Below are positions 1 through 64,000 of a DNA stretch of 64,000 nucleotides, piece by piece. This DNA comes from Desulfovibrio mangrovi (lineage in GTDB: Bacteria > Desulfobacterota > Desulfovibrionia > Desulfovibrionales > Desulfovibrionaceae): the NCBI RefSeq assembly GCF_026230175.1, contig NZ_CP104208.1, forward strand, positions 186,001 to 250,000, read 5' to 3'. The translations under genes were made by a program, and so were the position numbers. The notes beneath the pieces were generated by a model that was given only the letters and a program-made list of their open reading frames with translations, was not told the DNA's origin and did not search any database. Position 1 is the first letter of the stretch. Every line of letters starts with the position of its first letter.

Positions 1-1
1 C

Positions 2-271
2 GAGATGAGTCTGGTCGGCCCCAGACCTGAGCGTCCGGAGTTCGTGAAGAATCTGAAGAAGGAAATTCCGTTCTATTCCGAGCGGCACTACATGAAACCC
101 GGTGTTACCGGTTGGGCGCAGGTTCGGTATCCCTATGGTGCATCCTTGCAGGATGCCGTGGAGAAACTGCGCTACGACCTGTATTATATCAAGAACTACA
201 GTCCGTTGTTTGATGTATGGGTGATCCTCCTGACGATTGGCGTCGTGGTATTCCGAAAAGGGGCGAGATAG
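2..271 (+). CDS. Priming sugar transferase of the XrtA exopolysaccharide system, C-terminal part (5' end outside window)
   Basis: Only the last 89 residues are present; the frame is open to the left edge. They begin with the hallmark of bacterial polyprenyl-phosphate sugar-1-phosphate transferases (EMSLVGPRPERPEFV), followed by the conserved KPGVTGWAQVRYPYG block and the YDLYYIKNYSP segment, and end in a short hydrophobic tail. Members of this family move a sugar phosphate onto undecaprenyl phosphate at the inner membrane, the first step of repeat-unit assembly. The next gene starts 1 base after the stop, so this is the start of the visible part of the export operon. From context it is probably the PEP-CTERM/XrtA-associated version (TIGR03013-like); the family call is firm, the subtype is inferred. 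Confidence 0.93.
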   Translation, partial: EMSLVGPRPERPEFVKNLKKEIPFYSERHYMKPGVTGWAQVRYPYGASLQDAVEKLRYDLYYIKNYSPLFDVWVILLTIGVVVFRKGAR

Positions 272-272
272 T

Positions 273-1082
273 ATGAAAAGAGCCTTTGTTACCATCATGT
301 TCTTTCTGGCTATGGCAGTGATTACGACTTCGGCGTTTGCCGGCGAGTATCGGCTTGGTGCCGGTGACGCGGTTGCCATCAACGTGTGGGGCGAACCTGA
401 CCTGAATATTCAGGCCGCCATTCGTCCTGACGGAGTGATTACCATGCCCGGCGTGGGTGAAGTGGCTGCGGCGGAGAAGACGCCTAACGAGCTGCAGAAA
501 GAGTTGGTGGACAAGCTGAAGACTCTGGTCCGTAACCCCATAGTCACGGTCACGGTTCTTGCTTTTCGTAACAACTCCGTTGTTGTCCATGGTCAGGGTG
601 TGGAACCCAAGGTGGTGCCCCTGGATGGCCGCACAACCCTGCTTCAGCTGCTTTCATCCATTGCCCCCGGCAATATGGCCGACCTGAAGGGGGCATATGT
701 GATGCGCGATGACAAAAAGGTGGTTGAGGGCTTTGAGGAGTTGTTCCTTCGCGGCGAAACCTCCCGCGACATCGTGCTCGAACCCGGCGACCGTATATTC
801 ATTCCGTACCGGGAAGACCGTTTCGTCTTTGTGCTCGGCGCAGTGCAGGCTCCGCAGGCCATTCCCTTCTATGAGGGCGTGACCATTCTTGAGGCGATTC
901 TGCAGGCTGGCGGATTCGGAAAATATGCTGATGAGAATGACACGGTCATTATCCGCAAGGTGGCAGGCAAGACTTCCACGATCAAGGTGAAGGGAGAAGA
1001 CCTCATCAAGCGTGGAGATCTTGAGCAGAACGTAAACTTGGTTGCAGGCGATTACGTTATCGTACGCGAAGGACTTTTCTAG
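273..1082 (+). CDS. Polysaccharide export protein (Wza/SLBB type), XrtA-associated
   Basis: 269 residues. A signal peptide (residues 1-21, ending SAFA) precedes an export domain beginning EYRLGAGDAVAINVWGEPDL, typical of the Poly_export/Wza family, and then SLBB-type repeats (for example FVLGAVQAPQAIPFYEGV, with a TILEAILQAGGF segment). The protein should sit in the periplasm/outer membrane and form or gate the exit channel for the polymer. No lipobox cysteine is obvious at the cleavage site, unlike classical Wza. ATG 273 is preferred over an in-frame start 36 bases upstream because it starts the signal peptide and has AGGGG about 10 bases before it. It lies between the priming transferase and the chain-length protein, the usual XrtA order. 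Confidence 0.92.
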   Translation: MKRAFVTIMFFLAMAVITTSAFAGEYRLGAGDAVAINVWGEPDLNIQAAIRPDGVITMPGVGEVAAAEKTPNELQKELVDKLKTLVRNPIVTVTVLAFRNNSVVVHGQGVEPKVVPLDGRTTLLQLLSSIAPGNMADLKGAYVMRDDKKVVEGFEELFLRGETSRDIVLEPGDRIFIPYREDRFVFVLGAVQAPQAIPFYEGVTILEAILQAGGFGKYADENDTVIIRKVAGKTSTIKVKGEDLIKRGDLEQNVNLVAGDYVIVREGLF

Positions 1083-1098
1083 GGAATGGTGGTTTGTC

Positions 1099-2595
1099 AT
1101 GCAAGGTCTTGATCACAGTCGGCACGTCGTCAAACGCATTGTGAAGCTGCTTGTGGACAGGATTGTCCTGATTTCAGCGATCCTGTTTGCGTTCGTTCTG
1201 GGGGCCGTCGTCCTCAGCTACTCGTTGCCCAAACGCTATGAGGCAAGAGGGACGGTGTACATTGAGCAGAGTGTGATCAACGACCTTGTGCGCGGCATAG
1301 CCATTACCCCATCCATGTCGGCCAAGATCAAGGTTCTCAATGTGACCATGCTGAGCCGGGCCATGCTTCTCGAGGTCATCCGGGAGCTGGATATGGATGT
1401 CAATGCCGACTCTGAACCGGCTTTGGATACGCTCATCAATACCGTGCGCAGCAAGGTGGAGATATCTCTCAATGAAAGCAAGGGCCTGTTCTTCATCTCC
1501 TATGTGGATGAGGATCCGGCCCGCGCCCGGGACTTCGTGAATACGCTGATCCGACGATACATTGAGGAAAGCACCACCTCCAAACGCGAAGAAGCCTTTG
1601 AAGCCACGCGCTTTCTGGCAGACCAGATTGAACTGTTCCGCAAGCGTATCGAGCAGGCTCAGGTTGATATCGACGACTATCTGTCCCGTAACGGCAAGGC
1701 GCTCAATGCCAACGAGCAGATATTGCGGCAGGAAATCGAAATGGCTGAAGCCAAACTGCAGGGGCTGCGCATCAGAAAGAATGAGTTGGTGGCCAAACGC
1801 AGTCTGCTGGTTCGCAACACCCCGCTCAGAAAGCGCCTTGAAGATCTGGAGGCAGGCCGTACTTCCCTGCTTGTGAACTATACGGAGAATCATCCCAGAG
1901 TTCGCCGGGTGCAGGAAGAGATCGTTGCGGTCAAGCACGAGATATCGCGCAACGGCGAGAGCGAGAAACGGGCTGTCTACGGGACTGCAGAGTATCAGGA
2001 GACCAGGGTTGAGCTGGAAGCCATAGCGCAGATCGAGCGGGGGCTGGAGCGCCAGATTGTGGACGGTACCGACCAGCTCAGGCGTATTCCGGCCATGCGT
2101 TCCGAACTGCAGGAGCTTGAACGCAAGAAGAAGAAAGAAAGCATAATCTACGAGCAGCTTGTGGCCCGTTATGGTCAGTCAGAAGTTTCCAAGCAGATGG
2201 AGCTTCAGGATAAGGCTGTGAGCTTCAGGGTGATCGATCCCGCAACCCTGCCGGTGTATCCGATCAGCCCCAACAGGGTGCTCATTCTTCTTGCAGGCTT
2301 GTTCCTCGGGATCGGGGGCGGGACCGGACTGGTCCTGCTGCTCGACTTCCTTGATGGCAGAGTGAAAGCGTATCATGAACTGGAGCGTTTCGGCATTCCG
2401 ATCATGGTCGTGGTGCCGGACATCGACAGCCTCAAGAATGATGACGGACTGCTGCGGGAGCACTGGCGCACACTCTCCGTGCTTGGCGGTATTCTTGCCC
2501 TGTTTATCGGGATGGTCGTCATTGAAGCCCAGCAGCTCACATACATAGAGGATGCCGTGAACACCTTGGTTCGGATGGTGTCGAACATCGTTTAG
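1099..2595 (+). CDS. XrtA-type polysaccharide chain-length determinant (Wzz/GNVR family)
   Basis: 498 residues. An N-terminal membrane segment (about residues 18-38) is followed by a long periplasmic, largely coiled-coil region (about 150-390, rich in E/R/L with repeated ELE and KKKK stretches). A PISPNR motif then precedes a second membrane segment (about 400-425, GLFLGIGGGTGLVLLL), and a third hydrophobic stretch lies near the C-terminus. The VYPISPNRVLIL junction is typical of the PEP-CTERM chain-length family (TIGR03007-like). Such proteins set polymer length together with the BY-kinase encoded next. ATG 1099 is chosen because the upstream in-frame extension overlaps the previous gene; AGGGA lies 13 bases before it, so the ribosome site is rather distant. 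Confidence 0.9.
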   Translation: MQGLDHSRHVVKRIVKLLVDRIVLISAILFAFVLGAVVLSYSLPKRYEARGTVYIEQSVINDLVRGIAITPSMSAKIKVLNVTMLSRAMLLEVIRELDMDVNADSEPALDTLINTVRSKVEISLNESKGLFFISYVDEDPARARDFVNTLIRRYIEESTTSKREEAFEATRFLADQIELFRKRIEQAQVDIDDYLSRNGKALNANEQILRQEIEMAEAKLQGLRIRKNELVAKRSLLVRNTPLRKRLEDLEAGRTSLLVNYTENHPRVRRVQEEIVAVKHEISRNGESEKRAVYGTAEYQETRVELEAIAQIERGLERQIVDGTDQLRRIPAMRSELQELERKKKKESIIYEQLVARYGQSEVSKQMELQDKAVSFRVIDPATLPVYPISPNRVLILLAGLFLGIGGGTGLVLLLDFLDGRVKAYHELERFGIPIMVVVPDIDSLKNDDGLLREHWRTLSVLGGILALFIGMVVIEAQQLTYIEDAVNTLVRMVSNIV

Positions 2596-2616
2596 CGGGG
2601 AAAGGGAGGTTCTGTC

Positions 2617-3570
2617 ATGAGCAGAATTGAACGTGCCCTTGAGCGGGCGGAAAGTCTGCAGGCCGGAAAGACTGCTGCCGAGGGGGAGGAAAAGCCTTCC
2701 ATTCTGGAGCGGGCTGCAGGAGCTGCCTCCGAACGGAACAGGACTCCGGAGCCGATGCAAGGTGATTCTGATGTTGCGACACCTGCCTCCGCTGGCGCAG
2801 CTCCCGGCAGGGTGGCCAAGCATGTGGCCCCACGGTTGAAATTATCCGGAAAGTCGACGCTGGTGCGCCAGACGCCCGAGATAGATACATCCAAGATCGT
2901 TGCGGCTCAGGGGCTGTATTCTCCTGCCAGCGAAGAGTATCGCAAGCTCAAGGAACAACTGGTCAAGTTGACCAACTCCAAAGGGTTCCAGAATACGGTT
3001 CTGGTCACCAGTGCAACTGTTGGTGAAGGCAAGAGCATCACCGCCGTCAACCTTGCGGTGAGCCTTGCCATGGAGTTTGACCACACCGTTCTGTTGATTG
3101 ATGCTGATATCCGTCGCCCCACCTGTCACAACTACTTCAATACGGCAGTGGAGCCGGGGCTCGCAGAATGCCTGCTGGATGGTGTCGAAGTGAAGGACGC
3201 CCTTGTTGCCACAGGGATAGGACGCCTGAGCTTCCTGCCTGCGGGCAGGCCGGTTGATAACCCGGTGGAAGTCCTGAATTCCTCTCTCATGAAAGACTTT
3301 CTGGCAGAGATCAAGAGCCGTTATCCAGACCGTTATGTCATTATTGACACGGCGCCCGTTCTTCCTTTTGCAGAGGCGCGGGTGCTGAGTCGCTTTGTCG
3401 ACGGCACGCTTCTGGTGGTCCGTGAACGCGCAGTTTCCGTGAGAGAGGTGCAGGAAACGCTTCAGGCGCTCAGCGGGGCTAATGTTCTGGGTATTGTGTA
3501 CAATGGCGCAACCAAGGCCAATTCCCCCGGCTCGTATTATTACGGCTACCATTATGGGCATAAGATCTAG
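2617..3570 (+). CDS. XrtA-associated tyrosine autokinase (BY-kinase)
   Basis: 317 residues. A polar, charged N-terminal linker (about 1-95) precedes a P-loop kinase domain. Walker A is GEGKS at 136-140, Walker A' is LLIDADIRRPT, and Walker B is YVIIDTAPVLPF. The C-terminus holds a tyrosine cluster (GSYYYGYHYGHKI), the usual site of autophosphorylation in trans. BY-kinases interact with the Wzz-type protein, here encoded immediately upstream as a separate polypeptide, and phosphorylation cycling controls polymer length and export. The gene follows the chain-length gene by 21 bases, with GGGAGG as the ribosome site. The family is TIGR03018-like (PEP-CTERM-associated). Call is very secure; target proteins are not visible. 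Confidence 0.94.
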   Translation: MSRIERALERAESLQAGKTAAEGEEKPSILERAAGAASERNRTPEPMQGDSDVATPASAGAAPGRVAKHVAPRLKLSGKSTLVRQTPEIDTSKIVAAQGLYSPASEEYRKLKEQLVKLTNSKGFQNTVLVTSATVGEGKSITAVNLAVSLAMEFDHTVLLIDADIRRPTCHNYFNTAVEPGLAECLLDGVEVKDALVATGIGRLSFLPAGRPVDNPVEVLNSSLMKDFLAEIKSRYPDRYVIIDTAPVLPFAEARVLSRFVDGTLLVVRERAVSVREVQETLQALSGANVLGIVYNGATKANSPGSYYYGYHYGHKI

Positions 3571-3583
3571 AAGGGGATAGAGC

Positions 3584-4807
3584 GTGTACACCCACTACTT
3601 CGGTTTACGCGAAAAGCCCTTTGAATTGTTGCCGAACCCGGGCTTTCTGTACCCTAGCAGGGTGCACAGGAAGGCTCTTGCCTATTTGGAATACGGACTG
3701 AGGGAGAGGTCGGGTTTCATTCTGCTGACCGGCGAGGTTGGCTCTGGCAAGACAACCATCATACGCAACCTGCTCAAGCGGGATTTGCGAAAAACCGTGC
3801 TTTCCAAGGTCTTCAATACTCGGGTCGATTCCACGCAGCTCATCTCCATGATCAACGATGACTTTGGTCTGGAGGTGGGGGGGCGGGATAAAGTCGCCAT
3901 GCTGCGTGACCTCAATGAGTTTCTCATTGATCAGTTTGCCGCTGGTAACAAGGCGGTGCTGATCATTGACGAGGCACAGAACCTCACCTCCGAGTTGCTT
4001 GAAGAGGTGCGGATGCTCTCCAATCTGGAAACGGATAACGCGAAGTTGCTTCAGATCATCCTGGTGGGACAGCCGGAGCTGAAGAAGACGCTGAATTCGC
4101 CTTCGTTGCGGCAGTTGCGGCAGCGAATTCTGGTTCAGACGCATCTGGCTCCCCTTACGGATGACGAGGTGGCCGAATACGTCCTGTACCGTCTGGAACG
4201 GGCGGGAAACCGCAGCGCGGTCCGTTGGGGAGAGGGTGCTCTTCAGGAAGTGCATGTGGCAACGCAGGGTATTCCCCGGCTTATCAATATTCTTTGTGAT
4301 TATCTGTTGCTGGATGCGTTTTCCGACGAGCGGATGAGCATCGGTCTGGAGAATGTCCGCAGCGTGGTGGATGAGATTGATTTCCGCCACGTGTATTTCC
4401 CCGGGAGCGAAGATGAGATCGTTTCCGATCAGGTGGTTCAGGGAGGGAACGGGAGCAATGGTGAACACGCCATTCCCGAAGGCTGGAACGGTGCCGGAGT
4501 GGATAAGGGCACGAACGAGCGGTCCCGTGAGGCGGTGCACAGGATGATGAAGATGCTGCGGGAGATGCAGCAGCGACTAGAAGTTCTGGAGAACAGCATT
4601 CCACGTGTGGATGAGGGCGATATTCTGGAGATGAACGAGCGGTTGCAGCGGCTTGAACTGTTTTATGAGGAGTCCGCTTTGCAGCTTGGGCGTTTGAGCC
4701 TGGCCTTTCCAAGGCTGGAAGCCAGAATGAATGAAAAACCGCTGGCTCTGCTCAGGGAAGAGAAAACAGAACAGCGTGGCTGGTTCAGAAAAATGTGGGG
4801 GGCGTAA
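3584..4807 (+). CDS. XrtA-associated ExeA-like AAA ATPase
   Basis: 407 residues starting at GTG 3584, with AAGGGG 8 bases upstream. The first 270 residues are an ExeA/GspA-type AAA domain: YFGLREKPFELLPNPGFLY at the N-terminus, Walker A GEVGSGKT at 50-57, Walker B LIIDEAQ (D129, E130), a sensor segment LVGQPEL, and IPRLINILCDYLL near the end of the domain. A linker of low complexity (about 280-310) and a coiled coil (about 310-385) follow. This matches the ATPase consistently found in PEP-CTERM polysaccharide loci (TIGR03015-like). Its exact role is unknown; it probably assists assembly of the export machinery at the inner membrane. It has no membrane helix of its own. Confidence 0.9.
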   Translation: MYTHYFGLREKPFELLPNPGFLYPSRVHRKALAYLEYGLRERSGFILLTGEVGSGKTTIIRNLLKRDLRKTVLSKVFNTRVDSTQLISMINDDFGLEVGGRDKVAMLRDLNEFLIDQFAAGNKAVLIIDEAQNLTSELLEEVRMLSNLETDNAKLLQIILVGQPELKKTLNSPSLRQLRQRILVQTHLAPLTDDEVAEYVLYRLERAGNRSAVRWGEGALQEVHVATQGIPRLINILCDYLLLDAFSDERMSIGLENVRSVVDEIDFRHVYFPGSEDEIVSDQVVQGGNGSNGEHAIPEGWNGAGVDKGTNERSREAVHRMMKMLREMQQRLEVLENSIPRVDEGDILEMNERLQRLELFYEESALQLGRLSLAFPRLEARMNEKPLALLREEKTEQRGWFRKMWGA

Positions 4808-4829
4808 CGTCTCTATCAGTATCTTGGGT

Positions 4830-4858
4830 TTGACCTGAGCTTTACAATGGTTTAATGT
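4830..4858 (+). promoter_or_regulatory. Possible weak sigma-70 promoter before the beta-barrel gene
   Basis: TTGACC (4830-4835), a 17-base spacer and TAATGT (4853-4858) lie in the 117-base gap before the outer-membrane protein gene, the only sizeable gap in the first part of the operon. The -35 box is good, the -10 box poor, so this is only a suggestion of an internal promoter. Confidence 0.25.
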
Positions 4859-4924
4859 TCCGGGTAATTTGTGGAAGATTGTAGTGTAAAGATCAGTTGT
4901 ACATCGAACTCAATGGATGTTGAT

Positions 4925-6178
4925 ATGTTGTTATCCAGATCATTCATGCTTTTCTGCACGTTGTTGCTGCTCACTTCTCAGGCTTTTGCCGGAGACCTCT
5001 CTTTCAAGCCCGGGATAGGTGTTTCCGAGGAATACACGGACAACGTGGATGAAACTCCGGAAGGTAAGACGGATTATATATCGCACATAAAGCCGTTGAT
5101 GGAGTTGGAGTACGACGGGCCGCGATTGCAGACATCTCTCTCCTATGCAGGGGACTATCAGATGTATGCATCCGGCAAGAATACTGACCTGATTCATGAT
5201 CTTTCCATGGAATCACTTGTCACCCTGATGCAGGACAGGCTGTTCCTTGAGGTTACCGAAGATTACGAATCGGTCTATCTGGACAGCACGCGTGGTGAAG
5301 TTGCGGATGATGAAACCGGCAACTACCGTGTGGACAGGAATACCTTCGGCATTTCGCCGTATGCCATGTTCGATGTGTCTGATCAGGGCATTCTGACCGC
5401 AGGCTACAAATTTCTCGATGTCCGCTATACTTCCGGTGATGAAGGTTCGGACAAGCAGGAGCACAAGGGGTACACCTCTCTCGACTATAGCCTGACGGAT
5501 CGTCTGGGCCTGCTTACCGGCTACAGCCTGACCGCGCAGGACCAGGAAAACAAGACCGGATTGAAACGCCATAATGCCTATGGCGGTGCCCGGTACGCCT
5601 TTTCGGAAACGTTTGATGTGACTGCCCGTCTGGGTGCCGATTACACGGTGTTCAACAGCGGCGGCGACGCGGTGGATCCCTTCTGGGAAATTGAAGCGAC
5701 CAAGCGAATTTCCAGACTGACGTTAACCTTGGCATCTGCAACCGCCTTTACCTCGGACCCGGACACCGAGGGTGACCTGAGAACCACCAGTTACTCTTTG
5801 AAGGCGGACTGGGATCTTGATCGTACCAAACTGCGGGGAGGCCTGAGATATTCTGATTCCGACCAGGGCGGCGGTGCCCGTTCCGAGGAGCTCAGGGATT
5901 CTTCCGGCTATGACGCCCAGACGTTTACTCCCAGCGTGGGGGTAACCCATGAACTGACGGACAGATTGAGCCTTGATGCGGATCTCCGCATGGATTTTCA
6001 GGATAAGAGCGGCGACTATGTGCAGCGTTTTTTTGCAAGCACGGGCCTCTCTTACTTGTTCACAGAAGAGGTAAGCAGTTATCTGAGGTACAAGTTCAAG
6101 GATTCCTACTCGGGTACGGACGAGGACAGCAACTACAGCGTAAACCGCGTAGAGCTGGGAGTGGAGGTCAAGTTCTAG
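4925..6178 (+). CDS. XrtA-associated outer-membrane beta-barrel protein
   Basis: 417 residues from ATG 4925. A signal peptide (MLLSRSFMLFCTLLLLTSQAFA) is followed by a GVSEEYTDNVDET segment typical of the PEP-CTERM-associated outer-membrane family (TIGR03016-like). Some fourteen or more amphipathic strands follow with alternating aromatic/polar residues, and the C-terminal strand ends in F (VNRVELGVEVKF), as beta-barrel proteins do. It is probably the outer-membrane porin for the polymer, working with the export protein at 273-1082. The start is uncertain: in-frame GTG 4871 and ATG 4913 would also fit, and none has a strong ribosome site; 4925 gives the cleanest signal peptide. It is separated by 117 bases from the ATPase gene. 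Confidence 0.82.
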   Translation: MLLSRSFMLFCTLLLLTSQAFAGDLSFKPGIGVSEEYTDNVDETPEGKTDYISHIKPLMELEYDGPRLQTSLSYAGDYQMYASGKNTDLIHDLSMESLVTLMQDRLFLEVTEDYESVYLDSTRGEVADDETGNYRVDRNTFGISPYAMFDVSDQGILTAGYKFLDVRYTSGDEGSDKQEHKGYTSLDYSLTDRLGLLTGYSLTAQDQENKTGLKRHNAYGGARYAFSETFDVTARLGADYTVFNSGGDAVDPFWEIEATKRISRLTLTLASATAFTSDPDTEGDLRTTSYSLKADWDLDRTKLRGGLRYSDSDQGGGARSEELRDSSGYDAQTFTPSVGVTHELTDRLSLDADLRMDFQDKSGDYVQRFFASTGLSYLFTEEVSSYLRYKFKDSYSGTDEDSNYSVNRVELGVEVKF

Positions 6179-6218
6179 ATCCCCCTTTCCTGCGCGGTGT
6201 CGCAGGAGGATGGGGGGC

Positions 6219-7253
6219 ATGGAACAGGGATACTTCTCCGGAACGACGGGGCGGAACCGTCCCCGTTTACCATCGCAACGCATCGTTTTTGATGCGCAGG
6301 CCGAATCTGGCGGCCTGACCAATGCTCTCACCGTTGATGTGGAAGACTATTTTCATGTCAGCGCATTCGAGAGTGTCATTTCTCCTTCCGACTGGGATGG
6401 CATGCCGCATCGCGTGGTGGGTAACACCATGCGGGTGCTTGAGCTATTTGCCGAATACAAGGTCAGCGGAACCTTCTTTGTTCTCGGCTGGGTGGCCGAG
6501 AAATATTCCTTCCTTGTCCGTCATATTGCTGAAGCCGGACATGAAATAGCAAGCCATGGCTGCTCACACCGGCGACTGCACCATCTCGAACGGGCCGAGG
6601 TGCGCGAAGAACTGTATCGTTCCCGCTCCCTGCTGGAGGATTTGTCCGGCATGGCTGTTGTGGGCTACCGCGCTCCCAGTTGGTCCATCTCTTCTGCAAC
6701 CTTGTGGGTGCTCGATGTACTGATCGAGCTTGGCTACCTCTACGACTCCAGCATCTTTCCCATCTATCATGATCTTTACGGCATTCCCGATGCACCCCGC
6801 CTTCCTTACGTGATTCGCCGCGAGCGAGGCGAACTTCTCGAGTTTCCCCCGACCACCGTGCCGTTTTCACTTGGGGGGCGTTCCTGGAATTTCCCCATTG
6901 CCGGAGGCGGGTACCTGAGGCTGTTGCATCCGGGACTGGTGCAACGGGGCATCCGCTATGTGAACCAAAAGGAGGGCAGTCCTGCAGTGCTGTACTTCCA
7001 TCCGTGGGAAATAGATCCGAAACAGCCGAGAGTGCGTGTCGGAGGCAGGTCCCGTTTCAGGCACTATCTCAATCTGGACAAGATGGAACAGCGCCTGCGC
7101 TATCTTTTGAGCCGCAATCGTTTTTCAACCATGGGTGATGTTCTGCAGAAACGCGTTCTGGCGGAGGCGGAGGAAGGGCCGTCTTCCGGAGTTGGTATCC
7201 GGGAAGATGCCCCCGCTGAAAAAGGAGCGGTTCCGCAGCAGGAGGGGCTGTAG
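6219..7253 (+). CDS. XrtA-associated polysaccharide deacetylase (NodB family)
   Basis: 344 residues. NodB-type motifs are seen: metal-site aspartates in TVDVEDYFHVSAFE (about 41-55), the SHGCSH histidine motif (about 113-118), the YRAPSWS motif and the VLYFHPWEID motif near the C-terminal side. This is the form found in PEP-CTERM loci (TIGR03006-like, with C-terminal extension). It removes acetyl groups from N-acetylated sugars of the polymer. No signal peptide is visible, so the active compartment is uncertain. ATG 6219 is chosen because AGGAGG (6204-6209) lies 9 bases before it; an ATG at 6210 would touch the ribosome site. It is followed after 2 bases by the exosortase gene. Confidence 0.9.
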   Translation: MEQGYFSGTTGRNRPRLPSQRIVFDAQAESGGLTNALTVDVEDYFHVSAFESVISPSDWDGMPHRVVGNTMRVLELFAEYKVSGTFFVLGWVAEKYSFLVRHIAEAGHEIASHGCSHRRLHHLERAEVREELYRSRSLLEDLSGMAVVGYRAPSWSISSATLWVLDVLIELGYLYDSSIFPIYHDLYGIPDAPRLPYVIRRERGELLEFPPTTVPFSLGGRSWNFPIAGGGYLRLLHPGLVQRGIRYVNQKEGSPAVLYFHPWEIDPKQPRVRVGGRSRFRHYLNLDKMEQRLRYLLSRNRFSTMGDVLQKRVLAEAEEGPSSGVGIREDAPAEKGAVPQQEGL

Positions 7254-7255
7254 CG

Positions 7256-8110
7256 ATGAGGGTAATGAGCGTGGTTGATCAACGTGGTTACTATTGGATG
7301 CTCTTGCCGTTGCTGGCGATGGCCTTCATGTATTTCGGCATTGTAGGCGGAATGGTTGATGACTGGCTCAATGACGAGAACTATTCCCACGGCTTTATTA
7401 TTCCGGGAATTGCGGCCTATTTCCTCTGGCGTTCCCGAGTGGAGCTGGTGTCATCTCCTGTGGCTCCTTCCTTCTGGGGGCTTGTTCTCGTGATGATGGG
7501 CGGGGCCATGTATCTTGCCGGCACCGTAGTGCAGGAATATTTCCTCATGCGTACGTCCCTCATCGTCATTCTTGCCGGTTGCATCTGGAACCTGTTCGGC
7601 TACCAGATTCTGAGGCTGGCCGCCTTACCGATCGCGTATCTCATTTTCATGGTGCCGTTGCCATATACCGTGTATAATTCATTGGCTTTTCCCCTCAAGC
7701 TCTTCGTAGCACGGGTGGCAGTCTTCCTGTTGAAGTTTTCCGGCCTGCCCGTGCTGCGTGAAGGTAATGTGATCATATTCCCCAATATCACGCTTGAGGT
7801 GGTTGAAGCCTGCAGCGGCATGCGTTCTCTTGTAAGCCTTATAGCCATGGGGGTGGCTTATGCTTTCCTGGCCTTGAGGTATCCGTGGCAGAGAGTGCTT
7901 CTGGTGCTGAGTACCGTTCCCATAGCTGTGGGAAGCAATGTGCTGCGGGTCTACGGCACCGGAGTGCTTTCACGGTATTATGGCGCTGAAGCGGCTGAAG
8001 GTTTTTTTCATGAGTTTGCCGGCATAGCCGTTTTTCTGGTCGCGTTGGCTGGACTGGTTGTTTTTGGGGCTGTGTTGCGATTTGTCGGAGGGCGCTTTCA
8101 TGCGAAATAG
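7256..8110 (+). CDS. xrtA: Exosortase XrtA (EpsH)
   Basis: 284 residues, about eight membrane helices. The exosortase catalytic set is complete: Cys186 in VEACSGMRSL, Arg231 in GSNVLRVYG and His252 in FFHEFAG. The NYSHGFIIP segment near residue 45 is also typical. Exosortases cleave proteins ending in a PEP-CTERM signal (PEP motif, membrane helix, basic tail) and are thought to transfer them to a glycan or lipid. Here the EpsI domain, which is fused to XrtA in some species, is a separate overlapping gene. No PEP-CTERM protein is encoded in this window, so substrates must lie elsewhere. It is placed between the deacetylase (2-base gap) and epsI (11-base overlap). Confidence 0.96.
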   Translation: MRVMSVVDQRGYYWMLLPLLAMAFMYFGIVGGMVDDWLNDENYSHGFIIPGIAAYFLWRSRVELVSSPVAPSFWGLVLVMMGGAMYLAGTVVQEYFLMRTSLIVILAGCIWNLFGYQILRLAALPIAYLIFMVPLPYTVYNSLAFPLKLFVARVAVFLLKFSGLPVLREGNVIIFPNITLEVVEACSGMRSLVSLIAMGVAYAFLALRYPWQRVLLVLSTVPIAVGSNVLRVYGTGVLSRYYGAEAAEGFFHEFAGIAVFLVALAGLVVFGAVLRFVGGRFHAK

Positions 8111-8729
8111 GGCCATTCTTCTTTCCTTGCTGCTTGTTGCTTTCGGTGTGCTCGGGGGAATGCGTTCTGCGGTATCCACTCCCTCCTACATTCCGTTTGC
8201 CACCTTTCCCGCCCAGCTTGGGGAGTGGATGATGCAGAGAAGTTTCAGCATGACCGATGGTGAACTGCGTATTCTGCAGCTTTCTGACTACATGCTGCGT
8301 CGCTACGCGAGCAGGGACGGTGCGGTTGTCGATCTGTATGTCGGCTATCACGGGGGTGGAGAGGAGACGGGGCCTGTTCATTCTCCCAAGAACTGTCTGC
8401 CGGGGAGCGGCTGGCTGGAGCAGAGAATCGATACGGTCTCTCTTGCTCTGGAAGACGGTCAGAACATTACGGCGATGCGGGCGGTCTATGGCAAGGACGG
8501 CAATGTCGTTGTCTTTTACTATTGGTTCGATGTTCTCGGAGTCTCATACGTGGACGAGTTTTCACTGAAGTTTGCCGAGATCATGGGAGTGCTCCTTCAT
8601 AACCGTCGCGACGCACTGCTGGTTAGGGTGTCTGTTCCGACGAGCGGTGATGTGCAGGTCGATAATGAGACTGTTCAAAGCTTCGTGCGGGAGTTCTATC
8701 CCGTATTGAGGCAATTCATTCCGGTTTAA
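8100..8729 (+). CDS. epsI: EpsI family protein
   Basis: 209 residues, overlapping the end of xrtA by 11 bases. One N-terminal membrane anchor (about 3-22) is followed by a domain with the EpsI features: an FPAQLGEW segment, VDLYVGYHGGG, and a conserved HSPKNCLPGSGW motif near residue 100 with a histidine and cysteine. EpsI proteins always occur with exosortases; their biochemical role is unknown but probably periplasmic and linked to the exosortase reaction or to polymer processing. ATG 8100 has GGAGGG 9 bases upstream and removes an implausible 14-residue extension. The family call is secure. Confidence 0.92.
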   Translation: MRNRAILLSLLLVAFGVLGGMRSAVSTPSYIPFATFPAQLGEWMMQRSFSMTDGELRILQLSDYMLRRYASRDGAVVDLYVGYHGGGEETGPVHSPKNCLPGSGWLEQRIDTVSLALEDGQNITAMRAVYGKDGNVVVFYYWFDVLGVSYVDEFSLKFAEIMGVLLHNRRDALLVRVSVPTSGDVQVDNETVQSFVREFYPVLRQFIPV

Positions 8730-8743
8730 CGGGCGGGAGTGAT

Positions 8744-10786
8744 ATGTTTGGCATCATAGAAGCTGGAACAGCGGCCATATTGCTGGTGGTGTTGGGTGGA
8801 ATCAGACTGCGCAGAGGGCGTAGTGCCATCTGGAGCCTGCCTGCCTTTCTTGTCAGCGGCATTCTTATCGGACTTGAGCAGGCATTGCTGACCATGCCGG
8901 AACTTGCCGACCGGCTTCTGCATCCGATCATAATCATGCATGCCCTGCTGTGTCCGGCGTGGCTGTTGTTCAGCTACAGCTATGTCCGTGAGTTCAGCCT
9001 GTCATCGCTGAAGGGAAGAAGCGGTGTGTTCTTCTACGGTTCCTTCATTCCTCTTATCGTGGCTGTGCTTAACAAGCCTGATGCCTTTTTCTATTCTCCC
9101 GATTTCAGGTTTGATCAGGCGCTGTTCCTGGAACCTCTCTCATTTTTCTTCTATCTGCAGATTCTGTTGTTCTTCTTCATAGCCATCGGCAACATTGAAG
9201 TTTCTCTGGCCTCTGCAGAGCATGGCGTGCGCTGGAAGGTGAAATATGCATTGCTCGGCGCAGGCACCATCATAGCCGTCCATGTTCTGTTCTACAGTCA
9301 GGCGCTCATAACACGGATGATCAATATGGATTACCTTACCCTGAAGTCCTTCGGGGTAATCATCGGCTGCGTCTTGTTCTACTATAGCGAAGCCGTCCGG
9401 AACGGCTCCGGCGTCATGCTGTCCGGACGAAAGATGGCACGGTCCGCAGTGAGTATTCTTGCGGGCGTGTATCTGCTCGGTTTGGGGGTCGTTCTGGAGG
9501 GATACCGGTATTTCGGAGCCACTTTTTCCAAGTACGCGTTGATATCGTTGCTGTTCTGTGTGGCCCTTGGTGGCGCCATCATGCTGTTTTCCGACAGGAT
9601 ACGGAGAAAGCTGCGCCTGCAGATGTACACGTTATTCTTCAAGGAAAAATACGATTACAGAAAGCAGTGGATGGAACTGACCAGAAATATGTCAACCGCC
9701 AGAAATACATCTGAATTGTTGCATATCGTTCTGGTGCACATGTGTGAAACGTTCGGTTTTGCAGGGGCGGGCTTTCTGCCGGCAGACCGTACGGACCCCT
9801 GTACCCTGCGGACTGGTGTGTTTCATGAACTACCATTGTTTGCGGATGTTCCCCGTGATGACAGCAAGGCCCTCTTTGCCATGGGAGGTGAAGCTCTTCC
9901 GCTGGCCTCGCTTGAAGGCAGAGTTTCTCCGGAAACCTACGAACGGTTGGTGCTGGCGGAAATATCCATGGTGCTTCCTGTTCATGCAGGCACTGAACCT
10001 GAGGGCCTTCTCCTTTTCGGCCGCGGGATTGACTTCAATGAAGAACATGGGCCGGAGGACTTCCAATTGCTCGCTGTGGAAGCGCAGCAGGTAGGGCTGA
10101 CGGTGCGGAGTTTCCGCCATGGCGAGGAGCTTGCCGTGGCCAGAGAGATGGAGGCCATGGGGAGAGTAGCGGCCCTGATCCTTCATGACCTGAAGAATCA
10201 AGTCTACCCGCTTTCTCTGATGCTCGGCAATGCGCAGGAGTTCATGGATAACAAGGAGTTTCAGGACGACCTTCTCCGTACGCTCCGCAATACCGTGAAT
10301 AATATGATGAAGCTTATCCGCCAGCTTACCGAGGTGCCCGACAGGTCTTCCTTGTCCAGAGAGCCGGTTGAACTGGCCGCACTGGCGGAAAGTGTCGCCG
10401 CTCTGGTGCCGCAGGCCACCGTTGTGGTTCGGGGCGGGCCGGAGGAAGTGCTGGGTGACAAGGAGCAGTTGGAGAAGGTTATTCTCAATCTGTTCACCAA
10501 TGCCATTGAAGCAGGCGGAGAGCCATATATTGACGTGGAAGTGGGAAGAGACGGTCTCTCCCGTTTTATCAAGGTGTCTGACAGGGGCGGCGGAATCGAT
10601 GAGACCATTCTGCGGGAAGGGTTGTTCACTCCATTCCGTACCTCCAAGAAGCGGGGAATGGGTATCGGGCTCTACCACTGCCGCAAGATCATGGATGCGC
10701 ACAACGGCAAGGTGCTTGTCGAGAACAAGGCCGGAGTGGGGGCTACCTTTACCCTCTCGTTCGGCTCTGTCCCCGGACAAAACTAG
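8744..10786 (+). CDS. prsK: PEP-CTERM system sensor histidine kinase PrsK
   Basis: 680 residues. The N-terminal third (about 1-290) holds eight or so membrane helices without a periplasmic sensor domain. A GAF-like cytoplasmic region (about 310-460) follows, then the phosphoacceptor motif LILHDLKNQ with His481, and an HATPase domain (NLFTNAIEAGG; SDRGGGI; KRGMGIGLYHCRKIMD). This membrane-GAF-kinase layout is that of PrsK, the kinase found beside XrtA. The LHDLKN motif replaces the more usual HELxxP form. It is directly followed (40 bases) by its cognate regulator prsR. The signal it senses is unknown. Start ATG 8744 has a purine-rich GGGAGTG upstream. Confidence 0.93.
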   Translation: MFGIIEAGTAAILLVVLGGIRLRRGRSAIWSLPAFLVSGILIGLEQALLTMPELADRLLHPIIIMHALLCPAWLLFSYSYVREFSLSSLKGRSGVFFYGSFIPLIVAVLNKPDAFFYSPDFRFDQALFLEPLSFFFYLQILLFFFIAIGNIEVSLASAEHGVRWKVKYALLGAGTIIAVHVLFYSQALITRMINMDYLTLKSFGVIIGCVLFYYSEAVRNGSGVMLSGRKMARSAVSILAGVYLLGLGVVLEGYRYFGATFSKYALISLLFCVALGGAIMLFSDRIRRKLRLQMYTLFFKEKYDYRKQWMELTRNMSTARNTSELLHIVLVHMCETFGFAGAGFLPADRTDPCTLRTGVFHELPLFADVPRDDSKALFAMGGEALPLASLEGRVSPETYERLVLAEISMVLPVHAGTEPEGLLLFGRGIDFNEEHGPEDFQLLAVEAQQVGLTVRSFRHGEELAVAREMEAMGRVAALILHDLKNQVYPLSLMLGNAQEFMDNKEFQDDLLRTLRNTVNNMMKLIRQLTEVPDRSSLSREPVELAALAESVAALVPQATVVVRGGPEEVLGDKEQLEKVILNLFTNAIEAGGEPYIDVEVGRDGLSRFIKVSDRGGGIDETILREGLFTPFRTSKKRGMGIGLYHCRKIMDAHNGKVLVENKAGVGATFTLSFGSVPGQN

Positions 10787-10826
10787 AAGATCGTGCTGAA
10801 ACCGAAGGATGCAGAGGGGTATGAAT

Positions 10827-12206
10827 ATGCATGCTCTACTCATAGTTGACGATAATCAGGATGTGCGGAGCCAGTTGCGCTGGGGGCTTTCCAAAGAAGG
10901 GTATTCTCTGCATCTGGCAGGGGACGGGGAAGAGGCCATGGCGTTGTTCAGGGAGCATGCCCCAGGCGTCGTGACGCTGGACCTTGGCCTGCCTCCGGAT
11001 CCTGACGGAACCAGTGAGGGCTTTCGGCTGCTTCAGGAGATGCTGAGTGAAAAGCCGGAGACGCAGGTTATTGTCATAACGGGACATCATGACAGGGAAA
11101 ATGCGTTGAAGGCCATTAACTACGGTGCATACGATTTTTGCCGAAAACCAGTGGACCTGTCGGAAATCAAGGTTCTCATCAATCGCGGTTTCTATCTGCA
11201 CAGTCTGAGAAGCGAGAGTGCGAGAGCGTCTCTTGTTTCGGCCTCGCATACGGGCGGGGAAGATGACTGTATGGATGGCATCATCGGCAAGTGCTCGGCC
11301 ATGAAGGATGTGTATTATGCCATTCGCAAGGTGGCGGCCACCGATGTGCCCGTGCTGGTTACCGGCGAGTCCGGAACAGGTAAGGAGCTTGTTGCCCGGG
11401 CCATTCATGCCGGAGGGCTGCGCAAATCTGCGCCCATGGTTACGATCAACTGTGGGGCCATACCGGAGAATTTGCTGGAAGCCGAGTTCTTCGGTCATGA
11501 GAAAGGCGCATTTACCGGTGCCATAAGCAGAGTGCAGGGGAAGGTGGAGTTTGCTGATAAGGGCACCCTGTTCCTTGATGAGATTGGCGACATTCCTTTC
11601 AACATGCAGGTGAAGTTGTTACGTTTTCTTCAGGAGATGGTCTTTCAGCGGGTGGGAGGCCGGTCGGATATTTCGGTCAATACCCGCATCATCGCCGCCA
11701 CCAATCTTGATCTGGAAGAAGCCATGCATAACGGCAGGTTCCGTGAAGACCTGTATTACCGCATCGGGGTTGTGAGCATTCATCTTCCCCCGCTTCGCGA
11801 GCGTGAGGACGATGTGCTTCTGCTGGCGGATATGTTCCTTGAGCAGATGTCGCACGAGAACAATGTCGCCATGAGCGGGTTTACCGCCTCTGCCCGCAAG
11901 GCGATGCTGCATTACAGCTGGCCGGGCAACGTACGCGAATTGGAAAACAAGGTCCGTCGTGCCGTCATTATGGCAGGCGGACAGCGGATATCTGCCGAGG
12001 ACCTCAATCTTGACGAACGGGCTCCGCAACCCAGCGGGCAGGCATCGAACCTTACGTTGAAAGAGGCGCGGAATGCGATTGAAAAGGAAATGGTTGATGC
12101 CGCGCTCAAGCGGTTTTCCGGCAATATCGTGCAGGCAGCCAAGTCCATCGGCGTGAGCAGGCCTACCTTCTACGATCTGCTCAAGAAGCACGATATCTCG
12201 GTGTAA
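10827..12206 (+). CDS. prsR: PEP-CTERM-box sigma-54 response regulator PrsR
   Basis: 459 residues. Receiver domain (about 3-125) with phospho-acceptor Asp52 in VVTLDLGLP and the conserved lysine in FCRKPVDL. The AAA+ sigma-54 interaction domain follows: Walker A GESGTGKE, the sigma-54 contact loop GAFTGA in its canonical form, Walker [12 protein letters not shown], and the R-finger region [13 protein letters not shown] Fis-type DNA-binding helix-turn-helix ends the protein ([22 protein letters not shown]). It should activate sigma-54 promoters of PEP-CTERM and polysaccharide genes when phosphorylated by PrsK. Start ATG 10827 is preferred to 10809 and 10821 because AGAGGGG lies 7 bases before it. 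Sigma-54-like promoters found near 36.4 and 42.2 kb are possible targets, which is inference. Confidence 0.94.
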
Positions 12207-12272
12207 CTGTTTCAGGCAGGGGTTGTGATGTGTTGAAGTGAAAACGGGTGTTCTGGTCCCGAGGAGAAGGGA

Positions 12273-13361
12273 ATGGATATCACAAAGGCCAGTCTGGCTC
12301 TTCCCGTTTTTTGGGGTGGGGTGCTTTTCCTTCTGCTCTCGACAAGGAGCAGGGGCAGGTTGCTGCCTGCACGTGGCATTGAACTGGACAAGGATTTCAC
12401 GAACACGCTCAAAGGAGTGGCAACCTTTCTTGTCCTCTACCATCACACCTATCTCTATCATCCCGATGCGTATTGGTATCTTTTTGCAGGAGGCGAGTTC
12501 TTCAGCGGCGTCTCTCTGTTCTTCTTTATCTCCGGGGTGGGGCTTGCCCTCTCTCAGGAGGCCCGGCCACGAGGCGTAGCGGCTTTTCTGGCCCACCGTT
12601 TCCGGGTGCTGGCTCCGGTCGTCTTTTTAAGTCTGCAGGCACGAGCGCTTCTCGGTCCGCTCATGGGCAGGGATATGGCGCTTGAACTCTCCCCCCTGAC
12701 GCTGCTCGGAATGCGGGAATGGTTTCTTGTGGCCATCTGGGCATGGTATCTTATCTTCATCCTCTCCGCATGCATTGCCTCGAAACCATTGAGGCACGCT
12801 GCGATAGCGCTCACAGGCGGCGCTCTCTGGGCGGTTCTTCAATGGAATGCGGACCAATATTTCATGGCTGCAATGTGGTTGCGCTTTCCCCTTTCATTCA
12901 TGCTGGGCGTCTTGCTGGCAGACAGAATGAAGACGGTTACGCGGTGGTTGCAGGCGGCCGGGAACGGTTTCGTTGCTCCGGCTGTCATGCTTCTTTGCGG
13001 GGCAGGGTATTTTCTGATCGCGGATGGCGTGTATCTGCAGACCCCGCTCGGGTATGCCGCGATGGAGGTTCTGATCATCCCCGCGTCATGGGCCTTGTGT
13101 GTACTGCTTCTTAAGTATGTGGGCGTTTCACGGTTTTTGACGTTGCTCGGAATCTACTCCCTGCCCATCTATCTGCTGCAGGTTCCCCTGCTGCGTTACG
13201 GCGTGTGGTTTTCTTCCGGGAGCGGTGCGCTGTCGCTGCTGGCCACCTGGGCAGGGATCATCGCACTCGCCGTTGCGTTGCAGGAAGCGGTCGACTTCCT
13301 GCGAAAGGCCGCCTCTTCCCTCTCTCCTTTTCGTGCAACCGCAACGGGCAGGCTGAAGTGA
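12273..13361 (+). CDS. Membrane acyltransferase (acyltransferase family 3)
   Basis: 362 residues with about ten membrane helices. It begins close to the family-3 acyltransferase pattern: LDKDFTNTLKGVATFLVLYHHTYLY carries the histidine pair (HH, about residue 58) used in catalysis, followed by FFSGVSLFFFISGVGLAL and an FLAHRFRVLAPV segment. Such proteins O-acylate (often acetylate) sugars of surface polysaccharides at the inner membrane. The ribosome site GAGGAGAAGGGA precedes ATG 12273. The gene follows prsR after 66 bases, and its stop overlaps the start of the next glycosyltransferase. Acyl donor and target sugar cannot be told from sequence. Confidence 0.85.
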   Translation: MDITKASLALPVFWGGVLFLLLSTRSRGRLLPARGIELDKDFTNTLKGVATFLVLYHHTYLYHPDAYWYLFAGGEFFSGVSLFFFISGVGLALSQEARPRGVAAFLAHRFRVLAPVVFLSLQARALLGPLMGRDMALELSPLTLLGMREWFLVAIWAWYLIFILSACIASKPLRHAAIALTGGALWAVLQWNADQYFMAAMWLRFPLSFMLGVLLADRMKTVTRWLQAAGNGFVAPAVMLLCGAGYFLIADGVYLQTPLGYAAMEVLIIPASWALCVLLLKYVGVSRFLTLLGIYSLPIYLLQVPLLRYGVWFSSGSGALSLLATWAGIIALAVALQEAVDFLRKAASSLSPFRATATGRLK

Positions 13362-14536
13362 TGCATCCGGAACAGACACATTTCAGGGGGCCGGTGCTGT
13401 TTTATGCCTCACTGTATCCGGGGACTTGGAATCCCGTTCACGGACTCTTTGTGTATGAGCTGCGCAGGGCGCTTTCCCGCTTGTGCGCCGTTCCCGCCAT
13501 CGTTCCGGAGAACGGCTGGCGCAGGTTGTTCGCATCGCAGCCTCCCTTTTCCTTTGCGGCAGAAGGGGAGCAGGATGTGCTTCGCCCCACGTTCTGGAGC
13601 ATCCCCAAGATCGGCTCCCGTTGGGCGGGACGCATGATGGCAGCCTGCACCCGCAGGAGTTTTCGGTGGTCTCTCTCGTGCAATCCTGTTTTGGTGCATG
13701 CCCATTATGCCTATCCGGAAGCGGAGGCTGCAGCCACGTTGGCGGATGAGGCGGGATTGCCTCTGGTTGTGACCGTGCACGGGTCGGACATCAACATGCT
13801 CGCATCCTGCCCCGTCCGGGGAGAGCGCATTGTACGAACATTATTGAAGGCTGATGCCGTGGTCGGCGTTTCGAGGGCGTTGTGCGAGAAAGTCCGCTCT
13901 CTGGGTATTGATCAGACAAAGGTGTTTCATATTCCCAACGGCGTAGACCTGAACTGTTTCCGCCCGCAAGCTGCGGAGACGGACACGTTGGCGGATAGCA
14001 TCGACTCTCTCGTCAGGGGAAAGCGGGTCATTCTCGCAGTAGGCAGGCTGGAACCGGTCAAGGGCTTCGACAAGCTGCTGAAGGCGGTTGCCATGCTTGA
14101 TCAGGATTGTGCGTTGGTCATTGCCGGTGAAGGAAGCCAGCTCGACCGTCTGCAGGAACAGGCCGAGTTGCTGGACATGCGTGGGCGGGTTCATTTCCTC
14201 GGAGCGATTTCGCGTGAAGAGCTTGCCGCATGGTATCGCAAGGCGATGGTTCTGGCTGTTTCGAGTCATAGCGAGGGCTGGCCCACGATTATTTATGAGG
14301 CCCTTGCCTGCGAAACGCCTGTTGTTGCGCCGGCTGTGGGCGGCATCAGAGAGATTTTGCACTCCCCCTCCCTCGGCGTGCTGCTTTCTGACAACGCGCC
14401 TCGTACGCTTGCGCAGGGACTGCGTGATGCCCTTGCGACCCGATGGGACGGCGCTCAGCTGTATGCCGAGGCGGAGCGCAATTCCTGGGACGCCATTGCT
14501 GCAATGTATGTCGAAATTTACCGGAAGGTGGCATGA
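13361..14536 (+). CDS. Glycosyltransferase, GT4 family
   Basis: 391 residues, GT-B fold. N-terminal domain starts VLFYASLYPGTWNPVHGLFVYELRRAL, with VTVHGSDINML before the linker. The C-terminal domain has RVILAVGRLEPVKGFDKLLKAV and the donor-binding SHSEGWPTIIYEALACETPVV (the family's E-x7-E pattern). It probably adds one sugar to the lipid-linked repeat unit on the cytoplasmic side. ATG 13361 shares its first base with the last base of the preceding TGA, so translation is coupled. A longer in-frame extension back to 13205 lies wholly inside the acyltransferase gene and is rejected. Donor and acceptor are unknown. Confidence 0.88.
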   Translation: MHPEQTHFRGPVLFYASLYPGTWNPVHGLFVYELRRALSRLCAVPAIVPENGWRRLFASQPPFSFAAEGEQDVLRPTFWSIPKIGSRWAGRMMAACTRRSFRWSLSCNPVLVHAHYAYPEAEAAATLADEAGLPLVVTVHGSDINMLASCPVRGERIVRTLLKADAVVGVSRALCEKVRSLGIDQTKVFHIPNGVDLNCFRPQAAETDTLADSIDSLVRGKRVILAVGRLEPVKGFDKLLKAVAMLDQDCALVIAGEGSQLDRLQEQAELLDMRGRVHFLGAISREELAAWYRKAMVLAVSSHSEGWPTIIYEALACETPVVAPAVGGIREILHSPSLGVLLSDNAPRTLAQGLRDALATRWDGAQLYAEAERNSWDAIAAMYVEIYRKVA

Positions 14537-14537
14537 T

Positions 14538-15812
14538 ATGACGTTGGATAAGGTCCCGGCAGACATCCGGCCAGCAGTGGAGGGCCATCGCGGGGATATT
14601 CTCATGTTGTGCCACCGTATCCCCTATCCTCCGGATAAGGGGGACAAGATTCGGTCGTATAATATGCTGCTGCATCTCGTGCGCTCCGGCTGGCGGGTGC
14701 ATCTCGGGGCGCTGGTGGATGATCCGGCCGACATGGAGCATTGCGAAACCCTGAAGGCTTTGTGCGCTTCTGTGATGCTGGTTCCCGTTTCCTCTTTCGG
14801 CAGCAAGCTGATCAGCTTCTTCGGTGTGCTGCGGGGCAACTCCATGAGCGTGGAATATTTCCGCAGTGCGCAATTGCAGCGGTGGGTTGATGAGAAGGCC
14901 GCGTCTTTGCGGCTGCGCGCGGTATTGTGTGTATGCGCTCCCATGGCCGAGTATGTTTTCCGGAGTCCGGCTCTTTCATCTTCCTCCCGCCCCTCGGCCC
15001 GGGCAGAGAGCAGACACCTGAAGCTGCTGATGGATTTCATGGATGTCGATTCAGAAAAGTGGCGGGATTACGCAGCGTCTGCCGGTTTTCCCATGCGGCA
15101 TGTGTATGGATTGGAGGCGGCGTTGCTTCGGCGCTATGAGCAGAAGATCGCCGCAAGGTTCCACCATGTTCTGTTTGTTTCGGAGGACGAAGCCGGGGTG
15201 TTTCGTGAGCGGGTTTGTGCCGCGGAGGGGGTTTCCGGGCTTTCGAACGGTGTTGATATGGATACCTTCGCGGCAATGCCTCCTGTGCGGAACCACAGAA
15301 TGTTTTTTTGCGGCGCCATGAGCTACCTGCCGAATGTTGACGCTGTGGAGTGGTTTGCCCGTTCTGTTTTTCCTCTGGTTCGGGAAGTGCTGCCGGATGC
15401 GGAATTTTTCGTCGTGGGCAGCAATCCTGCATCGCGCGTCCAGCATCTGGCTGCGATTGACGGGGTGACGGTGACGGGCAAGGTGCCGGATGTGCGGCTC
15501 TATGCTCGTGATGCGGCTCTTTGTGTTGTGCCGTTGCGTATCGCACGGGGATTACAGAACAAGGTGCTTGAGGCCATGGCGATGGCAAGGCCGGTTGTTG
15601 CAACGCCGGAGGCAGTGACCGGCATTGCGGGCAGGGCGAATCATGACTTTGTGGTTGAAAGGGCGGATGCCGAGGCGTTTTCAAGCGCTGTTCTTGCGCT
15701 GCTCAGGGAGCCTGAGCGCGCAGAGGCTGTCGGGAGAAACGGCCGCAGGGTTGTTGAAGAGAAGTATCGGTGGTCATCCTGCCTCAAGGGGTTGGACGAT
15801 CTGCTTCAATGA
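14538..15812 (+). CDS. XrtA/PEP-CTERM-associated glycosyltransferase (TIGR03087-like)
   Basis: 424 residues. The near N-terminal ILMLCHRIPYPPDKGDKIRS motif is the signature of the glycosyltransferase always found with EpsH1/XrtA. The C-terminal domain has FCGAMSYLPNVDAVEWF, CVVPLRIARGLQNKVLEAMAMARPVV and a closing DDLLQ. Compared with ordinary GT4 enzymes the donor site uses GLQNKVLEAMA. It probably builds the core of the exopolysaccharide repeat. ATG 14538 follows the previous stop by 1 base; there is only a weak purine-rich site (GGAAGGTGG), consistent with coupled translation. It is followed after 38 bases by the FemAB-like gene. Confidence 0.9.
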   Translation: MTLDKVPADIRPAVEGHRGDILMLCHRIPYPPDKGDKIRSYNMLLHLVRSGWRVHLGALVDDPADMEHCETLKALCASVMLVPVSSFGSKLISFFGVLRGNSMSVEYFRSAQLQRWVDEKAASLRLRAVLCVCAPMAEYVFRSPALSSSSRPSARAESRHLKLLMDFMDVDSEKWRDYAASAGFPMRHVYGLEAALLRRYEQKIAARFHHVLFVSEDEAGVFRERVCAAEGVSGLSNGVDMDTFAAMPPVRNHRMFFCGAMSYLPNVDAVEWFARSVFPLVREVLPDAEFFVVGSNPASRVQHLAAIDGVTVTGKVPDVRLYARDAALCVVPLRIARGLQNKVLEAMAMARPVVATPEAVTGIAGRANHDFVVERADAEAFSSAVLALLREPERAEAVGRNGRRVVEEKYRWSSCLKGLDDLLQ

Positions 15813-15850
15813 TTCCGGCAACGTAACGGAGCCTGTTTCAGGGAAAGACG

Positions 15851-16945
15851 ATGCATGATGAGTTAAGAGCATTGATGCCGGAAGAGCGGCCGATCTGGGA
15901 TGCCTATGTAAACCGGCATCCGGCTGCCGGTCCGTACCACCGTACTGCCTGGCTGGAGGCTGTCCGGCGTGCGTATGGCTTTTCTTCCGTTCCTTTGAGC
16001 TTGTGGAGGAAGGGGGCGCTCGTCGGCGTTATGCCTCTGGTCCGTCATGCGGTTCCCGGGCGTAATCCTGTTTTTACCTCACTTCCCTTCTGTGACTTCG
16101 GTGATGCGTTGGCTGATTCGTTGGAACTTGTTGTGAAGTTACGGGCGCATGCCCTTGAGCTGGCTCGCGGCGCAGGGTGCGCCCTGGAGCTCCGGCGGCC
16201 GGTAGATAACAGGGAAGAGGGGACGCATGGCGTCGCAGCCCTCGACGAAGATGAACAGACGGCACATGGCGCGGAAACTGATCCGCAAAAGGTGCTTATG
16301 CGTCTACCGCTTGCCACAACATCCGAGGTGTTATGGCAGTCTTTTCGATCCAAACTGCGCAATCAGGTGAACCGTCCCGTGAAAAAGGGAATGGCATGTC
16401 GGATTGGTGGAGCCGAGTTGATCGAACCATTTTATGGAATCTATGCCCGTAATATGCGGGACCTCGGGTCGCCTCCTCATGCACGGACATGGTTTGAGGA
16501 AGTTGCCGCCGGGTACGGAGACGATGCAAGAGTGTTCGTGGTGTATCAAGCTTCAGGGCTGCCCGTGGCGGCATCGGTGCTGTTGCTCAACGGCACTTCG
16601 GCAACTGTGCCGTGGTCTTCCTCCCTGCGTGAGTGGAATGCACAGTGTCCGAATATGCTCCTCTACTGGAGCATGCTCGAATATGCGGCGCAGAACGGCT
16701 ATGGCCTTTTTGATTTCGGCCGTTCCACTCCCGGAGAGGGAACCTACCGTTTCAAGGCGCAATGGGGGGCGGAGCCGGTTGCCTTACGCTGGGAGCGGCA
16801 TTCTCCCGATGGAAGCATGGACGTAGCTACCGGAAGTGGAAAGGGCTCTGCATCCCGCAGGTGGGCCGTGGCTTGCTGGCAGAGGTTGCCTGTTGCTGTC
16901 TCAACTTTGGCGGGCAGTGTGCTGCGCCGTTACATATCTTTATAG
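15851..16945 (+). CDS. FemAB-like protein, XrtA/PEP-CTERM system-associated
   Basis: 364 residues. The N-terminal segment (WDAYVNRHPAAGPYHRTAWLEAV) and the GNAT-like C-terminal part (LYARNMRDLGSPPH-type motif, LLYWSMLEYAAQNGYGLFDFGRSTPGEGTY is split over about 280-310) match the FemAB-related family seen in exosortase loci (TIGR03019-like). FemAB enzymes transfer aminoacyl groups from tRNA to a lipid-linked precursor, but for this branch the reaction is unknown; it may aminoacylate or acylate a sugar. The gene is followed after 10 bases by the flippase, which suits a role in finishing the lipid-linked unit before export. ATG 15851 has AGGGAAAGA upstream. Confidence 0.87.
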   Translation: MHDELRALMPEERPIWDAYVNRHPAAGPYHRTAWLEAVRRAYGFSSVPLSLWRKGALVGVMPLVRHAVPGRNPVFTSLPFCDFGDALADSLELVVKLRAHALELARGAGCALELRRPVDNREEGTHGVAALDEDEQTAHGAETDPQKVLMRLPLATTSEVLWQSFRSKLRNQVNRPVKKGMACRIGGAELIEPFYGIYARNMRDLGSPPHARTWFEEVAAGYGDDARVFVVYQASGLPVAASVLLLNGTSATVPWSSSLREWNAQCPNMLLYWSMLEYAAQNGYGLFDFGRSTPGEGTYRFKAQWGAEPVALRWERHSPDGSMDVATGSGKGSASRRWAVACWQRLPVAVSTLAGSVLRRYISL

Positions 16946-16955
16946 GGCGGTAATC

Positions 16956-18536
16956 ATGGGTTTGCTGCACAAGATTTGGGACGGCGTCTGGACGGGGACG
17001 GTTGCCTCCATCTACGAGGCATTGATGAAAATCCCCCGCATGATGGTCATGACACGCATTCTCGGACCGGAATGGTACGGCCTGCTGGGGTTGTTCGGCA
17101 TGGCACGGGATGTGGCGGGCACCTTTGCCCAACTGGGAACGGGAGACGCCATCATCCATCACCTTGCAGCAGCCAAGGCCGCTGATGATACCGAGCGGAT
17201 GGGGGCAACGCTCGGCGCTGCGGGCATTATCCGGCTTTGCACCCTGTTTGTGCTTGTGCTGGGGGTGGTCCTTTTCAGGGCAGAGTTCGTGGAATTGGCG
17301 CAGGATTTGCCAGCGCTGGCTTCCGTCCGTCCTGATACGCTTGAACTGATCATCGTCCTGTTGACGATCGGGGTTGCCGTTCAGATTATCGAAGGCCCCT
17401 TCGGCAATGCGCTGCAAGGAGCGCAGGCCTGGCGAGCACTTCTGGTTGTCCGTATTATCAATATTACCGCTTCAACCATTCTTGCCATTGCAGCTGCTCT
17501 TCTCGGGCTGCATCTGATCGGCATTGTGGCCGCACAGCAAGTGGGGTTCATCATTACTGCCGGCGTGGTTTTCTGGTTTTATCTGCGTTACGTCCGTTCC
17601 ACGTTGAAAAGCCCGACCTTCAGGCAGAGTCTGGCCGAAATGCGCCCGGTATTGCTTTTCGCCCTGCCCTTGGTTCTGGGGCAGCTGTTCCGGTATATCT
17701 ATACATACACCGACCAGTTGATGCTGGCAGCCATAGGCAAGGCCGTGGCGGAGCTCAGCTACTATGAGGTTGCAAGAAACGCTGCCGGCATGCTGGCCTT
17801 TGTGCCCACCTTGCTGCGAAGCGTCATGTTTCCCGCAGCATCGGAATTCAAGGTGGGGCGGAGTCTGAGCGAGCTTGAGGCGCTGTTCGCCTTCATGTCC
17901 AAGCACCTGTGCTGGATCATGGCGCCTCTTGCCCTGTGGATGACCGCCGTTTCCTCCTTGGCGATCCGTGTTGTCGCGGGGGAACAGTATGCTGTTGCGG
18001 CTCCGGCGCTTTCCTGGCTCGCGGCGCTCATGGTCATCAACGGATTCGGCGTTTCGTTGTTCACGTGTCTTGTGGGTGCGCTGGGCAGAACCCGCGAGCA
18101 GTTCGTCATTGAAGCTTCCGGTGGCGGTTTGAATGTCGCTCTGAACTACCTGCTGATCCCGGAATATGGCTTCATGGGCGCGGTATACGCAACCGTGACT
18201 GTGAAAGCATTGGGACTCATGCTCGGCTCCTTCCTTCTTTCCCGCCACATGCGCCTTTTGTTTCCTGCCCGTCAGGCTCTGGTCTGTCTGGTCTCGGCGA
18301 CTGCCTTGGGCGGGGTGCTTTGGTGTGCCATGCAACTCTCCGACTGGCTGGTCTTTCTTCTTCTGCCGTTTGTGGCGGCGGGATACCTGTGGAGTACCGT
18401 ACGGTTCGGCGTGCTGGACGCGCAGGATCTTGAGTATGTCAACCGCCTTGCCGGCAAGTTGCTTGCGCGTGTTGCCGTGTTGCAGGGGTTTGTCACACGG
18501 CACGCTGTGCCCGTGATGGATAAATACAGAATCTAG
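16956..18536 (+). CDS. Wzx-type oligosaccharide flippase (MOP superfamily)
   Basis: 526 residues with about 12-14 membrane helices, as in the polysaccharide branch of the MOP transporters. The N-terminus (VASIYEALMKIPRMMVMTRILGPEWYGLLGL) and the LPLVLGQLFRYIYTYTDQLML region around residue 240 match Wzx/RfbX proteins. It should move the undecaprenyl-linked repeat unit across the inner membrane. ATG 16956 has TAGGGCGG upstream; an earlier in-frame start lies in the previous gene and is rejected. The gene sits between FemAB and a run of glycosyltransferases. It is slightly longer than many Wzx proteins because of a C-terminal tail. Confidence 0.9.
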   Translation: MGLLHKIWDGVWTGTVASIYEALMKIPRMMVMTRILGPEWYGLLGLFGMARDVAGTFAQLGTGDAIIHHLAAAKAADDTERMGATLGAAGIIRLCTLFVLVLGVVLFRAEFVELAQDLPALASVRPDTLELIIVLLTIGVAVQIIEGPFGNALQGAQAWRALLVVRIINITASTILAIAAALLGLHLIGIVAAQQVGFIITAGVVFWFYLRYVRSTLKSPTFRQSLAEMRPVLLFALPLVLGQLFRYIYTYTDQLMLAAIGKAVAELSYYEVARNAAGMLAFVPTLLRSVMFPAASEFKVGRSLSELEALFAFMSKHLCWIMAPLALWMTAVSSLAIRVVAGEQYAVAAPALSWLAALMVINGFGVSLFTCLVGALGRTREQFVIEASGGGLNVALNYLLIPEYGFMGAVYATVTVKALGLMLGSFLLSRHMRLLFPARQALVCLVSATALGGVLWCAMQLSDWLVFLLLPFVAAGYLWSTVRFGVLDAQDLEYVNRLAGKLLARVAVLQGFVTRHAVPVMDKYRI

Positions 18537-18544
18537 GGGGGCGC

Positions 18545-19795
18545 TTGTCTGATCATGCCATGCCTGTCTCTTCCCTGCGTGTAGGATACCTGCTTCGGAC
18601 ATTTCCCATTCTTTCGGAGACGTTTGTCACTGGCGAGATACGGGGGATCGGCAGGCGCACCGGCTTCGTGCCCTATGTCTGCTCGCTGTATCGTCCTGCG
18701 CCGGAACATGCAGGGGGGTGGGATGAGAGTGCGGACGGCCCCGTAACGTGGTTCCGCGATCTGGATAAATCCAGACTGCCGGAAATGGTCGGCTATCATA
18801 GCGGCAAAGTGTTGCGGCATCCTTTCCGGCAGTTGCGATTCTGGCTGGACCAAGGCCTTGAGTTGCCAAATGCCGACAGATGCAAGCTGGCTATAATCGC
18901 CATGGAAGTGCAGCGTGCCAGGATACGGCACATGCATACCCACTTCGCCTGGGAGCATGTTGATTACCTACGTGCCCTGAAGATGCTGACAGGCATTCCG
19001 TTCAGCGTGACCGTGCATGCGGCGGACATCTTCATCGATCCGGCGGTGGCAGCCCACCGCCTGCAGGATGCCGCGTTTGTCACGACTATCAGCGACTACA
19101 ACCGGAACATGCTGATTGAGCGACTTGGTCTGCCTCAGGAGAGGGTGCACGTGGTGCGTTGCGGCATAGATTGGCTTGAAGAAATGCCGGGGGCAGCGGA
19201 TGCGACTGGCGATGAGGGGGCGGAGGAAGCCCCGCTGCGCATACTCAGTGTGGGACGTATGGTCGAGAAAAAGGGGTTCGATACCCTTTTGTCCGCGTTG
19301 CAGGCATTGCGCGAGAACGGCGTAAAGTTTGAGGCCGAAATTATCGGTAACGGACCGTTGCAACCGGATCTGGAGCGGCAGGCTGCTGCGACTGGTCTGG
19401 GGGATATGGTGCGTTTTTCCGGCGCGCTGCCTTCCACCACGGTGCTGGAGCGTGTGCGAGCCTGTGATGTCTTTGCGCTCTGCTGCAGGGAGGCGGCCAA
19501 CGGCGACATGGACGGCATTCCCGTGGTGCTCATGGAAGCCATGGCATGCGGCAAGCCCGTGGTTACCAGCCGCATCAGCGGTATTCCGGAATTGGTGGAT
19601 GAGCAGTGCGGTTTTCTTTCGCAACCGGATGACCCCGCGCAGGTGGCGGCGTTTCTCGGTAGTCTGGCCGGAAACAGGGCGCTGGGAAGGACCATGGGAG
19701 CGGCGGGAGTGCGCAAGGTCAGAGCGCAATACCTGCGGAGCAGGCAAGTGGACGATCTGCTGAACCTGATATCCGGTTTGCAGGGAGGCTGCTGA
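18545..19795 (+). CDS. Glycosyltransferase, GT4 family (WcaL-like)
   Basis: 416 residues from a possible TTG start at 18545. The N-terminus LRVGYLLRTFPILSETFVTGEI is characteristic of colanic-acid WcaL-like transferases. IRHMHTHFAWEHVDYLRA and VTVHAADIF follow, and the C-terminal domain has SVGRMVEKKGFDTLLSAL and GIPVVLMEAMACGKPVV. TTG 18545 has AGGGGGG only 4 bases before it; the alternative ATG 18560 gives a 411-residue protein but lies 18 bases from that site. Either fits. It follows the flippase stop by 8 bases and overlaps the next glycosyltransferase by one base. Confidence 0.88.
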   Translation: MSDHAMPVSSLRVGYLLRTFPILSETFVTGEIRGIGRRTGFVPYVCSLYRPAPEHAGGWDESADGPVTWFRDLDKSRLPEMVGYHSGKVLRHPFRQLRFWLDQGLELPNADRCKLAIIAMEVQRARIRHMHTHFAWEHVDYLRALKMLTGIPFSVTVHAADIFIDPAVAAHRLQDAAFVTTISDYNRNMLIERLGLPQERVHVVRCGIDWLEEMPGAADATGDEGAEEAPLRILSVGRMVEKKGFDTLLSALQALRENGVKFEAEIIGNGPLQPDLERQAAATGLGDMVRFSGALPSTTVLERVRACDVFALCCREAANGDMDGIPVVLMEAMACGKPVVTSRISGIPELVDEQCGFLSQPDDPAQVAAFLGSLAGNRALGRTMGAAGVRKVRAQYLRSRQVDDLLNLISGLQGGC

Positions 19796-21180
19796 TGCGA
19801 ATCCTCATGCTGTGTGCTGATTGGGGCATCCCCGTGGGCGGCAATGCGGGGTCGTCCGTTCACTTCCGCTCCCTTGCAAGGGCTTTTGCAGATCTGGGGC
19901 ACGAGGTGCGCAGCGTCGTTACCAACGGCGGCGGTGATGCTGTGTTGCCGGTGCCTGTCATAACTGTGCCGCATGGTACTGTCTGGCCAAGAATGCGTAA
20001 TGGTGTCGAACGGTTGAGGTGGCGTGCGGTGCGCCCGCAACCTGTTGCCGGAAAGGTTGTTCCGCAGACGGATGAGGCATCGCAAGACAGAGTGCACGCG
20101 AACGCATCCGCTGAAAATCCCGCTGGCAAGCCCGCTGACAAACAGAAAGGCTCGCTTCTTGGCCGTCTGTATTATGAAAGGCTGCCTGCCGTAGTGCACC
20201 TTGCGGAAGAGCTTGTCTGGCATCGTAAGCGGTTTGCCCAAACCGTTCGCGGCGTGTGTGAGCAGTGGCGTCCGGACTTCGTGTACGAGCGGTATGCGCT
20301 TTGTCAGACTGGCGGCCTGCGCGTTGCTGAAGCTCTGGATATTCCGCTGTTTCTTGAGGTCAATTCGCCGCTTCATGACGAGCGATGCCGACGTGGGCTT
20401 CCCCTTGGCTTTAGAGCCTTGGCCCGTCGGGACGAACAGCGGTTGTGGGCGCGGGCGGACAGGGTCTTCTGCGTATCCGAGGCCCTCAAGACGCGCATCG
20501 AACCGTTGCGTCAAAGGGGCGGGGAAGTCTTTGTTACCCCGAACGGCGTGGACACCACCATGTTTACGCTTGACCGGAGAGCGGGAGCATTGCGCCGCAG
20601 GCTGGGCTTGGAGGGTGAGACGCTGGTCGGCTGGCTCGGAGCGTTATCGCCTGAGCGGGGGGCGGAAGAGTTTGTTTCCATCATGGCCGGTGTATTGGCT
20701 CAGCGGAATGACGTGCATGCCGTTCTCATTGGCGCGGGGCCGATGGAGGCGGAGTTGAAACGCCGGACTGCCGAGCTTGGATGCGCCGGAAGGATGCACT
20801 TTACCGGAGGGGTGGCGCATGAGGAAGTTCCGTCTTTGCTGGCGGACCTTGATATCGCGGCGGCTCCTTATCCCAAGTTGCCCAATTTCTATTTTTCACC
20901 AATGAAATTATATGAATACATGGCAAGTGGCCTACCCGTGGTTGCCGGAAATATGGGCCAGATTGAGGCTGTGGTGGAACACGGGGCAACCGGTTTGCTG
21001 CTGCCGCCTCAGGATCAGGAAGCATGGGTGCATGAGATCGTTGCGCTGTGTGATGACCATGAACGCAGGGCTGAACTGGGTGCCCGCGCACGGGAGCGGG
21101 CTTTGGCCTTCGGCTCGTGGCAGGGGAATGCCTCGTTGATTCTTGAGCAGGCACAGGGCTTTTGCGGGAGGTCTGCATGA
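19795..21180 (+). CDS. Glycosyltransferase, GT4 family
   Basis: 461 residues. The N-terminal domain starts MRILMLCADWGIPVGGNAGS and has a low-conservation insertion (about 90-125, rich in A/P/N/K), then YERYALCQTGGLRVAEAL and FLEVNSPLHDE, a pattern also present in the transferase on the minus strand at 31403. The C-terminal domain has FVTPNGVDTTMF, VGWLGALSPERGAEEF and YFSPMKLYEYMASGLPVV. It is probably a cytosolic or membrane-associated sugar transferase of the same polymer. ATG 19795 shares a base with the preceding TGA. The SPMKLYEYMA donor motif is shared with the 31403 gene, so the two may use similar donors (inference). Confidence 0.87.
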   Translation: MRILMLCADWGIPVGGNAGSSVHFRSLARAFADLGHEVRSVVTNGGGDAVLPVPVITVPHGTVWPRMRNGVERLRWRAVRPQPVAGKVVPQTDEASQDRVHANASAENPAGKPADKQKGSLLGRLYYERLPAVVHLAEELVWHRKRFAQTVRGVCEQWRPDFVYERYALCQTGGLRVAEALDIPLFLEVNSPLHDERCRRGLPLGFRALARRDEQRLWARADRVFCVSEALKTRIEPLRQRGGEVFVTPNGVDTTMFTLDRRAGALRRRLGLEGETLVGWLGALSPERGAEEFVSIMAGVLAQRNDVHAVLIGAGPMEAELKRRTAELGCAGRMHFTGGVAHEEVPSLLADLDIAAAPYPKLPNFYFSPMKLYEYMASGLPVVAGNMGQIEAVVEHGATGLLLPPQDQEAWVHEIVALCDDHERRAELGARARERALAFGSWQGNASLILEQAQGFCGRSA

Positions 21181-23012
21181 CGCTTCCTATCTCCGGGGCG
21201 GAACTCGTCCTGTTCTCAACTGCCGGCATGGCCGCCAGAATGACCGGCGGAAGGCGGGATCGGTTGCGGAGCATGCTTGCCGACGGTCCCGACATGGCTT
21301 TTCCCATGCTGCGTGTGAAGTCTGAGGACTGCGCAGCCGTGCTCCTTTGTTGTTCCATGGGGCAGGACTTGGTGTACCTGAACGGGCTGCCGGTTGGAAT
21401 ACCCGCCCGTGCCATGCACGGTCTCGGGAACATGTTGAAGGCTCTCTGGAGAACCGCTGTCAACGCCCCGCCCGTATCTCTTGCAGACGAACAGGCTGTC
21501 AGGCTGGACAACATGCTGGTTCTTCGCTTGCCGTCATCCATGACCGTGGCGTGGGAGAACGTGCTCAAACTGCGGATGATGGATGTGTCACCAATGCTGC
21601 TGCCGGTGTTTTCCGATATGGCGGCTCTGGAGAAGGCGCTTGATGCGATGCCGGAGGGGGCTGTCGGTGGTGAGTACCTTGCCTTGAATGCGCAGGGGAA
21701 TGTGGTCCGCAGGTTCAAGGATACTGAACTCCGCGTTTCTGAGCGTACGGAGTCCGTTGAGCGTGGCGTGGAAGACCGGATTCACGCTCTAGGGCTTGCT
21801 CTTACACGCTTTGTCGTACCGGAGGGGAGCTGTGTTCCTGTTGAAAGCGGCTGCCAGCCGCAACGGGGGGATGTGTGGTCGTTCTTTGATCCGCAGGATG
21901 GCGGCTTCCGGCTGTGGGGCTGGCGATGGGACACCGGCATAGTCCTTGAGGCGCTTGCAGTGGCTGCCCGGGAAAGCGGCGATACGGCCATCCTTGATGC
22001 CGCGATTGCTGTCGGCAATCGCATGCTGGGCTGCCAGCTCACGGCCCCTGACTGCGCCGGAGGTTTCCCCGAGTGGGTCGACTTCCGGTATTCGGAAAGC
22101 GACTCGATTATTACCGAGTGGGTGGCGCCCTTCAATGCCGCGTTCATTGCGGCCGGTCTTGGCGAGCTTGCCGATACGGTGGGCGGTGCCGAAGGCGCAC
22201 GCTATGCTTCGGCCGCAGCGGCAGGGTATGATTGCCTTGCAACCAAGGGGTTGACCGGTCAGGGGGGGCTGTTCGGGTACTATTTCACCTCATCGGGCCG
22301 CTGGCAGTATCTGGGCCAGATCAACGATTCCTTCATAGCGGGGCGTGGTCTTTCCCGCTGTGCCGTCGAGTCGCGGGAACACTATGCGGCTATTGCCGCG
22401 CGCATGGCTCTGTATATGACCGGCAAGGCGCAGCAGCCGGACGGGCATGTCCGCCGCGCATGGCATGATCCCGTAGGGGCCGCTCCCGTGGGAGCCCCCT
22501 TGTTTCCTGAATGGAACGAGTTTCCTGACAGGGTGGTTGAAAAGATTTTTCTGCGCGGTCAGGCATGGGCGCTCTTCGGTCTTGCGGGTGTGTGCAGGCT
22601 GCTGCGGGGCTTGGAGTCTGACGACGCCGTATGCATCCGCGAGCGGACCGCGACGCTTGTCCGCTATCTGCTGCAGGTGCAGCGCGAAAATGGTTCATGG
22701 TTGTACAGCCAGCTGCAGGAGGAACTTGGGGAATGCGTGAAGGGGACGGCGGCGATAGCCTCGGCCCTTGCGGAGTATGCTGCCGTGACCGGTGATAGCA
22801 CGGTGCTGTCCGCCATACGTCGCGCCCTCGATTATCTTGAACGTTCCAGTGCCGGTAACGTGGTTCCATCCTCGCTTGCGGTGTTGCCCATGGACAGCTC
22901 CGAAGAAGGGGGAATCATTTATTACCGGAACAGGCCCATGGTCTGCGCCTACGCAGGAGCGCTGGAACTGTTGGCTCGCGTGCGTCTGGCCAGGCTGGAG
23001 GAAACGGCATGA
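21177..23012 (+). CDS. Protein with alpha/alpha-toroid (six-hairpin glycosidase-like) domain, function unknown
   Basis: 611 residues, not assigned to a named enzyme. Residues 1-200 have no recognisable domain. From about 230 the protein has repeated helical hairpins with aromatic motifs (FRLWGWRWDTGIVLEAL, CAGGFPEWVDF, WQYLGQINDSFIAGRG, EKIFLRGQAWALFGLAG, ENGSWLYSQLQEELGECVKGTAAIASAL), the pattern of unsaturated-glucuronyl-hydrolase or GH88/GH105-like toroids. There is no signal peptide, so it is predicted cytosolic, odd for a polymer-degrading enzyme. ATG 21177 (GGGAGG 7 bases upstream) overlaps the preceding stop as ATGA, and its own stop overlaps the next gene likewise, so it is locked into the operon. 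It could be a glycosidase, lyase or epimerase-type protein. Confidence 0.7.
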   Translation: MTLPISGAELVLFSTAGMAARMTGGRRDRLRSMLADGPDMAFPMLRVKSEDCAAVLLCCSMGQDLVYLNGLPVGIPARAMHGLGNMLKALWRTAVNAPPVSLADEQAVRLDNMLVLRLPSSMTVAWENVLKLRMMDVSPMLLPVFSDMAALEKALDAMPEGAVGGEYLALNAQGNVVRRFKDTELRVSERTESVERGVEDRIHALGLALTRFVVPEGSCVPVESGCQPQRGDVWSFFDPQDGGFRLWGWRWDTGIVLEALAVAARESGDTAILDAAIAVGNRMLGCQLTAPDCAGGFPEWVDFRYSESDSIITEWVAPFNAAFIAAGLGELADTVGGAEGARYASAAAAGYDCLATKGLTGQGGLFGYYFTSSGRWQYLGQINDSFIAGRGLSRCAVESREHYAAIAARMALYMTGKAQQPDGHVRRAWHDPVGAAPVGAPLFPEWNEFPDRVVEKIFLRGQAWALFGLAGVCRLLRGLESDDAVCIRERTATLVRYLLQVQRENGSWLYSQLQEELGECVKGTAAIASALAEYAAVTGDSTVLSAIRRALDYLERSSAGNVVPSSLAVLPMDSSEEGGIIYYRNRPMVCAYAGALELLARVRLARLEETA

Positions 23013-24172
23013 GAATCGTGCATGTATGCAAATTCTTTTATCCGGTGGTGACAGGCGTTACGGCCTATGTGCACAGCCTTTCCTCAACGCTTGCCCGCAG
23101 AGGGCACGAGGTAACCGTGCTTACGTGGGGCGATGCTGATGAGCAGACCCTTATGAACGGCTTTCGTGTTGTTCGCGTGGACAAAGGCAACAGGGACGGG
23201 CTCGCAGCGGCGTTGACGGCTCTGGCCGGAGAGCATGGCGTGGATGTGGTGAACACCCACGGCATATGGGAGCATGTTCCTGTGGTGTCAGAGTGGTGCA
23301 GGCAACATGCTGCGCCGCATGTGGTGACCATGCACGGTACATGGATGTTTCTGCATACGACGGACGCGTATGCGACCCTGAAGGGCAAAGTCTGGTACGG
23401 TATCGTGTACCGGAAATTCCTGTGGCCCCGCATCATGCGCAGAGCGGCTGCCGCAGTGGTGCTGAATGCGCAGGAGCAAGGGCTTGCCGAAGGCTGGGCG
23501 GTGCCGGAAGGGAAGATTCATCGCATCCCCAACGCGGTGGATACCTCGTTGTTTGTTCCCGTTGCGCAATCCGCTGCGGATACTGGCACAAGCCCGCAGC
23601 TCTGGCCGCATTTCAGGGCGGCTGATGGGGCGTTGCGGGTCATGTTTGTCGGAGCATTGCAGCGGCAGAAAGGGGTATTCACCGTCCTCGGGGCGGCAAA
23701 ACGGCTCAAGGCTTCGGGTGTGCCGGTTCACTGGGCGGTATGCGGCAGGGGGCCGGATGAGCAGCAGCTGCGGGCCGAGATCGCCGCCAACGGTCTGGAG
23801 ACCTGCGTTACGCTGGCAGGCGCTGTTGCCCGCGAGCATATGCCGCAGGCCTACCGCGATGCGGATGTTGTCGTGCTTCCGTCGTTTGGTGAACCCTTCG
23901 GGACGGTCTATCTTGAGGCTATGGCCTCAGGAATTCCCTGTGTGGGCTGCAGAAGCGGCGGTACGCCCGAGATCATCCGCGAGGGGGAGGCCGGCTACCT
24001 GATTGAGTATGATGACGATCAGGCCTTGGCCGACAGGATTGCAAAGCTTGCCGCCGATGCGGATCTGCGCAGGCGGATGGGGGATGCGGGCAGAAAACGG
24101 GCGGAAGAATTCTTTGCATGGGACGCGGTAACCACGCGTCTTGAGGGGGTCTATGCGCAGGTTATCAGCTGA
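23009..24172 (+). CDS. Glycosyltransferase, GT4 family
   Basis: 387 residues. Classical GT4 layout: MRIVHVCKFFYPVVTGVTAYVHSL at the N-terminus with the GV loop that binds donor phosphate, VVNTHGIWEHVPVV, VTMHGTWMFL, then HRIPNAVDTSLF, FVGALQRQKGVFTVLGA and PSFGEPFGTVYLEAMASGIPCV (E-x7-E). It overlaps the toroid gene by ATGA and is itself overlapped by 20 bases by the next gene. Role: addition of a sugar to the repeat unit; donor unknown. Confidence 0.9.
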   Translation: MRIVHVCKFFYPVVTGVTAYVHSLSSTLARRGHEVTVLTWGDADEQTLMNGFRVVRVDKGNRDGLAAALTALAGEHGVDVVNTHGIWEHVPVVSEWCRQHAAPHVVTMHGTWMFLHTTDAYATLKGKVWYGIVYRKFLWPRIMRRAAAAVVLNAQEQGLAEGWAVPEGKIHRIPNAVDTSLFVPVAQSAADTGTSPQLWPHFRAADGALRVMFVGALQRQKGVFTVLGAAKRLKASGVPVHWAVCGRGPDEQQLRAEIAANGLETCVTLAGAVAREHMPQAYRDADVVVLPSFGEPFGTVYLEAMASGIPCVGCRSGGTPEIIREGEAGYLIEYDDDQALADRIAKLAADADLRRRMGDAGRKRAEEFFAWDAVTTRLEGVYAQVIS

Positions 24173-25976
24173 TGTCCGTCGTTGCCTGACCCTTGCGGGG
24201 CTGGCGCTCGCTGTGTTGCTGAGCGTTCCTGCCGCTGGGTACTGCGCCGTGCAGGTGGCGGTTGCGCAGGTGCTGACCCCCTGTTCACCGTTGACGGACT
24301 GCAGACAGCCTCAGAATCACGAAGGCATTGTGTTGCGCGGAGGTGGCGGAGAAAGCGTAACCGTGCAGCTTGTCATCGGATTCGGATCGCAGGCGCTCAG
24401 GGATATTTCCTTTGTTTTCGATGTGGATGGCCTTCATACGGCGCATGCGTGGCGCGCATGGTCCATCTGGAATGTGCCGGAAGTTGCCGTGCCGGTGCGC
24501 ATGCAGCTTGGCGGGGCCGATAGGGCGTCCGTAGCCGGGGGGGCGATCGAGGATGCGGTTGTCCCGCGTTTTGATCTGCCGGATGTCAGAGAGGGAGCAG
24601 CAGGAGAAGGCGCGTTTGTCTCCTGCCCCGTCTACGTGGAGTGCGAGCTGCCCCGAGGCAAGGCCGGACAATATGCGGGAACGCTCACCATGCTCTCGGA
24701 AGGGAGGGCGGTTGCACAGATTCCCGTGCGGGTGGACGTGTTGCCGTATGATCTGCCCATGGTTCCCGACTTCATTGTGGAGATGAATTCATATGGCGAC
24801 TGGACGCGGCTGCTTGCGCCGGACGTGGACAGCTACCTCGCCATTCACAGGCTGTTCAGGCGGTTCAGAACCACGTTTACGCAGGTTCCCTATAGGCAGG
24901 ATGGCTCGGCGGTGCTGCCGTTCATGGAGCCTGTGGTGACCGTGCATTCCGGTGGGCTTGCTGCGGACTGGCAGGCTTTCCGCGAGGCCAATGGGCCGTT
25001 GTTTGACGGGACAGCCTTTGCGGATGGTCAGCCGGTGACGCACTTTGTCTTGCCGTTCCGCTATGGCTGGCCTGCCAAGTCTGACCGGGCGGCCAAAGAA
25101 GGTTCCGGCAACCAGAAGCAGAGAGAAGCGGCGAGGAATGACGGGCTGCGGCAGGCGGTGAAGACTTTTCTGATTGAGCAGGGGTGGCTTGCCGCAGACG
25201 GAGGCGTAACGGGCACGCGGTTTCAGGAGTTTCACAACGAGAATCCCGAACATGGTTCCAGTGCGCCGTGGTTTCTGGATGAGCCCAGAACCATGAAGGA
25301 TATGGAGGGGCATGGGCTTTACACGGGACTGAGCATCGGTGGTTTTTCCGCCTACAGGATTGATGTTTCCGATTGGCGACGGGTTCGCGGCGGACTGGAG
25401 CGTGTGGGAAATCAGGTGGATGACTGGTTTGTATCGACCAATCCTCTCTATCTGAACAAAGAGGCCATCGCCTTCTTTCATGGCCTGCAGGCGCGGCGGG
25501 AGGCTGGGCGGCAGGCAACTGCAGGCTGGCTGTTCGGTTACGGTGAGTTGCCCGGTTTTGTCAGAGAGGGCAACGCGGTTTCGTGGGCAGCGTTGGTAGC
25601 GGAGCTTTGCCGGTACTGGAGCATGGGGCTGGACGGATACGCCCAGTGGATCACGGATGTATGGAAGCCCGCCAAACGACCGGAACTCCCCCTGTACGCC
25701 CGACCGTTGTTTTTTGCCAATGCGGGGGGCGCGCGTACCTTCTTCTGGCCGGGGCGATATCTTGGCGTAAACGGCCCTTTGCCCTCTCTGCGACTCTTTG
25801 CCGTCAGGCAGGCCGTGCAGATGACGGATACGGCTGCATTGGTGTGCAAACGCTATCCCGAGCGCTGCGCAGACGTGCGAGTACGGATGGCGTCACTTTC
25901 TCCCCAAGATGAACGCGATGTGATAGCATGTATGCAGGAGTTGCAGAATCTGTTGTCGGAACACGGGGAGCAGTGA
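24153..25976 (+). CDS. Secreted glycoside-hydrolase-like protein (DUF4091-type)
   Basis: 607 residues from ATG 24153 (GAGGGGG just upstream), overlapping the preceding transferase by 20 bases. A signal peptide (about 1-31, ending GYCA) leads to a beta-rich domain (about 40-190). A TIM-barrel-like domain follows, with FIVEMNSYGDWTRL, FHNENPEHG, PWFLDEPRT and the C-terminal FWPGRYLGVNGPLPSLRL. The last segments resemble DUF4091 proteins related to GH123. The acidic residues in FHNENP and FLDEPR are possible catalytic sites, but this is inference. It would act in the periplasm or outside, perhaps trimming the same polymer. The class is moderately sure; the substrate is unknown. Confidence 0.68.
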   Translation: MRRLSADVRRCLTLAGLALAVLLSVPAAGYCAVQVAVAQVLTPCSPLTDCRQPQNHEGIVLRGGGGESVTVQLVIGFGSQALRDISFVFDVDGLHTAHAWRAWSIWNVPEVAVPVRMQLGGADRASVAGGAIEDAVVPRFDLPDVREGAAGEGAFVSCPVYVECELPRGKAGQYAGTLTMLSEGRAVAQIPVRVDVLPYDLPMVPDFIVEMNSYGDWTRLLAPDVDSYLAIHRLFRRFRTTFTQVPYRQDGSAVLPFMEPVVTVHSGGLAADWQAFREANGPLFDGTAFADGQPVTHFVLPFRYGWPAKSDRAAKEGSGNQKQREAARNDGLRQAVKTFLIEQGWLAADGGVTGTRFQEFHNENPEHGSSAPWFLDEPRTMKDMEGHGLYTGLSIGGFSAYRIDVSDWRRVRGGLERVGNQVDDWFVSTNPLYLNKEAIAFFHGLQARREAGRQATAGWLFGYGELPGFVREGNAVSWAALVAELCRYWSMGLDGYAQWITDVWKPAKRPELPLYARPLFFANAGGARTFFWPGRYLGVNGPLPSLRLFAVRQAVQMTDTAALVCKRYPERCADVRVRMASLSPQDERDVIACMQELQNLLSEHGEQ

Positions 25977-25980
25977 CCGC

Positions 25981-28900
25981 ATGACGGAAGAAACCAGGGA
26001 ATACTCGATGCAGGCGCGGTGCACCCGCCTTGCGCGCGGCATTGCCGACTGGCTTGCCTCTCTGCAGGTTGCGGAGGCGGGGTATGACCTTGGCGGCATT
26101 CGTGATCCGCTTTCCGGCGTTGTGGCGGGTGAGCATTATTCCGCAAGTCATTTCGCGTGGGTGCAGCTTCTTTTGAGCCGGCAGGCCGGAGAAGAGCCTG
26201 AACGGGTGCGGGCGGCAAGGCTGGCTCTGGATTTTCACGTGCGGACTTCGCCTGAGGAGTATGCGCCCAAAACGTGGGATTATCATTGGGACTTCAATAA
26301 CCTGGCCTTTGCAGCCGCTTTCGGTCTGTTGGGGGATGCGCTGAGCGTAGAGGAGCGTGACAGCTACATTGTCTCAATGATGACGTGGCGCACCAATCCG
26401 CATCATGCCGTCAACTGGGTTGCCATGCGCTGTCTCGGCGCAGCCATGCGCCATGCCTTTCTGGGCTTGCCGGAAGATGCCCTGCAGGCTGTGCAGTGGC
26501 TTGATTTTGTGTTGGATGCCCAGTTGTCCGACGGCGGTATCGAGGATGTGAAGGGAGAGAGCCTTCCCAGCCAGTACCATGCCTACACAGCCTGTCTGCT
26601 GCATCTGCTGCTGGAGCCTGACATGATACCACGGCGGGAGAAGGATTCCCGGGTTGGCACTGCTGAGACTCCGGCGTCATCCACGTTGGCCGGGATGCTG
26701 GAAGGGGCAACTTCAGCCCCAGTTGAATCCCGTGTCCGGATGGCGGTGGTTGCTGCCGCCAGATGGCTGCTTGCTATCTGCGGGCCGGATGGGGAGATGA
26801 ACGTTCTTGGACGCGGGCAGAGACAGATTTTCGGCTATGCCTGTGCGGTCTATCTGTTCCGTGCGGCCATGGCGTTGGATGCCGGCAGGGCCGGAGAATA
26901 CCGCTGGGCAGCCGAATCGGTTCTGGCAAGGCTGGAACGCCATGTCAGAGAGGACGGAAGGCTTCCTCTGGTGTTGAGCGGACTGTCGGATGCCGAACGC
27001 GCCGGTTGGTACGATTATCATCACGGCACCGTCTACAATGCCTTTGCCGCCGTTTGGTTGCAGAAGGCCGCTGATTTGCCTGTCATGGAGGACGTGTCGT
27101 CAATGCTTCCTGCCACCGGCGTGACGCACCTTCACGACTCCGGTCTGCTTGTCCTTCGCACCGGAGCCTATTTCGCCCTGTTCAGCAAGGGGCACGCAGG
27201 GGCTGGATATGCGACCGAGGCGGGCATCACGCCGCATCTGCTGATGGCGGATGGGCAGGTTCTTTTCAGCTGTCCGCTGGGACCTCTTGCGGGAAAATAC
27301 GGTGAGCGTTGTCCTCATAATGGGCAGAGCGCCAATGTATGGGCTCCTGTCTGGGCGGTGCCCTATTCGGAAGAAGGGGCGTTAGCCGTTGCGTCAGCCG
27401 GAAAGCGGAACTGCAGTTCGTGGGTTGCCCCGACAGGTGAACACGGCAGCATCGTCAGGCATTCGGAGCATGTCTGGACTCTGCGGTTGCAGGCGCATGG
27501 CGCAGTATGGGAGCGCCGTCTGGCCGTGGGGCCATGGCACCTTGAGGCCAACGACACGCTCACGCTTTCCGGACATGAAGGTAACGGTGCCGTGCTGGTT
27601 CGTCCCATCAACATCAGCCTGCCTGCTGCCATGCCTGTTGACCAAAAGGAAGGACCGTTCCGTCTGGCCGTGTTTCCTGACCCCATAGCACCGCAGGAGA
27701 AAGTGGTTTCAGCAGGGGGCGTGATGCAGGTGCTCGCATCGGAGAGGCTGGTTTCCATTGCCGAAAAGACGGAAAGCATCCGGTCCGGATGGCGGCTCAG
27801 ACTGCGTTCGGGGCAGGGGGGCGACGGCAGGATTCCGCCTGTCGTGACCTTGAGCTGGGACCCGTGGAGCCGCCTCTGGAAGAGAAAGCAGAGGCTCATG
27901 CACTCGCTCTGGCAGCGGCACGGGCTTGCGGTTTCCTATGTGGAACCGGCTGTGCGGATGGCGGATGTTGTGGCCCACGGCAGAAAGCTGGCCGGTAATG
28001 ACGAGTACAGCAGACGGCTTCGCCGCAGCCTGTGGCCGTTCGGCACGTCCGTGGGTAACGGACTTTCCCTGTATTCCCTTCTGCTACCCTTGCCTTTTGC
28101 ACGAACCTTCCCGTCGTTGGCGGCTGCCAATACGCGCTACTGGTTGCGTCAGGTAGACAGGGTGGTGAAGAAGGCTGGTGCGAAAGAGGGCTACGTTCTC
28201 TGGGTGTATCATCCGTCGCAATTGGAGGCCGTGGAGGTTTTCGGTGCCGAGGCATCACTTGTTGTTTACGACTGGACGGACGACTGGGTGGCAGCCTTGC
28301 CGGATTCCTTCTCGGAAGACTACAGGGCTGACCTGGCAAGAAGGCAGGAGGCTCTGTTGCGCCGCGTGGATGTGGTGTTTGCCGTTTCAGAGGAGCTGGC
28401 AAGGCGCGCTTCGGCCTATTGCCCGTGGGTACACTATCTTCCCAACGGAACGGATACGTCGACCTTTGCACCGGTTGAACGGGAATGGCGGGAGGGCCGC
28501 CCCTGCATAGTCTATCTCTCCCAGATCACCGAACGGCTGGACGTGGCCCTGCTCAGGAATCTTGCTCTTGCCTCGCCGCAGTGGGATTTCAAACTCATCG
28601 GTCCCGTGGTGTGTGATCCGGCCATTGTCGCTCCCCTGCGGGAGCTGTCCAATGTGACGCTCGTCGGAGCCATGGCCTATGTCGAAGCAGCCAGCGCCAC
28701 AGCGCACGCGGATGTCTGCATACTGCCTCATGTGGTGGACGCATTGACCGCCACGCTCGACCCCATCAAGATCTACGACTATCTGGCCACGGGTAATCCG
28801 GTGGTTTCCACGGCCGTGGCCATGCATCCGGCGCTCAGGGAGCATGTGCGCATAGCGTCCGATGCTGAAGCGTTCCGGCGGGCCATTGCGGATTCGCTGG

Positions 28901-29022
28901 CTGAGGATGCCGGTGCTCGCAACGTGCGCAGGCAGGCCGTTTTGGCGCATTCATGGGAGGCGAGGGCGGATGAACTCAAGAGCATTCTTTCCGGTTACTT
29001 CGGGGGTGGGGAATGCGCATAG
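25981..29022 (+). CDS. Fusion: heparinase/lyase-like toroid domain joined to a glycosyltransferase
   Basis: 1013 residues in one uninterrupted frame. Residues 1-400 have helical-hairpin motifs (WDYHWDFNNLAFAAAF, NPHHAVNWVAMRCLGA, GWYDYHHGTVYNAFAAVWL). Residues about 400-615 look like the beta-sheet domain of heparinase II/III-type lyases (LLVLRTGAYFALFSKGHAGAG, ITPHLLMADGQVLF). From about 620 a glycosyltransferase begins (LSWDPWSRLWKRKQRLM, VVYDWTDDWVAALP, VHYLPNGTDTSTF, LDPIKIYDYLATGNPVV). No signal peptide or membrane segment is seen, so it is predicted cytosolic. A ribosome site is weak (GGGGAG 8 bases before). It starts 4 bases after the previous stop and overlaps the next gene by 10. Such a fusion is unusual; the lyase-like part may be inactive or act on lipid-linked intermediates. 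Confidence 0.75.
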   Translation: MTEETREYSMQARCTRLARGIADWLASLQVAEAGYDLGGIRDPLSGVVAGEHYSASHFAWVQLLLSRQAGEEPERVRAARLALDFHVRTSPEEYAPKTWDYHWDFNNLAFAAAFGLLGDALSVEERDSYIVSMMTWRTNPHHAVNWVAMRCLGAAMRHAFLGLPEDALQAVQWLDFVLDAQLSDGGIEDVKGESLPSQYHAYTACLLHLLLEPDMIPRREKDSRVGTAETPASSTLAGMLEGATSAPVESRVRMAVVAAARWLLAICGPDGEMNVLGRGQRQIFGYACAVYLFRAAMALDAGRAGEYRWAAESVLARLERHVREDGRLPLVLSGLSDAERAGWYDYHHGTVYNAFAAVWLQKAADLPVMEDVSSMLPATGVTHLHDSGLLVLRTGAYFALFSKGHAGAGYATEAGITPHLLMADGQVLFSCPLGPLAGKYGERCPHNGQSANVWAPVWAVPYSEEGALAVASAGKRNCSSWVAPTGEHGSIVRHSEHVWTLRLQAHGAVWERRLAVGPWHLEANDTLTLSGHEGNGAVLVRPINISLPAAMPVDQKEGPFRLAVFPDPIAPQEKVVSAGGVMQVLASERLVSIAEKTESIRSGWRLRLRSGQGGDGRIPPVVTLSWDPWSRLWKRKQRLMHSLWQRHGLAVSYVEPAVRMADVVAHGRKLAGNDEYSRRLRRSLWPFGTSVGNGLSLYSLLLPLPFARTFPSLAAANTRYWLRQVDRVVKKAGAKEGYVLWVYHPSQLEAVEVFGAEASLVVYDWTDDWVAALPDSFSEDYRADLARRQEALLRRVDVVFAVSEELARRASAYCPWVHYLPNGTDTSTFAPVEREWREGRPCIVYLSQITERLDVALLRNLALASPQWDFKLIGPVVCDPAIVAPLRELSNVTLVGAMAYVEAASATAHADVCILPHVVDALTATLDPIKIYDYLATGNPVVSTAVAMHPALREHVRIASDAEAFRRAIADSLAEDAGARNVRRQAVLAHSWEARADELKSILSGYFGGGECA

Positions 29023-30167
29023 CGGTGGATGGAAGGGTGCTGAGTCTGCCCGAAGCCCGCGGCATAGCCAGCTATCTTATGGAGATTCTCCGAGCGTGGC
29101 CGGAACAGCCGGAAGGGGAAGAGCGGGATGAATTCATCCTCTTTACGGAGGATGCAATTCCGGCCGAGCGCTACCGGTCTTCCGCTGATGTGCGGGTGGT
29201 GCATGTGCCCTCGGTGCGCGGCAGCCGGTTCAGGGTGTGGGATTGGTATTGTCTGCCAGCGGCGTTGAATGGCCGCGCCTATGATCTTCTGTGGACGCCG
29301 GCCAATGTCTCGCTTCCGGTGGGCGGGCTCAGGCAGGTGACCACCATCCACGATACCATCGTGCAGGAATGTCTTGTGCCCCGTTCGATGTTTGAACGAC
29401 TTCTGCAACGGGTGGTGCTTCCCTATTGGTCAAGGCGTTACGCGGACAGGGTCATAACCGTCAGCGAATTTTCAGGCGGGCGGATCGCCAAGGTCTTCGG
29501 CTACAGTGCCGACCGGATATCAGTGGTGCCCAATGGCGCAACCTTTGCGGAACGCCGTTTCGGCGAGCGAGAGCAGGCGCGCGCCTTCCTCCGGGAAAAA
29601 ACGGGGGTTGAGCGACGTTTCATTCTTGCACTCGGAGCTGAAAGCGCATGGAAGAACACGCAGGGTGCCATTGATGCCTTCACGCATGTTGCTCAGAAGC
29701 AGGCCGACATCGGGCTTGTGATCGCAGGGCTCCAGCCCCGGGTGCTTGCCGTGTTTTCCGAGCAGGTCAGGGCGGCCGGTCTGGCAGACCGGATCACGCT
29801 GCTCCCCTTTACGGACAGGGAAACGCGGGATGCATTGTATCAGGCCGCCGAGGTGTTTTTGTATCCGTCGCTGTTCGAAGGGTTCGGGCTGCCGCCGCTG
29901 GAGGCCATGGCCGCCGGTACTCCTGTGGTTGCCTCTGATGCGGCAAGCATACCGGAGGTGGTGGGCGATGCGGCGATACTGGTGGATGCCCGCAATGCCG
30001 GTGAAACCGCTGATGCTTTGCTGCACGTGCTGAATGATGCCGATGTCCGTGCGGCCCTGATCAGTGCCGGGGTGCAGAATATCCGGCGATTTGACTGGCG
30101 TGAAAGTGCTGCACGGCATAGAGCGATTTTTGCGGAATTGGCGGAAGAAAATCGGCATGGCCGCTGA
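29013..30167 (+). CDS. Glycosyltransferase, GT4 family (mannosyltransferase-like)
   Basis: 384 residues. MRIAVDGRVLSLPEARGIASYLMEIL at the N-terminus is a form common to mannosyl/rhamnosyl GT4 enzymes; then LLWTPANVSLPV, TTIHDTIVQECL, VITVSEFSGGRIAKVFG, VVPNGATF and PSLFEGFGLPPLEAMAAGTPVV with the E-x7-E pair. It overlaps the fusion gene by 10 bases with GGGGTGGGG before its ATG. Probably one of the later transferases of the repeat unit. Specificity cannot be read from the sequence. Confidence 0.89.
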   Translation: MRIAVDGRVLSLPEARGIASYLMEILRAWPEQPEGEERDEFILFTEDAIPAERYRSSADVRVVHVPSVRGSRFRVWDWYCLPAALNGRAYDLLWTPANVSLPVGGLRQVTTIHDTIVQECLVPRSMFERLLQRVVLPYWSRRYADRVITVSEFSGGRIAKVFGYSADRISVVPNGATFAERRFGEREQARAFLREKTGVERRFILALGAESAWKNTQGAIDAFTHVAQKQADIGLVIAGLQPRVLAVFSEQVRAAGLADRITLLPFTDRETRDALYQAAEVFLYPSLFEGFGLPPLEAMAAGTPVVASDAASIPEVVGDAAILVDARNAGETADALLHVLNDADVRAALISAGVQNIRRFDWRESAARHRAIFAELAEENRHGR

Positions 30168-30200
30168 TTTCATAGGCATGAGGATGTAAGGGGAACCGTG

Positions 30201-31397
30201 ATGAAGCGTAGAGTTCTTGTGGTGGAAAACGGCGCGGGCTTCGGCGGTGCGCTTACCAGTCTGGCATCGCTGGCGGCGGCCCTGCCAGCAGACCGTTGGG
30301 AGCTTCATCTCATTACGTCATACCCGCAGGATCATATCGGTGAACACGGGGCCGTGCGCAAGGTCGTGGTGATGCCCCGGCAACGGAGGTATGGGGCGGG
30401 AAGTTCTGACCAGCAGGCCCTTCAGAAGTTTTTGGGAAAACGGGCCGGAAACGCGGCGTTTCTTATTGATCACCTGACCACAGGCAGACGGTATGGCGTG
30501 AGGATTGCGCAATACATTCGGGATAACGGCATTGAGCTTGTGCACTGCAATAACGGCGTGCTCATAAACGACGCCGTCGTACTGGGAGCCCGCAAGGCGC
30601 ATGTGCCCTGCGTGGTGCATTCCCGTGGTCCCGAGTATCCGGGGCGCGTGTCGGCATGGCTTGCCGGATTGGTGGACATATTCATGCCGGTGTCGGGATT
30701 CATTGCCGATACCGTGCGGGCCGTGGGCGTGCCGGAAGAACGTATAGTGGTCGTTCCCGAAGGGATAGACGCGGCAGGCTTTATGAAAGGCGCGGATGCG
30801 GAAGCGTTCAGGCGCGCATACGCCATTCCATCCGGCGTGCCTCTGGTGGGAATGGTGGGCTGTCTTGTTGGCTGGAAAGGGCACGATGTGTTTCTGGACG
30901 CCTGCACCCGGTTCATGTCCCGAAGCGACGCCCTTGCCGTTATTGTCGGCGGGGAACCCGCCGGGAGCGCAGGCGACGGTATGCTTGCCCGCCTGAAAAG
31001 CAGGGCTGCGGCTTTGGGGGTGGGAGAACGAGTCTTTTTTACGGGGCATTGCACGCAGGTGGCTTCCGCCATGGCGGCGTGCGATGTGGTGGTGCATGCG
31101 TCCACCATTCCTGAACCCTTTGGCCGCGTCATGCTGGAAGCCATGGCGGCCGGAACTGCTGTTGTATGCACCCGGGCGGGTGGCCCTGCTGAGGTTGTGA
31201 GGGACAGAGAGAACGGGCTTCTGGTTGCGCCTGCCGATGCCGCGGAAATGGCGCAGGGAGTCCTGCGGCTTCTTGAGAATGCGGACCTGCGTTCAGAGCT
31301 GGCGGCAGAAGGGCTCAAGACATGCGGGGAGTATTCCATTCAGCGGCATGTCGATCTGGTGGAGCGTGTTTACGGGGGGCTTCTGCAAGGGCGGTAG
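30201..31397 (+). CDS. Glycosyltransferase, GT4 family
   Basis: 398 residues. The N-terminus RVLVVENGAGFGGALTSLASLAAAL carries the usual glycine loop. VVHSRGPEYPGRVSAWL, VSGFIADTVRAVGV, VVVPEGIDAAGF, MVGCLVGWKGHDVFLDAC and EPFGRVMLEAMAAGTAVV follow. ATG 30201 is preferred over GTG 30198, because AAGGGG lies about 7 bases before it. It is the last gene of the long + strand run; its stop lies only 5 bases from the stop of the convergent transferase gene, with no terminator between them. Confidence 0.88.
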   Translation: MKRRVLVVENGAGFGGALTSLASLAAALPADRWELHLITSYPQDHIGEHGAVRKVVVMPRQRRYGAGSSDQQALQKFLGKRAGNAAFLIDHLTTGRRYGVRIAQYIRDNGIELVHCNNGVLINDAVVLGARKAHVPCVVHSRGPEYPGRVSAWLAGLVDIFMPVSGFIADTVRAVGVPEERIVVVPEGIDAAGFMKGADAEAFRRAYAIPSGVPLVGMVGCLVGWKGHDVFLDACTRFMSRSDALAVIVGGEPAGSAGDGMLARLKSRAAALGVGERVFFTGHCTQVASAMAACDVVVHASTIPEPFGRVMLEAMAAGTAVVCTRAGGPAEVVRDRENGLLVAPADAAEMAQGVLRLLENADLRSELAAEGLKTCGEYSIQRHVDLVERVYGGLLQGR

Positions 31398-31402
31398 GGA
31401 AG

Positions 31403-32560
31403 CTATCCCTTCAGCAGCTTTTCAACGCGCTTGGCGTTGCCCTGCCATGTCCTGTCGTTCTGCTCAATGTCTTTGCGGGCGGCATCGCCGATGCGGCGAA
31501 TCAGGGCTGGTTCTGCGATCAGTTCCATGATGCGGCCGACCATATTCTTCCAGTCGCCCGGAGTGAAGAGCAGGCCGTTTTCGCCGTCGGTGAGTATCTC
31601 GCGGATGTTGGCCTGAGCTGGCGCAACAATGGCTTTTCCGGCGGCCATGTATTCGAAGAGCTTCATGGGAGAGGCATAGGGGGGGGCGGCAGGCTGCAGG
31701 GCGATATCCAGTTTCGGCAGCGTACGGAGCAGGTCCTGCCTGCCGAGCGCCCCGGTAATGGTCACGTGGTCGGTAAGGCCCCGCCCGGCGATAAGCTCTT
31801 CAAGGCGGGGGCGCAGCGGGCCGTCGCCGATGAGCATGAGATGGACATTGCCCCGGAAGGCCCCTTGTTCATCAAGGGTAATGAGCAGTTCGCTCAGACC
31901 GTGCCAGTCCCGGAACCAGCCCACGAAACCGAGGGTGAGTCTGTCCGGGGCCTGAGAGGGAGACTGTGCAGGGGCAGGCGGGTATTCCGCAGGATTGACG
32001 CCGTTATGCATCACGGTGATGTGGTCGGCTCTGCCTCCTTCGGAAATGAGCATGCCGCGAAGGACCTCGGAGACGGCGATGGTCGTATGGGCGCTGTTCA
32101 CCGCGAAGGTTTCGCAACGCTGGGCAAGCCGTTTGCAGTAGAGCTTGCCGTACTTGGCTTTTTCGTAGGCGAGGGGGGCGTTGACCTCCAGAACGAGCGG
32201 CGTTCCGGTAAGTCGGGAAACGAGGGCTCCCGCAAGATTGTAAAGGGAATAACGTTCATAGATGAACCGCGGGCGCAGTTTGCGGACGGCCAGATACAGG
32301 CGGAGCGTTCCCGGAATGTTGTAGCCCAGTTCAAGCAGTTCATACACCGGCCCGGGCAGCGCTGAAACTATGCGGCTGAGAAAGCCGGAACGGGATTCGC
32401 TTCCAACGGCTTCCTCATCATAGAGGGACACCTTGTGAACAGAATAGCCGATGTCCTTGAATGCCTTGTTCATCTCGTGGATATGGATGCCCTGGGCATC
32501 AACACCTTGTGTCCGGTGATGATAAATCATGATATGCTCGTTGGAACGTGGTGCGGGCAT
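31403..32560 (-). CDS. Glycosyltransferase, GT4 family (opposite strand)
   Basis: 385 residues, the only locus glycosyltransferase on the minus strand. IMIYHHRTQGVDAQGIHIHEM opens the N-terminal domain, then FIYERYSLYNLAGALVS, LEVNAPLAYEK, HNGVNPAEYP, FVGWFRDWHGLSELL and YASPMKLFEYMAAGKAIV. The YERY and SPMKL-EYMA motifs are shared with the gene at 19795. Its start is divergent from the ligase gene, with a 169-base gap, and AAAGAGAA lies 8 bases before ATG. It may have its own regulation, or the block may be the product of a local inversion (inference). Confidence 0.87.
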   Translation of the reverse strand: MPAPRSNEHIMIYHHRTQGVDAQGIHIHEMNKAFKDIGYSVHKVSLYDEEAVGSESRSGFLSRIVSALPGPVYELLELGYNIPGTLRLYLAVRKLRPRFIYERYSLYNLAGALVSRLTGTPLVLEVNAPLAYEKAKYGKLYCKRLAQRCETFAVNSAHTTIAVSEVLRGMLISEGGRADHITVMHNGVNPAEYPPAPAQSPSQAPDRLTLGFVGWFRDWHGLSELLITLDEQGAFRGNVHLMLIGDGPLRPRLEELIAGRGLTDHVTITGALGRQDLLRTLPKLDIALQPAAPPYASPMKLFEYMAAGKAIVAPAQANIREILTDGENGLLFTPGDWKNMVGRIMELIAEPALIRRIGDAARKDIEQNDRTWQGNAKRVEKLLKG

Positions 32561-32646
32561 GGTATTCTCTTTCGGTTATCGAGTCGGCTCGTTTGACTGG
32601 TCGATGCTGTGTCTGACTGTCAAAACGGATGCGGAAATGGTTCTGG

Positions 32647-32664
32647 TATGCCATGTTCGGCATA
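32647..32664. promoter_or_regulatory. Palindrome in the divergent gap before the ligase gene
   Basis: TATGCC, 6 bases, GGCATA lies in the 169-base gap between the minus-strand transferase and the ligase gene. A looser inverted pair TTTGAC (32592-32597) and GTCAAA (32619-32624) lies nearer the transferase. These could be operator sites; no convincing -35/-10 pair was found for either gene. Confidence 0.25.
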
Positions 32665-32729
32665 ATATGTATATATAGTCCATTGTTGTGCGATGCAAAA
32701 GAAACTTTTTGCGTGTAGTATGGAGCATA

Positions 32730-34247
32730 ATGATGATTAAGTTTCTGTTGTATTCCATAGGGTCAGTCACTTTCAATGCCCCGTTAGTAATGACCATTCT
32801 TTTCATGGTATTCTATCTTGTTGTCGGGATTATGTCTTTCAGGCGTCCTGCGCTTGCCCTGATATTGTATTATGGGACAACGATAATGAATCCGCAGCTT
32901 CATTATCCGGTATTCACCTTGTTGCCCATGGCCAAGATTTCTGCGGGTATTTGCCTGCTTGCATGTTTGGTCAATGCCCGGTCCTTGAGCTTTTCTCTGC
33001 CGAAACAGTTGATTTTTCCTATTGTTTTCCTGCTGTTTTCAGTGGTCTGCACTATTTCAGCCATAGACCCTTCCCTTGCCGAGAAACGCTTCGATGAGTT
33101 CATCAATATCGGCATAATGCTGTTCATGGTCGTGTGGGCCGTGGAAACGCGCGATGACATCGACTGGCTGTTCTGGGGGGTGCTGTGTAGCTTCTGGTTC
33201 GGTGTTTTCAAGAATCTGGTCGAGACCCAGACCTTGGGCAAATGGTATGCCGTGGGTGGTACCGGCGGCTGGATTTCAGATTCCAACGACTGGGCGTTGG
33301 CCGTGTCCATGGCTGTCCCCCTATTCTACGCTTCCTGCTTTCATCCCCGCGTCAAGTCCAAGTTGCTCAGGGTGTTCATGGGGTGCACCCTCATGGCGGC
33401 TCTGCTTATCATTACCATTACCTCGTCGCGGGGAGGATTCCTTGCGACCGGTGCGGCTTTCTGCGCTCTCATGGTTACCGAAAGCAAGAGGATGCGGGCC
33501 GTGGCCGGAATGGGGGTAATCCTGTTGGTGGTCATTGCCTACATGCCGGATAGTTATGTGGGGCAGATCCGCAGTATTTTCGAGATAGGAGATACAGCTT
33601 CGGAGGTCTGGCACGGTGATCGGGAATTTGAAAAGTACACGGGCGGTGAGCGGGTATATTTCTGGCGGGTTGCCCTTGAAATCATGCGGGAGCACCCATT
33701 GACAGGCATAGGCTGGGGAAATTTTATCGAGCAGTTTGCCCTGCGTGAAGGGCTTGAGAAAGGAGTCGTTGCACATAGCACCTGGTTTCAGATTGCGGCA
33801 GAGGCAGGCGCTGTGGCGTTGTTTGCCTACGTGGGCATGATCGTTACTGCCATTATCTCATTGCTCAGGTCGTTGAAAAAGGCGCGGGAGCAGAATGACG
33901 CCGTGCTCGCGACTCATGTGAGAGCATTGGGGGCGGGGATTGTGGCGTTTGTTGTGGGGGGGAGCTTTATCAGTCGGGAAAATTCCGAGTTGATCTTTCT
34001 GTATGTTATTATGGGGGCGATGATTTCCCAGATACTGTCAAAGCAGGCCGCAGAAGCTGAACAGACGAAGGAGGCATATAAAAGGATTGAACACGCTGCG
34101 CCTGTTGCTGAATTGGGGTCGGAGGTGCTGGCCGTATCTCCTGCGGACGAGAGGCATGTTTTGTCAGAGAGCCAGTCGCGTTATGTGGCGCGGTTGCGGA
34201 ATAAAACGCGATATGTGTTGAAGAAGGACAAGGCAAAGGAGTTGTAG
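32730..34247 (+). CDS. O-antigen-ligase-like (Wzy/WaaL) protein, exosortase A-associated
   Basis: 505 residues with 10-12 membrane helices. The N-terminal half (FRRPALALILYYGTTIMNPQLHY; TISAIDPSLAEKRFDEF) and the large loop with WHGDREFEKYTGGERVYFWRVAL and EHPLTGIGWGNFIEQF match the ligase family of XrtA systems (TIGR03097-like); the H in VAHSTWFQIAAEAG is the likely catalytic histidine. It either polymerises the repeat units or ligates polymer to an acceptor, possibly a sorted protein. ATG 32730 and ATG 32733 are both possible; GGAG is 4 and 7 bases before them. A charged 60-residue C-terminal tail is cytoplasmic. G+C is lower than upstream, starting the drop that continues to 36.1 kb. Confidence 0.88.
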   Translation: MMIKFLLYSIGSVTFNAPLVMTILFMVFYLVVGIMSFRRPALALILYYGTTIMNPQLHYPVFTLLPMAKISAGICLLACLVNARSLSFSLPKQLIFPIVFLLFSVVCTISAIDPSLAEKRFDEFINIGIMLFMVVWAVETRDDIDWLFWGVLCSFWFGVFKNLVETQTLGKWYAVGGTGGWISDSNDWALAVSMAVPLFYASCFHPRVKSKLLRVFMGCTLMAALLIITITSSRGGFLATGAAFCALMVTESKRMRAVAGMGVILLVVIAYMPDSYVGQIRSIFEIGDTASEVWHGDREFEKYTGGERVYFWRVALEIMREHPLTGIGWGNFIEQFALREGLEKGVVAHSTWFQIAAEAGAVALFAYVGMIVTAIISLLRSLKKAREQNDAVLATHVRALGAGIVAFVVGGSFISRENSELIFLYVIMGAMISQILSKQAAEAEQTKEAYKRIEHAAPVAELGSEVLAVSPADERHVLSESQSRYVARLRNKTRYVLKKDKAKEL

Positions 34248-34414
34248 TTCGGCGCGAGTAGGCTGCCTATGGGGCTATGTGGCATGCAGGGAGCTGAAGA
34301 GTCGATAGCGGCAGCCCGTTCATGGTTCCTTTGGGGGGGGGGCGGAATGTGCAGGAAGAAGACGTTGTTGGATCTGTTTTGTTCTTCCGGACTTGGTGTC
34401 GAGAGGGAAGCATT

Positions 34415-35152
34415 ATGCGTGTTCGAATGTTGATACTGCTGTTTTTCGTGGTTGTCATATGTCTTGTTGGGGGGCGGTTGGGCAACAGTCTGTTGAAGCG
34501 ACTTCATTCACTACGTGTTGAACCTGTTGCGTGTCCGTCCGCTGTGTTCCCTAATGCTTCGGCTGAATCTGTTTCCATTTTGATGTTGGGTGATTCGAGG
34601 GTTCAGCTTTGGAGGGAGCCCAAGGTTGGGGCGGGGTATTTCGTGATCAATGCTGCTGTGGGGGGGTATACGACGGCTCAGGTGAGGATTCAGACGGAAA
34701 TATGTGGTCTTCCTGCTGCGGATTATGCCTTTGTTCAGGTAGGGATCAATGATGTCTACTCGTCTTGCTTTCTTGATGTTGACCGGGATGTCGTCGTGGC
34801 AAAGGCAAAACATAACATCGAAGAAATGGCACGTAAGCTTAGTGGAGTTGTTCGTGTGCTTGTTCTTTCTACAGTAGCGCCTCCGGGGACTCCGGATCTG
34901 ATTCGACGGATGTATGTTGATGAAAGGCTTTGGGATGATGTGGCAGAGCTTAATAGGTTTATTGTTAACCTGTGCAGGCGTAATGGCTATCGTTTGATTG
35001 ATTTGAATGGCCTTCTTTCTGGTCATGACAAACGTCGTCTGGACGAGAAGTTTGTTGATAGAGACTTTTTTCTGCATTTTAATGAAAAGGCATATGGTGT
35101 GTTGGATATTGAGTTTGGGAGGATTATCAAAGGAGAAGCTTGTGAAAGATAG
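34415..35152 (+). CDS. Membrane-anchored SGNH/GDSL hydrolase
   Basis: 245 residues. An N-terminal hydrophobic anchor (about 4-25) is followed by SGNH blocks: ILMLGDSRVQLW (block I, catalytic serine), an INAAVGGYTTAQVR glycine block, VQVGINDVYSS (block III, G-x-N-D) and DFFLHFNEKAY at the end (catalytic D/H region). SGNH enzymes remove or transfer acyl groups. The next gene is a membrane acyltransferase overlapping by 11 bases, so the two look like a split version of the AT3-SGNH fusion enzymes that O-acetylate surface polysaccharides. GAGAGGGA precedes ATG 34415. G+C falls steadily through the gene, unlike the main cluster. Confidence 0.82.
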   Translation: MRVRMLILLFFVVVICLVGGRLGNSLLKRLHSLRVEPVACPSAVFPNASAESVSILMLGDSRVQLWREPKVGAGYFVINAAVGGYTTAQVRIQTEICGLPAADYAFVQVGINDVYSSCFLDVDRDVVVAKAKHNIEEMARKLSGVVRVLVLSTVAPPGTPDLIRRMYVDERLWDDVAELNRFIVNLCRRNGYRLIDLNGLLSGHDKRRLDEKFVDRDFFLHFNEKAYGVLDIEFGRIIKGEACER

Positions 35153-36158
35153 GCTTTACCCTCTTGATTTGATGCGCGGTGTCGGTATTTTTTTAATTAT
35201 TATATATCATTGTTATAAAAATATTTACATTTTTAGTGCGCAAAATTCTGAAGTTTTCAGATTGCTTTTCTTTACAACTGGTTTTTTTGTTTTTATTTCT
35301 GGGTTTACGGCTGCTGTTTCAGGTCGAGATATGTTGTCTTGTTGTGATTTGGGTGTTTGGAAGGTGTATATTAAGAAGAAGATTGTTAGATTTTTAAAGC
35401 TGTTTGTAATTGTTTTGTTTGCAAATATTTTTTTCGTTGTAATTTCTATGGGTGGTGTCGGTTCTGTTCTTGATAGAGTGTTGTCAGTTTTTTGTTTGTT
35501 TTATGTTGATAGATGGGATGTGTCTTATCAAGTGCTTGCTTCTGTTGGTGTGAGTGTTTTGATGTGTGCTTTGTATATGTATGTTTATAGTTTGAGAAGT
35601 AGGGTTGATTTGGCTTTTCTTGTTTTTGTTGTGTTATTGTGTATTGTTATGGATTTTTTTTATGGAGTAGTTCCATATCTTTGGAGGTTTGCGTTCCAAG
35701 GGGTGTTGGGATGTTGTGTTGGTGTTGCTCTTCGGTGGAGTGGTGTGGACAGGCTTGAGCTGTGGATTGTTATTGTGTCTTTGTTTTTGTCATTTGTAAT
35801 GTTGTTGCTTGGTAGTCTATTTTCATATAATTTAATGTTTCAAAATAGTGTGTGGTTTGGTTTTGTATCCTCTGTGTCTTTTTTTATTACTTTTTACTTG
35901 TTTTCTGTTAGGTTTATAGGTTATGAGGGTGTTATTTCAAAATATATGCAGCATGTAGGTAGGTCGTCTTTGTTTTATTACATAGTTCAAGGTGTTGTTA
36001 TAATTATTGTTGCAAAATTGTTTAGGTCTGATAGTGATGTGGTGGTTGTGGTGTCTTCTGTTTTTGTTTTGTTTTGTTGTTCTTCTATGTATGTGCTGGC
36101 AGAGCGATTGAGGCGTGTTCGTAGTATAGATCGTATGTACCGTTTTATTTTTTGTTGA
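35142..36158 (+). CDS. Membrane acyltransferase (family 3), AT-rich
   Basis: 338 residues from GTG 35142, with AGGAG 8 bases upstream, overlapping the SGNH gene. It starts KDRLYPLDLMRGVGIFLIIIYH with the family-3 histidine near residue 24, then FFTTGFFVFISGFTAAVSGRD and about ten membrane helices (VVISMGG, CIVMDFFYGVVPYLW). Base composition is very unlike the neighbourhood: two sampled 60-base lines hold 17 and 21 G+C, against 35 in a line of the upstream cluster, with strong T over A on this strand and T-ending codons. This indicates transfer from an AT-rich donor. Family call is based on pattern and topology, hence moderate certainty. Confidence 0.75.
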   Translation: MKDRLYPLDLMRGVGIFLIIIYHCYKNIYIFSAQNSEVFRLLFFTTGFFVFISGFTAAVSGRDMLSCCDLGVWKVYIKKKIVRFLKLFVIVLFANIFFVVISMGGVGSVLDRVLSVFCLFYVDRWDVSYQVLASVGVSVLMCALYMYVYSLRSRVDLAFLVFVVLLCIVMDFFYGVVPYLWRFAFQGVLGCCVGVALRWSGVDRLELWIVIVSLFLSFVMLLLGSLFSYNLMFQNSVWFGFVSSVSFFITFYLFSVRFIGYEGVISKYMQHVGRSSLFYYIVQGVVIIIVAKLFRSDSDVVVVVSSVFVLFCCSSMYVLAERLRRVRSIDRMYRFIFC

Positions 36159-36315
36159 TTTGTTGGCGAGTTGTTATTTTCTATGACTTTGCAGAGGGTC
36201 ACGACACTTTGTCAGGCGTTTCTATGCTATTTGATTTGCCGATAACTGTGTAAGATTTTTCGACATATGACTTGTTTTCCGACGTAAATATTCAGAGTTT
36301 GATTGCGGTGATCAG

Positions 36316-36346
36316 GGTGAAGAAGTGCCCGCTTTCGCCATTTTTT
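36316..36346 (+). terminator. Probable terminator of the acyltransferase end of the locus
   Basis: GGTGAAG (36316-36322) pairs with TTTCGCC (36333-36339), including G-T wobbles, with a 10-base loop and followed by A then six T. It lies about 160 bases after the acyltransferase stop. Confidence 0.5.
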
Positions 36347-36415
36347 CTAGTTATTGCTCAGGCTTTTCACGTTCGGAGCGATAATCGAATGTCCTCGTGA
36401 CGCGTACAGGCCCAC

Positions 36416-36431
36416 TGGCATGGAAATAGCT
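36416..36431 (+). promoter_or_regulatory. Candidate sigma-54 promoter before the FeeM-like gene
   Basis: TGGCAT-ggaaa-TAGCT fits the sigma-54 consensus TGGCAC-N5-TTGCW at 9 of 11 positions and keeps the essential GG (36417-36418) and GC (36429-36430) exactly 10 bases apart. The gene start (36493) is 62 bases further on. Possible activator sites are the repeats at 36256-36286, about 130-160 bases upstream. PrsR, encoded at 10827, is one possible activator; no evidence ties it to this site. Confidence 0.42.
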
Positions 36432-36492
36432 GTCATAATTGTTGGACCCTCAGGGCTAACTTTGTGCACCTATTATTCATGTGAGGTGGCCT

Positions 36493-37380
36493 ATGCAAAC
36501 CGGACAAGACAGACGCCGTACCATCCGCATCCGCCGGTCATCCCTGCTGCAGTGCAAGCTGGGGAACATTGACCGTCCGGCCATAAAGATCGCGGAAGAG
36601 GCGGATGAATATAAGCAGGCGTTCCGCATCATCTATGATGAATATCTGAAAGAAACCTATGCCAAGCCTCACGCCAGCAAGATGCTGTACAGCGCATACA
36701 GCATGTTGCCAAAGAGCGTGACCTTCATCTTCAAATCGTATCTGGAGGTGTTATCAACGGTAACACTTGTTCAGGATACCAAGTTGTTCGGCCTGCCCAT
36801 GGACAGTCTGTACAAGGATGAGATCCAGGCGTTGCGTGACTCTGGAAGAAAGGTGGCAGAGATCGCCAACCTGGCAACCAGAAGAGTGCACAGGTGGTCC
36901 AACTTGATGATCTATCTGGCAAGGGCTCTCTATAGGTATGCCCTGTTCTGCAAGGTAGACGACGTAGTTATCATGGTGAATCCCAAGCACGTGCGGTTCT
37001 ATAAGGACATATTGCTGTTCGAGGATTTTGGCGAAGAGAAGCATTATGAGGCGGTGGGGGCACCTGCCGTGGCCTTGCGTGCGAACATGGACTCCTTCAG
37101 CAAAAGTCTGGCTGGGGCATACGCCGAAGCGGATTTTGAGACGGATCTCTACAGTTTCTTCGTCAAGATCAACCATGCTGAGAATGAACCGGAAGTGGAA
37201 TATTCCGCAGAGAAGAACCGGCTGATGGATATGCAGCTTGCCAGTGAGCTTTTCGATGCCCGTCCGGATCTATTGCGAAGTCTCAATCCGAAGCAGCGGG
37301 AATACCTGGAGGTGGTTTACCACCAGGCGTTGTTTTGCGGAGGGCTCTTTGGGGAAGGAGAGATAATTGGACATGCCTGA
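36493..37380 (+). CDS. FeeM-like N-acyl amino acid synthase (GNAT, autoinducer-synthase-like)
   Basis: 295 residues. FRIIYDEYLKETYAKP (about 49-64) is the N-terminal strand/helix pattern of FeeM and PEP-CTERM-associated acyltransferases. TVTLVQDTKLFGLPMDSLY and GRKVAEIANLATRRVHRW follow the E-hydrophobic-x-x-L-A motif of acyl-homoserine-lactone-synthase-like folds; NLMIYLARALYRYALFCKVDDVVIMVNPKHVRFYKDILLF (split over about 150-190) gives the acyl-CoA/ACP-binding region. FeeM joins a fatty acyl chain from acyl-ACP to an amino acid (tyrosine in the prototype). The protein is longer than AHL synthases. GAGGTGG lies before ATG 36493; its last codons overlap the next gene, so the two are coupled. 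Substrate is unknown. Confidence 0.75.
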   Translation: MQTGQDRRRTIRIRRSSLLQCKLGNIDRPAIKIAEEADEYKQAFRIIYDEYLKETYAKPHASKMLYSAYSMLPKSVTFIFKSYLEVLSTVTLVQDTKLFGLPMDSLYKDEIQALRDSGRKVAEIANLATRRVHRWSNLMIYLARALYRYALFCKVDDVVIMVNPKHVRFYKDILLFEDFGEEKHYEAVGAPAVALRANMDSFSKSLAGAYAEADFETDLYSFFVKINHAENEPEVEYSAEKNRLMDMQLASELFDARPDLLRSLNPKQREYLEVVYHQALFCGGLFGEGEIIGHA

Positions 37381-39433
37381 TGCAGGAACCGAAGCAAGGA
37401 AGAAGCTCTCCAGCCAGGGGCTCGATTGCCACGGCAGTTATGTGGATGCAGCCTTTTGCCGCAATCTCGGGCTGGTTGACTATGCGGGGCAGCAAAAACT
37501 GCATGGCACCCGCATAGCCATAGCCGGATTGGGCGGTGTGGGCGGTGTGCACCTTATGACACTGGCCCGTACCGGCATTGGGGCGTTCAATCTGGCAGAC
37601 ATGGATTCCTTCTCCGTGGTGAACGTGAACCGTCAGTTCGGCGCAACGCTCGACTCTTTCGGCAGGCCCAAGCTGGACGTGATGGTGGAGCTGGCCCGCT
37701 CCGTCAATCCCTGCATCTGTTTCAAGACCTTCCCTGACGGGATTTCCGATGCCAATCTGGATGACTTTCTGAAAGGGGTTGATATCGTCGTCGACGGTAT
37801 CGATTTTTTTGCCTTTGACATTCGCAGGCGTCTGTTCAAGCGTGCCCATGACCTTGGAATTCCTGTCATAACGGCAGGCCCTTTGGGGTTCAGTACGGCA
37901 GTGCTGGTTTTCATGCCGGACGGCATGGGGTTTGATGAGTACTTTGATATCAACGACACCCTGCCGGAGATGCACAGGTACCTGCATTTCGCCATGGGGC
38001 TTGCGCCCCGGGCAACCCATCTTGCCTACCTCGACAGACAATTCGTGAATATTCATGAGAAGCGTGGACCTTCCTTGCATCTGGCCTGCCAGCTCTGTGC
38101 TGCCATGGCAGCAACAGAGGTTGTACGCATCGTGCTTGGCAAGGGGCGGGTGCGCGCTGTGCCCTGCTATGCCCAGTTTGATCCCTATGCAAGAGAGTTC
38201 AGGAAAGGCAGGCTGCTGATGGGGAATCGCAACCCCTTGCAAAGGCTCAAGATTGCGGTGGCCAAAAAGCTGTTCCTCGGAGGCGGAGGTAGGGAAGGAC
38301 TTGTGGTTCCTCCTGTTCCATCATTGGTACAGAGAGGGGAGCCTGTGCCTGCAAATGCCGTGGAATATGTCATGCGCGCAGGCATGCAGGCTCCTTCCGG
38401 CGACAATGTGCAGCCGTGGCGCTTTCTTCCCTTTGATGGAGGGATTGATGTTGCACTGCACACGGAGGCTGATCACTCGTTCTTCAACTATGACCAGATA
38501 GCATCGCTTGTGGCATGTGGTGCCGCAGTGGAGAATATGCGTCTTGCCGCTGCGGCGACAGGCTTGGGCCCGACAGTGACGCTTGTGCCGCAGCCTGCTG
38601 AGCAATCCTCTCATCCGGTTGTGGCGCGAGTAGAGTTTTCACCGGATGGGCAGGAACGGGAGGATGTGCTTCACAGCGCCATGTGGCGTCGTTGCACGAA
38701 TCGCAATATGTTTGGCGCAAAGCCTTTGCCGCACGAAGTGTGCGACAGGCTTTCCGGCATGGTGGCACAGGCGAAGAGCGGCTTTGATGATATCAGGCTG
38801 CACTGGGTTACCGGAAAGTCCGAGCGAAAGGCCCTTGCGCGGGCGATATTCCTTGCGGACAGGATTCGTGTCGAACGGCGTGATCTGCATGAATATTTCA
38901 TGTCCATGGTGCGTTTTGAAAAGCCTTCGCAGAAGTATGGGGATGGTCTGCCTCTGAAGAATCTGTGCGCGGGGTTGGCAGGAGAACAGTTCCTGAAACT
39001 CGTGCGTCCGTGGACAGCCATGCGTATCGCGAACATGGCGGGCGTAGGCAGGCTTATGCCCATGCATTCCGCGCTGGGCATCATGCGTTCAGGCGGCGCC
39101 GGTCTGCTGACCATAGGCAAGGTTGATATGCCGTCCATACTGCAAGGCGGGCAGGCCATTGAACGCGTCTGGATCATGCTGGAACATATGGGCTTCGCCT
39201 TCCAGCCCATGACGGCGATAACCCTGTTCCGGCTGCGTGAAATGCTTGAAGGCGACGGCGCTTTTTCCGAACTCCACAGAGGCTTCATGAAAGAAGCTTG
39301 GGGGATTGTCAGCGCATTGTTTCCCGAGGCCAACGGGCGCATACCGCTCATGCTGTTCCGGACGGGCAGGGGGCCTCGCCTCAGATATGGCACGTACCGG
39401 AGAGAACTGCATACCTTGATGCTGCAGAGGTGA
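37373..39433 (+). CDS. ThiF/E1-like adenylyltransferase fused to a nitroreductase domain
   Basis: 686 residues. E1 part (about 30-280): GxGGxGG nucleotide loop in IAGLGGVGGVHL, DMDSFSVVNVNRQFG (adenylation aspartate and R finger), GRPKLDVM lysine, VVDGIDFFAFDIRR and one CxxC (ACQLCAAM). Nitroreductase part (about 320-680): RAGMQAPSGDNVQPWRF (FMN phosphate site), CGAAVENMRLAAAATGLG and GQAIERVWIMLEHMGFAFQP. The same two-domain layout occurs in the mycobacterial MoeY-type protein Rv1355c. E1-like enzymes adenylate a carboxyl terminus and nitroreductases oxidise small molecules. Coupled to the FeeM-like gene, it probably activates and oxidises the acyl-amino-acid product. TTG 37367 (6 bases after AAGGAGAG) is an alternative start to ATG 37373. 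Confidence 0.85.
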   Translation: MPDAGTEARKKLSSQGLDCHGSYVDAAFCRNLGLVDYAGQQKLHGTRIAIAGLGGVGGVHLMTLARTGIGAFNLADMDSFSVVNVNRQFGATLDSFGRPKLDVMVELARSVNPCICFKTFPDGISDANLDDFLKGVDIVVDGIDFFAFDIRRRLFKRAHDLGIPVITAGPLGFSTAVLVFMPDGMGFDEYFDINDTLPEMHRYLHFAMGLAPRATHLAYLDRQFVNIHEKRGPSLHLACQLCAAMAATEVVRIVLGKGRVRAVPCYAQFDPYAREFRKGRLLMGNRNPLQRLKIAVAKKLFLGGGGREGLVVPPVPSLVQRGEPVPANAVEYVMRAGMQAPSGDNVQPWRFLPFDGGIDVALHTEADHSFFNYDQIASLVACGAAVENMRLAAAATGLGPTVTLVPQPAEQSSHPVVARVEFSPDGQEREDVLHSAMWRRCTNRNMFGAKPLPHEVCDRLSGMVAQAKSGFDDIRLHWVTGKSERKALARAIFLADRIRVERRDLHEYFMSMVRFEKPSQKYGDGLPLKNLCAGLAGEQFLKLVRPWTAMRIANMAGVGRLMPMHSALGIMRSGGAGLLTIGKVDMPSILQGGQAIERVWIMLEHMGFAFQPMTAITLFRLREMLEGDGAFSELHRGFMKEAWGIVSALFPEANGRIPLMLFRTGRGPRLRYGTYRRELHTLMLQR

Positions 39434-39495
39434 GAATGGCGTAATAGCCTGTTGCAGTTCGCGTGTTGGTGCGTTGCGGCAGGGCGAAAGGATAC

Positions 39496-39522
39496 AAGCC
39501 CGCTTCCGGCAGGAGCGGGCTT
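39496..39522 (+). terminator. Terminator hairpin after the E1-nitroreductase gene
   Basis: Perfect 9-base arms AAGCCCGCT (39496-39504) and AGCGGGCTT (39514-39522), 9-base loop, then TATGCATT. It lies 62 bases after the stop; the symmetric stem could end transcription in both directions. Confidence 0.6.
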
Positions 39523-39587
39523 TATGCATTCCGGGGGGATTTGAACTGGTCATCGTCAGCGCAAATGGCAGGGCCGGGAAGGAGCGT

Positions 39588-39652
39588 GGGCTTTTGCAAC
39601 ATATTGAGAGCCCCGGTTCATGAGTACAAGGTGCGCCGGGGAGCAAAAGCCC
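39588..39652. repeat. Nested inverted repeats between convergent genes
   Basis: Outer arms GGGCTTTTGC (39588-39597) and GCAAAAGCCC (39643-39652) are perfectly complementary; inner arms CCCCGG (39611-39616) and CCGGGG (39636-39641) nest inside. The right outer arm overlaps the minus-strand terminator. The rest of the 39434-39732 gap holds no gene. Confidence 0.5.
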
Positions 39653-39665
39653 GCATCCATGCGGG
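39644..39665 (-). terminator. Terminator of the c-di-GMP operon (minus strand)
   Basis: On the minus strand CCCGCAT, GG, ATGCGGG forms a tight 7-base stem (39650-39665) followed by CTTTTGC. It lies 67 bases past the stop of the degenerate GGDEF gene. Confidence 0.6.
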
Positions 39666-39732
39666 ATGGTGATTGCGCGCGGATACTGTAAGCTTATTCG
39701 ACGCCTGCTGATCCTCCCTGTTCAGCACGTTG

Positions 39733-40473
39733 TTAGTGGACAGTCACACTCGGGCCGCAGTCTCCGTCAGTACAACTCATGATCCGGTTGCGCTCGGAAT
39801 CTTTTGCTGCATCCAATGCCTTGGTCGCCTTGTCGAAAACTTCAATGGCAGAGTTGCATTTCTCGAAGCCCGTGCTGCATATCCCGAAGGCTATGGCGTC
39901 CGGAATCGTTGACTTTATCTTGCGGAATACGGACATGACCTGCGCATCCAGACGTCTCGCCAGAACCTGTGCTCCGATTTCGTCCGTGTTTGTCAGCAGA
40001 AGGGTGTAGTTGTTCTGGTCTATCCGCGAGAAGATATCTGTGGTGCGGATGGCACCGGCCACAATCTCGGAAAACGTTCTGTGTATGTAGTCCGGTGTCT
40101 TGCCGAGTTCCTTGGCCAACGAGCGCGCATTCACGATGGTGAAATGCACAATGGAGAGAGGTTGATCGTTCCGTTTGCTTTTGGCGAATTCCACATCCAA
40201 GGCCTTGAAGAAAAAGCGGTTGTTATAGGTTTTGGTAAGCGGGTCAACGAGGATCATGTCCTGAAGTTTGTGCTGGGAATAGACGTATAGGCAGACAAAA
40301 ATGGTTATGTATGCTGCGGCGTACAGGAAAAGGGGCATGACGTTGCACGCGCCGGTTTCGGTGGTCGTAATGTATTTGATTGCAAGCCAGCCTACAGGGA
40401 AGAACAGGAGTGAGGCTCCCAGCACTTTGGCATTGCGGGAAAAATGCGGTGTGTTGAGCAGTGTTTTGATCAT
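39733..40473 (-). CDS. Membrane protein with degenerate GGDEF domain
   Basis: 246 residues from ATG at 40473 (AAGGAG 9 bases before; an upstream in-frame start at 40524 lacks one). Two membrane helices (about 17-35 and 46-66) are followed by a GGDEF-fold domain starting DPLTKTYNNRFFF. Where active enzymes have GGDEF the sequence reads RIDQNNYTLLL, so no diguanylate cyclase activity is expected, and no RxxD inhibition site is seen. The end is unusual in having a short cysteine-bearing tail (SCTDGDCG). It follows the active cyclase gene by 51 bases on the same strand. It may be a c-di-GMP effector, a decoy partner or a heterodimer subunit (inference). Confidence 0.82.
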   Translation of the reverse strand: MIKTLLNTPHFSRNAKVLGASLLFFPVGWLAIKYITTTETGACNVMPLFLYAAAYITIFVCLYVYSQHKLQDMILVDPLTKTYNNRFFFKALDVEFAKSKRNDQPLSIVHFTIVNARSLAKELGKTPDYIHRTFSEIVAGAIRTTDIFSRIDQNNYTLLLTNTDEIGAQVLARRLDAQVMSVFRKIKSTIPDAIAFGICSTGFEKCNSAIEVFDKATKALDAAKDSERNRIMSCTDGDCGPSVTVH

Positions 40474-40524
40474 AAGCACAAGCTCCTTGTTTTTGGTAAA
40501 GGGGTGCTGTGCTTTTGCTTGCAA

Positions 40525-42186
40525 CTAACATGCACGTTTGTTGCGATACATCATTGCATCGGCAAATTTTAGCAATTCTTCGTAACTTTCACCGTCGTCC
40601 GGAAATATGGCGAACCCCAATGATGCGGTTATCTGAATTTCGTGTTCGTCAATCATGTATGGCTGGTTCGTCATGCGCTGAATCTTGTCTGTAAATGTCT
40701 GGGCGCTCTCAGGGGAGCCAACTTCCGGCAGCAGGAAGATGAATTCGTCTCCGCCGTATCTGGCAACGGTGTCCGAGGCTCGGATCGCCCGTTCCAGTCT
40801 GTTGCCTACCTGACTCAGCAGCATGTCTCCCACATGGTGTCCAAACGTGTCGTTGACCTCCTTGAACCCATTTAGGTCCATGATCATGAACGTGAACCGT
40901 GATTGCGTGCGTTTGCAGCGTTTTATCTCCTGCTGGATTCGTTCTTCGAAGAGAAGGCGGTTGGGAAGTTGCGTGAGTTTGTCGTAATACGCAAGCTTGC
41001 GGATGTTGGCTTCAGCATGTTTCTGCGAAGTTGTGTCCTGAATGGTCAGAACGTAGCCTGCCAGCCCCTCGCTGCTGGGTACAATGTTGATGCGATACTG
41101 CACGTAGCGTTTTTCCCCGTCTATGTTGAGCCAGGAGTTAATGACCTGCTCGTTGCCCGCTCTGGCGTTTTTCAGTGCCTCCAGCAATTCGTGGCGTGAG
41201 ATATTGCAGGCGTCCGAGATGATCCAGATGGGGTTGCCCAGCCGCAATTGCTCGGGCTTGTCCAGAAATTCGCCTGCAGCCGAATTGAAGTAGATGATGC
41301 CCAGATGCTCGTCGGTCCCGATGATGCCAGTCTTGAACGTATGTGCGAGAACTTTTTCAAGAAACGCAGCTCTGCCTTTGCTGACTTCGGGAGCGGGGAC
41401 GGTGGCGTCCGTCAGGCTGGCCGATTGCCGTATGGGGCATTCGCAATAACCGGTAAGTATATCCTCGCGGGAGAGGGTGCCGATCGGACTGCCCTCAGCA
41501 TTGGTAACCACAGCGATATCAATGGGTTTTAAAAGGAATGAGGAAAGGAAAAGGTGCAGGCAGTCTTTTCTCGGGAGCACCTGAGTGTCCAGAGCGACTT
41601 CCGAGGTTTTCGTGTGCCAGATGTCGCAGCCCTGTTCAATGAGGGAGCTGATTAATCTGTCAGTCACAATTCCTTCGGTGTGACCGTTGTCATCTACGAC
41701 AATTGCGATTCGGCTATGTGTGTTGAAGAGCTTCTTGTGGGCTGTGTATATGCTCTCGTCTCGATGGACGATTTCATGCTTTTCAGACGAGAGAAGATGC
41801 TCTGTGTAGCACAGTTCACTGGAAAATAACTGCGCTATTATTGAAGTTATTTGTGTGTAGCCGATAGGAGAGCCGTTTTCGGTTACAACAATCAATGTGT
41901 CTCTCTGAATGTTTGTACATGTCAGATGAGCCAGTATGGTGTCTGACGCATCAGCCATGACAATGTCATTCATATCTGCATGTTCAAAGGACAATGAATC
42001 GTCTGGTGCATGATTGAGAAGCGTCTTTGCGGAAACTGCAACAAAACTGCCATTGCTGAGAGCTATGGGAATGGAGGATGTCTTCTGCTCGATGAGAATG
42101 TCAGCAATGGTACTTACCTGAGCATCGTGAGCAACAGGTGGGATGGCGTAAAGCTTTAATTCTTTTAGTGTTCTTCTGGCTATCAT
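40525..42186 (-). CDS. Diguanylate cyclase with CBS pairs and PAS domain
   Basis: 553 residues, no membrane segment. Two CBS pairs (about 1-260: IADILIEQKTSSIPIAL, DTLIVVTENGSPIGYTQI, RIAIVVDDNGHTEGIVTDRLI, DIAVVTNAEGSPIGTLSREDIL), a PAS domain (about 285-400: TFKTGIIGTDEHLGIIYFNSAA) and a GGDEF domain. The active-site motif GGDEF is intact at 478-482, preceded five residues upstream by RASD, the product-inhibition I-site. It should make c-di-GMP with nucleotide sensing through the CBS pairs (energy state) and a ligand or redox cue at PAS. ATG 42186 (ACGGAG 7 bases upstream) is chosen over an 18-residue extension. Divergent from the PilZ gene. Confidence 0.92.
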   Translation of the reverse strand: MIARRTLKELKLYAIPPVAHDAQVSTIADILIEQKTSSIPIALSNGSFVAVSAKTLLNHAPDDSLSFEHADMNDIVMADASDTILAHLTCTNIQRDTLIVVTENGSPIGYTQITSIIAQLFSSELCYTEHLLSSEKHEIVHRDESIYTAHKKLFNTHSRIAIVVDDNGHTEGIVTDRLISSLIEQGCDIWHTKTSEVALDTQVLPRKDCLHLFLSSFLLKPIDIAVVTNAEGSPIGTLSREDILTGYCECPIRQSASLTDATVPAPEVSKGRAAFLEKVLAHTFKTGIIGTDEHLGIIYFNSAAGEFLDKPEQLRLGNPIWIISDACNISRHELLEALKNARAGNEQVINSWLNIDGEKRYVQYRINIVPSSEGLAGYVLTIQDTTSQKHAEANIRKLAYYDKLTQLPNRLLFEERIQQEIKRCKRTQSRFTFMIMDLNGFKEVNDTFGHHVGDMLLSQVGNRLERAIRASDTVARYGGDEFIFLLPEVGSPESAQTFTDKIQRMTNQPYMIDEHEIQITASLGFAIFPDDGESYEELLKFADAMMYRNKRAC

Positions 42187-42232
42187 GGCGTATCTCCGTT
42201 TTCTGTCGGGGACCCTGCCTTTGGCTTTGTGT

Positions 42233-42248
42233 TGGCACAATAATAGCA
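42233..42248 (+). promoter_or_regulatory. Strong candidate sigma-54 promoter for the PilZ gene
   Basis: TGGCAC-aataa-TAGCA matches TGGCAC-N5-TTGCW at 10 of 11 positions with GG (42234-42235) and GC (42246-42247) 10 bases apart. A start about 12 bases on would leave a leader of some 75 bases before ATG 42335. Activator sites, if any, would lie inside the start of the divergent cyclase gene. Confidence 0.58.
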
Positions 42249-42258
42249 GAAGATGGAG

Positions 42259-42270
42259 TACTTACAAGTA
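42259..42270. promoter_or_regulatory. Short palindrome at the predicted PilZ transcription start
   Basis: TACTT-AC-AAGTA is a perfect palindrome located just where the sigma-54 promoter would start transcription. Ribbon-helix-helix proteins often bind such short palindromes, so it may be a self-repression site for the gene's own product. This is inference from position. Confidence 0.3.
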
Positions 42271-42334
42271 GGCGTTGGTTCTGATGTCTTGTATGAGCTT
42301 TCGATCACGTCCTATCTTCTGGAGATGATTGCAC

Positions 42335-42829
42335 ATGAGCCGTTCAGTAACAATATGCTTTGACTTGTCGGCGGACGAACACAGGGTGCTGCAATTTTTA
42401 GCCCAATCAGAGGGACTCTCTTCTGGCGGATACGCGCGTAATGTGATCAAACGGTACTTGAAGGAATCTGAAGGAAGCGAAGGTATCGGCCGGGAAAGGA
42501 GAAGAGATTTCAGGCAGCAAGTTTCTATTCCTGCAGTATCTCTTGTAAATTATTCCGACAATGTGTCGAAAAGTCATCCCGTGATAATCAAGGACATCTC
42601 AAAGAGCGGTGTGAATATCATATTCTCCGAGATGGACATTCCATTGCGTGACCTATTGCGGTCTGCAAAGGGATTTGAACTTGTTTTTACAGTACCGGTG
42701 TCCGGCGCGACCGTTGCCCTGTCATGTAAGGTAAGTCGAACAACCTTCGGGGCAAGTGTTTCCATGGCCGGTGAATTCTGCAACGCAACGCACCATGAGG
42801 TTACGGCTCTGGCTCCAATATTCCAGTAG
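42335..42829 (+). CDS. Ribbon-helix-helix-like plus PilZ domain protein
   Basis: 164 residues. Residues 1-44 (VTICFDLSADEHRVLQFLAQ, GLSSGGYARNVIKRYLKE) follow the beta-helix-helix pattern of CopG/Arc DNA-binding proteins. Residues 52-160 form a PilZ domain with the c-di-GMP arginine motif RxxxR at R56-R60 and the DxSxxG motif at 87-92 (DISKSG). This would be a c-di-GMP-responsive DNA-binding protein, or a PilZ effector whose N-terminus only dimerises. It is divergent from a diguanylate cyclase gene, which supports c-di-GMP as ligand. ATG 42335 lies 10 bases after GGAG; TTG 42329 is an alternative. The RHH assignment is from pattern and less sure than PilZ. Confidence 0.8.
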   Translation: MSRSVTICFDLSADEHRVLQFLAQSEGLSSGGYARNVIKRYLKESEGSEGIGRERRRDFRQQVSIPAVSLVNYSDNVSKSHPVIIKDISKSGVNIIFSEMDIPLRDLLRSAKGFELVFTVPVSGATVALSCKVSRTTFGASVSMAGEFCNATHHEVTALAPIFQ

Positions 42830-42910
42830 TGCGCAGAAGGTTGCCTGACTCGTGCTGTAAACCTTTCAACCGCAAGGCGGCAGAGCAGATGAGTTGTGAC
42901 GATGATGTAT

Positions 42911-42943
42911 GGGGCAGTCCTTATGTGACCGCCCCTTGTTTTT
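42911..42943 (+). terminator. Terminator of the PilZ gene
   Basis: GGGGC...GTC pairs with GAC...GCCCC (42911-42935), with one internal mismatch, followed by TTGTTTTTG. It lies about 80 bases after the PilZ stop. Confidence 0.65.
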
Positions 42944-42956
42944 GTGCCCCAAATGG

Positions 42957-42995
42957 CCAGCCCCCTGTTCCGGAAGGAAGCAGGGGGCTGGTTTT
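42957..42995 (+). terminator. Second strong hairpin between PilZ and enolase genes
   Basis: CCAGCCCCCTG (42957-42967) pairs perfectly with CAGGGGGCTGG (42981-42991), followed by TTTT on the + strand. It also separates the convergent enolase operon and could stop transcripts from both sides. Confidence 0.65.
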
Positions 42996-43036
42996 ACGGG
43001 GTATGCTGAGAACACCCGTGCGGGAGAAGGGCTGGG

Positions 43037-44374
<1,338 letters not shown>

Positions 44375-45796
44375 CTATTTCTGGAATACTTCAATCTTGT
44401 TGGTACGGGGTTCGGGGAGTCTGAGGTCTGCGGAGTGCGTGCTCAGAACTACCACGTCGCCATTGTCGAATTTGGGCGAGCCCAGCACAAAGTTCTTCAG
44501 GCGGGTGGTATGACGCGCCTCTTCCTCCGTGCACAGCACCGGCGTGATGCCCCATGCAAAGTTGAGCGCCTTCACCGTGGAGATATTGGGAGAAAGGGCG
44601 AACACATCGTGCAGGGGGCGGCGGCTGGAGATGTTGCGCGCAGTCAGGCCGCTTTCCGTATGACAGACCAGCGCCCTGCTGTTGAAGTTTTGCGCCAGCA
44701 GGCAGGAGGCGTAGGCCATGTGCTTGCCGTTGTTGGAACCTTCACGCGGCATCCAGGGGGTTTGTGCCCGTTCATGGAAGTAGCCTTCGGCCGATACGGA
44801 TATTTCACGGATGGTTTTGACAACTTCCAGCGGGTTGGCCCCGATGGCGGTTTCTTCGGAAAGCATCACGCAGTCCGCACCGTCCACCATGGCGTTGGTG
44901 ACGTCGGACGCCTCTGCACGGGTGGGAACCACGTTGTTGACCATGGAGAGCATCATCTGGGTCGCAACGATGACCGGCTTCTGTGCGTGGCGGCAGGCGC
45001 GGATGATTCGCTTCTGGATGGTGGGCACCTCAGCCAGCGGGCATTCCAGAGCGAGGTCGCCGCGAGCCACCATCAGGCCGTCAGCCAGTTCCAGCAGGGA
45101 TTCAAGATTGTCCACGGCGTTCTGCCGTTCAATCTTTGCGATGATGGGAACCCGCTTGCCGCAATGTTCCATCTCGTCAATGAGATCGCGGATGTCCTGT
45201 GCCGTCTGTACGAAGGACATGGCAAATGCGTCCAAGCCGAGTGCAAGGCCTTCGCGAACATCCTTGCGGTCCTTCTCCGTTAGGGCGGCCACGGGGTGGA
45301 ACTTGCCGGGGAAGGTGATGCCCTTGTTGGACGTCAGCGTGCCTTCATTTCCGGCTTCAAGTTCGAACAGCCTGTCTTTGACAAGCACTTTGGCTACCTT
45401 GAACTGCAGCAGGCCGTCTGCAAGGACGACGCGCATGCCTTCCTCAAGTCCTATCAGCAGTTCGGGGAAGTCCAGCGGGAGAAACACCTTGCCGTTTGCA
45501 GATGCCTCTTCCGCAGGTAGGCCCAGCAGTACGGGTTCACCCTTGGTGATGCGTTTCGGCGATTCTGCAATAGCGCCGATGCGGGTCTTGGGACCGCACA
45601 GGTCGCCCATGGCCGTGAGGGGCATGTCCAGCTCCTGCTCCAGATCGCGGATCAGGCCCAGCGCCTGTACAAAACCGTCTGCGTTGGAATGTGAGAAGTT
45701 GAGCCGGAAGATGCGTACACCGTTTTCAACCATCGCCCGCATGATGTCCTTGTTGGCGGAAGCGGGGCCGAGGGTGGCAATGATTTTGGTTTTCAT
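44375..45796 (-). CDS. pyk: Pyruvate kinase
   Basis: 473 residues from ATG 45796 (AAGGA 9-10 bases upstream). MKTKIIATLGPASANKDIMRAM, FRLNFSHSN, the active-site signature PIIAKIERQNAVDNL and DGLMVARGDLALE are all present, followed by PTRAEASDVTNAMVDGADCVMLSEETAIG. The C-terminal domain is present and complete. It makes pyruvate and ATP from phosphoenolpyruvate. It follows the Pit transporter gene by 17 bases, which suggests cotranscription. Confidence 0.97.
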   Translation of the reverse strand: MKTKIIATLGPASANKDIMRAMVENGVRIFRLNFSHSNADGFVQALGLIRDLEQELDMPLTAMGDLCGPKTRIGAIAESPKRITKGEPVLLGLPAEEASANGKVFLPLDFPELLIGLEEGMRVVLADGLLQFKVAKVLVKDRLFELEAGNEGTLTSNKGITFPGKFHPVAALTEKDRKDVREGLALGLDAFAMSFVQTAQDIRDLIDEMEHCGKRVPIIAKIERQNAVDNLESLLELADGLMVARGDLALECPLAEVPTIQKRIIRACRHAQKPVIVATQMMLSMVNNVVPTRAEASDVTNAMVDGADCVMLSEETAIGANPLEVVKTIREISVSAEGYFHERAQTPWMPREGSNNGKHMAYASCLLAQNFNSRALVCHTESGLTARNISSRRPLHDVFALSPNISTVKALNFAWGITPVLCTEEEARHTTRLKNFVLGSPKFDNGDVVVLSTHSADLRLPEPRTNKIEVFQK

Positions 45797-45813
45797 GAGA
45801 CCTATCCTTGTAA

Positions 45814-46971
45814 TCATGAACGAGGTTCTGCGCCCTGCTGGAGCAATACGGCAGGCAGTTCGTGCCCGGGGGCAGCGGCAGGGGCAATGGTTTCAATGAT
45901 GGCAGGCTGTTTCTGGGCTATCTTGCTGCCGTCGTACACGGTCTGCATGAAAACGTTCTGCAGAACCGAGAGACAGATGAAGCTGACAATGCCTGCGATG
46001 ACCGGAGTGGTTACCCAGCCGCAGGCAATGCCGCCCACGGTTTTCCACCGGATGCCGCGGCCTCCCTTGAGCAGCCCCATGCCGACGACCGCGCCGACAA
46101 TCGCCTGGGAGCTGGAAACGGGAACCAGAGGCAGCGTGGGCAGGCCCATGTCTCTGAGGAATGCTTCAAGGCTTTGCGAGGAGAACAGAAACAGCACAAG
46201 GGAGTGCGCCCAAACGGCAACCAGAGCCATGACCGGCGAGAGCTTGAATATGCCTCCTCCCACAGTCTGCATGGTGTGTCTGGAATAGGTGAACACTCCC
46301 ACGGCAATGGCTATGCCGCCGATAAGAAAGAGTAACTGGGCGGAGGTAAGCGGCAGCAGTCCGAACAACGTCACGTCGCCGAAGGGGGAAACGGGAACAA
46401 AAACGCCCACAACATTGGCGATGTTGTTCGCCCCCAGTGAATAGGAGCCGAATGCGCCTACCAGAATCAGTCCGTTGCGGGTCCATTTGTCGAGCCTGAA
46501 CAGACTGATCTTGCAGAACGGAATGAGAAAGCCCGCCAGCTTGTAAAAGATGATGGCCGTTATGGCCGCCAGTGTCGGGCAGGCAACCCAGGTCATGACG
46601 ATTCTGGTCAGCTCAAAGGTGTCCGTGGGGGTGTTGGAGAAGAAGTTCCAGCCCAGAATGGCCCCCACGATAGCCTGCGATGTGGAGGCGGGGTAGCGCA
46701 GGCGTATCATCATGTACACGCTGGCCGCTGCGGAAAAGGCAACAACGAAGGCTCCGGCAAGAGCGTTTACCGCGCCGAGTTTTCCGAGGGTTTCGGAAGC
46801 ACCCGCCCCGCTGATGACAGCACCCAGCAGCACGAAGATGCTGCAGCATATGGCTGCGGTATGGAACTTGACCATCCGTGAGCCCACGGCGGTGCCGAAT
46901 ACGTTGGCAGCGTCGTTCGCCCCCAGGGACCAGCCCAGAAACATGCCGCTAGAAAGAAAGAAGAGAGACAC
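45814..46971 (-). CDS. Inorganic phosphate transporter, PiT family
   Basis: 385 residues, about ten membrane helices. Two PiT signature repeats are visible: GANDAANVFGTAVGSRMVKFHTA near the N-terminus and SLGANNIANVVGVFVP in the middle, each followed by a TSQAIVGAILG or SSQAIVGAVVGMG segment. PiT proteins take up phosphate with a cation (or sulfate in a few related branches). The preceding gene encodes a DUF47/PhoU-like regulator, the usual partner of PiT proteins. A Pro/Ala-rich C-terminal tail of about 35 residues is unremarkable. Downstream is pyk. Confidence 0.93.
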   Translation of the reverse strand: MSLFFLSSGMFLGWSLGANDAANVFGTAVGSRMVKFHTAAICCSIFVLLGAVISGAGASETLGKLGAVNALAGAFVVAFSAAASVYMMIRLRYPASTSQAIVGAILGWNFFSNTPTDTFELTRIVMTWVACPTLAAITAIIFYKLAGFLIPFCKISLFRLDKWTRNGLILVGAFGSYSLGANNIANVVGVFVPVSPFGDVTLFGLLPLTSAQLLFLIGGIAIAVGVFTYSRHTMQTVGGGIFKLSPVMALVAVWAHSLVLFLFSSQSLEAFLRDMGLPTLPLVPVSSSQAIVGAVVGMGLLKGGRGIRWKTVGGIACGWVTTPVIAGIVSFICLSVLQNVFMQTVYDGSKIAQKQPAIIETIAPAAAPGHELPAVLLQQGAEPRS

Positions 46972-46980
46972 CGTGGGCTC

Positions 46981-47634
46981 CTAGAACGCGCGCTTGAGAA
47001 CGTAGATGGCGAGGCTGTCGGCCATGTCTTCAGCCTGATCCGCAATGGCGTCCACGTGGCGGACGAAGGCGCTCAACTGGAGGCTTTCGCACAGTTCGAG
47101 GTTTTCCGATCTGAAAATGGCGGTCTGCAGTTTGGTTGAAAGCTTGTCCGCTTCGGCCTCCCAGTACGAGACCTTGTGCAGGTGATCCGACACCGCCAGA
47201 ATGTTCTTGAAGAAGGAGCGGATGGAGCAGGTGACAGCTTCCACGGCTTCCACAACGCAATGCACGAGCTCGGTGAGGTCTTTCACGAGGCTTTCGCGCA
47301 TACGCGGCCGTTCGATTTCAAAACGGAACATGGAACCCTTGAAGTGCCCGAGCAGCGAGTCCATGCCTTCAATGAGGCGGAGTACGTCGCCGCGCGATTC
47401 GGGAATGAGGGTGCGCCTGTAGAGCAGATCTTCGATGGAGCGGCGCAGTACGTCCGCCTGACGCTCCGTATCTACGATCTGGTCGAGGTGCGACTTGAAG
47501 GCTTCAAGGTCGTTGGATGTGTATGACTCGACGCCGCGTCTGTAGATCATGCCTGATTCGCTGACCAGATCGAGAAATGCATCCACCTTGTGTTCGATGC
47601 CGATTTTTTTCCGTAAAATTCCACCGTAAGACAT
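46981..47634 (-). CDS. DUF47/PhoU-like PiT-associated regulator
   Basis: 217 residues, all-helical. KKIGIEHKVDAFLDLVSESG, VDTERQADVLRRSIEDLLYRR, IPESRGDVLRLIEGMDSLLGHFK and SYWEAEADKLSTKLQTAIF give the repeated E/D-xxxD metal-binding helices of PhoU/DUF47 proteins. The partner is the PiT transporter 9 bases downstream, and DUF47 proteins are thought to gate or regulate such transporters. ATG 47634 has AAGGGACG upstream; a much longer in-frame upstream extension (to 47970) runs antisense to the TctA gene and is rejected. Confidence 0.92.
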   Translation of the reverse strand: MSYGGILRKKIGIEHKVDAFLDLVSESGMIYRRGVESYTSNDLEAFKSHLDQIVDTERQADVLRRSIEDLLYRRTLIPESRGDVLRLIEGMDSLLGHFKGSMFRFEIERPRMRESLVKDLTELVHCVVEAVEAVTCSIRSFFKNILAVSDHLHKVSYWEAEADKLSTKLQTAIFRSENLELCESLQLSAFVRHVDAIADQAEDMADSLAIYVLKRAF

Positions 47635-47684
47635 GGTACGTCCCTTAGGATATTGCAAAAAAGCGTGTGTAATCAGAAGGCGTT

Positions 47685-47712
47685 CCCCACCCCGCCCGCA
47701 AGCGGGGTGGGG
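47685..47712 (-). terminator. Strong hairpin after the tctA gene
   Basis: CCCCACCCCGC (47685-47695) pairs perfectly with GCGGGGTGGGG (47702-47712) around a 6-base loop, between the tctA stop and the DUF47 gene. There is no T-tract directly after it on the minus strand, so termination is likely but not certain. Confidence 0.5.
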
Positions 47713-47720
47713 AGTTTCGC

Positions 47721-49202
47721 CTAGGCAGCAGTAGCGCGATGCTTTTTGACGATGTTGATCAGCGGAGGTACCAGCAGCAACAGGGTCAGAATCCAGAGTG
47801 CAATGGCCTGCGGGCTTGCAAAGAAGATTGCATAGCTGCCGCGGCCCATGATCAGCGCCTGGGCAAAGCCGGTTTCGGCGATGGGCCCGAGGATCAGACC
47901 AAGGATGAGTGCACCCAGCGAGAATCCGGTTTTCTTCAGGATGATGGCACCTACACCGAAGAGCAGGCACAGGTAGATGTCGAGCACGCTGTTGTGGATT
48001 GCGTAGGAGCCGAGCACCGAGAAGAGGCAGACGGCGGGAATAAGCAGTTCCACAGGGGTGCGGGAGATCTTCGCGAAACGGGGTGCCATGTACAGGCCGA
48101 GAATGAGGAATACGATATTGGCGAGGAAGAGCGAGAGGATGAAGGCATAGGTCATGGTTCCGTGCTTGGTGAAGAGCTCGGGGCCGGGAATGAGGCCGTG
48201 CACCAGCAGACCGCCCAGCAGTGCCGCAGCAACGCTGTTTCCGGGAATGCCAAGCGTCAGCGTGGGGACGAGCGAGCCACCCACGCAGCCATTGTTGCCT
48301 GCTTCGGCAGCGGCAATACCTTCAGGGTTGCCCTTGCCGAAGAGCTGTTCGTTCTTGGAACGGCGCTTGGCTACGTTATAGGAAAGGAAGGCTGCAATGG
48401 TGGCACCTTCGCCGGGCAAAATACCCACGATAGTACCGGTGATGGAGCCGAGGCCGATGAACTTCCAGAGGCCCTTGGGCATGGGTTCCTTCTTGATTTC
48501 GCCTACATCAGCAGAACTTTCCACAACGCTTTTCTTGCCGGTCAGTGCGAGCATCTGGGCAATGGAGAACATGCCGATGAGCGCGGGCATGAAGGCAACG
48601 CCTTCAAACAGGTCGGTCATGCCGGCGGTGTAACGAAGCATGCCGGAAATGGGGTCGGTACCTACCACGGCGATGATGAGGCCGAGCAGACCGGAGATGA
48701 TGGATTTGATAAGGCCGCTTTCTTCGTCAGCCATGGAAACGATGCCCGCAAGGCCCAGCAGTGCCAGCAGGAAGTATTCCGGCGGGCCGAAGGAAAGGGC
48801 GAAAATGGCGAGCACGGGAGCCATGATCAGCAGAATGAAGGTGGAGAAGGTGCCGCCCCAGAAGCTGGATATTACCGAAACACGCAGCGCAAGACCGGCA
48901 CGTCCCTGCTGGGTGAGCGGATATCCTTCCATGGCGGTGGCAACAGCCGCAGGTGTTCCCGGCGTGCGCAACAGAATGGCCGGAATGGAACCGCCATACA
49001 TGGCGCCGCAGTAAACGCCACCCATGAGCACAAGGCCGATCAGCGGTTCAAGGGTAAAGGTTACCGGAATGAGCAGCGCCACGGCCATGGTGGCAGTGAG
49101 GCCTGGCATGCCGCCGACCACAACGCCGGAGATCGTGCCGATGACAATGGCAAAGATCGCAGCCGGGTCCATGAGTGCATACAGAGAATCGAGAATCATC
49201 AT
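47721..49202 (-). CDS. tctA: Tripartite tricarboxylate transporter, large permease subunit TctA
   Basis: 493 residues, about twelve membrane helices. Family motifs: GVVVGGMPGLTATMAVALLIPVTF near the N-terminus, YGGSIPAILLRTPGTPAAVATAMEGYPL and the second repeat GILPGEGATIAAFLSYNVAKR, then CVGGSLVPTLTLGIPGNSVAAALLGGL. TctA is the channel subunit of the TTT family, which imports citrate and related carboxylates driven by Na+ or proton. It is the last gene of the tctC-tctB-tctA operon, 12 bases after tctB, and ends before a strong hairpin. AAGGGG lies 8 bases before ATG. Confidence 0.95.
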   Translation of the reverse strand: MMILDSLYALMDPAAIFAIVIGTISGVVVGGMPGLTATMAVALLIPVTFTLEPLIGLVLMGGVYCGAMYGGSIPAILLRTPGTPAAVATAMEGYPLTQQGRAGLALRVSVISSFWGGTFSTFILLIMAPVLAIFALSFGPPEYFLLALLGLAGIVSMADEESGLIKSIISGLLGLIIAVVGTDPISGMLRYTAGMTDLFEGVAFMPALIGMFSIAQMLALTGKKSVVESSADVGEIKKEPMPKGLWKFIGLGSITGTIVGILPGEGATIAAFLSYNVAKRRSKNEQLFGKGNPEGIAAAEAGNNGCVGGSLVPTLTLGIPGNSVAAALLGGLLVHGLIPGPELFTKHGTMTYAFILSLFLANIVFLILGLYMAPRFAKISRTPVELLIPAVCLFSVLGSYAIHNSVLDIYLCLLFGVGAIILKKTGFSLGALILGLILGPIAETGFAQALIMGRGSYAIFFASPQAIALWILTLLLLVPPLINIVKKHRATAA

Positions 49203-49214
49203 ACTGTCTTCCCC

Positions 49215-49685
49215 TTAACCGAAGAGGCTGAATGAAGGCATGAACACGCCCAGCAGTTTCTCGAAAACGAGGTACACGAAGCCCAGGATTCCGATTGTGG
49301 TCAGCCCGATGGAAAGTATCTTTCTGGCGCCCAACAGCAACATGGCCAAGGGCAGGAACAGGCCGGAAGCCAGATAGAATCCGAGAATTTCAAACGTGAG
49401 ACCGTAAATGACGAGCAGAATGAGGAGGCCCCAGAAGCGGATGGGCATGTCTGCCACAACCAGCTTCTTGTCTGCATTGTCATCCTTTTTGCCTTTCTTT
49501 TTGGCTCTGGCCGTGATCAGCACTTCGGCTACGCAGAGGATGCCGAGGCTCAGCCCCAGAAACCTGACGTATTCGGCCGTGGAGCCCTGAACGGATTGCG
49601 GGTAGGATGCGGTGCTGCTGTAAAGCAGCACCGCGAGTACCAGAAATCCGCCGAGAAGGATCAACTCAGCAAGCTTTCTAGTCAT
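49215..49685 (-). CDS. tctB: Tripartite tricarboxylate transporter, small permease subunit TctB
   Basis: 156 residues with four hydrophobic segments, the usual size and topology of TctB. A charged loop KKKGKKDDNADKK separates the two halves. It has low conservation and the call rests chiefly on size, topology and its position between tctC and tctA. It starts 6 bases after the end of tctC. Confidence 0.88.
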   Translation of the reverse strand: MTRKLAELILLGGFLVLAVLLYSSTASYPQSVQGSTAEYVRFLGLSLGILCVAEVLITARAKKKGKKDDNADKKLVVADMPIRFWGLLILLVIYGLTFEILGFYLASGLFLPLAMLLLGARKILSIGLTTIGILGFVYLVFEKLLGVFMPSFSLFG

Positions 49686-49691
49686 GATGCT

Positions 49692-50633
49692 TTACCAGGG
49701 GTTTTTGTCGTAGAACTTCTGGGTTTCAACCTGCAGTTCATCGAGGTAGGTGCGGAAATCCGGGCCGCTCATGGGCAGGCGGCTGAACACGTTCTTTTCG
49801 CAGTCGGCAATGTAGTCGGGGTCGCTGTTGACCTTCACGAGCAGGTCGTCAAGCTTGTCCAGAATGTCCTTGTCGATGCCGGCGGGGGTTGCAAAGCCGC
49901 GCACTGCGGTCATGGTCACGTTGTAACCCTGTTCCTTGGCGGTCTTCACGTCGGGCAGAAGGGCGGAACGTTCGGCGGTCATCATGGCGATGATGCGGGC
50001 GGTACCGGCCTTGTGCTGGGAGTGCATCTGGGAAAGGTTCATGAAGCTGGCATCGCAGTGGTTGCCAAGGATCATGGCCTTCTGTTCGGTGGAGCCCTTG
50101 GTGGGCAGCAGGTTGAAGGTAGCGCCGATCTGGTTTTCGAACTTCTTGGCAGCGATGAAGTCGTCGGAACCGATACCGTTTACGGCTACGGTCAGGGGCT
50201 TGGCCTTGGCAGCTTCAACGAAGGAAGCCAGGTCGGTGATGGGGCTTTCCAGCGGAACGGCGATAAGCACCGGGTCGTCAACGGTGTTGCCCATCATGTG
50301 GAAGCTGTCCAGAGTGTAGATGGAACGCTTGGCAACGATGTGGGAAACAACCTGCGTGGTGAAGAGCAGGCCGATGGTGTAGCCGTCGGTCTTGGCGCGG
50401 GCAATGGCTTCAAAGCCCTTCTGGCCGCCGGAGCCGGGAACGTTCTGTACTACGAAGTCGGCACCCTTCCAGTACTTCTTGGCAGCATTGATGAAGATGC
50501 GGGCGGTGGTGTCGGTGGAGCCGCCAGCCTTGGAAGGCACGATAATGGTAATCGGCTTTTCAGGATAGTCGGCAAGAGCATAGCCGGGGAAAGCGAACAC
50601 CATTGCAACGAGCAGGGCCAAAAGTTTTTTCAT
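49692..50633 (-). CDS. tctC: Tripartite tricarboxylate transporter, periplasmic binding protein TctC
   Basis: 313 residues. A signal peptide MKKLLALLVAMVFAFPGYALA is followed by DYPEKPITIIVPSKAGGSTDTTARIF, the carboxylate-binding start of TctC/Bug proteins, then VVQNVPGSGGQKGFEAIARAKTDGYTIGLLF and a conserved PDVKTAKEQGYNV segment. It captures the substrate in the periplasm. AAGGAGG precedes ATG 50633, and the longer upstream frame is rejected. The gene heads the operon; a sigma-54-like promoter is at 50793-50808 on the same strand. The substrate, probably a di- or tricarboxylate, cannot be read from sequence. Confidence 0.95.
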   Translation of the reverse strand: MKKLLALLVAMVFAFPGYALADYPEKPITIIVPSKAGGSTDTTARIFINAAKKYWKGADFVVQNVPGSGGQKGFEAIARAKTDGYTIGLLFTTQVVSHIVAKRSIYTLDSFHMMGNTVDDPVLIAVPLESPITDLASFVEAAKAKPLTVAVNGIGSDDFIAAKKFENQIGATFNLLPTKGSTEQKAMILGNHCDASFMNLSQMHSQHKAGTARIIAMMTAERSALLPDVKTAKEQGYNVTMTAVRGFATPAGIDKDILDKLDDLLVKVNSDPDYIADCEKNVFSRLPMSGPDFRTYLDELQVETQKFYDKNPW

Positions 50634-50792
50634 AACTCCTCCTTGGATGGTTCTCAGCAATTGGAACCCTTGGGTGACTGCATCGACCGGTTGCCCATCA
50701 ACAGGTCGAGCGTGCAGCAAAACGGGGTTGATGGCGGTGCTGTTACATCTTGTGGCGCTGCCATGGTTTTCGCTGCATGCGCTTCCCCTTAA

Positions 50793-50808
50793 ATCAAGGA
50801 GCGTGCCA
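50793..50808 (-). promoter_or_regulatory. Candidate sigma-54 promoter for tctCBA
   Basis: Read on the minus strand: TGGCAC-gctcc-TTGAT. The -24 box is perfect and the -12 box has TTGA instead of TTGC, so it matches 10 of 11 consensus positions but lacks the conserved C. The transcript would start near 50780, about 150 bases before tctC. Confidence 0.42.
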
Positions 50809-50899
50809 AGGTTTTTTTGCGGGCGTAACATTCTAAAATGGCAGTTGTTTTGTTCTCGGTGGCTGTCTGAGTGGCTGTTTCTGAAGGGGCATGATACGT

Positions 50900-50911
50900 G
50901 TCAATTTTGAC
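50900..50911. promoter_or_regulatory. Possible activator site 1 (palindrome)
   Basis: GTCAA-TT-TTGAC is a perfect palindrome, about 95 bases upstream of the tctC sigma-54 promoter and about 105 upstream of the opposite one, a typical enhancer distance for NtrC-type activators. Confidence 0.38.
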
Positions 50912-50928
50912 TCATATGATCCCTTTTT

Positions 50929-50946
50929 GACCCGGGCAAACGGGTC
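50929..50946. promoter_or_regulatory. Possible activator site 2 (palindrome)
   Basis: GACCCG, 6 bases, CGGGTC, perfect arms. Its left side continues a TTTTTGAC element that repeats the TTTTGAC of site 1 about 20 bases (two helical turns) away, consistent with cooperative binding. Confidence 0.35.
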
Positions 50947-51012
50947 GATGGAGACTCGGTCGCCTTTCCTGAAAGCTTTCTGGCTGAGGATGTGGTGTGC
51001 GTCTGTGCGAGT

Positions 51013-51028
51013 TGGCAAAGCTCTTGCG
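51013..51028 (+). promoter_or_regulatory. Candidate sigma-54 promoter for the sensor operon
   Basis: TGGCAA-agctc-TTGCG keeps GG (51014-51015) and GC (51026-51027) with 10 bases between and matches 9 of 11 consensus positions. It lies about 330 bases before ATG 51359, leaving an unusually long leader. Confidence 0.5.
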
Positions 51029-51238
51029 GTATGTAAAAGGGAAGGGGCACAGCGATTAAGTGTTGAAATTGCTGTGCGGGGTTTTATTTAGTTTTTATGT
51101 ATTGATTCAGGGTTTTGTGTGCTTCTTTGTGTGGTCTGTCCGGTACGTTCTTCAGGCCGGCTGCGAAATGAATCATGGCAGGGTGCACGAGCTTTGCTGA
51201 AGCTGGACAGAGTATCCGGACAAGGTGCCTGCTGCCTT

Positions 51239-51260
51239 GCCTGCATCATTTGATGCAGGC
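51239..51260. repeat. Perfect hairpin in the leader of the sensor operon
   Basis: GCCTGCATCA (51239-51248) and TGATGCAGGC (51251-51260) are fully complementary around TT. No T-tract follows, so it is not a standard terminator; it may be an RNA structural or protein-binding element. Confidence 0.5.
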
Positions 51261-51358
51261 GGTGTGATGTTTGCAATGCAGCTTGCGTGTTGTGTATGGA
51301 ACGCGCATGAAGCTCGGCCCTGTTCTGGCGGCGATGAGCGGAGTGACGGAGGTTGGTG

Positions 51359-52696
51359 ATGGGTATTGGGTTTGCTGGTCTGGTGTGGTCCCTGATGAGA
51401 GCCACGCTGTGTTATGTTGTTATTGCCATGGTCATGTGCGGAGGGACCGTTCGGGCGGAAGCTGCGCGCCTGCAGATTCTTACGTCGTTCTCACCGGCCT
51501 TTTACGAGCCGTTCATCAGCAAGTTCAATACGCTGTACCCCGATATCCAGGTCGCCATACTTAACAAGAAGACAACGTCTGCCATAGATGAGCTGCTCAG
51601 AGGCAACAGCAGGCAGTTCGATATTTTCTGGTCCTCGTCGCCGGATGCCTTTGAGATTCTGAAAAGCTCAATGAAACTGCGCTCTTCCGCTCTGGGCAGG
51701 CAGCACAGCACCATCGCGGTTGACGGGTATTCGGTGGACGATCCTGATGGCTATTTTTACGGATTTGCCTTGTCCGGTGTGGGCTGGATGTGGAACCACT
51801 CCTACTTCAGGAAGGAAGGCTTGAAGCCTCCGCAAAACTGGCTGGATATGGCGAATCCGGCGTATTACAACCATATGGCCATGTCCACGCCCTCCCATTC
51901 CGGTTCGACGCACCTTATTGTAGAAAGCCTGCTGCAGGGGATGGGGTGGGAGAAAGGGTGGGCGCATCTCATGCGCATGTCCGGCAATCTGGTCACGCTT
52001 TCGGCACGAAGTTTCAGTGTGACGGAGGGCGTGAAGAACGGACAGTTCGGCATGGGGCTGGTGATCGATATTCTCGGGCGGCCACAAGGGGTAACCCATA
52101 CCTCGTTCCAATACGGGGAACCTGTTTTTCTGTCCGCCGCGAGCATTGCCGCTTTGCGGAACAGCGCCAACTCGGCGGAAGCCGAATTGTTCATCGACTT
52201 TGTCCTTTCGCCGGAGGGGCAGAACATCCTGCTCAAGCCTGAGATAAACCGGCTGCCGGTTTCCCAGTCCATGTACGAAAGCGGCAAGCTGGACTCTTTT
52301 GAACTGCTGAACCTGATAAAGGCGGGGAAATCCCGCCCGTATGATGCTTACACCGCGCAGTTGCGCTACAATTTGATAAACAGATTGTTTGATGAGCTTA
52401 TCACCTTCAGACTTCCTGAACGACGCAGGATCTGGAAGCGGCTTATTTCGCTGGAGAAGTCGGGTGATGGAGCCAGCGCCGCTGTCAGGGAGCAGGTATA
52501 CAGGCTTCTCGGGGAGGTGCCCGTGAGTGAAGCGCAAAGCCGCGATCCCGAATACAACAAGATGTTTGCGTCTCCTGTTGCCAGCAGGACAGCAGGCCCT
52601 GAACTGCAGGGGCAGATTACGTTATGGCAGAATTTTGTAGAGGAACGGCTCAGCCGCGCCAAGGAACTGCTGGATAGCATACCCGTCAATAAATGA
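51359..52696 (+). CDS. PgtC-like periplasmic solute-binding sensor protein
   Basis: 445 residues. A signal peptide (about 1-35, ending VRAEA) leads to a type-2 solute-binding fold: LQILTSFSPAFYEPFISKFNTLYPDIQVAILNK is similar in style to PgtC and ferric/AEP-binding proteins, with FDIFWSSSPDAFEIL and FIDFVLSPEGQNILLKPEINRLPV. No transporter membrane or ATPase subunits follow; instead a histidine kinase and a sigma-54 regulator do, the order of Salmonella pgtC-pgtB-pgtA. It therefore probably presents a ligand to the kinase. Its C-terminal 80 residues are helical (NFVEERLSRAKELLDS). GGAGG is 6 bases before ATG 51359; TTG 51353 and GTG 51356 are alternatives. Confidence 0.82.
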   Translation: MGIGFAGLVWSLMRATLCYVVIAMVMCGGTVRAEAARLQILTSFSPAFYEPFISKFNTLYPDIQVAILNKKTTSAIDELLRGNSRQFDIFWSSSPDAFEILKSSMKLRSSALGRQHSTIAVDGYSVDDPDGYFYGFALSGVGWMWNHSYFRKEGLKPPQNWLDMANPAYYNHMAMSTPSHSGSTHLIVESLLQGMGWEKGWAHLMRMSGNLVTLSARSFSVTEGVKNGQFGMGLVIDILGRPQGVTHTSFQYGEPVFLSAASIAALRNSANSAEAELFIDFVLSPEGQNILLKPEINRLPVSQSMYESGKLDSFELLNLIKAGKSRPYDAYTAQLRYNLINRLFDELITFRLPERRRIWKRLISLEKSGDGASAAVREQVYRLLGEVPVSEAQSRDPEYNKMFASPVASRTAGPELQGQITLWQNFVEERLSRAKELLDSIPVNK

Positions 52697-55092
52697 TGAA
52701 GAACATACCGGTATTTTATGGCATCTGGGCCAGATTGCTTATGGCTTTCGGCGCCATTGCGGCCATGACCGTGCTTGCGGTCATGACTGCTCTTTTCCTG
52801 TTGGAAAAATCCAGCGACATCTTTGCCACCATCACGGAGCGGCAGCTCCCTGAGCTTGCCCGCGTGGCGGGATTTGCGGAAATCGGCGGGCAGATCATGG
52901 CCATTGCGCCGAGCCTTGCCTCGGCGGCGGATGAAGAGGAACAGGCACGGATACGGGCCGATCTCAACGACCTGCTGGTGCGCTTCAAGCGTGATCTGGA
53001 GGTGCTTGAGGCAAATAACCCGCAGGTTGCCAGTGAGCTTGATCTGTTGCTGAACCAGCTTTCCGCCAACCTGTTTGCCATGCAGATGAAGGTGGCTGAG
53101 CGACTCAGGCTTGAAGCCGTGCTTCTGAAATACATGGAACGGCTGCGTTGGCTCTATTCGGACCTGCTCGGCGAGATTGAACCGTTGGGACAGGACCTGA
53201 ACTACAACCTTGATGCCGAACTGGATCGCATGATCAGTGCGGCAGGGCGAGGAAACCGGCAGGTGGCGGTGGGTCGCCTGCGTACCACGCGCAATCTCAA
53301 GAAGATTGTCGAAGGCATGGGCAACAACGGCGACCTGCTCGTGAGTTTGTTGTTACAGGCGTCGTCCGTTCAGCGGGAGGCGCAGGTGGAGAACCTTGAC
53401 GCTCTGGCTCGTGATACGAGCACTGCGCTGAAATTCGCACTGGAGGAGTTCTCCGAAGAGGCCAGCGCGCTGACGCTTCGCCACTCTCTGCAGGAAATCA
53501 TGTCGTTGGCCGAAGGGCCTGAGGGCGTGTTTGCCATAAAGAAGCAGATTCTTGCCAGCGAGACGGACGGGCAGGCCATGTTGTCTGAAAACCGCCGTAT
53601 CGTGGGCTTGCTGCGAAAGTCCATAGAATCCATTGTCGCCAACAGCCAGCAGGAAGCCTTCGAGGCTGCCGCCGTGACCAAGCGGAAGCTGGACCGGGCC
53701 ACATGGGCCCAGCTGGGGCTGGTGTTCCTGAGTCTTGTCATTGCGGCCTGTGTGCTGTGGTTCTACGTGCGCGGCAGCATCGTTGCGCGGCTTAATGCCC
53801 TTGGCAACAGCATGCGCGCCATTGCCGCCGGTGACCTTGACCACCCCGTACCCGAGGCCGGGAGTGACGAGGTCGGGCAGATGGCCGCAGCGTTGCGTGT
53901 CTTCCGTGATACGGCGCGGTCCGTTGAAGAAGCCAATGCACAGGCCATCATCGATAATGCGGCGGCAGGTCTTGTCATTGTCGAACCGGACGGGGAGATC
54001 AGGTTCTTCAACCTCATGGCCGTGACCTTGTTTGCCGCTGATCCGCAGGGCATGACAGGGAGCTCCATCTTCTCTCTGCTTTCCGAGCAGGACAGAGTGC
54101 CTCTGCGCGAGGCTTTTGCCTTCACCTTCAGCGGAGGTTCCGATCAGATTCAGATACTCTGTCAGGGCGTCAGAAGCGATGGCGGAGAATTCCCTGTTGA
54201 AATGGTCATTCGTCCCATCCAGCAGCGCTCACAGCGGCGGCTCATGGTCACTATGCATGATGTGACCGAGCGCGAGAAGGCGGAAGAACTGCTGCGCAGA
54301 CGCGTGAAGTTGAAGACGGACCACCTGAGCCGCATCAATGAGCGTCTCCGGCTGGAGGTTAAGGAGCGCCGACGCGTTCAGGATGAACTGGTGCAGGCAG
54401 GTAAGCTCGCGGCCCTGGGACAGCTTTCCGCAGGCATTGCCCATGAGCTGAACCAGCCGCTTTCAGCCATCCGTTACTACATTCATAATGCCCGCCTGCT
54501 GCTGCAGCGGGGGCAGCTTGATCTGCACGAGGAAAACATAGGCAAGATCAGTGAACTGAGCGAGCGGATGGCAAAGATGATTAACCATCTCAAGTCATTT
54601 GCCCGTCTGCCTTCCAACAAGCTGCAGCCGGTCGATGTGGTGACGGCCATTGATCACGCTCTTTCCCTCCTGAATCGCAGAATAACGGACGAGGGCATTG
54701 TCATAGAGCGGCGGTATGAAAACAGGCCTCATCTGATTCTTGCTGAAGATATTCGTCTGGAGCAGGTGTTGGTGAATGTTGTCGGCAACGCCATAGACGC
54801 CGTGGCCATGCAACCTGCGGACAACAGGACGGTTTCGCTGGATATTGTGGAGCGGGACGGCAACCTGTGCATAGAGGTGGCCGACAGCGGGCCGGGGATT
54901 CCGGCTGAAGTCCGCGAGGCCATTTTCGACCCCTTCTACACTACCAAGGAAGTGGGGAAGGGACTTGGACTCGGGCTTTCAATCTCGTACAACATAGTAA
55001 AGGACATGAGAGGGGCCATTGAGGCCACGGCCGCCGATACGGGCGGCACACGATTTATCATCTCATTCCAGAAGGTTGATGAGCAGGTATGA
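52693..55092 (+). CDS. PgtB-like sensor histidine kinase
   Basis: 799 residues, overlapping the sensor gene by ATGA. Membrane helix 1 (about 10-35), a helical periplasmic domain (about 36-335), membrane helix 2 (about 337-360), a HAMP linker (RLNALGNSMRAIAAGDLDHPV), a PAS domain (about 420-535: IIDNAAAGLVIVEPDGEIRF), and a kinase core with His584 in GIAHELNQPLSAIRYYIHNA. The HATPase domain has NVVGNAIDAVAM, DSGPGIP and GKGLGLGLSISYNIV. It resembles DctB/PgtB-type kinases that work with NtrC-type regulators. It should phosphorylate the regulator encoded next in response to the periplasmic binding protein. Confidence 0.92.
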   Translation: MMKNIPVFYGIWARLLMAFGAIAAMTVLAVMTALFLLEKSSDIFATITERQLPELARVAGFAEIGGQIMAIAPSLASAADEEEQARIRADLNDLLVRFKRDLEVLEANNPQVASELDLLLNQLSANLFAMQMKVAERLRLEAVLLKYMERLRWLYSDLLGEIEPLGQDLNYNLDAELDRMISAAGRGNRQVAVGRLRTTRNLKKIVEGMGNNGDLLVSLLLQASSVQREAQVENLDALARDTSTALKFALEEFSEEASALTLRHSLQEIMSLAEGPEGVFAIKKQILASETDGQAMLSENRRIVGLLRKSIESIVANSQQEAFEAAAVTKRKLDRATWAQLGLVFLSLVIAACVLWFYVRGSIVARLNALGNSMRAIAAGDLDHPVPEAGSDEVGQMAAALRVFRDTARSVEEANAQAIIDNAAAGLVIVEPDGEIRFFNLMAVTLFAADPQGMTGSSIFSLLSEQDRVPLREAFAFTFSGGSDQIQILCQGVRSDGGEFPVEMVIRPIQQRSQRRLMVTMHDVTEREKAEELLRRRVKLKTDHLSRINERLRLEVKERRRVQDELVQAGKLAALGQLSAGIAHELNQPLSAIRYYIHNARLLLQRGQLDLHEENIGKISELSERMAKMINHLKSFARLPSNKLQPVDVVTAIDHALSLLNRRITDEGIVIERRYENRPHLILAEDIRLEQVLVNVVGNAIDAVAMQPADNRTVSLDIVERDGNLCIEVADSGPGIPAEVREAIFDPFYTTKEVGKGLGLGLSISYNIVKDMRGAIEATAADTGGTRFIISFQKVDEQV

Positions 55093-56435
55093 CAACGATA
55101 GGTGAAGTTTTTCTGGTTGATGACGAGGCGGAGATCCGGCAAGCATGCCGCCAGACCTTTGAGCTTGAAGGCTACGCCATACGGACCTTCAGTTCAGCGG
55201 CGGAAGTGCTGGCGGAGATAGCGCCAGACTGGCTCGGCGTGGTTATCAGCGATGTGCGTATGCCGGGAATGGACGGTCTTGAGCTGCTGAAGCGGGTCAA
55301 GGAACTTGCGCCAGAACTGCCTGTGGTCATTCTCACCGGCCATGGCGATGTGCCCATGGCGTTGGAAGCCATTCGTCTGGGAGCCTATGATTTTCTGGAG
55401 AAGCCTGCGCCGCCGGAATATCTGATCGAAGTGGCCAAGCGTGCTCTTGAGGCACGCAGGCTCTGTCTTGAAAACCGCAGCCTCAAACAGCGCCTTGAAA
55501 CAAGCGCGGACCTTGAGGGCCGCATTCTCGGCAACTCGCCGGGTATCAAGCAGCTTCGGCAGACCGTTGCCAGCCTTGCAACCATAGACGTGGATGTACT
55601 TCTGCTCGGGGAAACCGGCGTGGGCAAGGAGCTCACCGCCCGTTCCATGCATGAGTGCGGCAGCCGCAGGGCCGGGGCTTTTGTGGCGCTGAACTGCGGG
55701 GCCATTCCCGCCAATCTGGTGGAAAGCGAGCTTTTCGGCCATGAACGCGGCGCTTTCACCAGCGCATTGAACCGTCGTATCGGCAAGATCGAACAGGCTC
55801 AGGGCGGTACCCTGTTCCTTGATGAAGTGGAATCCATGCCGCTGGATGTTCAGGTCAAGCTTCTCCGCGCCCTGCAGGAGCGTGTGGTGGAACGGGTGGG
55901 CAGCAACAAGAGTATTGCCGTGGACTACCGTGTTATCGCCGCTTCCAAGATCGGCCTGCGGGAAGCTGTGCGCAGCGGCACCTTCCGTGAGGACTTGTTC
56001 TACCGTCTCAATGTGGCGCGTGTGGCCATTCCGCCGTTGCGTGAAAGAACTGAAGATATCATGCTGCTTCTCCGGCATTTCATGGGCATCATGGCGGAGC
56101 GTTTTCACAGGCCTGTGCCGGAGATTTCGCCCGAGACGTTGCAGAAGCTTCAGCAGTATTACTGGCCCGGAAACGTGCGTGAGCTGCGTAACGTGGCGCA
56201 GCAGCTGGTACTTGGTCTGCCGCTTGACCTGTCTGTCGCCCACCTGAGCGATGATACTCCGCAGATTTTTGGTCAGGCCGCGCCGCTTGACGAGATGATG
56301 GAGCAGTATGAGAAGCAGGTTATTGAAGATGCGCTGACCCGCAATGAAGGGAAGATAGAGAAGACAGCGCAGTATCTGGGTATTCCCCGCAAGCGCCTGT
56401 ACCTGCGGATGCAGAAGTACGGGTTGCAGAAGTAG
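55089..56435 (+). CDS. NtrC/DctD/PgtA-like sigma-54 response regulator
   Basis: 448 residues, coupled to the kinase by ATGA overlap. Receiver domain with phospho-acceptor Asp55 (VVISDVRMPGMDGLELL) and lysine in DFLEKPAPPE. The AAA+ domain has Walker A GETGVGKE, Walker B GTLFLDEVESM and FREDLFYRLNVARVAIP. The sigma-54 contact loop at 221-226 reads GAFTSA, not the canonical GAFTGA. A Fis-type helix-turn-helix ends the protein (KIEKTAQYLGIPRKRLYLRMQKYG). It probably activates the two sigma-54-like promoters in the 50.8-51.0 kb region and thereby tctCBA. A strong terminator follows at 56466. Confidence 0.93.
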   Translation: MTTIGEVFLVDDEAEIRQACRQTFELEGYAIRTFSSAAEVLAEIAPDWLGVVISDVRMPGMDGLELLKRVKELAPELPVVILTGHGDVPMALEAIRLGAYDFLEKPAPPEYLIEVAKRALEARRLCLENRSLKQRLETSADLEGRILGNSPGIKQLRQTVASLATIDVDVLLLGETGVGKELTARSMHECGSRRAGAFVALNCGAIPANLVESELFGHERGAFTSALNRRIGKIEQAQGGTLFLDEVESMPLDVQVKLLRALQERVVERVGSNKSIAVDYRVIAASKIGLREAVRSGTFREDLFYRLNVARVAIPPLRERTEDIMLLLRHFMGIMAERFHRPVPEISPETLQKLQQYYWPGNVRELRNVAQQLVLGLPLDLSVAHLSDDTPQIFGQAAPLDEMMEQYEKQVIEDALTRNEGKIEKTAQYLGIPRKRLYLRMQKYGLQK

Positions 56436-56465
56436 CGGTTTTCCGTCCGCCTGTAATGTAAGAAG

Positions 56466-56508
56466 AACGCCCCGTCCTGTGCAGACGTTGCACAGGGCGG
56501 GGCGTTTT
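56466..56508 (+). terminator. Strong terminator between the regulator and the peptidase genes
   Basis: AACGCCCCG...CCTGTGCA pairs with TGCACAGG...CGGGGCGTT (56466-56506) in a long stem with a 5-base loop and a single bulged pair, followed by TTGTTG. It serves the regulator gene and faces the convergent peptidase gene. Confidence 0.75.
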
Positions 56509-56530
56509 GTTGTCAGATATCAGGTGAAGG

Positions 56531-57691
56531 CTATTTGCAGTAGGTCTCGAAGGCCTTGCGGATGGCAACCGCCGCCAGAAGCGTGCGCGGCACGATGGTG
56601 TCTGCCAGCAGATATTCGTCCGTGGTATGCAGTTTGCCGCCGATGGGCCCGAGACCGTCCAGAACAGGAATGCCGGTCTGCGCGATGAAATTGGCGTCCG
56701 AGCCGCCGCCTCGGTACATGCTGGCGACGGGGATAGCCAGTTCCTTTCCGATGGCTTCCACCACGTTGTAGAGTTCGAGGATTGCGTCATTGGTGGGCAT
56801 GGAGGGGCGCATGGTCTTGATGGTCAGAGAGCATTCCGTACCGGGCGTTTGCGGAGCTGCTGCCAGTTTCTGGATGGCATCCCACATGCGTGTTCTGCTG
56901 TCTTCGTCCTTGTAGCGGAATTCGATCACGGCGGAGGCGTGCTCGGCCACGGTGTTAGCGCCAACGCCGCCTTCAATGCGGCCCACGTTCAGGGAAATGC
57001 CTGTCTGCGGATCATTCAGGGCTTCCAGCTGCTGGATTTGGCGGGCAAGCTCCAGAATGGCGCTGGCCTTGTCCGGTCCGGCGCTGCCTGCATGGGCTGC
57101 CTTCCCTTTGACGAGTAGTTCAAAGGCGATTCTGCCTTTGCGTCCGATGATAAGGTCGCCGTTGTCACCGGCTCCTTCCATAACAAGGGCGACATCGCTT
57201 TTTTGCGCTTCCTGCATAATAAGCTCGGAAGAATGCGTGGAACCGGTTTCCTCATCGGAGTTGCAGATAAGTGCAACGGGAATATCCTTGAGCATGTCGG
57301 CGGCAGCAAGCGCCTTCAGGGCATACAGTCCGGCAACAAGACCGGACTTCATGTCCGCCACGCCGGGGCCGTAGAGGACATTATCCTTGCGGATGAAGGT
57401 ATTGAAGCCCATTTCCGGCGGAAACACCGTGTCCATATGGCCGCATAGCAATACGCCCCGCCCGCCGTTCTTTCGCGCCGCTGTTTCTATGATGATGTTG
57501 TCGCCCACTTCGTTGCGCGCTTCGCGGCGAACCGTGAAACCCGCGGATTCAGCGGCTTTGGTGATGATGGAGGCCACGGCGTCGGTGCCCGCCTTGTTCG
57601 GGGTGTGGCTGTTCGTCAGCACCAGCTCTTCGAGCAGGGCAAGCATTTCTTCTTCGTGGTCAGACAAATAATTGCGTATGGTGTCTATCAT
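56531..57691 (-). CDS. M20 family metallopeptidase (glutamate-carboxypeptidase-like)
   Basis: 386 residues, no signal peptide. Metal and catalytic residues of M20 are all visible: H85 and D87 in CGHMDTVFP, D113 in GPGVADMKSG, E146-E147 in NSDEETGS, and the dimerisation-domain H in GKAAHAGSAG; a final histidine lies in LHTTDEYLL. The lay-out best resembles CPG2/ArgE/DapE-type amidohydrolases that cleave terminal amino acids. It is transcribed divergently from the Dpp-like transporter, 187 bases away, so it may digest the imported peptide. Substrate is inferred. Confidence 0.9.
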   Translation of the reverse strand: MIDTIRNYLSDHEEEMLALLEELVLTNSHTPNKAGTDAVASIITKAAESAGFTVRREARNEVGDNIIIETAARKNGGRGVLLCGHMDTVFPPEMGFNTFIRKDNVLYGPGVADMKSGLVAGLYALKALAAADMLKDIPVALICNSDEETGSTHSSELIMQEAQKSDVALVMEGAGDNGDLIIGRKGRIAFELLVKGKAAHAGSAGPDKASAILELARQIQQLEALNDPQTGISLNVGRIEGGVGANTVAEHASAVIEFRYKDEDSRTRMWDAIQKLAAAPQTPGTECSLTIKTMRPSMPTNDAILELYNVVEAIGKELAIPVASMYRGGGSDANFIAQTGIPVLDGLGPIGGKLHTTDEYLLADTIVPRTLLAAVAIRKAFETYCK

Positions 57692-57744
57692 GGTAACTGC
57701 CTGTAATGGTTGGCTTGATGAGTGCGGCGGTGCGGAATTTTTCT

Positions 57745-57755
57745 GTCTGTCAGAC
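57745..57755. promoter_or_regulatory. Palindrome in the peptidase/transporter divergent gap
   Basis: GTCTG-T-CAGAC is a perfect palindrome about 54 bases before the peptidase start. A possible regulator site of either gene. Confidence 0.25.
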
Positions 57756-57841
57756 GAGAATGCGTATTTCTGCAGTCGCTGTAAGGGTGCTCAATCAATC
57801 AAAATTCCTTGAGAATCAAGCTGAAAAGAAGTAAAGGTGAG

Positions 57842-57862
57842 TATAGTTTGAGTGAAATCACT
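57842..57862 (+). promoter_or_regulatory. Possible -10 box and operator before the peptide-binding protein gene
   Basis: TATAGT (57842-57847) is a good -10 box without a clear -35 partner. Right after it AGTGA-AA-TCACT (57851-57862) is a perfect palindrome where a repressor would block the start of transcription. The gene start follows 17 bases later with AAGGAG as ribosome site. Confidence 0.35.
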
Positions 57863-57878
57863 TAGCAAGGAGAGTCCC

Positions 57879-59450
57879 ATGCGTAAAAAATTACTGGCTA
57901 CGTTTATCGCCCTCGCGCTGATGCTCGTCGGTGTTTCCGGTGCATTTGCACAGACGTTGACTGTGGGTCTCAAGGGAGAACCTACCTCTCTTGATCCTCA
58001 TTTCCACAACGTTCACGCCAACAACATGCAGGCAATCTGGCTGTTCGACAAGCTTATTCGCCAGGATTCCCGCCAGAAACTGGAACCCGGTCTGGCTGTT
58101 TCCTGGAAGCCCGTGAGCGATACCGTATGGGAATTCAAGCTGCGCGAAGGCGTAACCTTCCATGACGGTACCCCCTTCACCGCCGAGGACGTGAAGTTCA
58201 CCATTGAACGTATTCCCAACGTCCCCAACAGCCCCTCTTCCTTTGCTTCCATGGTGTCTGCGGTAACCAAGATCGAGATCGTCGATCCGCTCACCATCCG
58301 TTTCCATACCGATGCTCCCGCGCCCCTGCTGCCCCGCAACTTTGCTGCATTCAACATTGTTTCCAAGAAGAATGCTGAAGGCGCATCCACCGCTGACTTC
58401 AACTCCGGCAAGGCCGCCATCGGTACCGGCCCTTACAAGCTGGTGGAATGGAAGCGCGGCGATAGCCTGACTTTTGCCCGTAACGAAAATTACTGGGGCG
58501 AAAAGCAGCCTTGGGATACCGTCGTCGTAAAGCCCATCAGCAATGACGGTACCCGCGTGGCCGCCCTCAAGGCCGGTGACGTGGATCTTATCGACTTTGT
58601 GCCTCCGGCAGACGTGAAGCACCTTGAAACCGACGCCAAGCTGCGTCTGGTCAAGTGTCCTTCCACCCGTCTCATCTACCTGCACCTTGACTCCAACCGC
58701 GACGAAACCCCCATGGTTACCGACAACGCCGGTAACGTCATCAAGAACCCCATGAAGGATGTTCGCGTACGCAAGGCCATTTCCAAGGCCATTAACCGCG
58801 AAGCCATCGTGGCACGCATCATGGAAGGCCTCGCTGTTCCCGCAGCCCAGATGGTTCCGGAAGGTTACGAAGGCACCAGCACCACGCTGAAGCCCGAAGC
58901 ATTCGATCCCAAGGGCGCCAAGGCCCTGCTGGCGGAAGCCGGTTATCCCGAAGGCTTCAAGATCACCATTCATGGTCCCAACGACCGCTACGTGAACGAT
59001 GCGGACATCACGCAGGCTGTTGCCCAGATGCTGAGCAAGGTGGGCATCAAGACCGAAGTGAATACCATGCCCAAGAGCGTGTACTTCTCCCGCGCTTCCG
59101 CGCTGGAATTCAGCCTCATGCTCATGGGTTGGGCAACGGATACCGGCGAACAGTCCAACTGCATCGGTTCCCTGCTGCACACCTATGACGAAGAGAAGGG
59201 CTTCGGTGCTTCCAACCGTGGTCGTTACTCCAACCCCGAAGTGGACAAGCTGCTTGAAGAAGCGCTGGTGACTGTTGATCCTGCCAAGCACAACGCGCTG
59301 ATCATCAAGGCCACCGAAATCGGTCTCAACGATGTGGGTATCGTACCCATCCACTATCAGGTGAACGTGTGGGGCATGAAGAAGGGCCTGAACTACAACG
59401 GCCGTACTGACAGCTACACCCTGACCCGTGAAATCTCCGTCGTGAAATAA
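57879..59450 (+). CDS. Peptide ABC transporter substrate-binding protein (family 5, DppA/OppA-like)
   Basis: 523 residues. Signal peptide MRKKLLATFIALALMLVGVSGAFA, then TLTVGLKGEPTSLDPHFHNVHA and FKLREGVTFHDGTPFTAEDVKFTIERI, the family-5 signature; later YKLVEWKRGDSLTFARNENYWG and NVWGMKKGLNY. It binds di/oligopeptides or related solutes such as opines in the periplasm. AAGGAGAG precedes ATG 57879; the earlier in-frame start is rejected. It is first of a five-gene operon but separated from the permease genes by 192 bases with stem-loops. Confidence 0.96.
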   Translation: MRKKLLATFIALALMLVGVSGAFAQTLTVGLKGEPTSLDPHFHNVHANNMQAIWLFDKLIRQDSRQKLEPGLAVSWKPVSDTVWEFKLREGVTFHDGTPFTAEDVKFTIERIPNVPNSPSSFASMVSAVTKIEIVDPLTIRFHTDAPAPLLPRNFAAFNIVSKKNAEGASTADFNSGKAAIGTGPYKLVEWKRGDSLTFARNENYWGEKQPWDTVVVKPISNDGTRVAALKAGDVDLIDFVPPADVKHLETDAKLRLVKCPSTRLIYLHLDSNRDETPMVTDNAGNVIKNPMKDVRVRKAISKAINREAIVARIMEGLAVPAAQMVPEGYEGTSTTLKPEAFDPKGAKALLAEAGYPEGFKITIHGPNDRYVNDADITQAVAQMLSKVGIKTEVNTMPKSVYFSRASALEFSLMLMGWATDTGEQSNCIGSLLHTYDEEKGFGASNRGRYSNPEVDKLLEEALVTVDPAKHNALIIKATEIGLNDVGIVPIHYQVNVWGMKKGLNYNGRTDSYTLTREISVVK

Positions 59451-59464
59451 CGGATGGTTACGTG

Positions 59465-59605
59465 AGGCGCTTCGCGGGTTTGCCGCAGCGCCTTATTTCG
59501 GCTATACAAACGAAGATACATGACCGGAGGGGCGTGCTCGTCGCGCCCCTTCGGACTGTCTTCTGTCCGGAGCTGTTGCAGTTTCCGATGCATCGGAACT
59601 GCAAC
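59465..59605 (+). terminator. Four consecutive stem-loops after the binding protein gene (attenuator)
   Basis: Stem 1: AGGCGCT/AGCGCCT with inner GCGG/CCGC (59465-59493). Stem 2: AGGGGCG/CGCCCCT (59528-59550). Stem 3: CGGAC/GTCCG (59552-59569). Stem 4: a 15-16 base near-perfect stem, GTTGCAG..CCGATG with CATCGG..CTGCAAC (59575-59605, one extra T), followed by ATTGTTTTC. Such a stack would protect the upstream message and reduce read-through to the permeases, giving excess binding protein. The rest of the 192-base gap holds no gene. Confidence 0.6.
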
Positions 59606-59642
59606 ATTGTTTTCTCGATCTAATTTCGGAGCGTCATCTTTT

Positions 59643-60617
59643 ATGCTCGCCTTCCTCATTCGACGCATCTCGCAGAGCGCTGTCGTTCTGCTTGTCATGT
59701 CCGTGCTGGTTTTTGTGGGCGTGTTTTACATCGGCAACCCCATCGACATCCTCATTGCACCGGATGCGACCCCTGCCGAGTATGCACGTGCCGTCAAGGA
59801 ACTGGGCTTGGACAAGCCGTTGTGGGAACAGTATTTCGTCTTTCTGAAGGGTGCCCTGCAAGGGGATTTCGGAAAGTCCTTCGTGTATAACGAACCGGCG
59901 TTGCAAGTGATTCTTGCTCGCCTGCCCGCCACGCTGGAACTGGCCTTCACGGCCATGTTCATGGCCGTTCTGGTAGGTATTCCGCTGGGCATGGTAGCAG
60001 GCATTCAGTCCGATAACTGGATTGGCCGCAACATCATGCGTTTTTCCATTCTCGGTTTCAGCCTGCCTACGTTCTGGGTGGGGCTGATGCTCATCATTCT
60101 GTTCTCCGTGCAACTGAACTGGCTGCCATCGGGCGGTCGTGGCGAAACCGTGGACATATTGGGCTTCCCCGTCAGTTTCCTGTCGTGGGAAGGCTTCTCG
60201 CACCTCATATTGCCCGCCATGAACCTTGCGCTGTTCAAGATGTCTCTGGCCATCCGCCTGAGCAGGGCAGGGGTGCAGGAAAATCTGCAGATGGACTACG
60301 TGAAGTTCGCCCGGGCCAAGGGCCTGAGCAATACCCGCATCATCGGCCTGCACGTCATGAAGAACATCATGATACCGGTTGTTACCGTGTTGGGTATGGA
60401 GCTTGGCAACCTCATCGCCTTTGCGGTGGTCACGGAAACCATCTTCGCGTGGCCCGGCATGGGCAAGCTGGTCATAGACTCCATCGGCGTGCTGGATCGT
60501 CCCATAATCGTGGCGTATCTGCTTATCACCGTGACGATGTTCATCATCATCAACCTCGTCGTGGACATTCTCTATTCGATTCTCGACCCCCGCGTCCGTC
60601 TGGGGCAAGAACGATAG
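59643..60617 (+). CDS. Peptide ABC transporter permease (DppB-like)
   Basis: 324 residues, six membrane helices, starting MLAFLIRRISQSAVVLLVMS. The DppB/OppB family motifs are visible: VFVGVFYIGNPIDI, LGLDKPLWEQYFVFLKGALQGDFGKSF and the EAA-like loop YVKFARAKGLSNTRIIGLHVMKN. The ATG at 59643 follows GGAG by 11 bases; longer in-frame extensions would run through the hairpin region and are rejected. Pairs with the next gene in the membrane channel. Confidence 0.94.
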   Translation: MLAFLIRRISQSAVVLLVMSVLVFVGVFYIGNPIDILIAPDATPAEYARAVKELGLDKPLWEQYFVFLKGALQGDFGKSFVYNEPALQVILARLPATLELAFTAMFMAVLVGIPLGMVAGIQSDNWIGRNIMRFSILGFSLPTFWVGLMLIILFSVQLNWLPSGGRGETVDILGFPVSFLSWEGFSHLILPAMNLALFKMSLAIRLSRAGVQENLQMDYVKFARAKGLSNTRIIGLHVMKNIMIPVVTVLGMELGNLIAFAVVTETIFAWPGMGKLVIDSIGVLDRPIIVAYLLITVTMFIIINLVVDILYSILDPRVRLGQER

Positions 60618-60636
60618 TTCCGCACAGGACAGCCAT

Positions 60637-61554
60637 ATGACGAATACAAATACAGCTACCGCGGCAGGGACCGCGAAGGAAGAATCCCTCTTCCTGCTGG
60701 CGGTAAAGGAATACTTCGAGAGCCGCGTTGCGGCGCTGGGTCTGCTGGTGCTGATCGCCATTGTCGTTGTGGCGCTGGCAGCTCCCTACATTGCCCCGCA
60801 GAACCCGTACGACCTCATGTCCATCGACATCATGGACGGCAAGCTGGAGCCCGGGAAATCATCCTTTGACGGTTCCATCACCTACATTCTGGGCACGGAT
60901 ACGCAGGGCCGCGACATGTACAGCTCCATTCTGTACGGTCTGCGCATAAGCCTTGGCGTCGGCGTGCTCAGCACGGTCATCGCGCTGGTCATCGGGGCCG
61001 CCATAGGCCTGTGGTCGGCGTATCTCGGGGGCAAGACGGATGCGTTCATCATGCGCGTGGTGGACCTGCAGCTGAGTTTTCCGGCCATTCTGGTGGCGCT
61101 TATCCTGCTGGCCATTCTCGGCAAGGGCGTGGACAAGATCATCCTGTCGCTGGTTATCGTGCAGTGGGCCTATTATGCCCGCGCCATACGAAGCAACGTG
61201 ATCGTAGAGCGCCGCAAGGAATATGTGGAGGCGGCCAAGTGCCTTGCCCTGCCGCAGCGGCGCATCATGTTCGGGCACGTGCTGCCCAACTGTACCCCCG
61301 AGCTTATCGTTATTTCCACGGTGAAGGTGGCGGGTGCCATTGCGCTGGAAGCGACGCTTTCCTTCCTCGGCCTCGGCATGCCCATCACCCAGCCTTCGCT
61401 GGGCCTGCTCATTTCCAACGGCTTCAAGTACATGCAGAGCGGGTATTACTGGATCAGCTTTTATCCCGGCGTGGCGCTGCTCATTCTCATCGTGAGCATC
61501 AACCTTGTCGGCGACAGGCTCCGCGACGTTCTGAATCCGAGGTTGAAGAAATGA
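60637..61554 (+). CDS. Peptide ABC transporter permease (DppC-like)
   Basis: 305 residues. A hydrophilic N-terminal tail (about 1-20), then ALGLLVLIAIVVVALAAPYIAPQNPYDL, LGTDTQGRDMYSSILYGLRISLGVG (the DppC signature) and the EAA loop EYVEAAKCLALPQRRIMFGHVLPN. The stop overlaps the next gene's ATG. The N-terminal OppC domain is present. Confidence 0.95.
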   Translation: MTNTNTATAAGTAKEESLFLLAVKEYFESRVAALGLLVLIAIVVVALAAPYIAPQNPYDLMSIDIMDGKLEPGKSSFDGSITYILGTDTQGRDMYSSILYGLRISLGVGVLSTVIALVIGAAIGLWSAYLGGKTDAFIMRVVDLQLSFPAILVALILLAILGKGVDKIILSLVIVQWAYYARAIRSNVIVERRKEYVEAAKCLALPQRRIMFGHVLPNCTPELIVISTVKVAGAIALEATLSFLGLGMPITQPSLGLLISNGFKYMQSGYYWISFYPGVALLILIVSINLVGDRLRDVLNPRLKK

Positions 61555-62516
61555 GTACGCCCCTTCTTGAAATCAAGGACCTCAAGACCCATTTCTTCAC
61601 CCGTGCCGGTGTGGCCAGGGCCGTGGACGGCGTATCGCTGACCGTGAACAAGGGTGAGGTTATCGGCATTGTAGGTGAATCCGGCAGCGGCAAGTCCGTC
61701 ATGGGCTTTTCCATCATGGGCCTTGTCGATCCCCCCGGCAGGGTGGTGAGCGGCAGCATCCGCTTCAAGGGCCGCGAACTGCTGGAGCAGACGCCCAAGC
61801 AGTGGCGCAGCTTCCGCGGTTCCGAAGTGTCTATGATCTTTCAGGATCCCATGATGACCCTGAACCCCGTGCTGCGTATCGACACCCAGATGATCGAGGC
61901 TGTCCGCGCGCACGAGAATGTTTCCAAGGAAGAGGCGCGCAGGCGTTCCGTGGAAGCGCTGGCCATGGTGGGCATTCCCTCTCCGGAAGAACGCATCAAG
62001 GCATATCCGCATCAATTCTCTGGCGGCATGCGCCAGCGTGTGGCCATTGCCACTGGTCTGCTGAACCGTCCGGATCTGATTATCGCTGACGAGCCGACCA
62101 CGGCCCTGGACGTGACCATTCAGAGCCAGATTCTTGCCGAGATGCAGCAGCTTTGCCGCAAGACCGGCATGGCCCTGATGTGGATCACCCATGACCTGAC
62201 CGTCATCGCGGGCCTCGCGCATCGTGTGGCGGTTATGTATGCGGGGCGTATCATTGAGGAAGGCAAGGTGACCGAGGTGCTGGATAGTCCCCTGCACCCG
62301 TACACCGAAGGTCTGGTCGGTTCCGTGCCCAGCCGCAACCATCGCGGCGAGGCGCTGTATCAGATCCCGGGCATGACGCCGTCTCTCATCAACCTGCCGG
62401 AGGGCTGTGCCTTCCGTCTGCGTTGTCCCAAGGCAACAGACGCCTGTCTGCAGGAACCGCCGATGACGGAAGTTTCTGCAACGCGCCGTGTGCGCTGCTT
62501 CCATCCCAACTTATGA
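61551..62516 (+). CDS. Peptide ABC transporter ATP-binding protein (DppD-like)
   Basis: 321 residues. Walker [10 protein letters not shown]-loop [12 protein letters not shown], signature FSGGMRQRV, Walker [13 protein letters not shown] and H-loop [12 protein letters not shown]. The C-terminal oligopeptide-transporter extension has cysteines ([24 protein letters not shown]), a pattern that binds an Fe-S cluster in some DppD/OppD proteins. Overlaps the preceding gene by ATGA and is overlapped by the next. Confidence 0.95.
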
Positions 62517-63547
62517 GCCTCTCGCAGGACAGACAGATTATGAGCGAATTGAAAACTCCCTATCTCCGCTGCGAGAATGTCAGCCGTGTTTTTACCAAGA
62601 AGCTGGATTTCGCTGGACGCATAGCCCGCTCCCTCGGCTCCAAGCTGCGGGAAGAGCGGGTTCAGGCTGTGGATTCCGTCAACCTTTCCGTTATGCAGGG
62701 CGAAGTGATCGGCCTTGTGGGCGAGTCCGGTTGCGGCAAGTCCACTCTCGGACGCATGCTTTGCGGCATTCTGCCCCGTAGCGGCGGAAGCATCTATTAC
62801 AAGGGCACGGATGTAGATCAACTGCATGGCAAGGCGGCCAAGGAATATGCCGTGAACGTGCAGATGATCTTTCAGGACCCCTTTGCCTCGCTGAACCCCC
62901 GCATGCGGGTGCGCAAGATCATCGGGGAAGCACCGTTGTACCACGGTCTGACCACCTCCAAGGAGCTGGATGCCTATCTGGACGAGGTCATGCTGCGCTG
63001 CGGGCTGGACCCCAGCTACAAGAACCGTTATCCGCACCAGTTCTCCGGCGGTCAGCGCCAGCGCATAGGCATTGCCCGCGCCATGGCCGTGCAGCCGGAA
63101 TGCCTTGTGTGCGACGAATCCGTTGCGGCGCTGGACGTGTCCATTCAGGCCCAGATTCTGAACCTGTTCATGCAACTGCGCCGCGAACTGAACCTGACCT
63201 GCGTTTTCATCAGCCATGACCTTGGCGTGGTGGAGCACATTTCAGACCGGATCGCGGTGATGTACCTCGGACGCATCGTGGAAATCGCACCGGTGGACGC
63301 GCTTTTTGATGATCCGTTCCATCCCTACACCAAGGCGCTGCTGAACGAAGTGCCCCGCCTTGACCGCCGTGGCGTGGACTTTACCCCGCTGGAGGGCGAA
63401 ATCCCCTCGCCGCTGGACCCGCCGTCCGGCTGTCACTTCCATCCGCGTTGTCCGCAGGTGATGGACATCTGCAGGCGTGAGCGCCCCGAAGACGTGGAAA
63501 TTGCCCCGGGCAGGCGCACCTGCTGCCACCTTGCGACGATGAAGTAA
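62513..63547 (+). CDS. Peptide ABC transporter ATP-binding protein (DppF-like)
   Basis: 344 residues. Walker [10 protein letters not shown]-loop [12 protein letters not shown], signature [14 protein letters not shown], Walker [13 protein letters not shown] and H-loop [13 protein letters not shown]-terminal cysteines [18 protein letters not shown] 62513 overlaps the preceding stop as ATGA; ATG 62540 with AGGACAG upstream is a possible alternative start. It partners DppD in the ATPase heterodimer. A strong terminator follows 25 bases after the stop. Confidence 0.95.
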
Positions 63548-63572
63548 GGCAAGCCCGCATCTATAAGATAAT

Positions 63573-63605
63573 AAAAGCCCCGCCGGAGATCTGGCGGGGC
63601 TTTTT
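63573..63605 (+). terminator. Terminator of the peptide transporter operon
   Basis: AAAAGCCCCGCC (63573-63584), 8-base loop, GGCGGGGCTTTT (63593-63604) followed by T and then GTATTTTT. Perfect 12-base stem; bidirectional with the convergent HIT gene. Confidence 0.85.
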
Positions 63606-63664
63606 GTATTTTTCTTGGGCAGTTCGGGGAAAGTGTTTTTCAAAGCTGTTGCGCAAGGGGAGGG

Positions 63665-64000
63665 CTAGTACCCTCGTTTCCCCGGAATAACCCCGCGCAC
63701 GCCCCCGCGCGGATTCTCGCAATCGCCTTTCCGCCGCGGAATGAGATGGATGTGACAGTGAAAGACGGTCTGTCCGGCATCGAATCCATTGTTGATGCCG
63801 ATATTGAAGCCTGTGACGGACGGGTCCTCCTGTTGAATAGCTTCCCTCAATTGGTGCAGCAGATAGTCCGCGTCTTTCTTTTCATCGGCTGTGAGCGAAA
63901 AATAGTCCGGAGCATGGCGCTTGGGAACGATGAGCAGGTGACCATCCGTTACCGGATACTTGTCGTGGAAGGCGAAGCAAGCTCCATGTTCGGCAACGGG
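63665..64000 (-). CDS. HIT family protein, partial (5' end outside window)
   Basis: At least 111 residues, open to the right edge. Reading the minus strand back from the edge gives FAFHDKYPVTDGHLLIVPKR, then a helical stretch, FNIGINNGFDAGQTVFHCHI and the histidine triad HCHIHLIPRR, the HIT (HINT/nucleotide hydrolase) signature. The C-terminus GGVRGVIPGKRGY is common in bacterial HIT proteins. They cleave nucleoside phosphoramidates or dinucleotides. The start lies beyond the window; the stop is at 63665-63667 on this strand. Confidence 0.92.
   Translation of the reverse strand, partial: PVAEHGACFAFHDKYPVTDGHLLIVPKRHAPDYFSLTADEKKDADYLLHQLREAIQQEDPSVTGFNIGINNGFDAGQTVFHCHIHLIPRRKGDCENPRGGVRGVIPGKRGY

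Follow-up and report, generated by a model that had tools for sequence, protein, structure and literature searches.

We find that the window, by which we mean the whole stretch of 64,000 nucleotides of DNA analysed here, carries a pair of overlapping genes for a putative N-acyl amino acid synthase and a ThiF-oxidase fusion, together with an XrtA (exosortase A) exopolysaccharide module. The features are as follows.

237..12206 (+), XrtA exopolysaccharide module, from TIGR models over their curated cut-offs and Pfam
7256-8110 (+), exosortase, TIGR03109 at 222.3 bits (cut-off 208)
8058-8729 (+), EpsI-like, part of the module
8744-10786 (+), PrsK, part of the module
10809-12206 (+), PrsR, part of the module
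12273..36158 (strand unspecified), remaining polysaccharide cluster, glycosyltransferases included; genes other than the next five judged from translations
15851-16945, FemAB-like, TIGR03019 at 235.3 bits (cut-off 260.35)
25981-29022, glycosyltransferase-like, Pfam
32688-34247, O-antigen-ligase-like, TIGR03097 at 150.6 bits (cut-off 188.1)
34322-35152, SGNH hydrolase, profile match
35007-36158, acyltransferase, profile match
36416..36431 (+), sigma-54-like -24/-12 element TGGCATGGAAATAGCT upstream of OxzA, score 7 of 8
36493..37380 (+), gene 1, putative OxzA-like FeeM-family N-acyl amino acid synthase, 295 aa (PF21926, PRK14852 N-terminus, model)
37373..39433 (+), gene 2, putative OxzB-like fusion of ThiF cyclase and flavin-dependent oxidase (nitroreductase fold), 686 aa
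37457..38206 (+), ThiF/E1 domain, residues 31-280 counted from 37367 (PF00899 at 1.4e-46; Foldseek 1zud, 1jw9, 9egb)
38333..39418 (+), flavin-dependent oxidase domain, residues 323-684 counted from 37367 (NF005901, NF047509, Foldseek 2ymv)
39733..40524 (-), GGDEF protein, PF00990 at 9.9e-14
40525..42240 (-), CBS-PAS-GGDEF protein, PF00990 at 1.6e-48 and PF00571 at 2.1e-11
42233..42248 (+), sigma-54-like element TGGCACAATAATAGCA upstream of the PilZ-like gene, score 7
42329..42829 (+), PilZ-like protein, PF07238 at 3.5e-4 and 21.3 bits, just under the cut-off of 22.5

The XrtA module opens with genes for an export protein, a chain length determinant, a tyrosine autokinase, an ATPase, an outer membrane protein and a deacetylase, and continues from the exosortase onwards. 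Seven models besides TIGR03109 exceed their cut-offs (TIGR03007, TIGR03018, TIGR03015, TIGR03016, TIGR03006, TIGR02916 and TIGR02915), and Pfam finds Poly_export, exosortase and DUF3485.

Gene 1 runs from an ATG at 36493 to a TGA at 37378-37380, and gene 2 starts at an ATG at 37373, its mechanical open reading frame opening earlier, at a TTG at 37367. A reading of this DNA made from the sequence alone had described a FeeM-like gene overlapping, and coupled to, an E1-nitroreductase fusion; its coordinates are exact, and the overlap amounts to 8 bases, which couples the two genes at translation.

Predicted activities of the two proteins

Gene 1 matches Pfam FeeM (PF21926; 7.2e-48, 162.8 bits, cut-off 27), the N-terminus of the NCBIfam profile PRK14852 (7.1e-95), a 989-aa model that joins synthase, ThiF and oxidase, and the sequence of FeeM from the PDB (2g0b, 1.1e-13). 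The AlphaFold2 model (pLDDT 84.0) has chains of 2g0b as its six best Foldseek matches (TM 0.82-0.86 by target length), so that the predicted fold of the first protein, on which the sequence-only reading had staked its claim, held up. We infer from these matches that the product transfers an acyl group to an amino acid. An AHL-type or LuxI-type autoinducer synthase was rejected, as PF00765 is absent among the gene 1 matches at E <=0.1, and TIGR03694, the PEP-CTERM/exosortase system-associated acyltransferase, gave no match at E <=1.

In gene 2 both domains exceed their Pfam cut-offs (ThiF PF00899, 159 bits against 28.1; Nitroreductase PF00881, 46.3 bits against 23.5). The oxidase domain aligns with the C-terminus of NF005901, with residues 323-684 as the best stretch, and with the Acg family NF047509 (1.4e-38). 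The gene 2 model (pLDDT 87.7) finds Acg (2ymv), ThiF (1zud) and MoeB (1jw9) among its Foldseek matches; AclA, a ThiF-fold protein, ranks eighth. The full-length models are matched below their curated cut-offs: PRK14851 at 8e-244 (810.7 of 1170 bits), and the C-terminal two thirds of PRK14852 at 1.8e-233, where the two separate proteins reach 318.8 and 777.5 of 1337 bits.

An alignment of 28 fusion sequences, the window's own included, is invariant at G52, G54, G55, G57, N86-R87-Q88, K100, D144 and A340-P-S-G-D-N345, which confirms the intact ThiF nucleotide loop and FMN nitroreductase motif noticed earlier. Changing D217, R540 or Q651 is described as impairing the function of TrzS (PMC12856293). 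Mapped through the homologue of Mycolicibacterium sp. TY66, to which the window protein is 27% identical, these residues correspond to D144, R497 or R499, and Q611; D144, R499 and Q611 are invariant in all 28 sequences, and R497 is found in 21. The only conserved cysteines form a CxxC, C239 (27 of 28) and C242 (28 of 28), and there is thus no conserved separate acceptor cysteine. A ubiquitin-like conjugation system was rejected on this ground.

Distribution, exosortase linkage and candidate promoters

Among 149 genomes of the same family, the window's own included, the full fusion gene is present in 14 and never without a neighbouring FeeM gene (14 of 14). The pairing is thus not due to chance, and the neighbourhood recurs; a lack of recurrence in other genomes had been set beforehand as an outcome that would refute the earlier reading. 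An exosortase is found in every one of these 14 genomes, compared with 39 of 149 overall (P 9e-10, a value that treats related genomes as independent), at a distance of 22-51 kb from the pair in 13 of 13 assessable genomes. Of the 39 genomes with an exosortase only 14 carry the pair, so the exosortase does not need it.

A PEP-CTERM gene lies within 2 kb of the pair in 12 of the 14 genomes, where 0.17 are expected; distances were taken to the motif, which marks the gene's 3' end, and this count is the unbiased one. Two sets of candidates chosen for signal-peptide-like starts exceeded the cut-off of 20.7 in 4 of 4 and 8 of 10 cases, the remaining two scoring 20.2 and 15.7 bits. The genome of the window is among the two that have no such gene within 2 kb, its nearest PEP-CTERM gene being 45.7 kb from the pair, and a search of it with a neighbour's PEP-CTERM protein, run with no positive control, gave no match. 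Taken over the family, the gene neighbourhoods show that the pair belongs to an XrtA/PEP-CTERM exopolysaccharide locus. The earlier statement that an exporter is lacking is correct for the surroundings of the pair in the window. The same genome, however, encodes a DevBCA-type ABC exporter 4.4 kb upstream of where the window begins, and one also adjoins the pair in several relatives.

Contig profile scans place the fusion in many sulfate reducers, and the host itself is probably a sulfate-reducing bacterium. In the scan with the fusion alignment, 80 of 175 loci were among the matches listed; the scan with the single FeeM-like protein returned 26 pattern stretches and no relatives. At two loci of the exosortase type (L115 and L119) a ThiF gene is present, but no oxidase partner could be detected.

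Shuffling the stretch upstream of OxzA gives a score as high as that of TGGCATGGAAATAGCT in 0.7% of cases. Across both strands the window holds two sigma-54-like elements, and shuffles give about 1.55 per strand, so that only a recurring position counts as evidence. Such an element (score at least 7) precedes OxzA in 13 of 25 loci, a set that leaves out L042 of the family draw and most named loci, where shuffles predict 0.16. In three of the remaining 12 (L036, L037 and L052) an element instead precedes an upstream PilZ gene of the same orientation. It is also found at 9 of 14 PilZ-like gene starts (0.1 expected), which include L038 and L130, where PilZ identity is unverified (the L130 protein has no Pfam match), and L029 and L034, which rest on 27% tblastn identity. 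The scoring scheme was drawn up from a general consensus after the window's site was seen, and the gene starts used are partly approximate. By Pfam, PilZ lies within 10 kb of the pair in 6 of the 14 genomes (0.84 expected). A PEP-CTERM gene in Aquincola has been described as dependent on RpoN (PMC9850573). In the relatives the pair seems, from these elements, to be switched on with biofilm matrix genes, and we suggest that sigma-54 and a PrsR-like activator would drive its transcription along with that of the PilZ and PEP-CTERM genes.

A putative oxazolone pathway at a matrix locus

The sequence-only reading knew of no pathway with this pair, and proposed that it makes, activates and oxidises a lipidated amino acid. 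That outline agrees with OxzAB and TrzAS, but the chemistry is not new: OxzAB, TyzACB and TrzAS already perform it (PMC12856293, PMC10404671), and a pathway without precedent was therefore rejected. OxzA-OxzB of Pseudoalteromonas rubra (de Rond et al. 2021, cited through PMC10404671 and PMC12856293) likewise pairs a stand-alone N-acyl amino acid synthase with a ThiF-oxidase fusion encoded after it, and differs in host and context. The partner synthases at the two marine Alteromonadales loci compared, those of Colwellia (L096) and Alteromonas (L091), match TIGR03694, unlike that of the window. TrzA-TrzS of Mycobacterium and Rhodococcus has the same two-gene layout, and c-di-GMP turnover genes adjoin trzAS as GGDEF and PilZ genes adjoin our pair, whereas the cited part of that report mentions no exosortase link (PMC12856293). 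TyzA-TyzB-TyzC has the same three activities, with oxidase and cyclase as separate proteins (PMC10404671). A link between N-acyl amino acid synthases and exosortases is itself already published (as cited in PMC7293339, PMC4886054, PMC11072679 and PMC9762135); the synthase near PEP-CTERM/exosortase genes is as in the window, and the citing passages mention neither a ThiF-oxidase partner nor a sigma-54 element. Our literature search found neither a shared sigma-54 motif at such loci nor oxazolone enzymes in sulfate reducers.

The pair most likely encodes enzymes for an N-acyl oxazolone, a known kind of small lipid. With good confidence, we favor an N-acyl oxazolone (azlactone) pathway of the OxzA-OxzB type, tied to the XrtA/PEP-CTERM matrix locus, as the best overall explanation, since the families, folds and gene layout are identical to those of OxzAB and TrzAS and the catalytic residues of TrzS have counterparts here. 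The missed cut-offs of PRK14851 and PRK14852, and an oxygen need that is hard to square with anaerobic life, weaken this reading. After acyl transfer, the ThiF domain would use ATP to adenylate the carboxylate, and ring closure by the amide oxygen would yield a saturated oxazolone, whose alpha-beta bond the FMN domain would desaturate, a step that requires O2 in characterised homologues (PMC12856293). The lipid could serve the extracellular matrix as surface lipid, matrix modifier or signal, the last being our guess, and the DevBCA-type transporter found at this locus might carry it out of the cell.

A possible but not probable alternative is that water opens the oxazolone, which would be a passing intermediate, and that the pathway ends in an N-acyl dehydro amino acid with an open chain, as is the case for the stieleriacines and for thalassotalic and kyonggic acids. 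The synthase/ThiF/nitroreductase trio occurs in producers of N-acyl dehydrotyrosine, for which the cited passages report no oxazolone (PMC12479983), and acid is described as hydrolysing oxazolones; the oxazolones made by TrzAS and OxzAB, which share the fusion layout, can nevertheless be detected in cells (both PMC12856293).

In an anoxic host, on the other hand, only the first two steps might proceed and a saturated oxazolone or N-acyl amino acid would form, while the oxidase waits for O2 and the product reports oxygen. We hold this to be rather unlikely, as the flavin could hand its electrons to another acceptor. It would nonetheless fit the presence of the fusion in many sulfate reducers, and TrzS is described as accumulating the cyclised saturated compound under limiting O2 (PMC12856293). 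In a methane-oxygen gradient, moreover, a gene carrying the annotation of an exosortase-linked N-acyl amino acid synthase was among the most up-regulated in a polysaccharide band and its disruption abolished the band, a loss that is not specific to this gene, because two other mutants lost it too (all PMC11072679). We further speculate, and think it improbable, that the pair provides the biofilm matrix with a lipid switch gated by oxygen, in which saturated oxazolone would accumulate anoxically and the oxidase, given O2, would make a conjugated electrophilic oxazolone that acts on or signals to the matrix, under sigma-54/PrsR control shared with PEP-CTERM and PilZ genes. If true, a lipid pathway that depends on O2 would have a use in anaerobic cells, and the exosortase system would be linked to a defined small molecule.

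That the enzymes modify a matrix macromolecule (a PEP-CTERM protein or polysaccharide) instead of releasing a free lipid is very doubtful: the tight linkage to exosortase and PEP-CTERM genes speaks for it, but the characterised relatives in the literature examined all act on free amino acids, and most exosortase genomes do without the pair. That the ThiF domain works as a true E1, with a ubiquitin-like or sulfur-carrier protein to activate, is scarcely credible despite the E1 fold and adenylation motif, as only the CxxC cysteines are conserved, no carrier-protein gene was seen among the listed open reading frames near the pair, which are those of 90 aa or more, and the FeeM gene is the constant partner.

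The role of oxazolone lipids has been called a major unresolved question (PMC12856293). The genomic evidence assigns one branch of the putative pathway to an XrtA/PEP-CTERM matrix locus of anaerobes at which a sigma-54-type element recurs. This makes the role testable in sulfate reducers and raises the question of what purpose an O2-dependent desaturase serves in cells that avoid O2. We point out that on plasmid pDVUL01 of Nitratidesulfovibrio vulgaris a single CDS (19092-22061 of L130, 989 aa by length) encodes synthase, ThiF and oxidase as one polypeptide, where the window has two overlapping genes.

The gene pair and its probable chemistry

Two genes overlapping by 8 bases form the pair considered here:

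36493-37380, gene 1, FeeM-family synthase (OxzA-like), 295 aa
37373-39433, gene 2, fusion of ThiF and nitroreductase-fold domains (OxzB-like), 686 aa

Gene 1 scored 162.8 bits against FeeM (PF21926) in a profile search and matches PDB 2g0b both by sequence and by predicted fold. Profile matches identify gene 2 as a fusion of a ThiF and a nitroreductase-fold domain, and its predicted model (pLDDT 87.7) has Acg (2ymv) and ThiF/MoeB as structure matches. In an alignment of 28 sequences that contains the window's own, the ATP loop, N86-R87-Q88, K100, D144 and APSGDN are invariant. The window's genome holds one FeeM match and four ThiF matches.

The sequence-only reading knew of no pathway with this exact pair; the chemistry expected of it is of an already known kind. 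OxzAB from Pseudoalteromonas rubra, together with TyzACB and TrzAS, makes N-acyl oxazolones from aromatic amino acids: after an acyl transfer, the ThiF domain closes the ring using ATP, and the flavin domain carries out a desaturation that needs O2 (PMC10404671, PMC12856293). Residues tested in TrzS, mapped via the homologue of Mycolicibacterium sp. TY66, correspond in the window's fusion to D144, R497 or R499, and Q611; with numbering offsets of 15 and 13 for two different residues, the two arginines are indistinguishable. Producers of open N-acyl dehydrotyrosines have a related gene trio (PMC12479983), so in the host the oxazolone ring may either persist or be lost.

Pairing among relatives and the oxygen puzzle

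The NCBIfam model PRK14852 (989 positions) aligns at its N-terminus with gene 1 and over its remainder with gene 2, and since it covers both, the two proteins exist in nature as one; neither alone reaches its cut-off of 1337 bits. In a draw of 149 genomes from the window's family, a FeeM-like gene was found in 18 (19 loci) and the full fusion gene in 14, spanning six genera, at E <= 2.3e-179, the remaining matches of that search being no stronger than 6e-33. The fusion gene adjoins a FeeM-like gene in all 14, and FeeM-like genes without a fusion partner occur in four genomes of the draw (five loci). In three genomes of one genus the two form a single open frame (987, 1060 and 1104 aa, upstream frame included), and Nitratidesulfovibrio vulgaris DP4 carries the fused gene on plasmid pDVUL01. 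Relatives of this kind make a member of the Desulfovibrionaceae the most likely host of the window.

Lone FeeM-like genes adjoin a gene of about 515-535 aa (L028 10600-12150, L041 10408-11973, L039 8021-9628, L040 10609-12153), which is a FAD_binding_4 oxidase in L028 and L041, shows a mere N-terminal resemblance in L039 and L040, and is possibly another oxidase partner. One contig labelled Pacearchaeota archaeon has adjacent ThiF and oxidase genes of the pair's type (L116 8956-10883); the contig is either truly archaeal or misplaced.

Of 175 loci found in a wider scan, 80 named ones were kept, and most are named as sulfate reducers or their relatives. This is a puzzle, since desaturation by the characterised enzymes needs O2. 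At low O2, TrzS halts at the saturated ring (PMC12856293). Mutation of an exosortase-linked N-acyl amino acid synthase in Methylomonas abolishes a polysaccharide band in an oxygen-methane gradient, as does mutation of either of two unrelated genes (PMC11072679). The TrzS stop and the Methylomonas mutant give ground for the hypothesis that the pair's product would be O2-gated in sulfate reducers.

The exosortase neighbourhood and a sigma-54-like element

At the start of the window stands an XrtA/PEP-CTERM exopolysaccharide module in which exosortase A and seven associated genes lie above curated cut-offs. Exosortase (PF09721) exceeds its cut-off in 39 of the 149 genomes, all 14 fusion genomes among them (hypergeometric P 9e-10, treating related genomes as independent). 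In all 13 fusion genomes where the distance could be assessed, pair and exosortase share a contig and lie 22-51 kb apart; G130, with contigs too short, was left out. PEP-CTERM motifs above cut-off lie within 2 kb of the pair in 12/14 genomes and within 6 kb in 13/14, against 0.17 and 0.36 expected under random placement. The window's genome is the outlier at both limits (nearest motif 45.7 kb), and G021 (5.7 kb) is the second exception at 2 kb. A PEP-CTERM gene also lies within 3 kb of three of the five lone FeeM-like loci.

Among the 80 kept loci, exosortase-type polysaccharide genes occur near the ThiF gene outside the family too, for example in Ferrovum (L085-L087), Accumulibacter (L095), Dechloromonas (L119), Rhodocyclus (L122) and an ectothiorhodospiraceal MAG (L082), and none was found in the stretch examined around ThiF in many other kept loci. 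The synthases of Colwellia (L096) and Alteromonas (L091) belong to TIGR03694, with a PEP-CTERM protein nearby. An association of N-acyl amino acid synthases with exosortase genes is already on record, as cited in PMC7293339, PMC4886054, PMC11072679 and PMC9762135.

The sigma-54-like element was defined as 16 bases: GG, ten bases and GC, with at least seven of eight flanking matches. Two features of the window bear on regulation:

36416-36431, sigma-54-like element, TGGCATGGAAATAGCT
8744-12206, PrsK and PrsR, two-component pair of the XrtA/PEP-CTERM system

Of 25 OxzA loci tested, 13 carry the element in the 400 bases upstream of the gene (0.16 in shuffled sequence) and 12 do not; in L036, L037 and L052, which lack it at OxzA, it stands upstream of a same-direction PilZ gene preceding OxzA. 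It is found at 9 of 14 PilZ-like starts (0.1 expected) and, with positions compared by eye, right before PEP-CTERM genes in several loci. The whole window holds two elements, not above chance. A PEP-CTERM gene of Aquincola is RpoN-dependent (PMC9850573).

Neither the presence of oxazolone genes in sulfate reducers nor their sharing of a sigma-54 element with PEP-CTERM genes was found reported in a literature covered mostly as titles and abstracts, with most subscription journals outside it; because of that coverage, the silence among the matches listed is weak evidence of absence.

A PEP-CTERM protein family with a CANDV-like motif just ahead of the PEP motif occurs near the pair or lone FeeM-like genes:

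L025 12888-13652, CANDV-type PEP-CTERM protein (also in L037, L031, L030, L032, L035, L038, L028 and L041)

At L115 10001-10804 and L119 9983-10891, a PRK08223-type ThiF gene stands in an exosortase-type locus between two MacB/LolCE-like permeases, and no oxidase domain was detected beside it. A 611-aa ORF in the window's polysaccharide cluster (24141-25976) gave no match in a Pfam search. Some 40 kb downstream from the pair and outside the window, the same genome has another exosortase, accompanied by a polysaccharide export gene of its own (G000:C1 265745-266500 and 259895-260110).

Exporter and c-di-GMP genes

DevBCA is an exporter of heterocyst glycolipids. In N. vulgaris DP4, a DevBCA-like ABC exporter follows the fused gene at 7.7 kb; its best NCBIfam matches are TIGR01185 and TIGR02982, with PRK03598 and TIGR02971 for the adaptor, all below cut-off. 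Among the 14 fusion genomes, five have a DevBCA-type exporter no more than 5 kb from the pair, three have it at 38-41 kb (including the window's genome, at 178683-181674, just outside the window) and three on another contig, with no strong match in the other three.

After the pair, the window has two GGDEF genes and one PilZ-like gene, and in 6/14 fusion genomes a PilZ gene is found no more than 10 kb from the pair. This setting resembles that of Mycobacterium trzAS, which adjoins c-di-GMP turnover genes (PMC12856293).
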